Below are positions 1 through 59,783 of a stretch of 59,783 nt of DNA, piece by piece. How positions within the stretch are numbered: position 1 is the first letter of the stretch; each line of letters starts with the position of its first letter. The notes under the pieces were generated by a model, which saw nothing but the letters and a program-made list of their open reading frames with translations, was not told where the DNA came from and searched no databases. The stretch comes from a virus. The position numbers were made by a program, and so were the translations under genes. The DNA lies in the IMG/VR virus record IMGVR_UViG_3300027902_000011, positions 1 to 59,783 of that record; one strand, 5' to 3'.

Positions 1-16015: not shown

Positions 16016-16343
16016 GGCGGTATCCCACGTAGACGTCGGCGCGTCGAGCGTGCTCGAGTCTTATTCGAGACGGATGGCAGAGCTCGTCGCGACGGCCGGC
16101 AGCGATCGCCTCTCGTCGCTTGGGATTTCCCAGGTAGTAACGCCAGGACTCGGGGTTGTTCTTTCCGAGGCGTCCCATCACGTCGGTATAGAAGACGTAT
16201 CGGACTCCGTTCTTTCTGAGGTCCTTGTTCCGTGCTCGAACTTTCTTGCGTACCAGGGCGAGGATGCCCAGGTCTTCTATAGACTGGGGGTCGATCGTGC
16301 AAACGTAGCTGGGACTGCGTCCCTTGTCTCGTCTAATTTCCAT
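16008..16343 (-). CDS. Hypothetical basic protein (111 aa)
   Basis: Starts MEIRRDKGRSPSYVC at 16343, the first ATG after the early promoter. Basic, with KKVRARNKDLRKNG and GNPKRREAIAAGRRDE. Possibly nucleic-acid binding from composition only. Confidence 0.6.
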   Translation of the reverse strand: MEIRRDKGRSPSYVCTIDPQSIEDLGILALVRKKVRARNKDLRKNGVRYVFYTDVMGRLGKNNPESWRYYLGNPKRREAIAAGRRDELCHPSRIRLEHARRADVYVGYRRV

Positions 16344-16366
16344 CTCGTAACTCCATTGTGAGCTAG

Positions 16367-16395
16367 ATCTTATCATATACTCAGATAAATGTCAA
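16367..16395 (-). promoter_or_regulatory. Early promoter
   Basis: -35 TTGACA (16395-16390), 17-nt spacer ending ATGA, -10 TAAGAT (16372-16367). The -35 overlaps the last codons of the protease gene. Confidence 0.85.
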
Positions 16396-16845
16396 CCCTT
16401 CTCTCTTGAGATGTCTTGCGTAGGCGTCGTAGAGGGGCCGCATCATCCGGTACGCCTCGACCTCCCAAGGCTGCTGGCGGTAGGGGTAGTCTCGAGCACG
16501 CACGCAGCGCTTCTTCCAGCGCACCAGAACCTCGTCGACGTCGTCCATGGTCCTGGTCGTGTACTGTTTTACGTGGACGAGCTCGTGCGCCAGGTCTACG
16601 AGCATGCTGCGGCGCGTCCGGTTGTGCTTTCGACTGCGGGGGTCGATGTGGATGTCGTAGCGCCAGAGGTCGCCGTAGTACCCCTGTACGTAGGCCCCGT
16701 AGGTGGGAATGCGGGTGTGGAACAGCCTGGCCCTGACTCGAGACGACCTCTGGGGGCCGACGAGACGCTTGAGCATCCAGTCTGCTGCGTACTTGAACTC
16801 TCTCTTGGAGACCGTCTTGCAGTCCCCGAACTGGCGGAGCTTCAT
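16381..16845 (-). CDS. SprT-like zinc metallopeptidase
   Basis: 154 aa. Zinc motif LAHELVHVKQ (HExxH, about 86-90) with a downstream WEVEAYRM whose Glu could be the third ligand or scaffold. The context of Arg-rich flanks is typical of short phage metallopeptidases. A CATAAATA late box (16873-16866) and a TAGGAG ribosome site precede ATG 16845, so it is late-expressed. Substrate unknown; DNA-bound or structural proteins are possible. Confidence 0.8.
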   Translation of the reverse strand: MKLRQFGDCKTVSKREFKYAADWMLKRLVGPQRSSRVRARLFHTRIPTYGAYVQGYYGDLWRYDIHIDPRSRKHNRTRRSMLVDLAHELVHVKQYTTRTMDDVDEVLVRWKKRCVRARDYPYRQQPWEVEAYRMMRPLYDAYARHLKREGLTFI

Positions 16846-16865
16846 AGGGGGCGACTCCTACCCGC

Positions 16866-16873
16866 TATTTATG
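16866..16873 (-). promoter_or_regulatory. Late promoter box
   Basis: CATAAATA on the minus strand, 20 nt before the protease start codon and followed by a TAGGAG ribosome site. Confidence 0.7.
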
Positions 16874-16890
16874 GTCCATAAAAAAGCAAT

Positions 16891-16916
16891 AAAAAAGGGC
16901 GCCCCGGAGGGCGCCC
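16891..16916 (-). terminator. Strong rho-independent terminator
   Basis: Perfect stem GGGCGCCC/GGGCGCCC (16916-16909/16904-16897) with loop TCCG and six T on the minus strand. It ends the SGNH gene transcript. Confidence 0.9.
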
Positions 16917-16937
16917 TGAGTATGATTTGGTGAGGTA

Positions 16938-17666
16938 TCAGAGGGGGGTCTTGACCTGCCTGAGTATCGAGGTCGCCATCGTCAGGGCGATGCACGAGTA
17001 CGCCCAGTCGTTCAGGTGCACCCGGTCTTCGTTGAGGTAGTCAGAGAACGCCATCTGCTCGTGGTCGTGCCAGTACTTCATCAGTTCGAAGCGCCTGAAC
17101 ACGTTGATCTGGAACACCCTGGAGAAGGCGCCGATCGTTCCGAGAGCCGACTGGTAGTCCTTCTGGACGAGCACCTTCGGAGAGTACTGGGGGTCCATCA
17201 TGACGACGTCCGCCTTGGTCTTCCTCAGACGCCACAGGACCTGTCCGACGACGGGCATCTGCACGAGCACCTGGTTCGTCAGGATCGCGTTGGTCCCGAG
17301 CTGCCAGATTACTAGGTCGGGATGCTCGTCGATGACGTCCCTCTGGAGACGAGCGAGCATCTCGTGGTTCATGTCGCCGTTGACGCCCCGGTTCACCACG
17401 GTTATCTCGTGGGTGGGCAGGAACGACTGAAGGACGGCCTGGAGCTGGGCGGGGTACGCGTGAGAGGGGTCGCTCGCTCCGGCGCCGGCCGTAGACGACG
17501 AGCCGAGGGCGACGATCTTGAACGTCTTGCCCTCGTGAAGCTGCTTCTCGGTGTGGGGCAGGGGGTACTGAAAGTCGAGCAGGTCGTTGTAGAAGCAGCG
17601 CGGCTCTGCGCCGGCGGCGCTCGTAATCAGCATCAGTCCGATCAAGACCGAGAGAAACTTCATCAT
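16938..17666 (-). CDS. Secreted SGNH/GDSL hydrolase
   Basis: 242 aa with signal peptide (KFLSVLIGLMLITSAAGAEP). Block I ALGSSSTAGAG (nucleophile Ser), block II RGVNGD, block III QLGTN and block V EDRVHLND (Asp/His) are all present, so the catalytic set is complete. It could deacetylate surface polysaccharide or lipids. An AATAAATA late box overlaps the CCA end of the tRNA-Thr gene upstream, with a GAAGGA ribosome site. Confidence 0.85.
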   Translation of the reverse strand: MMKFLSVLIGLMLITSAAGAEPRCFYNDLLDFQYPLPHTEKQLHEGKTFKIVALGSSSTAGAGASDPSHAYPAQLQAVLQSFLPTHEITVVNRGVNGDMNHEMLARLQRDVIDEHPDLVIWQLGTNAILTNQVLVQMPVVGQVLWRLRKTKADVVMMDPQYSPKVLVQKDYQSALGTIGAFSRVFQINVFRRFELMKYWHDHEQMAFSDYLNEDRVHLNDWAYSCIALTMATSILRQVKTPL

Positions 17667-17686
17667 GTGTCCTTCGTCGTATTTAT

Positions 17687-17760
17687 TGGTGCTCCCGAGT
17701 GGAGTCGAACCACTAGCACGTCCTTACCAAAGACGTAGTCTGCCGTTAGCCTACGAGAGC
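17687..17760 (-). tRNA. tRNA-Thr (GGU)
   Basis: Acceptor GCTCTCG/CGGGAGC, anticodon loop TTGGTAA, canonical T-loop TTCGACT, CCA encoded. The CCA end overlaps a late promoter box for the SGNH gene. Confidence 0.85.
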
Positions 17761-17765
17761 GTTGT

Positions 17766-17837
17766 TGGTCGCGCAGGACGGTGCCGACCCGTCTGCAGAG
17801 CCCTTATGAGGAGCTCCTGGATGCCGATCCCAGCGCG
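17766..17837 (-). tRNA. tRNA-Met (CAU), atypical elbow
   Basis: Anticodon loop CTCATAA on a five-pair stem, acceptor CGCGCTG/CTGCGCG with one T-T mismatch, D-stem GGAT/ATCC with a 4-nt loop, T-loop GTCGGCA instead of TTC-type, CCA encoded. C1-G72 pairing suggests an elongator. Confidence 0.7.
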
Positions 17838-17901
17838 GAGATTACTCTGTATGTCATTCTTGCCCTCCAAGGGCAAGAACGTCGTATAGAACAATCGGTG
17901 T
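17838..17901 (-). other. tRNA spacer with 9-bp hairpin
   Basis: A perfect stem TTCTTGCCC/GGGCAAGAA with a 5-nt loop (17857-17879) lies in a spacer longer than the usual 5-6 nt. It has no T-tract, so a processing or pausing structure is more likely than a terminator. Confidence 0.4.
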
Positions 17902-17972
17902 TGGATGGGGACGAGCGGATTTGAACCCTCTTCATCGGCTTCAAAGGCCGACTTGCCACCTTGGTATCCCCA
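17902..17972 (-). tRNA. tRNA-Gln (UUG)
   Basis: Acceptor TGGGGAT/GTCCCCA, anticodon loop CTTTGAA, T-loop TTCAAAT, CCA encoded. Starts with T as usual for Gln. Confidence 0.85.
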
Positions 17973-17977
17973 GTGAT

Positions 17978-18052
17978 TGGAGCGGACAGCGAGTAACGAT
18001 CTCGCCTCATCTGCTTGGAAGGCAGTGGCCCATCCGTCTAGACCATGTCCGC
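17978..18052 (-). tRNA. tRNA-Gly (UCC)
   Basis: Acceptor GCGGACA/TGTCCGC, anticodon loop CTTCCAA, CCA encoded. Confidence 0.85.
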
Positions 18053-18056
18053 GTGT

Positions 18057-18131
18057 TGGAGCTGCCAGGGGGATTCGAACCCCCGTTCCCCGCTTGAAAG
18101 GCGGCGTGTCCTTCCTATAGACGATGGCAGC
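18057..18131 (-). tRNA. tRNA-Glu (UUC)
   Basis: Acceptor GCTGCCA/TGGCAGC, anticodon loop CTTTCAA, T-loop TTCGAAT, CCA encoded. Confidence 0.9.
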
Positions 18132-18137
18132 GTGAAT

Positions 18138-18227
18138 TGGCGGAGTGCCTCGGGATTGAACCGAATACGCTCTTGCATATACTTGGTTTAGCAAACCAGT
18201 GCCGGAACCCTCCGACCAGTACACTCC
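18138..18227 (-). tRNA. tRNA-Ser (GCU)
   Basis: Acceptor GGAGTGT/GCACTCC, discriminator G, loop TTGCTAA, long variable arm (TATGC/GCGTA), CCA encoded. Confidence 0.85.
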
Positions 18228-18306
18228 TGGAGCCCTCCGTGGGACTCGAACCCACATTCTCCAGTTACGGTTCCAAAGTTTAGGAAACTCGGCCGATTAG
18301 GAGGGC
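18228..18306 (-). tRNA. tRNA-Arg (CCU), no standard D-arm
   Basis: Acceptor GCCCTCC/GGAGGGC, anticodon loop TTCCTAA, T-stem GTGGG/CCCAC. Only about 8 nt separate acceptor and anticodon stems. The variable region is expanded and contains CCGTAACTGGA, shared with the Arg UCU and UCG genes. Confidence 0.65.
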
Positions 18307-18313
18307 ATGAAGT

Positions 18314-18396
18314 TGGTGCACGTCGCAGGACTCGAACCCGCATTTTCAGATCCAGTTACGGATAGTCGTTTAGAAGACGACCTCGTCTAGACGTGC
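18314..18396 (-). tRNA. tRNA-Arg (UCU), overlapped by an endonuclease gene
   Basis: Acceptor GCACGTC/GACGTGC, anticodon arm GTCGT-CTTCTAA-ACGAC. Only 8 nt stand in place of the D-arm, and the 23-nt variable region contains ATCC-GTAACT-GGAT. The endonuclease frame runs through its 5' half and stops at TAA in the anticodon loop. Confidence 0.7.
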
Positions 18397-18879
18397 TTGT
18401 TTACAGTTATCGAAATGGTATCGGTGCATATTCGGGCCTCGTCCTTCTTTTAGACAAAAAGGACAAGTATACTTGATCAAGTTATGATGAGTTCCATCAT
18501 CAAGTCGTCTCTGAGCTGTCTTACGTTGAATCTCACCACCCAAGAAAGGGTGTATTTCTTCAACAACTTGTTTTCTATTGTTTTCTTTGCCCAAGAATGG
18601 ATGAGTTCCTTTAGCAACCCGCTTATGGTTTTCCAGACTTGCTAACTCTGAAATGACTTGAGGAGACAATTTCATTCTTTGAGCTATTCTATAACAGGCG
18701 GCATAGTCGCCCTGCTCTAGATGGATCTCATAGTGATTCTGGATAGTCGTCGCCAACAGGTTCTCAATCCGGTTGTTGGTCTTGTCGCCGTCTTTGTGGT
18801 GAATCTCATAGGCACGACCATCCGCTTCCCGTGGGATGGGACCGTAGTGCTGCTCATAGATTTTTCTATAAATATGCAT
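18370..18879 (-). CDS. HNH homing endonuclease, 3' end inside tRNA-Arg
   Basis: 169 aa from ATG 18879. The N-terminal HNH reads YRKIYEQHYGPIPREADGRAYEIHHKDGDKTN-type, with N at IENLLATT. The C-terminus has a zinc-ribbon-like CPFCLKEG...HFDNCK. Paralogues are at 49950 and 53472, which end soon after FDNCK. Here the frame continues seven codons into the tRNA-Arg (UCU) gene and stops in its anticodon loop. Late promoter and conserved leader hairpin precede it. Confidence 0.88.
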   Translation of the reverse strand: MHIYRKIYEQHYGPIPREADGRAYEIHHKDGDKTNNRIENLLATTIQNHYEIHLEQGDYAACYRIAQRMKLSPQVISELASLENHKRVAKGTHPFLGKENNRKQVVEEIHPFLGGEIQRKTAQRRLDDGTHHNLIKYTCPFCLKEGRGPNMHRYHFDNCKQARLDEVVF

Positions 18880-18941
18880 GCTGGCCTCCGTCAAGGTTAG
18901 AGCCGGTGGGTCTGATCACCGTGACCGGCGTTCTATTTATA
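18880..18941 (-). promoter_or_regulatory. Late promoter plus conserved leader hairpin, copy 3
   Basis: TATAAATA (18941-18934), then GCCGGT/ACCGGC (18929-18924/18907-18902). The inner stem is GGT/ACC where other copies have GGA/TCC, a compensatory change. CTAACC and a GGAGGCC ribosome region lead to ATG 18879. Confidence 0.85.
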
Positions 18942-18954
18942 GACCTAGATTTAT

Positions 18955-19030
18955 TGGAGCACCAGGCGAGACTCGAACTCGCATATAACAGCTTTGCAGG
19001 CTGCCCCGTGACCTCTCCGGGCACTGGCGC
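18955..19030 (-). tRNA. tRNA-Cys (GCA)
   Basis: Acceptor GCGCCAG/CTGGTGC, loop CTGCAAA, T-loop TTCGAGT, CCA encoded. Confidence 0.85.
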
Positions 19031-19035
19031 GTGAT

Positions 19036-19106
19036 TGGCTACGGACACCGGACTCGAACCGATCTCGTCAGCTTCAGAGGCTGACTTCCCGCCTTGGGTA
19101 TCCGCA
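19036..19106 (-). tRNA. tRNA-Gln (CUG)
   Basis: Acceptor TGCGGAT/GTCCGTA, loop CTCTGAA, T-loop TTCGAGT, CCA encoded. Confidence 0.85.
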
Positions 19107-19110
19107 GTGA

Positions 19111-19326
19111 TTACTCTACGTCGAAGAAGTGAAAGGCGCCGGCGCCGATCATCGCGATCGCGCCGCCGTGCGGCCACTGGTACAGGCGGTTCGTGACCAT
19201 CCCGTCCGCGTCTGACCATGCCTCCAGAGACTCGTGCTCGTCGCGAGTGATCGAGCGACGACCGTAGACCATCTCCATCGTCATCTCGTGGGAGGCGCGC
19301 TGCTCCTCGGGTCCCATCTCAGCCAT
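19111..19326 (-). CDS. Small protein within the tRNA operon
   Basis: 71 aa from ATG 19326, with AGGAGAAGAAG directly upstream. Sequence MAEMGPEEQRASHEMTMEM and on, GC-rich like the core genome rather than like the endonucleases. No family is recognised. It lies 5 nt from tRNA-Gln and 14 nt from tRNA-Pro, so it must be translated from the tRNA precursor transcript. Confidence 0.7.
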   Translation of the reverse strand: MAEMGPEEQRASHEMTMEMVYGRRSITRDEHESLEAWSDADGMVTNRLYQWPHGGAIAMIGAGAFHFFDVE

Positions 19327-19339
19327 CTTCTTCTCCTGT

Positions 19340-19415
19340 TGGTCTCCGCACGGTGTTCTGCCCACCGACCTCCTGCTTCCAAGGCAGGTACTCTTCTAGC
19401 ACGAGCTTTGCAGAG
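19340..19415 (-). tRNA. tRNA-Pro (UGG), atypical T-loop
   Basis: Acceptor CTCTGCA/TGCGGAG, loop CTTGGAA, T-stem CGGTG/CACCG with loop GGCAGAA, CCA encoded. The same T-arm occurs in tRNA-Pro (CGG). Confidence 0.8.
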
Positions 19416-19420
19416 TTGAA

Positions 19421-19479
19421 TGGCACCCCGGAACTTTTGTGCAGCTGAGCCATCCTACGATGACTTACTTAGCCGGGGT
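19421..19479 (-). tRNA. Minimal tRNA-like element (59 nt), identity unknown
   Basis: Acceptor ACCCCGG/CCGGGGT with G-CCA end, a 7-nt link, hairpin GTCAT-CGTAGG-ATGGC, and a short T-arm-like AGCT/AGTT. It lacks a D-arm. It occupies a normal tRNA slot with the usual spacing. It could be a degenerate or armless tRNA. Confidence 0.4.
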
Positions 19480-19488
19480 TGTTTCGAA

Positions 19489-19564
19489 TGGAGGTTCCAC
19501 CCCGACTCGAACGGGGAACTCGACCTTCGCAGGGTCGTGATTTATCCAGTTAAACTATGGAACC
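19489..19564 (-). tRNA. tRNA-Arg (GCG)
   Basis: Acceptor GGTTCCA/TGGAACC, loop CTGCGAA, normal D-arm with CTGG, CCA encoded. It differs from the other three Arg tRNAs in having a standard D-arm. Confidence 0.85.
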
Positions 19565-19569
19565 GTGAT

Positions 19570-19644
19570 TGGCAGGGCCTACGGGAATCGAACCCGTCTT
19601 GCTCGGTTGAGAACCGAGTTTCCTAGCCGATAGAAGAAGGCCCC
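19570..19644 (-). tRNA. tRNA-Glu (CUC)
   Basis: Acceptor GGGGCCT/AGGCCCT, loop TTCTCAA, T-loop TTCGATT, CCA encoded. Confidence 0.85.
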
Positions 19645-19649
19645 TTGAT

Positions 19650-19726
19650 TGGCTCCAGCGGCTGGTTCCGACCCAGCATCGACATGAGTTAACAGCTCAC
19701 CGTCCTTACCATTTGACTACGCTGGA
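19650..19726 (-). tRNA. tRNA-Asn (GUU)
   Basis: Acceptor TCCAGCG/CGCTGGA, loop CTGTTAA, T-loop GTCGGAA (first T replaced), CCA encoded. Confidence 0.8.
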
Positions 19727-19734
19727 ATGAAAGT

Positions 19735-19806
19735 TGGTGGAGTAATCGGGTACCGCCCCCGACGCGACAATCTTGCAAGGATCGTCTGCACCCTTGTGCC
19801 TACCCC
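19735..19806 (-). tRNA. tRNA-Ala (UGC), atypical elbow
   Basis: Acceptor GGGGTAG/TTACTCC, loop CTTGCAA, D-stem GCAC/GTGC with 4-nt loop AAGG, T-loop GGCGGTA, CCA encoded. No U8 is apparent. Confidence 0.75.
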
Positions 19807-19811
19807 GTTGT

Positions 19812-19886
19812 TGGTCCCCTAGAACGGAATCGAACCGCTGACGCACTCCTCTTCAGGGAGCCGCTCTACCACTGAGCTACACGGGG
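19812..19886 (-). tRNA. tRNA-Phe (GAA)
   Basis: Loop CTGAAGA, standard D- and T-arms; acceptor CCCCGTG/CTAGGGG has two internal mismatches. CCA encoded. Confidence 0.75.
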
Positions 19887-19892
19887 TTGTGT

Positions 19893-19966
19893 TGGCGCGG
19901 AATGTGGGAGTCGAACCCACGCTGCGAGTGTGGCACACTCGTCGACTGCCGTAATCTTTATTCCGC
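19893..19966 (-). tRNA. tRNA-Gly (GCC)
   Basis: Acceptor GCGGAAT/ATTCCGC, loop GTGCCAC, CCA encoded. Its first 9 nt are also the last codons of the preceding endonuclease, whose TAA stop lies at the acceptor end. Confidence 0.85.
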
Positions 19967-20395
19967 TTTGATCTTGTTTTTTCCGCAATATGTCGGTGTC
20001 TGTGCATGACAGTTAGGACACAATATGCGTAAATTTTTTAACTTATGATTTTTTGAATTACCGTCAACGTGATCAAGGTGCATTGACAGCGGCTTCTTAT
20101 TCCATTCTGTTATCCCACATTCTTCACACTTATTACTTTTGACGCCTTCCTTAAGAAGTCTTCTTTTAAGATGTGGAGTAGGATACTGAGGATGCTGGCC
20201 ATCGAGAATTTCATCTAAAGCAATGGGTTTCTGATATCCGCCATTTACGAAGGTCAAGCCGAGTTTTTGTGCTCGTCTAAAGATAGTTATATCGGGAACC
20301 AAGAATTTAGCAGCCAGACGCCCAAGTGTGGGTTCTTTATTGTAGGCGCTAATGAGTTCTTGATCAGTAAATCTGTCTTTGTGTTTCTGCTGCAT
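19958..20395 (-). CDS. HNH endonuclease with Cys4 zinc site
   Basis: 145 aa. N-terminal helical region with a possible HTH (LGRLAAKFLVPDITIFRRAQ). HNH core: CEECG, LSMHLDHVDGNSKNHKL, ILCPNCHAQTPTYCGKN, with catalytic His and Asn and two zinc CxxC pairs. The stop codon TAA lies in the acceptor stem of tRNA-Gly (GCC). A TATATATA box 4 nt before ATG 20395 implies a near-leaderless message. Confidence 0.88.
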   Translation of the reverse strand: MQQKHKDRFTDQELISAYNKEPTLGRLAAKFLVPDITIFRRAQKLGLTFVNGGYQKPIALDEILDGQHPQYPTPHLKRRLLKEGVKSNKCEECGITEWNKKPLSMHLDHVDGNSKNHKLKNLRILCPNCHAQTPTYCGKNKIKAE

Positions 20396-20456
20396 ATTCT
20401 ATATATACAATCAGTTTTGAAAACAGACTTTAACATGGGATCAAATTTTACGAGAA

Positions 20457-20540
20457 TGGTCCGCTACCTAGGAATCGAACCTAGCAGGCTATAAGCGCAG
20501 CTTTTACAGAGCCGCTCAGTCCCCAGACTTGCCGTAACGG
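20457..20540 (-). tRNA. tRNA-Tyr (GUA)
   Basis: Acceptor CCGTTAC/GTAGCGG, loop CTGTAAA, long variable arm, T-loop TTCGATT, CCA encoded. Confidence 0.88.
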
Positions 20541-20546
20541 TTGAGT

Positions 20547-20620
20547 TGGTTGCGCAGCTACGAGTTACACGTAGGTCCTAAGTTTATGAGACTTAGATGG
20601 GGTTCCTCCACTACCGCGCC
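20547..20620 (-). tRNA. tRNA-Met (CAU), initiator-like
   Basis: Loop CTCATAA on TAAGT/ACTTA; acceptor GGCGCGG/CTGCGCA has a G-A mismatch at position 1-72, the hallmark of bacterial initiators. T-loop TGTAACT is unusual. The three G-C pairs typical of initiator anticodon stems are absent. CCA encoded. Confidence 0.7.
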
Positions 20621-20753
20621 GTAAGAATTGGTTGGCGAGTTGCACGCCCACGGTTTTACATCCGAACTCATGCTATTAGATTTATGCGAGCAGTAATAGG
20701 AATGAATACCTATCTCTTGGGCCGCTGGTCGCGCCGGCCCGACTGTTGCTCTA
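20621..20753 (-). other. Unassigned structured segment behind an internal promoter
   Basis: A GGGCCG/CGGCCC hairpin (about 20718-20742) lies near the expected 5' end of the transcript. An AT-rich hairpin CTATTA/TAATAG follows, and the segment ends in CCAACCA. No tRNA fold could be built. Possibly a leader or a decayed tRNA. Confidence 0.35.
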
Positions 20754-20782
20754 TTTATATCACCTCGACGATAAGTTGTCAA
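20754..20782 (-). promoter_or_regulatory. Internal early promoter of the tRNA operon
   Basis: -35 TTGACA (20782-20777), 17-nt spacer ending GGTGA, -10 TATAAA (20759-20754). It would drive tRNA-Met and the tRNAs downstream. Confidence 0.8.
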
Positions 20783-20788
20783 GGGAAT

Positions 20789-20877
20789 TGGCGGAGGGCC
20801 CGAGAATCGAACTCGATACCGTCTGGTACGTCCTGTTTTCGAGGCAGGCGCGAGGGGCCACCCCGCTTGTACCCTCC
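20789..20877 (-). tRNA. tRNA-Ser (CGA)
   Basis: Acceptor GGAGGGT/GCCCTCC, discriminator G, loop CTCGAAA, long variable arm, CCA encoded. Confidence 0.8.
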
Positions 20878-20966
20878 TGGCGGAAGACTGTGGTCTTGAT
20901 CCACAAGCACTCGCGCGCTCGTGACGCTTTCCAGGCGTACCTGCCCTCCCGAGCAGTTAGTCTTCC
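20878..20966 (-). tRNA. tRNA-Ser (GGA)
   Basis: Acceptor GGAAGAC/GTCTTCC, discriminator G, loop CTGGAAA, long variable arm, T-loop ATCAAGA, CCA encoded. Confidence 0.8.
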
Positions 20967-20970
20967 TTAT

Positions 20971-21058
20971 TGGCGGATGCCAGGCTGTGTCGATCACCAT
21001 ACCGTGAGGTACCTGCCGGGTTCAAACCGGAGACGGGAGCCGTCCCGCGTTGGCATCC
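20971..21058 (-). tRNA. tRNA-Ser (UGA)
   Basis: Acceptor GGATGCC/GGCATCC, discriminator G, loop TTTGAAC, long variable arm, weak T-stem, CCA encoded. Third of three tandem Ser genes. Confidence 0.7.
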
Positions 21059-21063
21059 TTGAA

Positions 21064-21147
21064 TGGAGGTCCCAGCAGGATTCGAACCCGCGTTTTCAGC
21101 TCCAGCTACGGTTTACGACGTTCGAAGCGTCGTTCGGCTATGGGACC
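21064..21147 (-). tRNA. tRNA-Arg (UCG), no standard D-arm
   Basis: Acceptor GGTCCCA/TGGGACC, anticodon arm CGACG-CTTCGAA-CGTCG, 8 nt between acceptor and anticodon stems, long variable region with CCGTAGCTGGA...TGAAAAC, T-loop TTCGAAT, CCA encoded. Confidence 0.7.
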
Positions 21148-21148
21148 G

Positions 21149-21517
21149 TTATTGCTCGCCGTCTCGCTTGGAGCGGCTGTGGTAGAACTTAGACATCGTG
21201 ACCTTCTGGATCAGACGGTCGTCCTTGAGGATCGAGGGACCCTTCAGCGACTTGCCGTCGATCGCCATGAACGTCGCCTCCAGCAGGTGGTCGAGGTCGG
21301 GCGAAGACGGATTGACGTAGAGGACCTCTAGGTCTATCGGATAGTCGATCGGCAGGTCTGTCTGTGCAGAGATGGATCGACGAGCTGAGTCGAGTATGTC
21401 CTCGCGGTACTGCTGAAGCGCCCGCCGGTGCATCCGCTTGTGCGGAGCGTGGTGCAGGTTGAGCTTGAGTACCGGCGGGAACGCGCTGTCGTCCAGCCTT
21501 ACGAAGTAGCCTCTCAT
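21149..21517 (-). CDS. RusA-like Holliday junction endonuclease
   Basis: 122 aa within the tRNA operon, GC-rich like the core. The second half, LYVNPSSPDLDHLLEATFMAIDG followed by ILKDDRLIQ, carries the spaced aspartates of the RusA family (D-x-D, D-G, D-D). The N-terminal LNLHHAPHKRMHRR resembles the basic RusA start. RusA-type enzymes resolve four-way junctions during recombination. The call is from motif pattern; its position between tRNA-Arg and tRNA-Ile gives no functional hint. Confidence 0.6.
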   Translation of the reverse strand: MRGYFVRLDDSAFPPVLKLNLHHAPHKRMHRRALQQYREDILDSARRSISAQTDLPIDYPIDLEVLYVNPSSPDLDHLLEATFMAIDGKSLKGPSILKDDRLIQKVTMSKFYHSRSKRDGEQ

Positions 21518-21536
21518 AACGTCCTCATAGTGTGAT

Positions 21537-21626
21537 TGGTCCGCCGTATAGGTAACGATCCTATCCGAGAAGGCTTATCTGGCCCAACTGCTTATAAGAC
21601 AGTCCTGCTCACCTGAGCTACAGCGG
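21537..21626 (-). tRNA. tRNA-Ile (UAU), enlarged variable arm
   Basis: Acceptor CCGCTGT/ACGGCGG, anticodon arm ACTGT-CTTATAA-GCAGT, D-stem GCTC/GAGC with 4-nt loop, 22-nt variable region able to form GGGC/GCCT, T-stem ATAGG/CCTAT with loop ATCGTTA, CCA encoded. Confidence 0.7.
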
Positions 21627-21631
21627 TTTAT

Positions 21632-21707
21632 TGGTCAGGGTGCGGTGTTCTGCCCACCGTCCACTTCCTTCCGAGGGAAGTAATCTTCTAACACGATATT
21701 CACCCTG
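21632..21707 (-). tRNA. tRNA-Pro (CGG), atypical T-loop
   Basis: Acceptor CAGGGTG/CACCCTG, loop CTCGGAA, T-arm CGGTG-GGCAGAA-CACCG as in tRNA-Pro (UGG), CCA encoded. Confidence 0.82.
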
Positions 21708-21712
21708 TCGAT

Positions 21713-21787
21713 TGGCGCTTCGTAGGGGAGTTGAACCCCTCTCAGCCGGTTGACAACCGGACCGCCACACCCGCAGCGTCACGAAGC
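21713..21787 (-). tRNA. tRNA-Asp (GUC)
   Basis: Acceptor GCTTCGT/ACGAAGC, loop TTGTCAA, T-loop TTCAACT, CCA encoded. Confidence 0.88.
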
Positions 21788-21793
21788 TTGTAT

Positions 21794-21876
21794 TGGTGTC
21801 CGACGTGGGACTCGAACCCACAAAAACCCGGCTTCTCAGGCCGTCAGGTGTGCCATTTTCCATAGGTCAGTCGGAC
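21794..21876 (-). tRNA. tRNA-Leu (GAG)
   Basis: Acceptor GTCCGAC/GTCGGAC, loop CTGAGAA on CGGC/GCCG, T-loop TTCGAGT, CCA encoded. Confidence 0.75.
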
Positions 21877-21881
21877 GTTTT

Positions 21882-21962
21882 TGGTGTGCCAGGTGGGGAT
21901 CGAACCCACATTTTCAACCTATTACCTTACTCGAGATTAAGAGTCACGGAGGTTACTGGCGC
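21882..21962 (-). tRNA. tRNA-like gene of uncertain identity, overlapped by an endonuclease
   Basis: Acceptor GCGCCAG/CTGGCAC (one mismatch), normal T-arm and CCA. The anticodon stem is ACTC/GAGT with an 8-nt loop TTAATCTC. The variable region (GGTAATAGG, TGAAAAT) resembles the D-armless Arg tRNAs. The endonuclease frame ends at TAA in the loop. Possibly damaged by the insertion. Confidence 0.5.
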
Positions 21963-22530
21963 GTTGTCTTGTTTTTGCTAAAGTTGTTCGTATTTTTTGC
22001 TTTGTTTCTTCGGAGCGCGGTTTACCGAACATTGGATTATTTTTGCCGGCAATCGCAGGTCTTGGACCTTTTAACCGTTCAATCGTCTCCGGTTTGTGTT
22101 TTTTACCAGTCCAACTTTTGTTACCCAGTCTCTTTTTACGTTGTGCTTCTGAATTGTGCAACTTTTCAGAATTTTTCTGAATCCACAGTTTTACTTGTTG
22201 TTTGTGGAACTCAGACTGTTTTTTGCCTTTAAACCCTGGTGATAAATTGCTGTTGATGTAGCCCCAACCGCCTTTGCCACCTGGGCACAAGTTGTAATTG
22301 GTCTCGCGATCTGGAACTACCATGATCCGCTCAGCGAGATTGATGTCGCCTTCGTTGTTTGCCTCGATCAAGATCTCAGTCTTGAAGTTCTCGATGCCGT
22401 ACTTCTTGATAGACCGCTTAAGCAACTTACCAGACCCCATGTAGCCGTCGTTGACGTCTCGAGTCTTGTGTTTGCCGATGTAGTACTTGCCGTTGACTAG
22501 ACAAGTGGTTTTGTAGATCACGTAGTGCAT
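21937..22530 (-). CDS. GIY-YIG homing endonuclease (SegB-like), 3' end in tRNA-like gene
   Basis: 197 aa. Catalytic module HYVIYKTTCLVNGKYYIGKH with DGYMGSGKLLKRSIKKYG and a Glu in NLAERIMV; NUMOD3-like basic repeats follow (SEFHKQQV, RSEETKQKI). About 64% identical by eye in the first 90 residues to its paralogue at 24184. Its stop codon lies in the anticodon loop of the downstream tRNA-like gene. A ribosome-site-sequestering hairpin with the late box in its loop precedes it. Confidence 0.9.
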   Translation of the reverse strand: MHYVIYKTTCLVNGKYYIGKHKTRDVNDGYMGSGKLLKRSIKKYGIENFKTEILIEANNEGDINLAERIMVVPDRETNYNLCPGGKGGWGYINSNLSPGFKGKKQSEFHKQQVKLWIQKNSEKLHNSEAQRKKRLGNKSWTGKKHKPETIERLKGPRPAIAGKNNPMFGKPRSEETKQKIRTTLAKTRQRASNLRDS

Positions 22531-22583
22531 TTAGTTGCCTCCTAGCAGAGGATAGCGGTCAAGCTATTTATCGTGCTAGGAGG
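22531..22583 (-). promoter_or_regulatory. Ribosome-site hairpin enclosing a late promoter
   Basis: Arms CCTCCTAGCA and TGCTAGGAGG (22583-22574/22547-22538) form a 10-bp stem that buries GGAGG. GATAAATA (22572-22565) is in the loop. A transcript from that box lacks the 5' arm, leaving the ribosome site free; read-through RNA folds it shut. Confidence 0.8.
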
Positions 22584-22589
22584 TCTATG

Positions 22590-22663
22590 TAGACCAGGTG
22601 GGGTACGATCCCACATAAATCCGATTAAAAGTCGGAGCCGTAGCCAATTCCGGTCACTGGTCC
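22590..22663 (-). tRNA. tRNA-Lys (UUU), CCA not encoded
   Basis: Acceptor GGACCAG/CTGGTCT, anticodon arm TCCGA-CTTTTAA-TCGGA. The 3' end reads A-CATAG, so CCA is missing. The endonuclease leader hairpin begins a few nt downstream. Confidence 0.8.
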
Positions 22664-22729
22664 ATGAGGCTAATCCAAGTCCCGCTGACTTTGATCGGGT
22701 GAAGAGCATCTGCTCAACTTGAACGGTGT
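22664..22729 (-). other. tRNA spacer, 66 nt
   Basis: Longer than normal spacers. Contains GAGCA/TGCTC and CCCG/CGGG short stems. No tRNA or ORF seen. Confidence 0.3.
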
Positions 22730-22803
22730 TGGTACGCGTGGTAGGTACTGCCCCTACTTGCAAACGGTTATCGGCCGCTTCCTTCGCTTCTGAGATCACG
22801 CGT
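22730..22803 (-). tRNA. tRNA-Ile (GAU), C33
   Basis: Acceptor ACGCGTG/CACGCGT, anticodon loop CCGATAA with C in place of the near-universal U33, T-arm GTAGG-GGCAGTA-CCTAC, CCA encoded. Confidence 0.7.
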
Positions 22804-22807
22804 GTGT

Positions 22808-22882
22808 TGGTGCGTCTTGTAGGAGTCGGACCTACTGCTTCCACCATGTCGGGGTGGCACTCTACCGATGAGTTAAAGACGC
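22808..22882 (-). tRNA. tRNA-Val (GAC), C33
   Basis: Acceptor GCGTCTT/AAGACGC, anticodon arm CCACC-CCGACAT-GGTGG with C33, T-loop TCCGACT, CCA encoded. Confidence 0.75.
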
Positions 22883-22888
22883 TTGAAT

Positions 22889-22962
22889 TGGTAGTCCCTG
22901 ACGGAATCGAACCATCGTGGCCGCCATGTAAGAGCGGTGTTCTCCCATTGAACTAAGGGACC
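22889..22962 (-). tRNA. tRNA-Val (UAC)
   Basis: Acceptor GGTCCCT/AGGGACT, loop CTTACAT, T-loop TTCGATT, CCA encoded. Confidence 0.85.
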
Positions 22963-22973
22963 GTGAAGTTAAA

Positions 22974-23249
22974 GCACGAAACTAATAAGCCGGATTCTGT
23001 ATAAGATGATCATCTGACTTGATCTACGGTTGCCCGCAGATTCTTTGCCACAACCCGGAACTCAACGGCTGATACTATCCTCGTTCCTGTTTGTGTCGCT
23101 CCCGATAGAGAATGGCACGTTTCACCCGAACTTAATCGGCTCGTTTCTGTTCCTCTAATCCTCAGGTTACCCTGGATGGTTGTTAACCACTATCGTGTAT
23201 CTTGGAGTCCGGACTTTCCTCCCCGTAGGGCGATCATCTGGTTTCGTGC
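22974..23249 (-). ncRNA. rnpB: RNase P RNA (phage-encoded rnpB)
   Basis: About 276 nt. P1: 5' GCACGAAAC pairs perfectly with 3' GTTTCGTGC. P2: GATGATC pairs with GATCATC. Conserved core: GGGGAGGAAAGTCCGGACTC (5' P3/P4 region), ACAGAAAC (CR-II), GGGTGAAACG, AACAGGAACGAGG, TAGATCAAGTCAG (compare TAGATGAATGACTG in E. coli) and ACAGAATCCGGCTTAT (P4 3' strand). The catalytic RNA cleaves 5' leaders from pre-tRNAs, and it lies in the middle of the tRNA operon, 11 nt from tRNA-Val. It is shorter than host type A RNAs (about 350-400 nt), with reduced peripheral helices. The endonuclease frame covers its first 60 nt. Confidence 0.92.
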
Positions 23250-23657
23250 TTTAATAGATTCAGATATTTTTTTTCGATGTTCAGGGGTTAATGCTTCTTT
23301 CTTCTTTTTGTTGTGTTTCCGTTTTCGTAAACTTTCTAAATTTTTAGGACTTAGAGAACCACCATATTTTTTAGATAATTTAAGCATGACTTCTGAAAGT
23401 TTTCTTTTATGTTCTAAACTTTTAGGAATATTTTTATTGGCTCGACCTGCATTCTTTTGTATCTCATAGATCAATTCTTGTTTAGTTATCATTCCACTAA
23501 GAGATAACCATGCACTTTTATCTTGCCATTCTCCCAATTCTTCATATCTAATTCTATGAAGGAAGGCATGTAATGTCACATTGCAACGTAACAGATTTCG
23601 CGGAGTATTAGTTCCGCCAGCATGTTCTGGTATTATATGGTGCATGTGCCAAAGCAT
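23190..23657 (-). CDS. HNH homing endonuclease, 3' end inside RNase P RNA
   Basis: 155 aa. HNH core MHHIIPEHAGGTNTPRNLLR with NVTLHAFLHRIRYEELG, then NUMOD3-like repeats (LEHKRKLSEVML, PEHRKKISESI). The last ~20 codons are the 5' end of the RNase P RNA gene; the tail GGKSGLQDTR is the translation of the universal GAGGAAAGTCC region. A GATAAATA late box 4 nt before ATG 23657 predicts a near-leaderless late message. Paralogues are at 43547 and 56585. Confidence 0.9.
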   Translation of the reverse strand: MLWHMHHIIPEHAGGTNTPRNLLRCNVTLHAFLHRIRYEELGEWQDKSAWLSLSGMITKQELIYEIQKNAGRANKNIPKSLEHKRKLSEVMLKLSKKYGGSLSPKNLESLRKRKHNKKKKEALTPEHRKKISESIKARNQMIALRGGKSGLQDTR

Positions 23658-23660
23658 AAT

Positions 23661-23798
23661 TTATTTATCCTTAGGTATTTCATTTGCACAACTAAATGGT
23701 TGATCTTGGCAGAGGATGATACGATGATCCACATAATGGACATCTTGGCGCTTCAGCTTGATCCTCTTGAGTCCCTGGTCACATAGAGTGCAGGCCAT
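23661..23798 (-). CDS. Small Cys-rich protein (45 aa)
   Basis: MACTLCDQGLKRIKLKRQDVHY and on, with an early CxxC and two further cysteines. ATG 23798 has AGGA 7 nt upstream. It lies between tRNA-Leu (UAA) and the RNase-P-linked endonuclease, and its 3' end overlaps that gene's late box. Possibly a small zinc-binding protein; function unknown. Confidence 0.5.
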   Translation of the reverse strand: MACTLCDQGLKRIKLKRQDVHYVDHRIILCQDQPFSCANEIPKDK

Positions 23799-23810
23799 GA
23801 TATTTCCTTT

Positions 23811-23887
23811 TGGTGTCCAAGGTGGGATTCGAACCCACAGCATCCTACGTTTTAAGCGCGGGTGGTCTGCCAGTTGCCTACTCGGAC
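23811..23887 (-). tRNA. tRNA-Leu (UAA)
   Basis: Acceptor GTCCGAG/CTTGGAC, loop CTTAAAA, T-loop TTCGAAT, CCA encoded. Confidence 0.8.
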
Positions 23888-23892
23888 TTGAT

Positions 23893-23968
23893 TGGTACCC
23901 CAGCCGGGAGTCGGACCCGGACTCAACTGCTTTTGAGGCAGTCCGCTTTGCCCTTTGCGTACTGGGGT
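23893..23968 (-). tRNA. tRNA-Leu (CAA)
   Basis: Acceptor ACCCCAG/CTGGGGT, anticodon arm ACTGC-CTCAAAA-GCAGT, T-loop TCCGACT, CCA encoded. Confidence 0.85.
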
Positions 23969-23971
23969 GAT

Positions 23972-24049
23972 TGGTGTTCCGAGTGAGATTCGAACTCACA
24001 CTGTACGGCTTCTGAGACCGTTGTCTGCTGCCAGTTGGACTACCGGAAC
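23972..24049 (-). tRNA. tRNA-Leu (CAG)
   Basis: Acceptor GTTCCGG/TCGGAAC, anticodon arm ACGGT-CTCAGAA-GCCGT, T-loop TTCGAAT, CCA encoded. Confidence 0.85.
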
Positions 24050-24143
24050 TTGAATTTCGTCCCTGTTTTTAATGAGGTGCCGGGAACCTCAACCGGTAAG
24101 CACAAGAGCAGATCTAGAAACCGCTCAATAGTAATCCGGCAAT
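24050..24143 (-). other. Spacer with tRNA-like hairpins
   Basis: Contains GCCGG...CCGGC pairing over about 61 nt and a hairpin GCGG-T-TTCTAGA-T-CTGC whose loop would present CTA as anticodon (reads UAG). Acceptor pairing is only five base pairs and CCA is not encoded, so a functional tRNA is doubtful. Confidence 0.3.
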
Positions 24144-24220
24144 TGGTGCGAGCCGGGGGAGTTGAACCCCCAACCACATGGTTCTAAACCATGCCGCTTT
24201 GCCTGTTTGCGTAGGCTCGC
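24144..24220 (-). tRNA. tRNA-Leu (UAG), overlapped by an endonuclease gene
   Basis: Acceptor GCGAGCC/GGCTCGC, anticodon arm CATGG-TTTAGAA-CCATG, T-loop TTCAACT, CCA encoded. The endonuclease's stop codon TAG (24184-24186) is the anticodon itself. Confidence 0.88.
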
Positions 24221-24792
24221 TTTAATGATTCTGAGATGCGGCGTTTTGTTTCTTCAGACCGTGATTTTCCATATTGAGAATTTTTTGGCCCAACATGCTT
24301 TCCAATGTGCGAACGACGCATCTTTTGTTTTGTAACGTCAGAGTGTTTTTTACCTCTCCACCATTCTTGAGATATTTGTTGTGCTAAAAGCATATTCTTA
24401 ATAGCAGATTTACGACGCTTTTCGGTGAATGGTTTTTTTACAAGAATATCTCTACAAACTTTAGCGGCCGCCCGGCGTTGTGCTAGCGGATGGGCTAAAC
24501 CATTAGCATTGACATATCCCCAGCCGCCATGGCCACCTGGACATAGGTTGTAATTAGTCTCGCGATCTGGAACGACCAAGATGCGCTCGGCAAGATTTAT
24601 GTCGTACTCGTTATTAGTTTCTATGATGACTTCGGTTACAAAATTCTCGATGCCATACTTCTTGATGGCCTGCTTAAGCAACTTACCAGACCCCATATAG
24701 CCGTCGTAAGGGTAGCGCTTCTTGAGTTTGTGTTTACCGATGTAGTACTTGCCGTTGACGAGACAAGTCGTCTTATAGATCACATAGTGCAT
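24184..24792 (-). CDS. GIY-YIG homing endonuclease (SegB-like), stops at a tRNA anticodon
   Basis: 202 aa. HYVIYKTTCLVNGKYYIGKHK, DGYMGSGKLLKQAIKKYG and NLAERILV form the GIY-YIG module; basic NUMOD3-like repeats follow (SDVTKQKMRRSH, RSEETKRRIS). The last 12 codons lie in the 5' half of tRNA-Leu (UAG), ending on its anticodon. The leader hairpin has the late box as its exact loop. Paralogue at 21937. Confidence 0.9.
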   Translation of the reverse strand: MHYVIYKTTCLVNGKYYIGKHKLKKRYPYDGYMGSGKLLKQAIKKYGIENFVTEVIIETNNEYDINLAERILVVPDRETNYNLCPGGHGGWGYVNANGLAHPLAQRRAAAKVCRDILVKKPFTEKRRKSAIKNMLLAQQISQEWWRGKKHSDVTKQKMRRSHIGKHVGPKNSQYGKSRSEETKRRISESLKRAYANRQSGMV

Positions 24793-24828
24793 TTAGTTAC
24801 CTCCAGGACTATTTATCGTCCTGGAGGT
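24793..24828 (-). promoter_or_regulatory. Perfect hairpin whose loop is the late promoter
   Basis: ACCTCCAGGAC/GTCCTGGAGGT (24828-24818/24809-24799), 11 bp, with loop GATAAATA (24817-24810). A late transcript would start about at the GGAGG of the 3' arm, freeing it. Longer transcripts would hide it. Confidence 0.85.
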
Positions 24829-24829
24829 C

Positions 24830-24901
24830 TGTGCAAGGGGCGTAGGAATTGAACCCACTCTTGTGAGGTTGGAGCTCACCGTGCTACCGTAACACTTGCC
24901 C
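24830..24901 (-). tRNA. tRNA-Trp (CCA), altered 3' end
   Basis: Anticodon arm GTGAG-CTCCAAC-CTCAC and T-arm GTGGG-TTCAATT-CCTAC are sound. The acceptor can pair GGGCAAG/CTTGCAC only with one mismatch and four extra nt, and CCA is not encoded. The junction with the endonuclease leader may have replaced the original end. Confidence 0.65.
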
Positions 24902-24904
24902 GAT

Positions 24905-24978
24905 TGGTACCGAGTGTAGGGATCGAACCTACTTTTCCGGGTCCACAGCCCAGCGTTCTACCATTGAACTAAAACGGC
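24905..24978 (-). tRNA. tRNA-His (GUG)
   Basis: Anticodon arm CTGGG-CTGTGGA-CCCGG, D- and T-arms standard, CCA encoded. The acceptor has two mismatches near its base. Confidence 0.78.
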
Positions 24979-24983
24979 GTGAT

Positions 24984-25058
24984 TGGTGCCGATCAGAGGA
25001 ATCGAACCCCTGCACCTCGCTTACAAAACGAGGCCTCTGCCACTAAGGTTAGATCGGC
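24984..25058 (-). tRNA. tRNA-Thr (UGU)
   Basis: Acceptor GCCGATC/GATCGGC, anticodon arm CTCGT-TTTGTAA-GCGAG, T-loop TTCGATT, CCA encoded. Confidence 0.85.
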
Positions 25059-25067
25059 GTGATTCTG

Positions 25068-25133
25068 GGAGACACTCAAGCGCCCGCTCAAGTGCTCCGG
25101 CGAGTAGACTCTGGACCGGGCGGTCCTCTCTAC
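25068..25133 (-). ncRNA. Two-hairpin RNA with complementary loops
   Basis: Hairpin 1 (25133-25104): GTAGA and GGACC stems around loop GCCC. Hairpin 2 (25098-25068): GGAG and CACTTGAGC stems around loop GGGC, the latter stem using two G-U pairs valid only in the minus-strand RNA. The loops are complementary, so a kissing contact is possible. It sits where a tRNA would be expected. Function unknown. Confidence 0.5.
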
Positions 25134-25138
25134 CGTGA

Positions 25139-25214
25139 TGGTGCCGACTGCAGGAATCGAACCCGCGGCCTCTACCTTACGAGGGGAGCGCTCTACCATT
25201 TGAGCTAAGCCGGC
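25139..25214 (-). tRNA. tRNA-Thr (CGU)
   Basis: Acceptor GCCGGCT/AGTCGGC, loop CTCGTAA, T-loop TTCGATT, CCA encoded. Confidence 0.85.
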
Positions 25215-25582
25215 TTGAAAGTATTTCAGTCTCGCTGGAAACCAGAGCGCGCCCTCTTGGGCCGACCTACCAGTCAAGTACCGTGAACCGGGCGTGCCAT
25301 GACAGCACGCATGCGATCCACTTGAACATTAGGTAGAGGGTGGAGGGAGAACTTGAGTGGGTTCCTCGACCCTCTGCCTAATGTGGCAGAGGAAAGAACC
25401 CTCTGCCGGTTAGGCGATATATGTCCCTTGGGGGGACAAGAAGCTATCACGCGCTTCCGAGCACCAGCCTAGTGCTGGTTTCGATATGCGCTTGGTATTA
25501 TGTCTGACCGCTCGGGTCATCTTGCTTCCTACTTTAGTTGCTGGTCGGAACTTACCCGACAAGGAATCGTCCATTGCTTCTA
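25215..25582 (-). ncRNA. Structured leader of the tRNA operon with a 23S rRNA-like segment
   Basis: 368 nt between the second operon promoter and the first tRNA, without a plausible gene. Stems include GGCAGAGG/CCTCTGCC, a 14-bp ATTAGG... stem around 25331-25386, TGTCCC/GGGACA, ACCAGC/GCTGGT, TGACC/GGTCA and GCGTGC/GCACGC. Positions 25567-25543 read as the conserved 23S rRNA segment containing TTGTCGGGTAAGTTCCGAC. Probably transcribed and processed; role unknown. Confidence 0.5.
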
Positions 25583-25611
25583 TATATATCACGACGCGGA
25601 ATAGATGTCAA
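25583..25611 (-). promoter_or_regulatory. tRNA-operon promoter, proximal
   Basis: -35 TTGACA (25611-25606), 17-nt spacer ending CGTGA, -10 TATATA (25588-25583). Confidence 0.85.
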
Positions 25612-25677
25612 CTCGCGACAACTTTTTTTCCGGGTCTTTTCTCGAACGATCGGTGCCGGTGCATCAATCGTAGACAG

Positions 25678-25706
25678 ATAGTACACTATTCACGGTTATT
25701 TGTCAA
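25678..25706 (-). promoter_or_regulatory. tRNA-operon promoter, distal
   Basis: -35 TTGACA (25706-25701), 17-nt spacer ending AGTG, -10 TACTAT (25683-25678), in tandem 95 bp upstream of the proximal one. Confidence 0.8.
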
Positions 25707-25728
25707 CCAGTTATTTTGTTCAACGATA

Positions 25729-25962
25729 TCAAGCACTTAGGTCGCGGCGCTGGATTATGTAGTACTTGTCGGGCTTCTCGAGCACCATGAAGAGCCTGGC
25801 GTAGGGGTCGAGTATCTTCTCGCCGTCTATCCTGACGGCGCCCTGCTCGATGGCGCGGCGCGCCTCGGACTTGGTCTTACACAGACCAGCGAGCACGTAC
25901 AGCTCGGCGACTTCTTTGCCGACCGGGGGTACCCGAGATTCTGATGCGATCAACGGTATCAT
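25729..25962 (-). CDS. S4-domain RNA-binding protein
   Basis: 77 aa if started at ATG 25962, which lies just past the hairpin ending the upstream gene. VAELYVLAGLCKTKSEARRA, IEQGAVRIDGEKILDP is a compact S4 fold as in the tail of tyrosyl-tRNA synthetase and ribosomal S4. It might bind structured RNA. It sits immediately upstream of the tRNA operon promoters. The longer frame (to 26118) overlaps the upstream gene and is not preferred. Confidence 0.65.
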   Translation of the reverse strand: MIPLIASESRVPPVGKEVAELYVLAGLCKTKSEARRAIEQGAVRIDGEKILDPYARLFMVLEKPDKYYIIQRRDLSA

Positions 25963-25970
25963 CTTTGTCG

Positions 25971-25994
25971 GGGGAGGGCGCCGGCCCTCCCCCT
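25971..25994 (-). other. GC-rich hairpin after the CHAP-like gene
   Basis: Stem GGGGGAGGGC/GCCCTCCCCC with a 4-nt loop, in the 38-nt gap between the 26000 and 25962 genes. No T-tract follows, so it may be an mRNA 3' stabiliser or carry the ribosome site (GGAGGG) of the S4 gene. Confidence 0.5.
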
Positions 25995-25999
25995 CGTCG

Positions 26000-26578
26000 T
26001 TAGTAGGCCTGTGCGACCTGAGTGTAGCGATGACCGCGATGCCGCGAGGCATAGCGGGTGCGACGGGTGTTATGACCGGCGCTCGCTGTTCTTGAGTAAC
26101 CAGCGGTCGGTTCGACATACGCGACTAGGTTCTTGCATATGTCTCGCACGTACTGGCCCTTCTCGTCTGCCACGACTGCGTGGCACCCGTCGACGACCTG
26201 GACAATGCGGGACACGTGCCCCGGACCGTACCCGTCGCCGCCGCCTCGGCCGTGTCGCGACTGTACGACCACGGCACCAGCGTGAGCAGTAGTGTGGGGA
26301 AAGTCATCGGCCCACTTGAGGGCGATGTTGCTGCCGACGCCGTAGTGCGCTCGCTGCGTAGCGCCGCAGACGAGACCGTGCAGGCCCCCTCTTCGTTGCT
26401 TGCGAGCAGACATGGTAACTACTTCGTTCTGAGCTGTCTCAGTCTGAGTAGCCGGCTTGACATCGCATCCCGCACAAACTACCGGTTTGGGCTGGGGACG
26501 CTGCTTCGCCTCTGCGGACCCTGCGGTGATGGCGATAGATGCCGCTGCCAGGATCGGCAGCAGTACTTTCGTAATCAT
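26000..26578 (-). CDS. Exported CHAP-like protein
   Basis: 192 aa. Signal peptide (LLPILAAASIAITAGSAEA), a linker with CAGC, then a C-terminal part: LVCGATQRAHYGVGSNIALKW, AGAVVVQSRHG, GPGHVSRIVQVVDGCHAVVADEKGQYVRDIC. This matches the layout of small CHAP/TIGR02594-type cell-wall amidases of alphaproteobacteria (Cys and His separated by about 60 residues). The call is tentative. ATG 26578 has AAGGAG upstream. Confidence 0.55.
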   Translation of the reverse strand: MITKVLLPILAAASIAITAGSAEAKQRPQPKPVVCAGCDVKPATQTETAQNEVVTMSARKQRRGGLHGLVCGATQRAHYGVGSNIALKWADDFPHTTAHAGAVVVQSRHGRGGGDGYGPGHVSRIVQVVDGCHAVVADEKGQYVRDICKNLVAYVEPTAGYSRTASAGHNTRRTRYASRHRGHRYTQVAQAY

Positions 26579-26693
26579 CGTTTAACTCTCCTTATCTTGT
26601 TACACAGACAAACCCGATTGAGTTTATCCTTTGCTCACAAATCACCCACGACATCATTGACGTTTTTACAAGTTAAATTGTGGGGGATAGTCT

Positions 26694-26771
26694 ATTTATG
26701 TTGAGAAAACATAAATAAGAAGCCGGTCGCGGATTGGAGTCCCACCGGCACTAACCTTGGAGGAGGCCAGC
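26694..26771 (+). promoter_or_regulatory. Divergent late boxes and conserved leader hairpin, copy 4
   Basis: TATTTATG (26694-26701) is a late box for the minus gene. CATAAATA (26710-26717) serves the plus endonuclease. The leader follows with GCCGGT/ACCGGC (26722-26727/26744-26749), inner GGA/TCC, CTAACC, and GGAGGAGG before ATG 26772. Confidence 0.8.
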
Positions 26772-27044
26772 ATGCTCCCTATTTATTTGTATATCAAGAC
26801 CCATCGTAAAACTGGGTTAAAGTATCTCGGAAAGACAACTCAAGATCCTTTCAAATACGAAGGTTCTGGCACATATTGGAAGAACCATCTTAAAAAGCAC
26901 GGTAATGATGTAGAAACTTACGTTATTGGCGCATTTTCGTCAAAGAAAATAGTGACTATAGCAGGACGATATCATTCTGCATGGTTAGATATCGTTGAAA
27001 GCAATGAATGGACAAATCTTATACCAGTTACTTGCTTCGAATAG
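26772..27044 (+). pseudogene. Truncated GIY-YIG homing endonuclease
   Basis: 90 aa against 204-229 aa in its paralogues (8045, 31571). The catalytic module YLYIKTHRKTGLKYLGKTT and GSGTYWKNHLKKHG is intact, but the whole C-terminal DNA-binding region is missing. The frame ends at WTNLIPVTCFE, the last codons being antisense to a small early gene. The leader hairpin is intact. Likely the product of a deletion that fused it to neighbouring DNA. Confidence 0.75.
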
Positions 27045-27100
27045 GTCTCGAGCAGCATGTACTTCTCGTTAGCCGTGACGGCTTTAGTAAGTATAGTCAT
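26972..27100 (-). pseudogene. Truncated early gene joined to antisense endonuclease sequence
   Basis: A strong early promoter (27122-27150) and a CGGAGAGAAC ribosome site precede ATG 27100. The first ~22 codons (MTILTKAVTANEKYMLLETY) look like core phage coding sequence. The frame then runs antisense into the endonuclease and stops at 26972 (42 codons). Best read as a small early gene whose 3' part was lost in the same event that truncated the endonuclease. Confidence 0.5.
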
Positions 27101-27121
27101 GTTCTCTCCGTTGATGGTTAG

Positions 27122-27150
27122 ATGGTATCACAGTCCGGGTTAGTTGTCAA
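27122..27150 (-). promoter_or_regulatory. Early promoter
   Basis: -35 TTGACA (27150-27145), 17-nt spacer ending TGTGA, -10 TACCAT (27127-27122). The -35 overlaps the stop of the lipase-like gene. Confidence 0.85.
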
Positions 27151-27821
27151 TCGCCGGCGATGATGCTCAAGATTTCGTCGCAGTGCAGTATCTCGTTGTG
27201 CGAGTAGTTCAACTGGACGGTGACGGCAGACTGCTCGAGTCTCTTCTGAGAGTCTACCGAGATGACTCCGTCGTTGCTGGCGCCGCCGACGAACGGCAGT
27301 CCGCGGGTGGCGACTACGTTGGTCCAAGGAACTCGAGACTTCTCTGTCCTCGGCATTCTGACCGCGGGAGAGTTAGTCTTGAGCTCCGCCATCATATTCA
27401 CTGGGACGAACATGTAGTAGGGGAGGGCGAACCCGCCCCACGGCGCGGCTATCGACACGCCCCGGATCACGTTCTCGCAGTTCTGTGCGACGTGCCAGCC
27501 GATTACTCCTCCGAGGGAGTGCCCGACGACTACCGTCGGACCCGAGAGGGTGTGCGCCATCCCGCGCTTCACGACGTCGTCGAAGTTCTCGTTCATGTCG
27601 TATGTGAGGTAGCTCCTGGAGTCAAAGTTGAGCGACTGGTCCACGGACCGCCAGGACAACTTGGTCGCACCGAGGCCGTGGATCAAGACGTAGTGCACCT
27701 GCGGCCTAGGGGCGACGAGATCGCGAACCGAGGGTGGCTGGGTCATCGGTTGGGGATGCGAGCTGAAGGCCTCCCTTATTGTAGAGCTGAGTGACCCGAG
27801 CTGCTTTGTCAAGGATTGCAT
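27147..27821 (-). CDS. Alpha/beta-hydrolase (lipase/esterase-like)
   Basis: 224 aa. Oxyanion motif HYVLIHGLGA (about 43-52), nucleophile elbow VVVGHSLGG (about 96-104), acid SNDGVISVD and His in YSHNEI, giving a full Ser-Asp-His triad. The pattern is like membrane-lipid or PGAP1-type hydrolases. No signal peptide, so it acts in the host cytoplasm or is released at lysis. Substrate unknown. Confidence 0.8.
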   Translation of the reverse strand: MQSLTKQLGSLSSTIREAFSSHPQPMTQPPSVRDLVAPRPQVHYVLIHGLGATKLSWRSVDQSLNFDSRSYLTYDMNENFDDVVKRGMAHTLSGPTVVVGHSLGGVIGWHVAQNCENVIRGVSIAAPWGGFALPYYMFVPVNMMAELKTNSPAVRMPRTEKSRVPWTNVVATRGLPFVGGASNDGVISVDSQKRLEQSAVTVQLNYSHNEILHCDEILSIIAGD

Positions 27822-27832
27822 TGCGAGTTTCT

Positions 27833-28072
27833 CTACTCTCCAAATGAAGCTTTGAAAACAAGCCTACCCTCGCGGTAGACCTCGAGTCTCCCGTGAGTCC
27901 ATGACTTGGGTAGGGTGAACCACTCGACGCTTCCACCGTCTTGACCCAGGCCGATCTTAATAACTTCTCGTCGCGGCGTAATCGGATCCATAGGGTACTT
28001 AGACCCCTCTTTGCCAGCCACTTCTCGTGTTGCTTCTGGGCTTCTGTTTTTGTCATCATCTGAATGACTCAT
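27833..28072 (-). CDS. Hypothetical protein (79 aa)
   Basis: N-terminal charged, probably disordered part; C-terminal beta-like VIKIGLGQDGGSVEWFTLPK and GRLEVYREGRLVFKA. The alternative frame 27706-28059 has a worse composition and overlaps two genes. No known family. Confidence 0.6.
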   Translation of the reverse strand: MSHSDDDKNRSPEATREVAGKEGSKYPMDPITPRREVIKIGLGQDGGSVEWFTLPKSWTHGRLEVYREGRLVFKASFGE

Positions 28073-28080
28073 GATTATAC

Positions 28081-28368
28081 TTATGTCTTGCGCACCGGCG
28101 CGCCCCTCAGGTACTCAGAGATCGCGTACTTCTCCGGCGCAACGCCGAGCTCCTGACAGACTTTTCTGAGGAGTCTCGAGTCTAGGTTCGTCCACGCCTG
28201 CTCTCCGTTCTGGAGACCCCTGACGACGTCATCTATGTGACGCTCGACGTCGCCGAGGAGCATCTTTAGATGGCCGTTGCAGACCGCGAGGCGCAGTTGC
28301 TTCCGCGCGACGCTGCCGAAGCGCTTTACGTGCTGTTCTGAGTAGACGGACGGTTTTTGCTTCTTCAT
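28081..28368 (-). CDS. Hypothetical basic helical protein (95 aa)
   Basis: From ATG 28368 (MKKQKPSVYSEQHVKRFGS) with an AGGA ribosome site. The longer frame would start inside the upstream terminator. Helical, with EHVKRFGSVARKQLRLAV-type amphipathic stretches. Unknown function. Confidence 0.65.
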   Translation of the reverse strand: MKKQKPSVYSEQHVKRFGSVARKQLRLAVCNGHLKMLLGDVERHIDDVVRGLQNGEQAWTNLDSRLLRKVCQELGVAPEKYAISEYLRGAPVRKT

Positions 28369-28380
28369 TCTTTGTCCTAG

Positions 28381-28406
28381 TAAAAAGGCGCTTCCGAAGA
28401 AGCGCC
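28381..28406 (-). terminator. Rho-independent terminator
   Basis: GGCGCTTC/GAAGCGCC with TTCG loop, followed by TTTTTA on the minus strand. Ends the 28441-28707 transcript. Confidence 0.92.
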
Positions 28407-28440
28407 TTCTTGTTCCCACGTCGGAACTTACAGTACCTAC

Positions 28441-28707
28441 TTAGGCAGCGAGACCGCTGTCGTAGGCGCCCAGCATGGCGTAGCCGGCGGCGACCATGCG
28501 TCGCGTCGGGGTGCCGAGTCGGTAGACCTTGCCGGCGTTACCGTTGCTGAAGTACTTCGTGTTGCTGTAGATCGCGTAGCCTTCCTTGCGGAGCTCGGTG
28601 ATCGCCGAAGTCGGGTAGGCGATTCCAAAGCGGCTCGTGATCTGAGCAGCAGTAAAGTCTTGACCGCCCGAGAGGGCCTTGATCAAGCGTTGGTTCTTAG
28701 TAGTCAT
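28441..28707 (-). CDS. Winged helix-turn-helix DNA-binding protein
   Basis: 88 aa. TAAQITSRFGIAYPTSAITELRKEGYAIYSN is a clear HTH plus wing (about 18-50). It is a single-gene unit with its own early promoter, an AAGGAG site and a terminator, as expected for a regulator made at once after infection. Proteins of this type occur in many T4-like phages; the target is unknown. Confidence 0.8.
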   Translation of the reverse strand: MTTKNQRLIKALSGGQDFTAAQITSRFGIAYPTSAITELRKEGYAIYSNTKYFSNGNAGKVYRLGTPTRRMVAAGYAMLGAYDSGLAA

Positions 28708-28760
28708 TGTTTCTCCTTGAAACTGAGTGTAGCGATAGTGCTTATCTCTTCTACTGTCTC

Positions 28761-28789
28761 ATCATACCACGACAGTCAATCCTTGTCAA
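28761..28789 (-). promoter_or_regulatory. Early promoter for the HTH gene
   Basis: -35 TTGACA (28789-28784), 17-nt spacer, -10 TATGAT (28766-28761). Confidence 0.85.
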
Positions 28790-28808
28790 GGTAAGATTAC
28801 CTAGGCAG

Positions 28809-29684
28809 TCATCGGGGTCCTGGCCAGTTTTTCTTCCACTCGTTACCGGTAGGCGGAGGACAACCGAAGTCGTCGAGACCCGGAAACGCCGAGGGCAGCT
28901 CAGGCGGAGCCGACACGTCTATCCCGCGGTGCTTGAGTCCGCGATAGCTGTCGTAGTAGAGCTGGAGGTGCGAGCACGCGGTTGACTCGAGTTCTAGTGC
29001 CACCGAGCTAGTCTTGAACTCGGTAGACTCGCCCCAGCCGGTAGCTAGGTTTCCCGACGTCTTCTCTTCTCCAGAAGCACTGGCCGCGAAATCGCGCGAA
29101 GATTCAGCGCTGCACTGCGCAGACGCTAGGGTAGACGTAAAGTTAGAGTTGTTGAGCGAGGCAGCAATTCCGGAAGCACCAGTAAATCCAGTCGCACCAG
29201 AGTAATCACCGCCGTTGCCACCGAAGAGGCGGTAGTTAGGAGGGTACGCCGGCGACCAGTAGCCGTTGTTCCAGTGATAGTGCTGATGAACTACCGACGA
29301 GACCGACGGTATGGGCACCAGCTTTGCCTTTTCTTTGTATGCGAGTAGTCCGATGACTCCGACATTGCTCAGGTTGCCCTGGTTGTACGCCTCCTGGAGG
29401 TCTGAGAAATAGAACTTCGACGCGCTGTCTCGGTCTATCCTCCAGCCAGGGATCGTCACAGTATTATAGGCGTCGACGACGTAGCCCCTCTCCCACTCCT
29501 TGTCGCCGGTCAGTACGTTCAGACCGTCGACCGACAGGACCACCTTGACTCGAGAACCTAGGTGGTTCTTGACGCGGAGACAGTAGTCACTGCCCTTGCG
29601 TCCCTCGATGAAAGTCTTGCCTTCGTGGGAATACTTGCGGACTGCTCGTCCGTTGATCATCACGTCTAGGGTGACGTTGCTCAT
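28809..29684 (-). CDS. Conserved hypothetical protein (291 aa)
   Basis: N-terminal beta-rich half (INGRAVRKYSHEGKTFIEGRKG, RVKVVLSVDGLNVLTG, IPGWRIDRDSASKFYFSDL). The middle is a Gly/Ser/Tyr-rich low-complexity stretch (about 145-200), then another compact part. This N-terminal signature recurs in bacterial and phage proteins of unknown function. No enzyme motif seen. Confidence 0.7.
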   Translation of the reverse strand: MSNVTLDVMINGRAVRKYSHEGKTFIEGRKGSDYCLRVKNHLGSRVKVVLSVDGLNVLTGDKEWERGYVVDAYNTVTIPGWRIDRDSASKFYFSDLQEAYNQGNLSNVGVIGLLAYKEKAKLVPIPSVSSVVHQHYHWNNGYWSPAYPPNYRLFGGNGGDYSGATGFTGASGIAASLNNSNFTSTLASAQCSAESSRDFAASASGEEKTSGNLATGWGESTEFKTSSVALELESTACSHLQLYYDSYRGLKHRGIDVSAPPELPSAFPGLDDFGCPPPTGNEWKKNWPGPR

Positions 29685-29783
29685 GTAGGCCTCCTTGCCT
29701 GCTGTGAGGACTTAGTTCGTGCCTTCTTGCACTCTGCCTCTTACAGAGATATGTATGGCGCCGGAGGAGGTATCTGGCAGACT

Positions 29784-30491
29784 CTAGTAAAAATGTACGA
29801 CCCTGTAGCCTGCGCGCTTCAGTTCTGCAAGCAGTACGGGAACGGCGGCGGCGCTGTTCGGATGGATGTCGTGCATCAGAACGATGCCGCGGTGCTGGTT
29901 CTCTCCGAGCTGGTGCAAGACGTTGTAGACGATCCGTGCGGTGCCGTAGCCCTTCCAGTCGTCGGAGTCTGCATCTACGCTCCAGACAGAGACGTGCTGG
30001 CTCCTGAGGACGCTCTCCATTCCGATCGTGCGGTCTAGGCCCGGAAAACGAAACGCGGGAACGTAGCCACGGCCGGCGACCCGTCTGATTATGTCGATGC
30101 TCCTGCTTACCTCTAGCTCGGCGACGGGCAGCGGGACGAGATGGAACGGCTGGGGATGCGTCATCGTGTGAGAGCCTACCGAGTGACCCTCCGTCACCTC
30201 TCGTCGGATCACGTCGGGAAACTCTCTCGCGTTCTTGCCGAGGACGAAGAACGTCGCGTGGACGCAGTAAGACTTGAGCGCCGCGAGGAAGGCGGGAGTG
30301 TACTTGGGACTCGGGCCGTCGTCGAAGGTCAGCACTACCTCGTGGTCTTCTAACGGCAGCGTCTGCTTATAGTTGACGTGCCCGACTCGCTGGTACGAGT
30401 CGGCGTCTAGGGCGACCCTGCGCTCGGGAATGCAGTCTGCACTCGCCGCGGTCGATACGAGCAGGGCGAGGGCGACGATCAATTTTCTCAT
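29784..30491 (-). CDS. Polysaccharide deacetylase (CE4/NodB), secreted
   Basis: 235 aa. Signal peptide (RKLIVALALLVSTAASA). NodB motifs in order: VLTFDDGPS (about 53-61), GSHTMTHP (about 106-113), FRFPGLDR (about 147-154), DADSDDW (about 172-178), LMHDIH (about 205-210). It is a metal-dependent removal of N-acetyl groups from chitin-like, peptidoglycan or surface polysaccharides. In a phage it might alter the wall against other phages or aid release. Confidence 0.9.
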   Translation of the reverse strand: MRKLIVALALLVSTAASADCIPERRVALDADSYQRVGHVNYKQTLPLEDHEVVLTFDDGPSPKYTPAFLAALKSYCVHATFFVLGKNAREFPDVIRREVTEGHSVGSHTMTHPQPFHLVPLPVAELEVSRSIDIIRRVAGRGYVPAFRFPGLDRTIGMESVLRSQHVSVWSVDADSDDWKGYGTARIVYNVLHQLGENQHRGIVLMHDIHPNSAAAVPVLLAELKRAGYRVVHFY

Positions 30492-30511
30492 GGGTTTCCT
30501 GTTCCAGAAAG

Positions 30512-30536
30512 TAAAAGGGAGCCCGAGGGGGCTCCC
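30512..30536 (-). terminator. Rho-independent terminator
   Basis: GGGAGCCC/GGGCTCCC stem followed by TTTTA on the minus strand; ends the 30559-30981 transcript. Confidence 0.9.
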
Positions 30537-30558
30537 TTGATATTTATTCGTGAGAGGC

Positions 30559-30981
30559 CTAGGCGGCCTTCTTCTCTGCGGCCTTCGCCTTGACCATGTC
30601 GTGAAGCATCTTGGTCGCCGGCTTCATGCCGTCGACGATCTTCGGCGCCTTGACTATCACGGCGTTCGCGATCTTTTCAGCAGCCTTCGAGACGACGTGC
30701 TTCGGAGCCTTCACGGCCTTCGCCTTCTTGGCGACGGGGGCGCGCTCGACGGCGTTTCGCTTCGGCCAGGCCTTGGTAGCACCGGCCTTGTCGTTGATCA
30801 GTCCCGAACGGAGCAGCCAGCGGATGTGCGACTTCGCGGCGGTGCGAGCGAACTCGGCCCCGAGCGCTTCCGCGACGATGGTGGCGATCTCGTCGAACGG
30901 CTTGTCGATGTTCTTCTCGATGACCTCGATCGAGACGCGGGTGACCTCACCGCGCTTTGGTTTGGTATTGGTAGTCATCAT
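30559..30981 (-). CDS. Histone H1-like basic protein with winged-helix-like N-terminus
   Basis: 140 aa from ATG 30981 (GGAAAGGAAT upstream). Residues 10-65 look like a small winged helix (VSIEVIEKNIDKPFDEIATIV, SHIRWLLRSGLIND). The rest is Lys/Ala/Pro-rich (KKAKAVKAPKHVVSKAAEK), as in histone H1-type tails. It has its own early promoter and terminator. Possibly coats DNA or redirects transcription. Confidence 0.7.
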   Translation of the reverse strand: MMTTNTKPKRGEVTRVSIEVIEKNIDKPFDEIATIVAEALGAEFARTAAKSHIRWLLRSGLINDKAGATKAWPKRNAVERAPVAKKAKAVKAPKHVVSKAAEKIANAVIVKAPKIVDGMKPATKMLHDMVKAKAAEKKAA

Positions 30982-31028
30982 ATTCCTTTCCGTAGGCCCG
31001 GACAATCCCGGGACCCAATGATAGATAG

Positions 31029-31057
31029 ATCGTATCATACCAGGGAATAATTGTCAA
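31029..31057 (-). promoter_or_regulatory. Early promoter
   Basis: -35 TTGACA (31057-31052), 17-nt spacer ending TATGA, -10 TACGAT (31034-31029). Confidence 0.85.
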
Positions 31058-31086
31058 CCAGTAAAAAAGTCAATAGAATCAATGGG

Positions 31087-31500
31087 TTAGGTCGGCCAGC
31101 GGGTGTACTTGGGAACTAGGGACCAGTCGCCCTTCTCGGCGTGCTTGATCACCTTGATCGACCCGGAAGCGGCACGTGGCTCGAGAATGCGTGACTCGTC
31201 GATGACCGTACAGAGGTTCCAGGAAGCAAGCATCGCGGCGATAGAGTTGCGGCGCGCGCGATCGTCCTCGGTGAAAGAGGAGGGCTTGCCATCACTTGCA
31301 AACCGTTCCTTAAAGTGCATGACAGCATAGCGTCCATTTTTATGCACGATATGACAGGACTGGAACAGGGTCTTGCTACGTTTAGAAGCGATGCCAATTC
31401 TCGTTAAAGTCTCCTTGATTTTTAGAAAATCTTCATCAGAATGAAGTGTTATCTCAACCCCATACCCCTTGAAGACGTCATAGTCAATATCAGACATCAT
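31087..31500 (-). CDS. regA: RegA translational repressor
   Basis: 137 aa, close to T4 RegA (122). EITLHSDEDFLKIKETLTRI, SKTLFQSCHIVHKNGRYAVM, HFKERF, TEDDRARRNSIAAMLASW and LVPKYT follow T4 RegA throughout. RegA binds early mRNA start regions and blocks ribosomes, including those of the clamp-loader genes next door. The endonuclease at 31571 separates it from gp62. Confidence 0.95.
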   Translation of the reverse strand: MMSDIDYDVFKGYGVEITLHSDEDFLKIKETLTRIGIASKRSKTLFQSCHIVHKNGRYAVMHFKERFASDGKPSSFTEDDRARRNSIAAMLASWNLCTVIDESRILEPRAASGSIKVIKHAEKGDWSLVPKYTRWPT

Positions 31501-31507
31501 TGCCTCG

Positions 31508-31570
31508 TATAAATAGAACGCCGGTCACGAGCGCAAACTCTACCGGCTCTAACCCCCAGGAGGGACCAGC
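31508..31570 (+). promoter_or_regulatory. Late promoter plus conserved leader hairpin, copy 5
   Basis: TATAAATA (31508-31515), then GCCGGT/ACCGGC (31520-31525/31542-31547). The inner stem is GAG/CTC instead of GGA/TCC and the loop CGCAAA, a compensatory change. CTAACC and CAGGAGGGA follow. Confidence 0.85.
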
Positions 31571-32260
31571 ATGTCTATTTATCTTTACATCAAAACACAT
31601 CGTAAGACCGGACTCAGATATCTCGGAAAGACAAACCGGAATCCACATAAGTATATTGGTTCCGGCACATACTGGCGCAATCATCTCAAAAAGCATGGCA
31701 ATGACGTCCACACTATGATCGATAGCACCCATGAAACAATAGAAAGTCTACGGAAAAGAGGTTTAGAACTCTCTGAGCAGTTAGACATAGTCAATTCTTT
31801 AGAATGGGCGAACTTAATACCAGAAAATGGAATGGGCGGGGCAGTTATAGGACACTCCACGCCAAAAGAAACTCGCTTAAAACTAAGTATCTCAAATAAG
31901 AAAGTTAGAGAATCTGAGGAAGCCAAAAGAAAACTCTCACAGATCCAACTACAACACCATGCTGAACATCCAGAAAGACGTCTCAAGGCTGCTAAAAGTT
32001 TATTGGGACAGAAACATAACGCCGAAAGAAAAAAAGTAAGAGCACTTCGAGCACAAGAACAGTGGTCATCCGAAGAAAAACGGAAGCAAAAGTCTGAAGC
32101 GATGCGCGGAAACAAAAATCGACTTGGAACTTCTACTTCTGAAGAGGGACGTCTCAACATGGCTAAAGCTCAGCGCATCAGATACGCTAATCGGCAGTTG
32201 CCTTCTTTAGAATATCTAACTGAGCACGAGTTAAAATGTGGGTTGCTTCTTCAGCCCTAA
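31571..32260 (+). CDS. GIY-YIG homing endonuclease (SegE-like)
   Basis: 229 aa. SIYLYIKTHRKTGLRYLGKT and GSGTYWRNHLKKHG form the catalytic half; NUMOD3-like repeats follow (TRLKLSISNKK, SEEAKRKLSQI, SEEKRKQKSEAMRG). It lies between regA and gene 62 in opposite direction, and its last 74 nt are antisense to the gp62 3' end. AT-rich. Confidence 0.88.
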   Translation: MSIYLYIKTHRKTGLRYLGKTNRNPHKYIGSGTYWRNHLKKHGNDVHTMIDSTHETIESLRKRGLELSEQLDIVNSLEWANLIPENGMGGAVIGHSTPKETRLKLSISNKKVRESEEAKRKLSQIQLQHHAEHPERRLKAAKSLLGQKHNAERKKVRALRAQEQWSSEEKRKQKSEAMRGNKNRLGTSTSEEGRLNMAKAQRIRYANRQLPSLEYLTEHELKCGLLLQP

Positions 32261-32549
32261 TCCGTGAATAATTGTAATAGTGCTGAACAGCATCTATGTC
32301 TTCTGAAGATTTAGACTTAACCCACTTAGAGAATCTCCGACGCTTTCGTACTGCTTGTCTAAGATATTGGAATTGCATATCGAGATCGAGATGAGACAGT
32401 TTACTCATCTCAAGTGCGTACATAATAGTGTCGGGGAAGTACGACAGCGCCCTATTCGTGATAAAGGAGTTGTATCCAGTCTCGCCTTCAGCCATCAGGT
32501 CCTTCTTGGACTCATTGATGGCTGCAATAAAATCAAATGGGCCACTCAT
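32187..32549 (-). CDS. 62: Clamp loader small subunit (T4 gp62)
   Basis: 120 aa (T4 gp62 has 187). PFDFIAAINESKKDLM, YNSFITNRALSYFPDTI, MYALEMSKL, QYLRQAVRKRRRFSKWVK match the gp62 family. One gp62 joins four gp44 to load gp45. Its start overlaps the gp44 stop as ATGA. Most of the gene is AT-rich compared with gp44, next to the endonuclease insertion. Confidence 0.88.
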   Translation of the reverse strand: MSGPFDFIAAINESKKDLMAEGETGYNSFITNRALSYFPDTIMYALEMSKLSHLDLDMQFQYLRQAVRKRRRFSKWVKSKSSEDIDAVQHYYNYSRIRAEEATHILTRAQLDILKKATAD

Positions 32550-33505
32550 CGGAATTTTATCTCAACCATCAATTCTGCTAAGCAGGCTGCAAGATTGATC
32601 TGCGGATCAACCACAAAGGCTGCTTGAAAGGCATACTTACCTAAGATAAGCACCAACATCGGAATACTTGCTGGTTCCAGCATGTCTGCTGCCTGGTCGT
32701 AGAACTGACGGAACACGGCGTTCTGGTCGACGTCCGAGTTCTCTCCGACCCACTTTCTTACTGCGGTGAAGTTCTTCTGCCGCATGTGGTCGATGAGCTC
32801 CTTGATGGAGACCTCGGCAAACTTCGCGAGGATGCCCGAGTCGATGTTGTTGTCGGTCTGGGCTGCGTAGCGCTGGAGCTCGTTGAGGATGCGGCGCCAG
32901 TCAGGATAGTGCTTGGTGATGACCTGGGCGAGGACGGCGGGGTCGTACTTGACCTGCTCGTCCTTGAGGATTCCCTCGACCCGCTTCATGAACTGCCCGG
33001 CCAGCTTCTTGACCTGAGACTTGTCGATCGCGAAGTCAATCACCGAGCACCTGCTGTGCAGCTCCTTGATGATCTTGTTCTTGTAGTTGCAGGTGAGGAC
33101 GAATCCGCAGTTCTTGGAGTACTGCTCCATGAAGTTGCGAAGGGCTGGCTGGGTCGACTGGGCGTTGAGGTAGTCCGCCTCGTCCAGGATCACGTACTTG
33201 CGGCCGCCGGAGAACGACACCGCAGACGCGAACGTCTGGATCTCGTTGCGGAGGGTGTCGATGTTGCCGTGGAGGGAGCCGTTGACCACGATATAGTCGC
33301 ACCCGAGCTCCTCGCACATCGCGCGGGCGATCGTAGTCTTGCCGACGCCTGGTCCGCCCGTGAGCAGCAGGTTGGGGACGTTCTTCTTGTCGACGAAGGT
33401 CTGAAAGACCTTCTTCAGTTCTGTAGGAAGTATCGTGTCTCTGACGCGGTGCGGACGGTACTTCTCAGTCCACAGAAACTCGCGGGGGTCTTGGGTCGTC
33501 ATCAT
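32546..33505 (-). CDS. 44: Clamp loader ATPase (T4 gp44)
   Basis: 319 aa AAA+ ATPase. Walker A TGGPGVGKT (49-57), Walker B YVILDEADYL (about 106-115), sensor FVLTCNYKNKI and the SRC motif RCSVIDF. Start MMTTQDPREF at 33505 has CGGAG 6 nt upstream. It overlaps the preceding gene by 41 nt and gp62 by 4. With gp62 it opens gp45. Confidence 0.95.
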   Translation of the reverse strand: MMTTQDPREFLWTEKYRPHRVRDTILPTELKKVFQTFVDKKNVPNLLLTGGPGVGKTTIARAMCEELGCDYIVVNGSLHGNIDTLRNEIQTFASAVSFSGGRKYVILDEADYLNAQSTQPALRNFMEQYSKNCGFVLTCNYKNKIIKELHSRCSVIDFAIDKSQVKKLAGQFMKRVEGILKDEQVKYDPAVLAQVITKHYPDWRRILNELQRYAAQTDNNIDSGILAKFAEVSIKELIDHMRQKNFTAVRKWVGENSDVDQNAVFRQFYDQAADMLEPASIPMLVLILGKYAFQAAFVVDPQINLAACLAELMVEIKFR

Positions 33506-33791
33506 GTTCTTCTCCGAGAGGCTCATAGGTCGCCTCAAAAATGTCTGGCTTGCAGGGGTAGATCTCGCCCTTGACTCCCTGGATTATCCAGTCGCCAGGA
33601 CCGGCAGTCATGAGACCCTCGAGCGTCGCGATCGTCAGGTGCTCTCTCGATCCCTCTGACAGATCTGCCGGTCTGTAGACCTTACCGCTCATGGTTGCAT
33701 CGAGCAACCAGATCGGAAGGTTGAACGGATCGAACGCGGCGCCGTTCCACTGAACGGCCTCGATTACTACTGGCTTCTTTCGGTACTTCAT
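33465..33791 (-). CDS. Conserved phage protein (MKYRKKPVVIEA family)
   Basis: 108 aa. KYRKKPVVIEAVQWNG at the start and GDWIIQGVKGEIYPCKPDIF near the end are the signature of a small protein found in many unrelated phages, function unknown. Overlaps gp44 and, by ATGA, the upstream gene. Confidence 0.85.
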   Translation of the reverse strand: MKYRKKPVVIEAVQWNGAAFDPFNLPIWLLDATMSGKVYRPADLSEGSREHLTIATLEGLMTAGPGDWIIQGVKGEIYPCKPDIFEATYEPLGEEHDDDPRPPRVSVD

Positions 33792-34069
33792 GGTCCGCTC
33801 ATCATCTCTTGTAGGTCTACTAGTGCGTCTTTGATGTCTTCGTCTGGTCCTGCCTCGCCTATCTTCTGGATCAGCGGGAACAGTTTTATTACGCGAAGGG
33901 CTGCGATGCCGTGCTTCGTTGGATTGATCGCGTCGGCGATGTCGGTCAGCCAGACGTTGTCGAAGAGTTTCATGGTCTTGTTTCCTTCAGCAGCAATGCG
34001 TCCTATGTCCGACGCAGTACTTTCCATGTTCATTTCTCTAGCGGCCTTCAGCGCCTCGTACTCAATCAT
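33788..34069 (-). CDS. Small hypothetical protein (93 aa)
   Basis: Helical, acidic C-terminus (DEDIKDALVDLQEMM). Lies between gp45 and the clamp-loader genes, overlapping both neighbours by one to four nt. No recognised family. Confidence 0.75.
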   Translation of the reverse strand: MIEYEALKAAREMNMESTASDIGRIAAEGNKTMKLFDNVWLTDIADAINPTKHGIAALRVIKLFPLIQKIGEAGPDEDIKDALVDLQEMMSGP

Positions 34070-34725
34070 CAGAACGTGCTCGCCTGGTCGACGACGATGT
34101 AGTACTCGACCTCGGGTCCCTTCCAGCGAGACAGTCCCTTTGCAGTTATCGAGACCTCGTAGTCGCCCGGCAGCATCCTCAGGTTCTCCTCCTTGAAGAT
34201 GGCACGGAACTTCTTGTCGGTCTTGCCGACGTCTACAGAGAAGACGTCGGACGTCGGGTTCTTGGTGTCGAGCGCCTGGACGTACATCTTTTTGTCGAGG
34301 CCGCAGATCGCGACCTCGGGCAGTCCGAGGACGCTCTTGGCCTTGAGTAGTTCTGCTAGGCTGGCGGCCGACAGTTCGAACTGGACGTCCGGCGCGGCGA
34401 GTTTTGGGTCCTTCTCGGGAGGCAGGACGAGCAGTCCAGGATCGGCCAGGGTGTACGTCACCCGTCGACCGTCTCCCTTGATCGTCACCGTCTTGTCCGA
34501 GACGTCGAGCTCGGCGTCTGGACCGAACAGCGACAGGACGCTCACGAACTTGGATATGTCAGAGATCGCGAACTTCTTGTCGAACTCCTGGTCGACGACT
34601 GCCTGGGCATACACCGTCTTTCCCTTCGAGAAGGTAGTCAACTTGTTGCCCGGACGGAACTCGAGTCCGTTGTTAATGTCCGCGAAGTGCTTGAGCATCC
34701 GCGTGGTCTGCTGCGTGATCTTCAT
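34069..34725 (-). CDS. 45: Sliding clamp (T4 gp45)
   Basis: 218 aa (T4: 228). FADINNGLEFRPGNKLTTFS, KKFAISDISKFVSVLSLF and VEYYIVVDQ are as in gp45. A trimeric processivity ring for gp43 and also the mobile activator of gp55 late promoters, so it links replication to the late boxes seen throughout. An early promoter is 22-50 nt upstream. Confidence 0.93.
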   Translation of the reverse strand: MKITQQTTRMLKHFADINNGLEFRPGNKLTTFSKGKTVYAQAVVDQEFDKKFAISDISKFVSVLSLFGPDAELDVSDKTVTIKGDGRRVTYTLADPGLLVLPPEKDPKLAAPDVQFELSAASLAELLKAKSVLGLPEVAICGLDKKMYVQALDTKNPTSDVFSVDVGKTDKKFRAIFKEENLRMLPGDYEVSITAKGLSRWKGPEVEYYIVVDQASTF

Positions 34726-34746
34726 TACTTTTTCCTCATGTGGATC

Positions 34747-34775
34747 ATTATAACACCGGCAGTGTTACTATGCAA
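34747..34775 (-). promoter_or_regulatory. Early promoter for gp45-44-62
   Basis: -35 TTGCAT (34775-34770), 17-nt spacer, -10 TATAAT (34752-34747), a perfect -10. Confidence 0.8.
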
Positions 34776-34782
34776 GGCGATG

Positions 34783-35856
34783 TTACTTTGGTTTTCCGTC
34801 CGCGCCGATGATGTGCGGCTTGTGGTCCTCGACGCCTATCTGGGGAATGACCTTCTTGTCGCTCCTCCTGAGCATGCTCGGGTCTGCGGTCGCGGGCGCG
34901 CCGATCATCGCCAGGTCCTTGAGGGAGCCGCCGAAGACGTAGGAGCCGACGTGGCTCATCTTCATCCACGGGCAGAACCACACCTTCAGGCCGGCCTCGA
35001 TGGCCCTCTGACAGAACCAGTAGTCCTCAGAGAGATAACGCTTAGTTGCTGAAGCATAAGCGGTCTCATAGGCCTCGACGGCTCTCTTAGCGATGTCTTT
35101 GAGTGCTACCCCGTAATCAGCATCAACGTCTCCAGCGATCTTCTTCAGCGCCGGCATCAGGTACTCGTAGGCGTCTGGCTGGTCTATCTCTGCCTGGAAG
35201 AACTGGGTGACCATCCGAGTGCCGTCGAACGCTGCAGTACGGACGTGGTCTGGACGGAAGCGATAGCGCGGGTATCGCTCGTTGAAGCGATCCATCGCCG
35301 AGCGCTTGATCATCATGAAGCCGGTACCTATCTCCATGACCTCGCAGGGCTCGTTGATGTTTATGGAAGCGGTGCCGGCGCGAGGATTGAAGACGTAGTC
35401 GCCGATAAAGTTCTCGAGGATCGACGCGTCGCGGAGGTTCTCGTTCGGATTCTGGGGATCGCCGTAGCCCTTGTCTACCGCCATCCTGACCTTCTCCCAG
35501 CTTATGCACTTCTTGGGATACGGGCCGCCGATGACGTCGTACGGGTTGCTGTCTGAGCAACACATCGCTAGGAGGGACAGGACGTCGTTAGCCTCGAAGC
35601 CCAGGTCCGAGTCGATGAACATCATGTGGGTGCAGTCAGAGCGCATGAACTCGTCTGAGCAGTAGTTTCTAGCACGCGTGATCAGCGACTCGTTGAAGAG
35701 GTAGTATATGCTGATCGGGATGTTGTGCCGAGTAAAGATCGTCGTGACGTCCTGGATAGACCTGGTGAACATTCCAGAGCACTGGCCGCCGTACATGGGC
35801 GTCGCGAGAAACAGCTTCTGTTTCTGCATCACCTCCATTGGTACACGTAAGTCCAA
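34783..35856 (-). CDS. GT-A type glycosyltransferase
   Basis: 357 aa from TTG 35856, which has GGGAGG 8 nt upstream. The ATG five codons later lies within its own SD. LFLATPMYGGQC at the start, THMMFIDSDLGF (DxD motif, about 76-87), GGPYPKK, and DYWFCQRAIEAG as the late acidic motif support a GT-A glycosyltransferase. A GATAAATA late box precedes it. It could decorate DNA or virion proteins. Confidence 0.75.
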   Translation of the reverse strand: MDLRVPMEVMQKQKLFLATPMYGGQCSGMFTRSIQDVTTIFTRHNIPISIYYLFNESLITRARNYCSDEFMRSDCTHMMFIDSDLGFEANDVLSLLAMCCSDSNPYDVIGGPYPKKCISWEKVRMAVDKGYGDPQNPNENLRDASILENFIGDYVFNPRAGTASININEPCEVMEIGTGFMMIKRSAMDRFNERYPRYRFRPDHVRTAAFDGTRMVTQFFQAEIDQPDAYEYLMPALKKIAGDVDADYGVALKDIAKRAVEAYETAYASATKRYLSEDYWFCQRAIEAGLKVWFCPWMKMSHVGSYVFGGSLKDLAMIGAPATADPSMLRRSDKKVIPQIGVEDHKPHIIGADGKPK

Positions 35857-35920
35857 AACTAGTTCCTCCCTTTTATTCTCATTTATTTATCTTCTATAGC
35901 GCCAAAGATAGTGAAGAAAA

Positions 35921-35928
35921 GATAAATA
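35921..35928 (+). promoter_or_regulatory. Late box, near-leaderless
   Basis: GATAAATA, then GTGC, then ATG 35933. Confidence 0.75.
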
Positions 35929-35932
35929 GTGC

Positions 35933-36631
35933 ATGAACACACACATTCCTTACACTTATTTTCTCAAGTGGTCTGCAACCGGCGTAAAATACTATGGCGT
36001 CCGCTATAGAAAAGGTTGTTCACCGTCTGATCTTTGGAACCCCTATAAAACAAGTAGCAACTATGTCAAAAGATATATTAAATTGCACGGCGACCCAGAT
36101 ATACGAGAAATACGAAAAACATTCAAGACACCTAAAGAAGCACGAATCTGGGAAGATAAAGTCATTAGACGTACTAAGGCCGTTTTCCGAGATGATTTTC
36201 TAAACAAAAAACAACCTTCCGATGGTTTTCGTGCACCGTGGGGTTCTAAAGAATATCGAGAAAAAATAGGAGAAACTATAAAACGTACCCATGCGTTAGG
36301 AAAGATATGGACCTCCAAAAGACGTCGTAAACAAAAGAAAATCATGTCTGAGAGAGCAAAAAAGATGTGGCGTGACCCAGAAAAACGAAAATCACAAACA
36401 GAGCGATCTCGTGCATTTGGGACAGAACACTTCAAAATGATGTCTGATATAGCACGATCATCTAAGAGGGTACTCAAGATAAGAACTAAAAATATGAAGA
36501 ATGTAAACCTACGAAAGATATCTTGTCCATATTGTTCCTTTGTTGCTAACCCTGGTCACGTTGGGCGTCATGTGAAACGTCTTCACGCCGAAGAATATGA
36601 AGCATCAAAATACAATAATGTATCGCCTTGA
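35933..36631 (+). CDS. GIY-YIG homing endonuclease with C-terminal zinc finger
   Basis: 232 aa. YTYFLKWSATGVKYYGVRY, the phage GIY-YIG variant, with SNYVKRYIKLHGDP. Basic middle. C-terminal finger CPYCSFVANPGHVGRHVKRLH (C2H2). The last 86 nt are antisense to the end of the gene at 36546. Strongly AT-rich. Confidence 0.88.
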   Translation: MNTHIPYTYFLKWSATGVKYYGVRYRKGCSPSDLWNPYKTSSNYVKRYIKLHGDPDIREIRKTFKTPKEARIWEDKVIRRTKAVFRDDFLNKKQPSDGFRAPWGSKEYREKIGETIKRTHALGKIWTSKRRRKQKKIMSERAKKMWRDPEKRKSQTERSRAFGTEHFKMMSDIARSSKRVLKIRTKNMKNVNLRKISCPYCSFVANPGHVGRHVKRLHAEEYEASKYNNVSP

Positions 36632-37085
36632 AGATGTCTTTTTTATGGTCTTCCTTAGAACCCTTTTTAGTAACACGAAAAAGATATTTCAGGGCGGTAT
36701 CTCGGCATGAAGTAAATGCAGAACCTAAGGCTTTCCACATGTCGAACGCCTCGATGTCGTCAGTCGCCTTGTAGTGCTCGCCGTACGTCTTAGCGACGTA
36801 CTCCAGGAGCTCGGAGACGATCTCTGGCTCGTCGTACTTGAACTTGGTCTCGTTCGTCTTCGCTGTCATCTTGAAGCCGTTTGAGAACGTCCAGCTAGTG
36901 TTCGCGAACGGCGACGAAGAGATATAGCCAATGGGCGACGTAGTCTTGATCTCGTCCTCTCGCGGATCGAGCGGGAACGGACAGTCGTCGATGCCGCAGT
37001 CGGGCAACTTGTCGCCGCGCCTGGAGCAGAGGAAGCACGACTCCCTCCACGGGTACAGCTTGTCGGGTCCTGTAGTGTCGGTCAT
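36546..37085 (-). CDS. DUF3310-like phage protein
   Basis: 179 aa from ATG 37085, overlapping the methyltransferase stop by ATGA. N-terminal half has cysteines (CFLCSRRGDKLPDCGIDDC). The C-terminal half, IEAFDMWKALG, TALKYLFRVTKKGSKEDHKKDIFKAIHYCILML, matches the DUF3310 (SaV-like) pattern of phage nucleotide-linked proteins. The C-terminus is AT-rich near the endonuclease. Confidence 0.7.
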   Translation of the reverse strand: MTDTTGPDKLYPWRESCFLCSRRGDKLPDCGIDDCPFPLDPREDEIKTTSPIGYISSSPFANTSWTFSNGFKMTAKTNETKFKYDEPEIVSELLEYVAKTYGEHYKATDDIEAFDMWKALGSAFTSCRDTALKYLFRVTKKGSKEDHKKDIFKAIHYCILMLHILRREDVSHDAQRDQG

Positions 37086-38284
37086 GCGAACGCTGCCTCT
37101 ACCGAGACCATAGACGTCGGAGAGTCGTCCCTCGTCTCGTGCTTCTGTTGGTGGTTGGACTGGAACAGGTAGTCCGTCTTGACCCAGGGACGCTCGTCCT
37201 CGAGAGCTGCGACCACCTCCGATGCCATGTCGGCAGCGGTGTCGACTGGCACGTTCTGACAGACGTGGTTGAGCTGGCGCTTCGGATCGAGGAGCTCGAA
37301 GTCTTGCGGGAGTCCCATGATCGTCATGCACTCTCGATAGTTCAGGAAGCGGTCCTTGGTCGGATGCGCGATGTTGATCTGGAGGTGGCCGACGAACGCG
37401 CCGATATAGTCCTTGGGAATGATGATCGAGCGGTGCATGATGCCTCCGCCCTTTGCCAGCTTCTCAGTGACCCGACCGGTCCACGCCGCCTCGCGCTCGT
37501 ATCCCTTCTTGGTCAGCCACTCGCCGAGCTGCTCATAGGAGACACCGTTGTCTTCGATGATCTCCAGAACCTGAGTAGACTTCATGATCCCCTTTGAGAA
37601 CTCTCGGTGGGTCACGCCTCCAGCGACTTCTTCGAGTACGAAGCGATACAGGGCATCCTCTGACGGCTTCTTCTTCGTGGGCGTCTCGGTCTGGAAGTTG
37701 CTCTTGACGCCGAGGATCAGGTCCTCGATTCTCTGGTGGTCGCGTCGGAAGTAGTTCAAGATCGGCGCCTTGTCGCCCTTCCAGAAGAAATAGAACGAGC
37801 GCTCGCGGATCTGAGGGACACCGTGGAACAGCGACTTGGTACGGTACACCGACATGGTGTACCCGTACTTCTTACCGACGGCACGGATGCGCTCGCGCAC
37901 CGGCTCGCCCATAGCACTTGCTAAAGCAGGAGCATTTTCACCCCAATAAACGTCTGGTTTCATTTCACCAAGTACATATTCTGCACAAGTTACAAGCCAT
38001 TCATTCAACGGATTATTTGCACCCGCAGTTTTGGAGAGCATGCTAAGACCTGCGCAAGGGCAGACAGACGACACCACGTCGATCTTTCCTCGCGGTCGTT
38101 TATCACCTTTATCAACAACAATATAGGGAATAACCTTTCCCTGCTGTTTATAATAATTCAACAAATGGGAATCATTTGCTGCAAATGGCGTATAAGAGAC
38201 CAAGTATTCTGGCGGTTTGCCGAATACGCGTTCTGAAGCAAGCGTCTCGCCGCCGATCAATGGGACTATGCTAACATGCTTCAT
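37082..38284 (-). CDS. DNA (cytosine-5) methyltransferase
   Basis: 400 aa. Catalytic motif IV VCPCAGLSML (Pro-Cys), motif VI WGENAPAL (ENV-like), motif VIII QIRERSFYF, late LNYRECMTIMGLPQDF (motif IX-X region). Methylates C5 of cytosine in DNA. With the glycosyltransferase-like and dCMP genes downstream it may belong to a base-modification set. The 5' third alternates between AT-rich and GC-rich blocks. It overlaps the upstream endonuclease by 14 nt. Confidence 0.88.
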   Translation of the reverse strand: MKHVSIVPLIGGETLASERVFGKPPEYLVSYTPFAANDSHLLNYYKQQGKVIPYIVVDKGDKRPRGKIDVVSSVCPCAGLSMLSKTAGANNPLNEWLVTCAEYVLGEMKPDVYWGENAPALASAMGEPVRERIRAVGKKYGYTMSVYRTKSLFHGVPQIRERSFYFFWKGDKAPILNYFRRDHQRIEDLILGVKSNFQTETPTKKKPSEDALYRFVLEEVAGGVTHREFSKGIMKSTQVLEIIEDNGVSYEQLGEWLTKKGYEREAAWTGRVTEKLAKGGGIMHRSIIIPKDYIGAFVGHLQINIAHPTKDRFLNYRECMTIMGLPQDFELLDPKRQLNHVCQNVPVDTAADMASEVVAALEDERPWVKTDYLFQSNHQQKHETRDDSPTSMVSVEAAFA

Positions 38285-38873
38285 TGTGAACTTTCTTCAT
38301 GTGTTGTGCTACGTTTCCGTGGTTGCCTGTATATTCACATAGAGGACATTTGGCCTTTCCATGTAAAGCAGATAAACAACTCTGCCGTTTTTCCGGATCA
38401 GCCATATGTTCAGTCGCCCTAAGTTTTCTAAGTTGTTGCATTTGTGGATCAGTATAATATCGTTTTTTGAATGCTTCGCCTTGTTGGCGCTTAAGTTCAG
38501 ACGAAGTCATCCGTTCTTTTTGTATTTTGGATCTATGTTCAGACAGTTCAAGAATATTGCTTTTATAATTCCAACCCTTGCCACCAGATGCTATGTTCCA
38601 TCCCAATTTTTGTTTGGGACGAAGTTCCTTTTCCTTCTTGTAACAGTCGTCTAAAGAACCCTCGAACAGCGTCTGAACATGCTCATCAAAAGTCAGTTTT
38701 GTCAGTCTAATTCTATGACCAATTTCACTCTTTCCAGACCGATGATCTAAAAAGCGCCGATAGACTCCTTTTTTTCGAGTTACCACACCAACATAACCAT
38801 GTTCAAGTGACCCAATATGTTCTGGGTCTTGAATGTGATACACATAGCCTTGAGTTTCTTTAGTCCGCGCCAT
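38271..38873 (-). CDS. GIY-YIG homing endonuclease with C-terminal zinc finger
   Basis: 200 aa. GYVYHIQDPEHIGSLEHGYVGVV and RFLDHRSGKSEIGHRIR give the GIY-YIG module. KQKLGWNIASGGKGWN follows, then basic helices, and a C2H2 finger CPLCEYTGNHGNVAQHMKKVH like that of 35933. The stop lies 14 nt inside the methyltransferase start. Confidence 0.85.
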   Translation of the reverse strand: MARTKETQGYVYHIQDPEHIGSLEHGYVGVVTRKKGVYRRFLDHRSGKSEIGHRIRLTKLTFDEHVQTLFEGSLDDCYKKEKELRPKQKLGWNIASGGKGWNYKSNILELSEHRSKIQKERMTSSELKRQQGEAFKKRYYTDPQMQQLRKLRATEHMADPEKRQSCLSALHGKAKCPLCEYTGNHGNVAQHMKKVHNEAC

Positions 38874-38911
38874 TGACTATTTATGTGCCGGCACACGGAC
38901 AGCAGCACCTC

Positions 38912-39751
38912 TTAGGTGAAGAACTCCTCGAGCGTTCTTTCTGGAACTGCTTGAGAAGCATTCCAGCATTTTTTCCATGCGATCTCAGCAGCCACCTTGG
39001 TCTGGCCTCCCCACTTACCGATGCCCTCCTTAGTGATCTTGTCGTACAGCTTCACGAACTGGGGAAACTTGGCCTGCAGCGCCCTCATGGACTCGTTGTG
39101 CGTGTCGATAGTCCGAGACAGGGTCATGCCCCCGACAGACTGCTGCGTCGGCATCGGCCTCACGCGGTAGCGTAGGGAGATGCGGTTCTGGTACCCCATC
39201 GACAACAGCTGGAGGGTTATGTTGAAGTCTTCGGCGTGGGGAACGTCGTGCCAGCTCAACTTGTCGTGAGGGAACGTCTTCGCGTTGTAGAAGTGCGCGC
39301 CGTTCTGACGAAAGTTCTGGTGGAACATCTTCTCCAGGGGAGGGTTCCAGCATATCTCGAGACCACAGGTGACGAAGTCGTCCAGCCACTCCGACATCAG
39401 GTCGAACGCGGCGTCGTAGTCTGGGTCCTTGAACTTTGTGTTCCAGAGGGGAAACTTGTCTTTTTCTGTTGCTAATCTCGTATATGCAAAGTTATACAGA
39501 TCGTCGTCTAAAACACCATACTTGGTGACCTTATCCTTGATGGCCTGTTTCGCGATCCATTCACGAACATAAGAGATACCAGTACCTTGCACTGGGCATA
39601 ACAGGGTCGGATAACCCTTCTTGCCATGCATCTCAGCGTCCTGCTCGTCGACGACTAATACGGTTTTCTTCTTCCACTTCTCGGGAAGATTTTCAAACGT
39701 ATATTGGCGGGATCTGCGGTATGTGGGAATGTAAAGTTTCTCAAGGCTCAT
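38912..39751 (-). CDS. TAGT-like DNA-base glycosyltransferase (candidate)
   Basis: 279 aa. YIPTYRRSRQYTFENLP, KKTVLVVDEQDAEMH, GISYVREWIAKQA, KYGVLDDDLYNF and later HAEDFNITLQLLSMGYQNRI form the GT-A-like pattern of TET/JBP-associated glycosyltransferases (DDD motif, then ED). Those phage enzymes attach sugars to hydroxymethylpyrimidines in DNA. The neighbourhood with C5 methylase and dCMP hydroxymethylase-like genes supports this. The N-terminal third is AT-rich. Confidence 0.65.
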   Translation of the reverse strand: MSLEKLYIPTYRRSRQYTFENLPEKWKKKTVLVVDEQDAEMHGKKGYPTLLCPVQGTGISYVREWIAKQAIKDKVTKYGVLDDDLYNFAYTRLATEKDKFPLWNTKFKDPDYDAAFDLMSEWLDDFVTCGLEICWNPPLEKMFHQNFRQNGAHFYNAKTFPHDKLSWHDVPHAEDFNITLQLLSMGYQNRISLRYRVRPMPTQQSVGGMTLSRTIDTHNESMRALQAKFPQFVKLYDKITKEGIGKWGGQTKVAAEIAWKKCWNASQAVPERTLEEFFT

Positions 39752-39767
39752 CAGTCATTCTTTCCAT

Positions 39768-39835
39768 GATAAATAATCTGCCGATCGCGGACGGACATCC
39801 CATCGGCACTAGACCTGAACAGAGGACCAGCCACC
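39768..39835 (+). promoter_or_regulatory. Late promoter plus conserved leader hairpin, copy 6
   Basis: GATAAATA (39768-39775), then TGCCGAT/ATCGGCA (39779-39785/39802-39808): G-C to A-T pair exchanges in the outer stem relative to other copies. Inner GGA/TCC, then CTAGACC and AGAGGACC. Confidence 0.85.
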
Positions 39836-40393
39836 ATGCTATTTATACCCAACAAGTACACTTCTTGGTACATTTCACTCATAGTCAAACGTCGTCTCTT
39901 TCCTGCTCCTAAACCGCACGAGAAGCATCACATTCTTCCCAAGTGCAGACATCCTAAACTCCAAAAATCTAAACTCAACACTGTCTCACTTACATATCGC
40001 GAGCACTTTATTGCTCATTGGTTGCTTACTAAAATGTTCACCGATAAATTGACGATCTACCAAATGGCTAAAGGCTTCAATAAGATGGCTCAAGTAAATA
40101 AAAATCAAACTCGTATAATCCCCTCGAGATATTACGCTATAGCCAAAAAGACGTTTGCTAAAGCACAAACTGGCATTCCTCGCGGCCCCATGTCTGAAAA
40201 GGCAAAAATAAAAATGCGTGGTCCTCGGTCACCATGGTCTGCAGAACGACGAGCGGCCCAACCAAAAACTCGCGTCGATAAGGGAAGAAGACGCGGTCCT
40301 CAAAAGAACCCATGCGAGACTAGACTGCCATTCAGTGAGGTTCATCGTCAAAATCTCAGTCTTGCATCATACCGGCGATGGGCTGCTGCTTAG
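39836..40393 (+). CDS. HNH homing endonuclease
   Basis: 185 aa. EKHHILPKCRHP, NTVSLTYREHFIAHWLLTKMF is the phage HNH type (HH-ILP, REH-x-x-AH). NUMOD3-like repeat MSEKAKIKMRGP and SEVHRQNLSLASYRR follow. Lies between the glycosyltransferase-like and deaminase genes, opposite direction, with no overlap at the 3' end. Confidence 0.85.
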   Translation: MLFIPNKYTSWYISLIVKRRLFPAPKPHEKHHILPKCRHPKLQKSKLNTVSLTYREHFIAHWLLTKMFTDKLTIYQMAKGFNKMAQVNKNQTRIIPSRYYAIAKKTFAKAQTGIPRGPMSEKAKIKMRGPRSPWSAERRAAQPKTRVDKGRRRGPQKNPCETRLPFSEVHRQNLSLASYRRWAAA

Positions 40394-40400
40394 ATATTCC

Positions 40401-40622
40401 TCATGCGTCGGGTGCGGAAACTTGTGGCACTTCTCGCCACTCTTCTCTCATCCATACCGGTTTACCATTTTCATAGTCTGTCACAGACCACAGTTGCTGA
40501 AGTCTAGGCCTCCCTGGGCCGGACATAAACCCGCCCAGAACAGAAACAACCCAGCGAACTTGGGCGTTGCACTCACTAGTAGTGTGTCGTGCAATAAATG
40601 CTTTTTCTACTATCTCGTCCAC
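40401..40622 (-). CDS. Small protein with GTG start (73 aa)
   Basis: VDEIVEKAFIARHTTSECNA and on to EWREVPQVSAPDA. GTG 40622 overlaps the deaminase stop by 13 nt; no clear SD, so translation is probably coupled. Trp-rich middle (QLWSVTDYENGKPVWMREEW). Unknown function. Confidence 0.6.
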   Translation of the reverse strand: MDEIVEKAFIARHTTSECNAQVRWVVSVLGGFMSGPGRPRLQQLWSVTDYENGKPVWMREEWREVPQVSAPDA

Positions 40623-41161
40623 GAGCTGAACTGTAGGCCGGCCTCTGTCAAGAACTTGGTAGTGTCCTTGAAGGAGTCTGCCCAACGGTTGTTGGGCTCC
40701 TCGAACTTCTTGGGGTAGCGCATGACGACGCGCTTGATGCCGACCTGGATGATGCCGAGGGCGCAGTGCGCGCACAACGGACAGCCCTCGATGTATATGG
40801 TAGATCCGTCTAGGGATACCCCAGTAAAAGAGGCGTTATAGATCGCATTCATCTCTGCATGGACGACCCTCTTGAGCTTGGTCTCACGATGCTCGTACAG
40901 TGCCTGGCTGTCGTCCATCTTGCGAGGAAAGCCGTTGTAGCCGGTCGAGAGGATCTGCCTCTTGTCGCCTACGACCACTGCACCGACCTTGGTCGACGGA
41001 TCCTTGGACCACTGCGCAATATCTTGAGCGAGGTCGAGGTAGCGTCCGTCCCACTTGTCTAGCCCAACGACGCCATAGACTGCATCTTGAACATAGACAA
41101 CCTTCCTTCTGCTGTAGCCGCCCTTGAAGCCTTCCTTGAAATCTTCCCAGATCTTACTCAT
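40610..41161 (-). CDS. cd: dCMP deaminase
   Basis: 183 aa from ATG 41161. Zinc deaminase motifs VVHAEMNAI (HAE, proton shuttle Glu) and EGCPLCAHCALGI (CxxC), plus TKVGAVVV and GYNGFPR at the start of the domain. Turns dCMP into dUMP for dTTP synthesis. It overlaps the dCMP hydroxymethylase-like gene by 8 nt, so the two dCMP-consuming enzymes are made together. Confidence 0.92.
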   Translation of the reverse strand: MSKIWEDFKEGFKGGYSRRKVVYVQDAVYGVVGLDKWDGRYLDLAQDIAQWSKDPSTKVGAVVVGDKRQILSTGYNGFPRKMDDSQALYEHRETKLKRVVHAEMNAIYNASFTGVSLDGSTIYIEGCPLCAHCALGIIQVGIKRVVMRYPKKFEEPNNRWADSFKDTTKFLTEAGLQFSSWTR

Positions 41162-41897
41162 TGGTCGCCTTCTCAACCCACGGACTATCTGGGTACTTCT
41201 TCGCGTACAGTTCCTTCGTGACGTGGTGCGAGCCCGTGTTGCCGTACCAGTCAACCAGGTAGAAGTTGCGCTCGTAGACGTGCAGGGAGCCCGCGTTCCA
41301 GTGGATCTGTCCCTTCTGGGCGCCGATCTCGAGGCACACCAGGTCCTGTACGTAGTCTTGCCACGCAAGGTCGTTTCGGAAGCCGGCCCAGCAGTCGTTG
41401 GATCGCATCTGAACGACGACGTCTAGCTTGCCGTCTCGCAGTAGGTACTGGACAGCGTTGGTACACATGAAGTCGCTCATCCCGTCGAGGTTGTAGTCAT
41501 ACCACATCGAGGGACGGTTGTAGATCATGACTGCACGGCGCGAGTCCGGGTTCTTTCGCAGTTCTCCGACGGCGTGCTGGAACTGTGCGTAGTTGTCGGG
41601 GTGCCAGATGACCCAGCCGTAGTTAGAGTTGATGAAGCCGGTCTTAGACGCGCACTTGATCCAGATGGGCGGGATGCCGCCCGGAATGGCGTCGACCCTG
41701 AGTGACTGGCTCTTGTACCACGCGAGTTCTCGCTCGACGTAGCGCTTGTTCACGTCGCCGAAGATCGTCGGCTCGTCGGCGATGAAGCTGGCGCCGACGA
41801 TCTCGATCGTCTTGCACCCGGTCTTGTCGGTGATGAACTTCCTGTACTGAAGACGATCGGCGAACTCGTCTCTAATATCTATTACGCCTGGTTTCAT
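41154..41897 (-). CDS. 42: dCMP hydroxymethylase-like (thymidylate synthase fold)
   Basis: 247 aa from ATG 41897, in ATGA overlap with the endonuclease stop. Thymidylate synthase fold: MCTNAVQYLLRDGKL with the nucleophile Cys, QMRSNDCWAG, GFRNDLAWQ and NAGSLHVYERNFYLV. At the position of the uracil-recognising Asn (GLPFN in synthases) it has Asp (GFRND), as in T4 gp42, which prefers dCMP. Product would be 5-hydroxymethyl-dCMP. Substrate not proven. Confidence 0.8.
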   Translation of the reverse strand: MKPGVIDIRDEFADRLQYRKFITDKTGCKTIEIVGASFIADEPTIFGDVNKRYVERELAWYKSQSLRVDAIPGGIPPIWIKCASKTGFINSNYGWVIWHPDNYAQFQHAVGELRKNPDSRRAVMIYNRPSMWYDYNLDGMSDFMCTNAVQYLLRDGKLDVVVQMRSNDCWAGFRNDLAWQDYVQDLVCLEIGAQKGQIHWNAGSLHVYERNFYLVDWYGNTGSHHVTKELYAKKYPDSPWVEKATNE

Positions 41898-42433
41898 TGT
41901 TTCTCTTCCATATTTTTGTATCTTGTTACCCAACCCTTTTGAGTAATTGCAGAACAGGAACCGTAACGTTCTATAATCGTTTTGGTTGCTTTGACCGTTT
42001 GTTCTGTTGTTCTTTTAGTACCTCTAGCATTTTTGTTGCCCAATTTAGCAATCCGCATTTTTTCTATAGAAGCAGCAGCATGCTTCTTTCTAAACATTGG
42101 GTTTTTATCTTTTCTTACATCGTGATGGTTTTTAGAGATATTTTGTTTGTGTTCTTCTGAGAATTTTGGGCGTTTATATCCTTGCACAGAACGTCCTAAT
42201 GGAAAGTGGCGCTTTAATATATTGTGAGCACAAGCATCTTCATGCCGACCAAAAAGTTTATACCTCAATTTGTGTACTAAAGTATGTTCCTTTGCAGTCA
42301 AAAACGTAATATTCTTTTTAACATATTCACCGCCTTCATATCCTGGGACTATACGATGTTGATGCAATCCAGACTCATAGAGTCTAAGACTGCCTTGAAG
42401 AATAAGACTATCATATATACGTTTATAGTTCAT
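41894..42433 (-). CDS. HNH homing endonuclease with NUMOD3-type repeats
   Basis: 179 aa; same family as 903-1514: LHQHRIVPGYEGGEYVKKNITF, TAKEHTLVHKLRYKLFG, then SEEHKQNISKNH. Stop TGA overlaps the next start (ATGA). The ATG lies 11 nt inside the upstream gene behind an A-rich TAAATAAAA stretch. Confidence 0.88.
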   Translation of the reverse strand: MNYKRIYDSLILQGSLRLYESGLHQHRIVPGYEGGEYVKKNITFLTAKEHTLVHKLRYKLFGRHEDACAHNILKRHFPLGRSVQGYKRPKFSEEHKQNISKNHHDVRKDKNPMFRKKHAAASIEKMRIAKLGNKNARGTKRTTEQTVKATKTIIERYGSCSAITQKGWVTRYKNMEEKQ

Positions 42434-42773
42434 TTTTTATTTTATTTAGAGAATCACGGTCAATCTGCTGCCCGTCCATTTTTCCACGTGAATAACTAAC
42501 AAAAAACGACAGATAGTTAATTGCATCTTTGGCAGAATCTTCCAGAGACTCGAAGTTGGGTTTTTCTCCAGACTCTAATGCTTGCATCAAAGAATACATA
42601 CGAATAAGTTTTTGATATGCCATATCCAAGATGGTTGCACACCCGCGTGGATAATGATCTGCTTGTCTTATAGAAGACTTCTCAGATTGATAATCAGCAC
42701 TTTTTTTGATCTGGAGGTCGATGCACTCACGAAGGACTGCAACGGACTCACGTTCTTTTGGGGGTTGTGCCAT
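42423..42773 (-). CDS. DUF1599/Nmad-type nucleotide-modification protein
   Basis: 116 aa. VLRECIDLQIKKSADYQSEK, GCATILDMAYQKLIRMYSLM, NFESLEDSAKDAINYLSFFV matches the DUF1599 domain often found near base-modification genes in phages. Early promoter immediately upstream. The gene is AT-rich, as if co-transferred with the endonuclease. Confidence 0.7.
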   Translation of the reverse strand: MAQPPKERESVAVLRECIDLQIKKSADYQSEKSSIRQADHYPRGCATILDMAYQKLIRMYSLMQALESGEKPNFESLEDSAKDAINYLSFFVSYSRGKMDGQQIDRDSLNKIKNEL

Positions 42774-42778
42774 GGTTT

Positions 42779-42807
42779 ATCCTACACTATTTGAGGTAAC
42801 TTGTCAA
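42779..42807 (-). promoter_or_regulatory. Early promoter
   Basis: -35 TTGACA (42807-42802), 17-nt spacer ending AGTG, -10 TAGGAT (42784-42779). Confidence 0.85.
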
Positions 42808-43202
42808 TCATAGACTCGCTTGAGCAGTCCCACGTTCTTCTTGTGAGAGGGCGACTTGAACCCCGGCGGTTTGATCAGGTCGGGCAACCCGAGTTTGTTG
42901 GGGCGCGACTTCTTGACACCGACCTCCTTGGTCATGTTCGCCGAGTGGACCTCCCTCCACGCCTTGTGGGCGTTGACGTTGAACGCGTCGAGGGTGCCGA
43001 TGGCGACCACGCAGAGGTCGATCAGTGCGTCGACCGCGTCGTCTGCCGTCTCGGCGTTCTTGAGTTCCGTGAGCTCCTCTTGCAAGAACGAGATGCGGAA
43101 CTCGAGGTACTTCTTGAGGGTCGCGTCGTCCATGTCGTCGACCACGTCGTGGAAGCCGAACTTCTCATGCATGTCGTAGATGTCTTTGACCCAGTCTGTC
43201 AC
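42804..43202 (-). CDS. MazG-like NTP pyrophosphohydrolase
   Basis: 132 aa. FLQEELTELKNAETADDAVDALIDLCVVAIGTLDA holds the EExxE and ExxD-type metal residues of the all-alpha NTP-PPase fold. Lowers (d)NTP or ppGpp levels in related phages. Overlaps the upstream gene by ATGA. Confidence 0.75.
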   Translation of the reverse strand: MTDWVKDIYDMHEKFGFHDVVDDMDDATLKKYLEFRISFLQEELTELKNAETADDAVDALIDLCVVAIGTLDAFNVNAHKAWREVHSANMTKEVGVKKSRPNKLGLPDLIKPPGFKSPSHKKNVGLLKRVYD

Positions 43203-43396
43203 GCGTACCTCCAGTCGTAGTCGATGACGAACTCTACCAGGGCGAGGGCGAGGTCGTTGTTCTCGAGTCCGTCCATCTCCTTGAGTTGTCTGATGAGCGA
43301 GTAGATGAACCCGCTCTCGGCGTGGTAGTTGTCTTCGTTGAGTTCGTCGGCGAGCTCCTCGAGTCTGCCGACGTAGTCCATTACTACCTCAGTCAC
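43199..43396 (-). CDS. Small acidic protein (65 aa)
   Basis: Acidic and helical (YVGRLEELADELNEDNYH). ATGA overlaps at both ends. Function unknown. Confidence 0.7.
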   Translation of the reverse strand: MTEVVMDYVGRLEELADELNEDNYHAESGFIYSLIRQLKEMDGLENNDLALALVEFVIDYDWRYA

Positions 43397-43569
43397 ATCG
43401 TCTCTCCGTTGTCGATGATCAGGTTAATTCTCAGGAACAGAAACTTGAATCCGTACAGGCTCCGTCCCGGGTCCATCGTGCTCGGGGGCACGTAAATTAA
43501 ATAGATCCTCCATTGCCAAGGATTCAGATCAATGGTGATCTGCAGATTAGAATGTCGTAAGTAATCCAC
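43393..43569 (-). CDS. Small protein with GTG start (58 aa)
   Basis: VDYLRHSNLQITIDLNPWQW and on to INLIIDNGETM. GTG 43569 with AGGAG 6 nt before it; the ribosome site lies within the 3' end of the upstream endonuclease gene. Beta-rich; unknown function. Confidence 0.6.
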   Translation of the reverse strand: MDYLRHSNLQITIDLNPWQWRIYLIYVPPSTMDPGRSLYGFKFLFLRINLIIDNGETM

Positions 43570-44047
43570 GTTTGCTCCTGTTTTTGTTTCCACGACCATT
43601 TTTGTTTCCGAGCATACTTTTTGCTATTTTTCGGTTATGTTCAACGGTTTGTGGTTTCCGATTTGGGTATCGTATTCCTAAGAGTGCTTTGCTGATGTTT
43701 GCCGACACTATTGCTTGTTCTTCTTGTGTTCTTATTCTATTTGGTTTGCGCGGGCGACCTTTTGCCGCTTCACTAATTTTTCTGCGTGTTTCTGCAGACG
43801 GCGGTCCGTGCTGTCTTCCTTTATTACTTTTTCCAGCTACGCTCTGTGCAAGTCTTGTTGCCTCTGCTACTGTAATCTGACCAGAAAGCATGTCAGCAGA
43901 TATTTTATCCTGCCAACGCCCCCATTTCTCATATTCTAACTTGTGCATTAATGCGTGCATAGCAATGTTGCATCTAAGAAGATTATTCTTAGGAGCAGGA
44001 CCTATTGCATGTTGAGGCCAGATATGATGGTCATGCCAGATAATCAT
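43547..44047 (-). CDS. HNH homing endonuclease
   Basis: 166 aa, same family as 23190 and 56585: IIWHDHHIWPQHAIGPAPKNNLLRC-type start, HALMHKLEYEKWGRW, then PSAETRRKISEAAKG repeats. ATG 44047 overlaps the peptide deformylase stop by ATGA. Overlaps the 43569 gene by 23 nt. Confidence 0.88.
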   Translation of the reverse strand: MIIWHDHHIWPQHAIGPAPKNNLLRCNIAMHALMHKLEYEKWGRWQDKISADMLSGQITVAEATRLAQSVAGKSNKGRQHGPPSAETRRKISEAAKGRPRKPNRIRTQEEQAIVSANISKALLGIRYPNRKPQTVEHNRKIAKSMLGNKNGRGNKNRSKRGLLTTF

Positions 44048-44607
44048 ACTACTGCAGGTTGCTGTGGCGTAGATAACTCAAGGTGCACTCCTATCTTGTG
44101 GCGCTTGCGGTGTTCCCACTGTCGGAACGCCTGGTCGCGGTGAAACTTGTTAGCGCGGCTGTAGAACAGCACGCCGTCTAGGTGGTCCAGCTCGTGCTGG
44201 AATATGCGCGCGGCCATGCCGATGTACTGCTCGGTGACGGTCTCTCCGTTCGGCTGCTGGAACCGAACGCGGACAACCTTCGGACGCTTGATCTTCACGA
44301 TCAGTCCGGGGAACGAGAGGCAGCCCTCCTCGAGCTGGATCTTGTCGGTGCCCGCCGAGACGATGCGGGGGTTGACGCAGACGATGTTCGGGTCTGCGCG
44401 CATGACGAATATGCGATAGCGCAACGGTTCTGCGAGCTCGCCTCGGCCTCCCTCGACCTGGTTAGCAGACAGACCGATGCCGCCCGAGTCGCGCATGAAC
44501 TTCGCGAGCTCCTTCGCGTACTCGATTGGATCAAACGGCGGTTGAGCAAAGTCAAACGGTGCGCACTTGCTGCGCAGGATCGGGCTATCGCTCGGTAGTA
44601 TCTTCAA
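44044..44607 (-). CDS. def: Peptide deformylase
   Basis: 187 aa from TTG 44607 (GAGGTG 5 nt upstream). All three motifs: GGIGLSANQV, EEGCLSFPG and QHELDHLDG (metal Cys, two His, catalytic Glu). Removes the formyl group of nascent proteins. Phage copies are known from marine T4-like phages. The TTG start may limit expression. Confidence 0.93.
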   Translation of the reverse strand: MKILPSDSPILRSKCAPFDFAQPPFDPIEYAKELAKFMRDSGGIGLSANQVEGGRGELAEPLRYRIFVMRADPNIVCVNPRIVSAGTDKIQLEEGCLSFPGLIVKIKRPKVVRVRFQQPNGETVTEQYIGMAARIFQHELDHLDGVLFYSRANKFHRDQAFRQWEHRKRHKIGVHLELSTPQQPAVV

Positions 44608-44664
44608 AGTATCACCTCAATGAGTAATTGACTGACATAAATAGTATAACATAGGAGTTCTAAT

Positions 44665-45225
44665 ATGTCAAGGGAAATCTTTAAGAAAACTTATTTTGGG
44701 TTTGTTTATCTTTGGTATGACATAGACACTAAGATGTTTTACCTCGGTTCTCATTTAGGATCCATGCACGATAGTTACTTATGCAGTTCTAAGTGGATGA
44801 AAAGAGCACATAGACGTAGAAAATCGTCTTTTAGGCGGCGCATTCTTGAGTTGTGTCGTGTAGACAACAAGAAACAACTCCATGAGATGGAACAACGCTG
44901 GCTCAATTTTATGCCGGATGAACTTCTTGGCAAGCGGTACTACAACCTCAAAAAGACTGCCAATGGTGGCGGTTGGCCAAAAGGAAAGAAACGCGGGCCA
45001 ATAACACCAGAGCGTTCTGCTAAGTTGTCTGCAACAACTAAGGGGCGTCCATGGTCTGAAGCACGACGATGTGCTGCTAAAGAACACCCGCACACTGCTT
45101 GGAATAAAGGACTGCCTGGGATCAACAAAGGTAAAAAGATGCCAGCATGCACTGAAGCAAATAATAGACGATGGGCTAAGTACTACGCTCATCAAGCAGC
45201 AAGTTCCATTTTGGAAAACCCGTGA
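44665..45225 (+). CDS. GIY-YIG-like homing endonuclease
   Basis: 186 aa. FGFVYLWYDIDTKMFYLGSHLG, diverged GIY-YIG, with RILELCRVDNKKQLHEMEQRWL and YNLKKTANGGG; NUMOD3-like repeats SAKLSATTKG, WSEARRCAAK. Late box CATAAATA and TAGGAG site upstream, without the conserved hairpin. Its last 34 nt are antisense to the gp46 end. Confidence 0.82.
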   Translation: MSREIFKKTYFGFVYLWYDIDTKMFYLGSHLGSMHDSYLCSSKWMKRAHRRRKSSFRRRILELCRVDNKKQLHEMEQRWLNFMPDELLGKRYYNLKKTANGGGWPKGKKRGPITPERSAKLSATTKGRPWSEARRCAAKEHPHTAWNKGLPGINKGKKMPACTEANNRRWAKYYAHQAASSILENP

Positions 45226-46919
45226 GCCTTATTGAATTTTATAGTCGCAGGGAACTTGTCGACTAAAGTCTCTCCTCGGTGTGAAATCAGGAAGACATTG
45301 TTATCGTCTGTCAACTGGTTTAGCACCTTGAGGAACTCGTCGGTCCCAGTAAAGTCTAGAGAACCGTCGAGTATCTCGTCGAGGATCAGCAGGTTAGTGC
45401 TGGCGCTGTTCCTGAGACGCGCGATTGCCCTCCAGGTAAACAAGATCGCGATGTTGATCCGGAACTTCTCGCCCTCCGAGAAGGAGTTATAGGACGCCGC
45501 TTCGCGCCCGTGCGACTTGATCTTCTCCTCGAAGTTCTCGTTGAGCTGGAAGTTACAGACGAAGTCTAGCGCGGCGAGGTAGCGGTTTATCAGCTTGTTG
45601 ATCACGGGCACGTACTGGGCGACGATCCGCGACTTGATGCCGGTGTCCTTGAGCATGCTCGCCGCGATTACTTGGACCTTCTTCTCCTCGTGCAGCTCGT
45701 TGAACTCTACCTCGACCTGCTCGAGCTGTTCCTCGAGCTCCTGGAGACGACCGACGTCGACCGCGGCCGCCTCTTCTGTTATGACCTCTAGGTCGCCCTC
45801 GAGCTCCTTGACGTAGTCGAGGTTGCTGCCGATCTGTGACTCGATGACCAGCGACTTCTCGCGGAGCTCGGTCCACTGCTTGTCGAGTTCTTGGTTTGAG
45901 TCGGTAAGGGTCTCAAGAGTCGCGAGCTCCCCGCTTAATCGCGAGTCTATCTCCTGTACCGCGCTATACAGTTCTTTGATCTTGTCGGTGTGATAAGTTG
46001 CTCGATTAGAACCAAACTCCGGCGTTATCTCTTGGGTGCACACAGGACAGTTCAAGTACTTCTTAAAAAAGTCAGCTTCCTTCTGTTGCTTTTCTCTCTG
46101 AGCAACGAGCTGCGCGCGAAGGGTACGCAGCTTGTTGATAGACGAGTTGAGTGCAGACACGTCCTTAATCTGCGGCTTTATCAGAGCGATCCTCTTATAG
46201 ATGTCAGCTATCTCGCTCTCTAGACGCTTGACCTCTGAACGAGAAGTACTTATTCGCTCGTTCTTCTCCTGGACCATCTTATCGCTGCTGAACTGTACCT
46301 GGTTCATATGCTCGCGAATGAGGGTCATCTTCTCGGTCACGACCGTCCGCTTGTGCTCGCACTCCCTGATCGCCTGCTCGTTCGCGGTCATCCTCCCCTT
46401 CAGCAGGACGTACATCGTAGAGAACACCTGGAGGTCGAGGATGTCTTCCACCACGTTGTACCGAGCGGGTCCGGGCAGCTGCATGAACGGAACGAACGCC
46501 GCCGAGCCGAGGATGACCATCTGACAGAACGACTTGTAGTTGATCTTCAGGATCTGCTTCTCCAGCACCTCCTGGTAGTCGCGCATGTCGGCAGACTGGT
46601 TGAGCAGTCTGCCGTCGCAGTACACCTCGAAGACGTTGGGCTTCATGCCCCGGACGATCTTGTACTCGTGCCCGTCGATGGTGCACTCGACCTCAACCAT
46701 GAGGTCTCGATCAGTCACGCGGTTTATGAGTTCCGGCTTGTTGATCTTTCGGAACGGCTTGCCGAACAGTACGTAGCACACCGCGTCGAGTAGGGTACTC
46801 TTGCCGGCGCCGTTCGCGCCGACGACTAGGGTGGTCTTACTCTCGTCGAGTTGGATCTCGGTGAAGATATTACCGGTCGAGAGTAAATTTTTCCACTTTA
46901 TAGAACGGAAGTTTATCAC
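45192..46919 (-). CDS. 46: Recombination nuclease subunit (T4 gp46, Rad50-like)
   Basis: 575 aa. Walker A VVGANGAGKST (33-43), coiled-coil arms with zinc hook CPVC (near the middle), signature YNSFSEGEKFRI and Walker B NLLILDEILDGSLD. With gp47 it resects DNA ends for recombination-dependent replication. Start ATGA-overlaps the endonuclease upstream. Confidence 0.95.
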   Translation of the reverse strand: MINFRSIKWKNLLSTGNIFTEIQLDESKTTLVVGANGAGKSTLLDAVCYVLFGKPFRKINKPELINRVTDRDLMVEVECTIDGHEYKIVRGMKPNVFEVYCDGRLLNQSADMRDYQEVLEKQILKINYKSFCQMVILGSAAFVPFMQLPGPARYNVVEDILDLQVFSTMYVLLKGRMTANEQAIRECEHKRTVVTEKMTLIREHMNQVQFSSDKMVQEKNERISTSRSEVKRLESEIADIYKRIALIKPQIKDVSALNSSINKLRTLRAQLVAQREKQQKEADFFKKYLNCPVCTQEITPEFGSNRATYHTDKIKELYSAVQEIDSRLSGELATLETLTDSNQELDKQWTELREKSLVIESQIGSNLDYVKELEGDLEVITEEAAAVDVGRLQELEEQLEQVEVEFNELHEEKKVQVIAASMLKDTGIKSRIVAQYVPVINKLINRYLAALDFVCNFQLNENFEEKIKSHGREAASYNSFSEGEKFRINIAILFTWRAIARLRNSASTNLLILDEILDGSLDFTGTDEFLKVLNQLTDDNNVFLISHRGETLVDKFPATIKFNKAHGFSKMELAA

Positions 46920-47521
46920 TTTGCACTCTTTTTCAGGTTATCTCGCCATGGCAACATTTGAAGATTTTCGGGAACTGCTAAATGTTGTGGTTCCATTCCA
47001 TCTAAAAACCCACGCTTGATGGATATTTTATGGTCTAATTGATAACCACCTTCGACACCTGCTAATGTTCTTGGATGACGTTCAGGGTTTATAAGTTCTA
47101 TGTGTCGAACATAAGTCTCTTCTGATAAACGGCAAACCAAATTTTTGTATCTTCTAAACGCAGGATTGTCCTTAATTCCTCGAGACTTAGAATATGCTTC
47201 AGTTTGCATATAAGAACGATCAATAGATGCTAACAGAAGACGATAATCTGGATCTTCATACATGCATTTTCTTGAACAGTATTTAATCTTCTGAGTTTCT
47301 GTAACCATCATAACAGTCTTACAAGTCTTGCATAGTCGTTCAGTTCTTGGAAGTTTAGGTTTACCAGTTCCTTTAGGTCTTCCAATGCGACTACCATTTT
47401 TTTGGATCGTTTGCAACCGTTTCTTTTTGATAGTTTCCCAATCATAAGACTTGATGACCCTTTTCATCGTCTTAGATTGCTTTTTTCGAATTGCAGATGT
47501 TCGTATGTAATTTCCGCGCAT
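46916..47521 (-). CDS. HNH homing endonuclease
   Basis: 201 aa. A zinc site CKTCKTVMM...YCSRKCMYED in the middle and a C-terminal HNH, YQLDHKISIKRGFLDG with LAVPENLQMLPWRDNLKKS. Catalytic part is C-terminal, unlike the other HNH genes here. TATAAATA 4 nt before ATG 47521 (near-leaderless); stop overlaps the gp46 start (ATGA). Confidence 0.82.
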   Translation of the reverse strand: MRGNYIRTSAIRKKQSKTMKRVIKSYDWETIKKKRLQTIQKNGSRIGRPKGTGKPKLPRTERLCKTCKTVMMVTETQKIKYCSRKCMYEDPDYRLLLASIDRSYMQTEAYSKSRGIKDNPAFRRYKNLVCRLSEETYVRHIELINPERHPRTLAGVEGGYQLDHKISIKRGFLDGMEPQHLAVPENLQMLPWRDNLKKSAK

Positions 47522-47586
47522 GATCTATTTATAATTTTTGAGCATGCTCAATAAAATAAATACAATCATATTTCTTAAGATGCAGT

Positions 47587-48651
47587 CTACGTTACTGTCA
47601 GTGCCTCCTTGTACAGACTGTCGATCAGCCGCCTCAGGCGATCAGTGTCAATGACTTCTCGATCGTATCCGTCAATCGTCTTAGTAAAGATCGCGGCGGT
47701 GTCTTCTGCCTCGCTGACGATGGCGTCATCCGCGACGAGGTCAGCGTTATGGTGGTCGTCGACGACTTGTAGGTCGGCAGGCTGGGCGGCGACCACCCTA
47801 TCGATGAAGAGGTCGAACCAGAATGGGTTGCTCTTAGACTTGACGACGACCTTGACGATGCAGTCTCGCAGGGAGTCATAGTCGTGCGCCTCTACTGCTT
47901 CTGCGAGTCGCTTGTCGGCGTCGTCGTAAAAGACCTTCCTGAACATCGTGATCGGGTTCTGGACGAACTCCAGTTCTCTAGTCTCTGTATCAAATATGTG
48001 AAACCCTCGGGGGTCATCGTGATCAGCCCAAGTAAACTCGTAAGCAGCACCAAGGTAATGTATCCCGCCACGACTAGACTTGTGATGATAGTGACCAGAA
48101 GCAACAAGATCAAAACGGTGGTATACGTTAGAGTCGTCACCATGATCCGCCAGACGGCCCTTATACTCCTCAAAGCCAGCGAGCTCAAGGTGTCCAAAAA
48201 CGACATGCGCGTCTGTCTCCTCTATAAGTCTTCGAGTGGCGTCCCTGTTCTCGTCGCAGACCCACGGGATCAGTAGGGCCTTCATGTCGCCGAACACGAC
48301 CTCTGTCGGCTCTGTATATATCTCGATCGGATAGGAGCCGAAGAGCTCCTGGATCGCGTTCAGCTCGTTGGTATTCCTCCATGTGCAATCATGATTACCT
48401 ACTATCGTAGTAAGGTGCATCTCGTTAGCAATGATAGGGTCGATAAACATCCTGCGAATGTCGGCGAGAGTCTGGAAATTGATATACTTTCTTCGATCAA
48501 CCAAATCACCCAAATGTATGATGATATCAATTCCACGTTCTATTAAAATCGGAAAAAATACTTCATTATAGAATCGTTCAAAATACTTAGAGAATGACGG
48601 AGAATCTCCGCGTGCTCCAAAATGGGTATCGCAAATAAGAGCAATCTTCAT
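47587..48651 (-). CDS. 47: Recombination nuclease (T4 gp47, Mre11-like)
   Basis: 354 aa from ATG 48651. Phosphoesterase motifs ALICDTHFGARG, HLGDLVDRR, IVGNHDC, VVFGHLE and ASGHYH. Partner of gp46. Start ATGA-overlaps the endonuclease upstream. The first third is AT-rich, the rest GC-rich. Confidence 0.95.
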   Translation of the reverse strand: MKIALICDTHFGARGDSPSFSKYFERFYNEVFFPILIERGIDIIIHLGDLVDRRKYINFQTLADIRRMFIDPIIANEMHLTTIVGNHDCTWRNTNELNAIQELFGSYPIEIYTEPTEVVFGDMKALLIPWVCDENRDATRRLIEETDAHVVFGHLELAGFEEYKGRLADHGDDSNVYHRFDLVASGHYHHKSSRGGIHYLGAAYEFTWADHDDPRGFHIFDTETRELEFVQNPITMFRKVFYDDADKRLAEAVEAHDYDSLRDCIVKVVVKSKSNPFWFDLFIDRVVAAQPADLQVVDDHHNADLVADDAIVSEAEDTAAIFTKTIDGYDREVIDTDRLRRLIDSLYKEALTVT

Positions 48652-49361
48652 ACGTACTCGCCAATCTTTCTCATCCAAGTCTCGGAATAACCTAAGACTT
48701 TGGCAGCATGTTTTGCAGAAGGATAGATTCTATCATAGACTTTGATTCTTTGCAAGGGTCTAATATATCCACGCCCCTCAGACCAACGCTTACTCGCAGA
48801 TGCAGACATGATCATCCGAGTTTCTTCAGATATCGGTTTTCTCTTAGAAGGTGCCAACAACATTGCTTTAGTGGGATTCTTCCACTTTTCTCGTAACTTT
48901 GCAGGATGGGTAGTCCTATTGCGATGGATCAATCTTGCTCGTTTTTCTTCACCTGCTGGAGATGCCCAAAAAAGACGAATCTTTTCAGATATCATTGCCT
49001 TAGTATTGGTGCCCTTCTTCTTGCTCACAAATCCTTTAGTTGCCAGACCCTGGTTAAAAAATTCTTCTCCCTTGATCTTTAATTTTTGGTGTAAGGCATG
49101 TTCCCGAAGCACTAGATCTTCTTTTGAGATTCTCTTGTATTCTTTGATAACCTCAAATCTAAACCGCTCAGGATATTCCCGAGTCTCCTTCTTCCACCAT
49201 TCCTTTAGAGTCAATCCTTCAGTGTAGTCAAATACTTGTTTAGAGGCAGGTGAACCCAAGTATGATCGAACAAGATTAAACTTGCTTCCGACATAATACT
49301 TTGGATTGCGACCTGATTCTAAATGTGGAAGATAAGTTACTTTATATAAGACATGAGTCAT
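48648..49361 (-). CDS. GIY-YIG homing endonuclease with NUMOD1-like end
   Basis: 237 aa. HVLYKVTYLPHL, RNPKYYVGSKFN (GIY-YIG), basic NUMOD3-like middle, and IYPSAKHAAKVLGYSETWMRKI at the end like the NUMOD1 helix-turn-helix. CATAAATA lies 5 nt before ATG 49361. Stop overlaps the gp47 start. Confidence 0.85.
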   Translation of the reverse strand: MTHVLYKVTYLPHLESGRNPKYYVGSKFNLVRSYLGSPASKQVFDYTEGLTLKEWWKKETREYPERFRFEVIKEYKRISKEDLVLREHALHQKLKIKGEEFFNQGLATKGFVSKKKGTNTKAMISEKIRLFWASPAGEEKRARLIHRNRTTHPAKLREKWKNPTKAMLLAPSKRKPISEETRMIMSASASKRWSEGRGYIRPLQRIKVYDRIYPSAKHAAKVLGYSETWMRKIGEYV

Positions 49362-49380
49362 GACACTATTTATGGTAACA

Positions 49381-49953
49381 CTATGCTAATAACTTGGCAA
49401 CCCTCTTCTTCTTGTTTCTTCCCGCCTTATTCATCGTCCTCTCGAAGTTCGCCACGAACTCGTCGACGTTGACGTTGGTCCCCTTCTGGGTGAGTTTGTT
49501 GTCGTCTCCCTCCAGGTGGTCCTGCATCTCCGCGAGGGTAAAGGTGTTCTCGTAGTTCTTGTACCGGACGTAGGCCTGCTTCTTCTCGTGCTGGATCCTT
49601 CGGATGAACGCGTTGAACGCGATCTGGGTGAAGTACGCGAACGGGTTGTTCGTCTTGTTCGGATCGAAGTTATTCACCGCCGCGACGCAGTTCTCGATGG
49701 CGTCCCCGATGCACTCGTCCCGGTAGGTGTACCTCAGGAAGTTGGGACGGAACCCGAGTCTCGTGCAGATCAGCATGATGCACTCGCCGACGTACTTAGG
49801 TATCGGCGGTCTCATCTCCGGGGGCATGTTACTTCCGGGCCTGTTGAAGCGCTTCAGGTCCGCCTTGTACTCGATCAGTGACTCGTAGAATGTCCGGTTG
49901 TTGACGTAGTGCTTGGAGACGTTAGTCGGCTTCTTTTTATATATTTTTTTCAT
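49381..49953 (-). CDS. 55: Late sigma factor (T4 gp55)
   Basis: 190 aa (T4: 185). CIGDAIENCVAAVNNFDPNKTNNPFAYFTQIAFNAFIRRI is the gp55/sigma region 2 core that reads the TATAAATA box. Together with gp45 it would fire the late promoters of this window. ATG 49953 overlaps the endonuclease stop (ATGA). Confidence 0.93.
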   Translation of the reverse strand: MKKIYKKKPTNVSKHYVNNRTFYESLIEYKADLKRFNRPGSNMPPEMRPPIPKYVGECIMLICTRLGFRPNFLRYTYRDECIGDAIENCVAAVNNFDPNKTNNPFAYFTQIAFNAFIRRIQHEKKQAYVRYKNYENTFTLAEMQDHLEGDDNKLTQKGTNVNVDEFVANFERTMNKAGRNKKKRVAKLLA

Positions 49954-50396
49954 GCCACCTGCTGTTTACAGTTGTCGAAATGCCATCGAAACATTACTGC
50001 TCCATAACCTTCTTTTTGACAATGTGGGCAAGTATGATTTGCTAAAAAATTATGGGTTCCACTACTAATTAGTCTTTGAGCAGTTTTACTTTGGATCTTT
50101 CCACCCAAAAATGGATTAGTTACGTTAGCAACTCGTTTTAGTGCGCCTAATCTTGCTAATTCTGATAATTTCTGAGGAGACATCTTCATTTTTACTGCTA
50201 TCAAAACACACGCTGCGTAGTCTCCTTGTGCCAAATGAATGTTGTAATGTTCCAAAGCAGTCAGTGCAATTAAATTCTCTGGACTATTGTCGGTAGTATC
50301 ACCGTTAATATGGTGGATCTCGTAAGAACGCCCATCAGACTCCCGCGGAACAGAACCGTGATGTTGTTCATAAATCTTACGATAATTTTCAACCAT
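49950..50396 (-). CDS. HNH homing endonuclease
   Basis: 148 aa, family of 18370 and 53472: YRKIYEQHHGSVPRESDGRSYEIHH and NSPENLIALT, zinc-like CPHCQKEG...HFDNCK. AGGAAAGAG ribosome site upstream of ATG 50396. Stop overlaps the gene 55 start. Confidence 0.88.
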   Translation of the reverse strand: MVENYRKIYEQHHGSVPRESDGRSYEIHHINGDTTDNSPENLIALTALEHYNIHLAQGDYAACVLIAVKMKMSPQKLSELARLGALKRVANVTNPFLGGKIQSKTAQRLISSGTHNFLANHTCPHCQKEGYGAVMFRWHFDNCKQQVA

Positions 50397-50501
50397 TCAA
50401 CTCTTTCCTAAGTAAAAATATATTGACACTTATCTCGTGGAGTGTTATTCTTAGCTTGCTGCCCCCGGCACTAGTCAGCGGAACTCAGTCTATAGAAGCG
50501 C

Positions 50502-50990
50502 TTACTGGTAGGTGTTAGAGCCAGGATGTACCTGATGAACAGAGATGAAGCGCTTCTTCTCAGCAGGAGTCTTCTCCTGCTGAGTCACTGGTGCCTCTGT
50601 ACCAGACGCTACCTCAGCGAGTGCCTTCCTCAGGTACGAGCTTACTCGAGTGATTGCCTCCTTGAATGCGGGCTCGTGGATCTTCTCGATGTACTCGAGG
50701 GACCCCATGTAGAACTCCCTCATTGCTTCGCCGATCGGGTTGTGATAGACGATCGTGCTGATGCCGATCTTTGTCCTGTCTTGGTCGGTGTACGGATCCA
50801 TGGGCACCAGGGTAACTCCCGACGCTCCCGGGAGGTCGCTCTCCTGTACCAGGAGCGGCTTTCCGATCACTACCCCCTGCTTGTTCTCGTCGAGCAGGAC
50901 GCCGATGATGGTCGCTCCGCTCACTAGGTGGACAACCTCAACCCTTGAGCTGGACTCGATAGAGTCTGTAGTCGAACTTTTCTTTAGCAT
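50502..50990 (-). CDS. Conserved phage protein with Lsm/SH3-like N-terminus
   Basis: 162 aa. EVVHLVSGATIIGVLLDENKQ, VVIGKPLLVQ resembles an Sm-like barrel; the rest is helical with a disordered end. ATG 50990 overlaps the uvsW 3' end by 53 nt. A start further in cannot be excluded because no SD is convincing. Confidence 0.65.
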   Translation of the reverse strand: MLKKSSTTDSIESSSRVEVVHLVSGATIIGVLLDENKQGVVIGKPLLVQESDLPGASGVTLVPMDPYTDQDRTKIGISTIVYHNPIGEAMREFYMGSLEYIEKIHEPAFKEAITRVSSYLRKALAEVASGTEAPVTQQEKTPAEKKRFISVHQVHPGSNTYQ

Positions 50991-52401
50991 AGATTCTTAT
51001 CCGTTCTGCGAAGTGGTCTAGGGTGTAGTTCCTGGTCTTCTTCCACGACAGGTCGTCTGCTACGTCGAAGAGGGTACAGACCTTCTTGCCCGGATTAAGT
51101 CTGAGTCCGCGGCCGATCGACTGGAGGGTCCTGATCTTTGCCTTGCTCGGACTGGCAAAGATGATGTTCTCGAGACTCGGGACGTCGACCCCCTCTCGAA
51201 AGGTACCCATGGACGCGATGATGAGCGCGTCCTTCTTGGTCTCGACGATCTTACGGATCTCATTTCGTGCCTCTGTCTCGACCTCGCCCGATATGTAGTA
51301 TATATCCTTCTCGCCGATCCCGTCGAGGGTCGCGTGCAGCTTCTTGCCGTGCTTCTCCACGAACTGGAAGAGCAGGAGGGTGTTGCCCTTGAGGGACATC
51401 GCGAGGTTCCGGATGAACTTGTTGCGGTGCTCGTTCCTCACTATGAAGTCCAGCTCGTCTTGGTACTTCATCTTGGCGACCGCTCGCCTGTCTGCCTCCG
51501 GGTGCATCAGTACTATCGCCTTGACTTGGAACGGAGAGAGGTACTTCTGGTCGATGAGCTCCTTGGTCGATCGTATCTTCTTTACTGGTCCGAACAGCCC
51601 CTCCAGGATCAGTCTGTGTGTCTCGGAGTCGTCTATCGTTCCAGTCGTGCCGAAGCGGTACCTGCACTGGCTCAGCTTCGTCATTATCGCCGTCAGCGAC
51701 TTGGCCTTGAAGCCATGCGCCTCGTCGCCGACCACCATCCCGAACTGGTCGAACCACTCTCGCGGCATCTTGTAGACAGACTGCCAGGTAGTTATGACGA
51801 CGGGACACTCTGTGTCTTTCTCCTTGCCGCTGTATATCCGGTGGACGTGCGACTCGCCCATTCCGTAGCTGACGAAGTCGTCGCGCATCTGCTCGACCAG
51901 GGTAGTTGTCGGCACTATGATCAGACACCTCGCGACGCCGCTCACTAGGTAGTGCATCGCGAGCATGTAGATCACCAGCGACTTTCCGCTCGCCGTCGGC
52001 ATCAGGAGGAGGGCTCGCCTCTTCTTTACGCAGTGCGCGAACGCCTCGACCTGGTAGTCGCGCGGCGACTTTTCTTTCGGGAGGCCCATCTCCTTGATCT
52101 CTTCCTGAGCTTCGACGAGTGAGAAAGCGGTATCGGCCTCGTCAAGATCAAGATTAAGATCATATCCTCTTTCGTCACAGAAGCGCTCGACGTAAGCATC
52201 CAGTCCGGCATAGAGTAGTCCAGTCAGGGGTTGAAAGAGTCTTATCCGGCCGTCCCACAGTCTGTTGCGGTACGCCGGCATGAACTGGTAACCGGGCACG
52301 TAGAATGAGAAGTACTCAGACAGCTCGCTCGCCACTCCGGGCTCGCACGCTATCCGATGATACGCCTCGTCGTGCTTGAGTATCGTTACTGTATCAGCCA
52401 C
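50938..52401 (-). CDS. uvsW: UvsW recombination helicase
   Basis: 487 aa SF2 helicase. Motif I LMPTASGKSLVIY, II VVGDEAHGF (DEAH), III FGTTGTI, VI QSIGRGLRLNPGK. Works on branched DNA and R-loops and switches T4 from origin to recombination-dependent replication. Overlaps uvsY by 8 nt. Confidence 0.95.
   Translation of the reverse strand: MADTVTILKHDEAYHRIACEPGVASELSEYFSFYVPGYQFMPAYRNRLWDGRIRLFQPLTGLLYAGLDAYVERFCDERGYDLNLDLDEADTAFSLVEAQEEIKEMGLPKEKSPRDYQVEAFAHCVKKRRALLLMPTASGKSLVIYMLAMHYLVSGVARCLIIVPTTTLVEQMRDDFVSYGMGESHVHRIYSGKEKDTECPVVITTWQSVYKMPREWFDQFGMVVGDEAHGFKAKSLTAIMTKLSQCRYRFGTTGTIDDSETHRLILEGLFGPVKKIRSTKELIDQKYLSPFQVKAIVLMHPEADRRAVAKMKYQDELDFIVRNEHRNKFIRNLAMSLKGNTLLLFQFVEKHGKKLHATLDGIGEKDIYYISGEVETEARNEIRKIVETKKDALIIASMGTFREGVDVPSLENIIFASPSKAKIRTLQSIGRGLRLNPGKKVCTLFDVADDLSWKKTRNYTLDHFAERIRIYAKEKFDYRLYRVQLKG

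Positions 52402-59783: not shown

Follow-up and report, generated by a model that had tools for sequence, protein, structure and literature searches.

The locus described here raises the question of whether a phage can carry its own RNase P RNA among its tRNA genes and, if so, whether such an RNA is a working enzyme. RNase P is the classic trans-acting ribozyme supplied by the host. The processing of T4 tRNA precursors was among the founding cases of RNase P, according to the available part of PMC11143913. The locus lies in a viral record of 59,783 nucleotides, the whole of which was analyzed and is called the window hereafter.

The original prediction, made from the letters of the DNA alone, placed an RNase P RNA on the minus strand at 22974-23249 and named a search with Rfam covariance models and the formation of P2 and P4 as the means of checking it. 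The search returns a match to RF00010, the model of bacterial class A RNase P RNA, at 22970-23249 on the minus strand with 170.9 bits and an E-value of 2e-53. The gathering score of the model is 100 bits and the match covers positions 1-367 of its 367. A chance or weak match is ruled out by this E-value, and no second RF00010 match at E<=0.001 was found in the 59,783-base record. P1 and P2 (GATGATC/GATCATC), both predicted to close, pair without exception when the helices are drawn on the sequence, and P4 forms with its bulged U present (Table 1). P5 (4/4 pairs), P16 (5/5 pairs), P7-P11 and P15 can likewise be drawn completely. P3 amounts to no more than 3 pairs, and P17 could not be established. 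The P6 pseudoknot and P16/P17 are the marks of class A as opposed to class B, and P4 is the helix that holds the catalytic metal site. The elements GAGGAAAGUC, P4 with its bulged U, and ACAGAAUCCGGCUUA are all intact. J18/2 reads AGUCAGAUG where the Rfam consensus has AGAUGAAUG, and the AGUCA that it contains is common to the window RNA and the phage RNA L187. The CGGGUU segment, or GGU in L15, should pair with the 3' CCA of tRNA; in the window RNA the segment is present and the contact itself is inferred. The identity of the gene as an RNase P RNA is thus supported by the covariance-model match together with the helices.

Table 1. Positions in the window of the RNase P RNA, its helices and the surrounding features.
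Feature	Position	Strand	Basis
RNase P RNA (class A type), 280 nt	22970..23249	-	RF00010 and helices
P1, 5' strand GCACGAAAC, 9/9 pairs with GUUUCGUGC	23241..23249 / 22974-22982	-	drawn helices
P2, 5' strand GAUGAUC, 7/7 pairs with GAUCAUC	23232..23238 / 23005-23011	-	drawn helices
P4, 5' strand AAG-U-CCGG, bulged U, 7/7 pairs (3+4) with CCGGCUU	23209..23216 / 22987-22993	-	drawn helices
P6 pseudoknot GAUAC, 5/5 pairs with GUAUC	23197..23201 / 23071-23075	-	drawn helices
P12, 4-bp hairpin; P13 and P14 absent	23126..23139	-	model alignment and drawn helices
3' strands of P16 and P15 with CGGGUU segment	23049..23061	-	drawn helices; CGGGU aligned to model
P18, 8 bp, GCAA loop	23022..23041	-	drawn helices
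tRNA array around the RNase P RNA, 26 tRNAs, all on the same strand	17687..25214	-	ARAGORN
tRNA-Val(UAC), first tRNA downstream, 11 nt after P1	22889..22962	-	ARAGORN; RF00005 60.3 bits
HNH homing-endonuclease-like ORF	23190..23657	-	PF01844 E 2e-5, residues 3-22 only
NUMOD3 homing-endonuclease-like ORF; 3' end overlaps tRNA-Leu(UAG) 24144-24220	24184..24792	-	PF07460
GIY-YIG/NUMOD3 homing-endonuclease-like ORF	21937..22530	-	PF07460; PF19835 just under cut-off
Promoter-like site TTGACA-17-TACTAT upstream of the array	25678..25706	-	consensus match only
Terminator-like hairpin downstream of the array, 9-pair stem and T run	16896..16917	-	sequence pattern
T4-like major capsid protein Gp23, marking the contig as phage	57181..58554	-	PF07068 E 2.9e-145

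The location in a phage tRNA operon was also borne out, with tRNA genes of the same strand on both sides of the RNase P RNA. Judged by its gene content the contig is a fragment of a T4-like phage: besides Gp23, it encodes UvsW, a family B polymerase, a gp44-like clamp loader, a RecA-like protein and a T4-type scaffold protein. The phage tRNA-array context of the gene is supported because of these T4-like genes and because the same layout is observed in other viral contigs and in one cultured phage. The profile phrog_2, which we take to be a large-terminase family (no name appears in the profile output), is only weak evidence of phage identity, since it matches 11 of 14 control cell genomes besides 14 of 40 records and since its match in the window falls inside the UvsW-like ORF. 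No relatives of the GDSL-lipase-like neighbor in the window were found. The figure of about 40 tRNAs that accompanied the prediction is too high: ARAGORN detects 26, of which 24 have encoded CCA ends, and 8 T-arm-plus-CCA segments outside these bring the number to approximately 34 at most. Gaps of 6 nt or less separate neighboring ARAGORN tRNAs at 11 of the 25 junctions of the array. Since 11 nt separate P1 from tRNA-Val, a cut at the 5' end of this tRNA would, by inference, also free the 3' side of the ribozyme.

All three homing-endonuclease-like ORFs extend at their 3' end into the 5' portion of the RNA gene or tRNA-like segment that follows. The overlap of the HNH ORF takes in the first 60 nt of the RNase P RNA, and that of the GIY-YIG/NUMOD3 ORF falls in a tRNA-like segment at 21885-21962 (26.7 bits, below the cut-off). 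The RNase P gene is thus placed toward these elements like another tRNA gene. Promoter-like sites in the region are barely above chance (11 versus 6.6 expected, sd 2.3) and terminator-like sites show no excess over chance (10 versus 9.6 expected).

The pairing was quantified in an alignment of nine sequences, consisting of the window RNA, seven other phage RNAs and one Polynucleobacter RNA, in which 76 pairs are named. Pairing is observed in 87.6% of the cells of this alignment, with two-sided changes at 55 of the 76 pairs, in 150 cells. None of 500 shuffles reached the observed value on any of five measures, and pairing falls to 30-40% when the partner is slid by 1-3 columns. The structure was drawn on the window RNA, which consequently pairs fully by construction and is favored in the sliding control. 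All 7 pairs of P4 are invariant, all 8 pairs of P18 display two-sided changes, and the weak spots (P3, P6 and P16, with 59%, 42% and 60% of cells paired, respectively) are poorly aligning regions. Divergence was measured on 85 columns with a conservation of 95% or more among 38 cell sequences. The window RNA deviates at 13 of these, 3 of which correspond to the alignment gap at the short P3, whereas the cell sequences deviate at 1.3 columns on average and at 6 at most.

The closest kin of the RNA were sought in cell genomes. All 60 genomes searched in the order of Polynucleobacter gave a match. An exact-pattern scan listed 80 cell loci, from which 77 P RNAs could be extracted, and 8 of these have a short gap between GUGAAA and GGAGCAA. 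They originate from Polynucleobacter, two Cupriavidus, Duodenibacillus and Protistobacter genomes, all presumably Burkholderiales, and from a TM6, a Bdellovibrionota and a Kiritimatiellae. A gap of 16-17 nt, as in the window RNA, is present in 16 of 50 extracted Burkholderiales RNAs and was not measurable in 7. These 50 are not a random sample, as they comprise 29 of the 30 best-scoring RNAs, 20 from the shorter rest, and Polynucleobacter; 3 of them were mis-oriented. The Burkholderiales class A RNAs of this kind, e.g. that of Polynucleobacter, share with the window RNA the match over the whole RF00010 model, the core, the lack of P13 and P14, the 16-17 nt gap and a mini P12. They differ from it in that the window RNA is phage-encoded and located in a tRNA array, with a stub P3, an altered J18/2 and changes at 13 of 85 conserved columns. 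The presence of P13/P14 varies within the class A family and their absence does not disqualify a member; nor can their loss be taken as a phage hallmark, since some Burkholderiales RNAs have the same geometry. The predicted size of about 276 nt holds (276-280 nt), but its smallness is only slightly unusual, the 16 Burkholderiales RNAs without P13/P14 measuring 291-372 nt.

The best local alignments of the window RNA are with an RNA from the order of Polynucleobacter (L461, 78.8% over 240 positions) and with that of Polynucleobacter itself (L311, 75.7% over 239), followed after the Burkholderiales by the phage RNAs L168 and L187. In a tree of 46 rows containing cell and phage P RNAs, the window RNA joins L187 (support 96/85), and together with five other phage RNAs it groups with four Burkholderiales rows including Duodenibacillus (99/97). 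The branches of the phage RNAs in this group are much longer than those of the cells, that of the window included, and the exact placement is unsure because of these long branches. The host of the phage is probably a member of the Burkholderiales, which is an inference. Two further phage RNAs (L165 and L173) are found elsewhere in the tree with two actinobacterial rows (96/83), so that, as far as this tree can tell, rnpB seems to have been captured by phages more than once.

Recurrence of the gene in viral records was surveyed with two exact patterns of the canonical core, which match 41 and at least 119 viral stretches. RF00010 matches at E<=0.001 were obtained for 40 of the 41 records of the first pattern (34 over the cut-off) and in 32 of 50 records of the second (13 over the cut-off), which represent 50 of its 56 new loci. 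Both core motifs are present at 49 of the 97 viral loci listed from the two patterns, and 25 of these 49, among the matches listed, have at least three tRNAs within 3 kb. No phage origin is claimed for loci that lack tRNAs, which may be bacterial sequence; some high-scoring P RNA records of IMG/VR and INPHARED without a nearby tRNA may likewise be cellular, their genes being unexamined. Weak RF00010 matches of 13-26 bits rest mostly on the 3' motif and were left out of the counts. The loci are not independent, as identical pairs exist (e.g. L186/L193 and L170/L175). Gp23 was identified in 3 of 40 records of this canonical class, among them the window. RnpA (PF00825) was found in none of 40 records, the window included, many of which are fragments, while 10 of 14 control genomes were positive; an enzyme built on the phage RNA would therefore probably still need the host protein.

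The distribution among relatives is patchy. RF00010 matches are absent in 34 of 35 records with a related Gp23, many of them short fragments, the remaining one being a 92-kb record with a weak match of 63.5 bits. They are also absent at E<=0.001 in 17 of 18 named isolates, T4 included, the matches of KVP40 and Cr30 being at chance level (E 0.8 and 2). Most relatives seem to do without an RNase P RNA of their own, on the evidence of absences that are soft because RF00010 also misses most RNAs of the class described below. When the window RNA (E up to 10) and four other phage P RNAs were compared with INPHARED by BLASTN, no convincing isolate emerged; the searches gave nothing, short matches, an Acinetobacter and a Salmonella record of bacterial appearance, or 'Bacteriophage sp.' records from feces that carry no annotation. 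Of these fecal records, two have RF00010 matches of 288-294 bits but no tRNA in the surrounding 8.2 kb, and they were not counted as phage. The rnpB matches in CAKLQF020000022 and CAKLQH020000044 (Acinetobacter phage MD-2021a) and in AGRM01000002 lie in INPHARED records that resemble bacterial chromosome, and sister records of Acinetobacter phage MD-2021a match clpX.

A number of smaller forms were also noted. Phage RNase P RNAs of 196-243 nt occur in L195 (196 nt), L167/L177 (L167, 227 nt), L190, L192 and L198, all in loci with several tRNAs except L195; in the alignment to the model, most of the specificity domain is missing from L167 and L190. An RNA of approximately 100 nt, on the complement of positions ~130-228 of L204 (contig of L093), lies between tRNA genes and keeps only P1, P3 and P4, with GAGGAAAGUCCGG followed almost directly by ACAGAAACCGGCUUAC. 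It is either a deletion remnant or a mimic that binds RnpA. L083 and L125 have similar tRNA arrays with the motif ACAGAANCCGGCUUAY and a 50-nt RF00010 match or none, and are possibly another diverged form.

The one named isolate of the 18 with an RF00010 match at E<=0.001 is Stenotrophomonas phage DLP6 (KU682439), which is also the closest cultured relative of the window by capsid (68.2%). Its match at 105774-106022 (54.7 bits, E 3.3e-17) is below the Rfam cut-off, and cmscan with the usual filters reports no RF00010 match at this locus. The claim of an RNase P RNA in DLP6 accordingly rests on the 54.7-bit match, the helices and an exact motif pair. The RNA fills an unannotated gap between the end of a hypothetical gene at 105767 and a tRNA-Arg at 106026, inside a tRNA cluster. 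P1, P2, P3, P5 and P6 (7 bp) form, the specificity domain is replaced by a small element and P4 is rewritten. In the RNAs of DLP6 and of the 92-kb record, GAGGAAGUUCGSG / YCSCGGCUA replace GAGGAAAGUCCGG / YCCGGCUUA, with unchanged length and with the bulged U retained. The possibility that P4 of DLP6 is one pair shorter was ruled out by this motif comparison, which reveals a rewrite of the same length with compensating changes. Like the window RNA, that of DLP6 belongs to a T4-like phage and lies in a tRNA cluster directly before a tRNA gene; it differs from it by the rewritten P4, the small element in place of the specificity domain and the score below the cut-off. The paper describing DLP6 reports 30 tRNAs at 92,962-113,834, and neither 'RNase P' nor 'ribonuclease P' occurs in its main text, the part of the paper available here (PMC5349666).

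Two patterns of the rewritten P4 match 110 and 55 viral stretches, and 94 viral loci (among L483-L633) contain both motifs in order, 14 of them exactly. A motif pair could have as many as 4 mismatches in total, and a few of the 94 may therefore be false. A tRNA lies within 3 kb at 82 of these loci and at least three tRNAs at 74, while 12 have none. With DLP6 the set amounts to 95 loci, or 75 that are distinct by a 140-nt stretch; 91 of the 95 could be parsed and 71 were usable. The first variable pair of P4 is paired in all 71 (GC 38, CG 32, TG 1; shuffled mean 35.6, maximum 51). The second is less perfect, with pairing in 67 of the 71 (mean of 52.7 and maximum of 59 after shuffling). P5 is readable in 54, of which 53 are fully paired with 12 different 5' strands (shuffled mean 10.6, maximum 21). 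GAGGAA, GCAA..AAACAG, CGGGUU..GC, AG..AAAU and AACA.AA are invariant or nearly so in an alignment of 20 members. In 50 records drawn from the 94, RF00010 matches at E<=0.01 in 8, a single one over the cut-off, so routine annotation would miss most of these RNAs; Gp23 is over the cut-off in 12, including contigs of 462 and 465 kb.

A relative was identified in the uncultured phage LR756501 (735,411 bp) at 181316-181535, with 76.7% identity over 88% of the query and no tRNA in 6.2 kb around it. An automatic search for its P1 gave only a spurious 6-mer, and 9 pairs with two G-U can be recognized by eye. The abstract of PMC7162821 puts its largest phage at 735 kb, and LR756501 is taken to be that phage; 'RNase P' does not occur in the main text, the portion of this source at our disposal. 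A related stretch in another uncultured phage of 634,780 bp (L639, LR745206) carries yet another P4-like segment (GAGAAACUUCGAC / GUCGGGU) and is without a tRNA over 6 kb.

The canonical and rewritten forms are tied together by RNAs that combine a rewritten P4 with a specificity domain of the window type. L510 has a rewritten P4 and a specificity domain closely like that of the window; its 168-kb T4-like record has a single RF00010 match of 191 bits, taken to be that RNA. A pattern built on P12 of the window matches 7 stretches, among them L606, L630, L634, L636 and L637, in which a rewritten 5' P4 strand accompanies a window-type ACAGAGACGAG-CCGAUU segment. The 3' P4 strand is matched automatically in L606 and L637, whereas L634 and L636 have no automatic match and ACUCCGGCUA is found by eye; L630 is rewritten by the 5' motif only. 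L635 was not counted as a bridge, as it displays neither motif. It is inferred that the window, with its canonical P4, and the rewritten-P4 class probably form one phage-centered radiation, at least in this branch. A wider proposal is that tRNA-rich and giant phages took up rnpB on several occasions and made an RNase P of their own from it. On this view a large class, known so far from phages alone (cell genomes having not been searched for it), carries a compensated rewrite of P4, the most conserved helix in the ribozyme, and often has a compact element in place of the specificity domain. This class might stand as a distinct enzyme that has a substrate preference of its own or resists host control. 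We regard this wider proposal as evenly balanced between right and wrong.

The reading of the window locus that we favor, with good if incomplete confidence, is that a T4-like phage has captured a host rnpB, now much changed, and uses it as a working RNase P with host RnpA on phage pre-tRNAs. The sequence of the RNA, its complete fold, its conserved core motifs, its genomic context and its recurrence in other phages are observed, while transcription, RnpA binding, catalysis, benefit and host group are inferred. On this reading, an rnpB probably of a Burkholderiales host would have entered the tRNA array and diverged there, its RNA folding as a class A ribozyme without P13 and P14. The RNA would be transcribed along with the tRNAs during infection and be partly freed when RNase P cuts at the 5' end of the tRNA-Val that follows it. 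Host RnpA would bind it, and the holoenzyme would cut the 5' leaders of some 26-34 phage pre-tRNAs, giving extra capacity for processing at a time when many tRNAs are produced together and transcription of the host rnpB stops. The idea, already part of the original prediction, that tRNA maturation would become partly independent of the host remains an inference, as both the transcript and the activity are inferred. Counted in favor of a working ribozyme are the full-length match, the pairing, the intact core, the CGGGU segment with CCA, the tRNA-array context, the recurrence and the kinship; counted against it are the deviations at 13 of 85 columns, J18/2, the 3-pair P3, the lack of RnpA, the patchy relatives and the long-branch tree. 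A gain in capacity, the replacement of host rnpB after shut-off and an escape from host control cannot be distinguished from sequence.

Several observations speak for a captured rnpB that has hitch-hiked with tRNAs and homing endonucleases and is decaying without function: the window RNA deviates at more conserved columns than any cell sequence of the set, its branch in the tree is very long, an HNH ORF enters its 5' end, and the gene is patchily distributed among relatives and isolates. This reading is nevertheless unlikely, since a complete fold can be drawn despite a difference of ~21% from the nearest cell row, since the relatives exhibit two-sided changes at 55 of 76 pairs where decay should lose pairs, and since the odd J18/2 is shared by phage L187. 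An even less likely alternative makes the RNA a decoy without enzymatic activity that, through binding to host RnpA or pre-tRNAs, inhibits host RNase P or redirects it. As no RnpA was found in 40 records, any such RNA would compete with the host P RNA for the protein, and reduced phage forms exist in which the specificity domain is mostly lost (L167, L190) or only P1, P3 and P4 remain (L204/L093). The window RNA, however, keeps the catalytic core, CGGGU and the specificity domain, none of which a pure RnpA decoy would need.

The RNA might also be an active RNase P whose main substrates are other phage transcripts, or whose specificity is altered, rather than a source of extra capacity. The frequent linkage to tRNA genes and the encoded CCA of these tRNAs speak against such a role, to which the deviations of the window RNA at conserved columns and the rewritten P4 of other phages lend some support, and we allow it a slim chance at best. 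An assembly chimera or host contamination is hardly credible. The doubt over some viral P RNA records without a nearby tRNA, which may be cellular, bears on this explanation, yet in the window the gene has tRNAs of its own strand and homing-endonuclease-like ORFs as neighbors within a T4-like contig, differs by ~21-24% from the closest sampled cell P RNAs, and has a layout that is met again in other contigs and in the complete genome of a cultured phage. Contamination was rejected for the window on these flanking genes, divergence and recurrence.

The fold is that of a class A RNase P RNA, a known kind. What is new, insofar as it is absent from the open literature searched, is the presence of such an RNA in phage tRNA arrays and the existence of a rewritten-P4 class. 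No report of a phage RNase P RNA or of this class was found among the open PMC papers listed, subscription papers and preprints outside PMC being beyond the scope of the search. Theta ribozymes resemble the window RNA as phage-encoded ribozymes linked to phage tRNAs; in the accessible sections of the paper that describes them they are HDV-like, with a postulated cis action on the tRNA 3' trailer, whereas the window RNA would be a trans-acting 5' leader enzyme. The authors of that paper postulate, in the same sections, that phages of this kind may be able to dispense with particular host RNases (PMC10879173). The RNase P RNAs of CPR bacteria have also lost helices, many being without P13, P14, P16 and P17, and some were found only under the model threshold, as far as the consulted part of PMC8172020 indicates; they are cell genes, in contrast to the phage tRNA-array gene of the window. 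An RNase P RNA encoded by a phage changes what phages can supply for translation and offers a direct test of why they keep tRNA arrays, and naturally rewritten P4 helices are a test of the tolerance of a ribozyme core to change. As one member is present in the cultured DLP6 and a relative in the 735-kb LR756501, the question is testable now.

Other genes of the window were noted in passing. A C5-cytosine methylase-like protein is encoded close to a TET-associated glycosyltransferase (PF20691), at 37082-38284 and 38912-39751, and the pair is perhaps a DNA hypermodification pathway. ORFs resembling dCMP deaminase and thymidylate synthase come next (40610-41933). At 54838-56094, this T4-like phage encodes a ClpX-like ATPase with a zinc finger, to which gp258 of Bacillus phage G is similar (53.6%).

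Follow-up and report, generated by a model that had tools for sequence, protein, structure and literature searches.

The stretch of DNA analysed here – referred to throughout as the window – is the full 59,783-bp extent of an IMG/VR virus record from a T4-like phage. Its gene set includes UvsX, a gp43-type polymerase, SbcCD-like gp46/47, a UvsW-type helicase, a scaffold protein and a major head protein; the polymerase is ~43% identical to that of the nearest phage in our comparison collection. On the minus strand ARAGORN identifies an array of 26 tRNA genes (17687..25214), within which lie a class A RNase P RNA that looks complete (22970..23249, minus strand; RF00010, 170.9 bits, E 2.7e-54) and scattered homing endonuclease genes of NUMOD3, HNH and SegE-like types (24184-24792, 23190-23657 and 21937-22530, all minus strand). 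The array is preceded by a structured leader RNA of 363 nt (25215..25577, minus strand; MFE -145.7 kcal/mol, z -5.54), and directly upstream of the leader region is a gene for a 77-aa S4-domain RNA-binding protein that resembles the C-terminal part of TyrRS (25729..25962, minus strand; PF01479 / PF22421). Two sigma70-like promoters, P1 (TTGACA-17-TACTAT, 25678..25706) and P2 (TTGACA-17-TATATA, 25583..25611), are predicted on the minus strand; each is a consensus match only, at 10/12 positions, and each has a perfect TTGACA box.

A search for relatives of the phage by way of the S4-domain gene returned only relatives at 34-41%, none of which carries the rRNA-like segment described below. Two other records (L017 ~2713 and L018 ~5001) also have small stand-alone S4-domain proteins of this TyrRS C-terminal-like kind, beside or within phage tRNA arrays.

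The feature of interest lies at the start of the leader, downstream of both promoters and ~9 nt from the predicted P2 start (~25576). Here the minus strand, read from 25567 to 25543, is ATTCCTTGTCGGGTAAGTTCCGACC, and all 25 of its 25 nucleotides are identical to bacterial 23S rRNA: it is a copy of A1938-C1962, in rRNA sense and on the same strand as the tRNA operon. The copy comprises a 5′ AUUCC plus the complete helix-71 (H71) stem-loop (25544..25560), with stem GUCGG/CCGAC and loop GUAAGUU (in the DNA, GTCGG at 25560-25556, GTAAGTT at 25555-25549 and CCGAC at 25548-25544). In the fold of the 371-nt leader the stem pairs have predicted probabilities of 0.86-0.94, and thus both the site sequence and the stem-loop of the rRNA are kept, as a mimic of rRNA would have it. 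The E. coli numbering was set from the sequence; it agrees with that of the 23S residues A1937, U1939, U1940, C1941, C1942 and U1943, which are named in the same order in PMC6235398. A BLAST comparison against phages and E. coli, in which the matches were rRNA genes, gives a 29-nt alignment at 96.6% identity: past the 25 nt, T1963 is replaced by A, after which GCA matches again (CCAGC against CCTGC in 23S).

That such an identity should arise by chance is ruled out by the number of 25-nt matches expected between the 59,783-nt window and one 23S sequence (3e-7); the second-best 23S match within the whole window is 12 nt long. A preliminary description of this DNA had placed a 25-nt 23S identity on the minus strand at 25543-25567, gave its approximate E. 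coli positions around helix 71, noted that it forms a GTCGG/CCGAC hairpin of its own and judged it beyond chance; our analysis bears this out, with A1938-C1962 as the exact span.

Neither is the segment a real 23S gene or fragment, or contamination, given that the flanks are unrelated to rRNA and the match is limited to 25 nt. The LSU model RF02541 gave no match across 25200-25620 even at E<=10, and the window contains no piece of the 16S 3′ end or of the GTPase-associated centre. The copy together with its 3′ flank, TTCCTTGTCGGGTAAGTTCCGANNAG, is absent from the 84,980 genomes scanned and is therefore not an ordinary 23S variant; genome scans with CCGANNAG variants likewise gave no match. In Rfam the leader corresponds to no family, the matches obtained being confined to tRNAs, RNase P RNA and chance matches. 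RNA C and RNA D of T4 are comparable as stable non-tRNA RNAs of a T4-like tRNA operon, but by cmscan neither rnaC nor rnaD showed an rRNA-like stretch.

Selection on this region of 23S across phages generally is well supported, and selection on the H71 copy in this particular phage is inferred to be likely. The H71 16-mer TTGTCGGGTAAGTTCC is present in 79 IMG/VR contigs. Among 46 distinct contexts – drawn from IMG/VR contigs and from a few annotated phages fetched separately – 22 are non-coding, as against 12% expected at random positions (P 2e-9); put otherwise, given the 24 coding contexts chance predicts ~3 non-coding ones. For the adjacent 17-mer GGTCCTAAGGTAGCGAA (23S 1921-1937, the I-CeuI core), 13 of 14 non-rRNA contexts are non-coding; the two probes together fall within 23S 1921-1958. 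The non-coding copies are spread over many unrelated phage lineages, and isolates that carry H71-type elements include the coliphages HeidiAbel_Bas97, ECO1230-10 and Bp10. As a control we used a 16-mer from the sarcin-ricin loop – one segment only, a small number for a control – which is found in 10 contigs, all of them coding or rRNA-like.

Several 17-mer contexts re-enter 23S: two continue into H71 (L108 and L101), while in two others (L096 and L109) the 1921-1937 block is followed by nothing, or by a different hairpin that replaces H71, and then by GCACcAATGGCGT. Elsewhere unrelated hairpins stand between UUCC and CCUGCACGAAU (L041 and L062), or H71 is joined to CACGAATGG (L006 and L013). 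In an intergenic element of Jilinvirus and Guernseyvirinae isolates (L020, L021, L026, L028, L083 and L113) the 3′ end of 16S rRNA (GGATCACCTCCT; exact in KA2-1, with variants elsewhere) lies beside GCGAAACTCATTGTCGGGTAAGTTCC, which matches 24 of 26 nt of 23S 1933-1958. Because these two universal rRNA pieces share one strand, an RNA rather than a DNA site is indicated.

Two other accounts of the recurrent elements were set aside. Identity of the attP/attB type, considered for the cases near integrases in Jilinvirus and P2-like phages, does not serve as a general account, the Guernseyvirinae and tRNA-array cases having no integrase there. The 16S tail and H70 each contain UCCUU, a site for MazF-type toxins, which would suit a toxin decoy; the 16S-containing composites, however, lack UCCUU in their 23S part.

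The non-coding copies follow two modes: sense members (class S) are in rRNA sense and have an intact H71 hairpin, whereas class A comprises UTR segments that are antisense to 23S and have lost the hairpin. The next gene is on the rRNA-antisense strand in 28 of 32 distinct contexts and on the rRNA-sense strand in the other 4, counts that depend on crude gene calls and on lineages that are partly non-independent. Of 5 rRNA-sense members 4 retain CCGAC, one arm of the H71 stem, as against 0 of 22 on the antisense side; the sense members, the window among them, thus conserve the hairpin. Class A elements (L093-L110, L006, L029, L041, L045, L062, L089, L108 and others) occupy 3′ or 5′ UTRs, are antisense to 23S 1920-1975 and commonly lie between stop codon and intrinsic terminator, the motif often being 5-50 nt from the gene end or stop codon with the terminator after it. 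In one group (L006), where a 5′ leader holds the motif, the mRNA strand of that leader folds better than its opposite (-32.6 versus -20.3 kcal/mol), with G.U where the opposite strand has C.A.

The window copy is a member of the small class S: every gene that flanks it is on the rRNA-sense (minus) strand, and no promoter match was recognised on the plus strand. The antisense UTR elements are like it in being non-coding phage DNA that corresponds to the 23S 1920-1975 region, but they differ in their strand relative to transcription, in the loss of the H71 stem and in their position beside terminators. Class S is thin, and three of its members (L005, L009 and L015) are <=0.9 kb from record ends. 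A further phage contig (L001, 14418-14545) carries ~130 nt of Bacteroidetes-like 23S at its end; we set it aside as a sense member on account of this position and a possible chimera or assembly jump into host rRNA.

The reading that we favour, tentatively and with somewhat less than even confidence, is that selection maintains the window segment as an RNA mimic of 23S helix 71, presented to an rRNA-binding factor. Transcription from P1 and P2, if these predicted promoters are active, would produce an rRNA-sense leader for the tRNA/RNase P RNA operon. In this structured leader the hairpin nearest the 5′ end would be the H71 stem-loop, preceded by AUUCC and open to a factor, of the host (or of the phage), whose usual target is H71. 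The best-defined candidate for such a factor is the m5U1939 methyltransferase RlmD/RumA, with late 50S-assembly factors or factors that bind the subunit interface as alternatives. Once bound, the factor could be brought to the tRNA-operon transcript or titrated off ribosomes, either of which might benefit the phage.

The case for RumA/RlmD stems from its co-crystal (PDB 2BH2), in which the visible substrate RNA is 23S 1932-1961 (PMC6235398). The window copy, identical over 1938-1962, spans U1939 through the H71 hairpin – most of the substrate – and over that span is the same as the substrate hairpin of RumA/RlmD (and of RlmCD). It departs from the substrate at A1936-A1937, which are C and G in the window; these residues are beside the methylation site and are contacted in the RlmCD complex, a difference that counts against mimicry and leaves the copy a candidate substrate only. 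The suggestion of the preliminary description that the segment may be a decoy for rRNA-binding proteins or modifying enzymes therefore survives as the best available reading, with a putative mechanism: what has been added is the coverage of most of a defined enzyme substrate and the predicted position of the hairpin close to the 5′ end of the leader.

The setting of the copy – rRNA-sense, on the tRNA-operon strand, between the 10/12 promoters and the first tRNA – is consistent with mimicry. Set against this are the small share of rRNA-sense contexts (only 4 of 32), promoters recognised by consensus only, and the reverse strand of the leader, which is nearly as unusual in its folding (z -4.99) as the minus strand (z -5.54), so that folding does not settle which strand is functional.

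Precedent for leaders that mimic rRNA is found in the mRNAs of ribosomal proteins, where those for L1, L10, S8, S15 and L20 contain rRNA-mimicking operators. As in the proposed mimic, the leader copies a protein-binding site of rRNA and is presumably recognised by the factor that binds that site. The window copy differs in preceding phage tRNAs rather than ribosomal-protein genes, and in being letter-exact over 25 nt rather than structural; moreover, we know of no ribosomal protein that has H71 as its primary site.

An alternative, which we consider unlikely, is that the plus strand is the functional one and produces an antisense RNA complementary to 23S 1938-1962. Such an RNA would pair with the helix 69-71 interface of the free or immature 50S subunit, and would thereby block subunit joining or tether the transcript to ribosomes. 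Support for this alternative comes from the wider set of elements: the predominance of next genes on the rRNA-antisense strand (28 of 32), several of which have their stop codon within 5-50 nt, with a terminator after the motif; the L006 leader, with its better-folding mRNA strand and G.U in place of C.A; and the Jilinvirus and Guernseyvirinae elements, which also hold GGATCACCTCCT, complementary to the 16S 3′ end. In the window itself, the segment is flanked on the plus strand by a T7 tract and by TGGTATTAT, which resembles an extended -10 element. Yet the plus strand there has no gene, recognised promoter or clear terminator, and the full H71 stem, lost in antisense members, is kept; an intact hairpin would impede pairing. 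Furthermore, by a hand tally of transitions, the substitutions that separate class A elements from rRNA show no excess of G.U-compatible changes.

Equally improbable, in our estimation, is that the segment is a functionless relic: a short piece of host 23S, captured recently as DNA or as RNA copied to DNA. The absence of mismatches would be compatible with a recent event, and the tRNA array is a hot spot of insertions and homing endonucleases. But the piece, only 25 nt long, stops at the base of a single hairpin, its flanks contain no further rRNA, and the same 23S region – unlike the sarcin-ricin control – recurs in the non-coding DNA of unrelated phages. The captured rRNA piece that the preliminary description had also entertained is thus disfavoured, both by this recurrence in many unrelated phages and by edges that are sharp without mismatch.

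Less probable still is that the hairpin acts as a stabiliser or processing signal, protecting the tRNA-operon transcript at its 5′ end or directing a nuclease, with rRNA no more than the source from which a convenient stable hairpin came. The hairpin begins ~16 nt into the predicted P2 transcript and belongs to a strongly structured leader, which would suit such a role; any hairpin would suffice for it, however, and neither the exact loop nor the unpaired AUUCC need have persisted.

The region 23S 1917-1951 is a known intron hot spot, where the I-CeuI / L1931-L1951 hot spot falls. That the segment is the footprint or target of a group I intron or of a homing endonuclease directed at rRNA – the preliminary description had suggested an rRNA-targeting mobile element – is nonetheless very improbable: related phage elements do hold the I-CeuI core GGTCCTAAGGTAGCGAA and there are homing endonucleases in the array, but these are of NUMOD3/GIY-YIG/HNH types, the window has no intron, LAGLIDADG gene, I-CeuI core or other 23S flank, and the composites with the 16S 3′ end would be left unexplained.

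Copying of rRNA centres in phage non-coding RNA is not unique to the window, as comparison of E. coli 23S with phage genomes makes plain. Pieces of 30-36 nt from 23S 1050-1084, within the GTPase-associated centre, are present in the non-coding DNA of pf16, Astolliot, UNO-G1W1, Aeromonas phage 4_4572, GAP32, BF, CBB, XacN1 and Erwinia jumbo phages. In pf16, Astolliot and UNO-G1W1 the copy is in sense and within a tRNA array; in Aeromonas phage 4_4572 it is ~270 nt from a tRNA. Three of the copies are LSU-like by cmscan (E 3e-4 to 1.6e-3). The other half of the centre, UUUGGCGUARNAGCRCAC (23S ~1083-1108), follows in 7 of 7 aligned copies after an insert of 120-250 nt, and defines an unannotated RNA of 170-290 nt in which both halves (1050-1108) are split by a structured-looking insert (L128-L134, ~2480-2775; pf16, GAP32, Aeromonas 4_4572, XacN1, Astolliot, UNO-G1W1 and BF). 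No Rfam entry matched these RNAs. Found in jumbo and T4-like phages, they share with the window an rRNA centre copied in sense and, in pf16, Astolliot and UNO-G1W1, a tRNA-array setting; they differ in the centre that is copied, in being split and in having diverged from rRNA where the window copy is exact.

Taken together, these elements allow a broader proposal, to which we give a probability approaching, though still short of, one half: that unrelated phages carry unrecognised RNA elements, either sense copies or antisense complements of rRNA centres (helices 69-71, the GTPase-associated centre, the 16S 3′ end), through which they manipulate host ribosomes or ribosome-associated factors, the window hairpin being one sense member. 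We found neither an Rfam family nor a paper that describes phage mimics of rRNA centres or anti-23S UTRs, in a literature search that covered few subscription journals, and their novelty is accordingly provisional. The elements sit where annotation pipelines do not look. If they are functional, phages would be acting on the ribosome through RNA fragments that derive from rRNA or are complementary to it, and phage takeover of translation would become testable with short, defined RNAs; related elements are at hand in isolates, both of the H71 type (HeidiAbel_Bas97, ECO1230-10 and Bp10) and of the GTPase-centre type (Pseudomonas phage pf16).

Two further regions deserve mention. In two P2-like records a conserved non-coding region of ~700 nt follows ogr (L005 ~9900-10700, and the complement of ~1-850 in L015); it contains a 22-nt direct repeat, GCTGTGAGACTGCAAGTTGATC, for which GTDB genomes gave no match, together with a sense copy of H69-H71 and a short ORF downstream. 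In Escherichia phage Bp10 (Chaseviridae; L115 967-2136) an H71-like motif, CTCACTGTCGGGTAAGTTTC, lies within 1.2 kb that is free of annotated genes.
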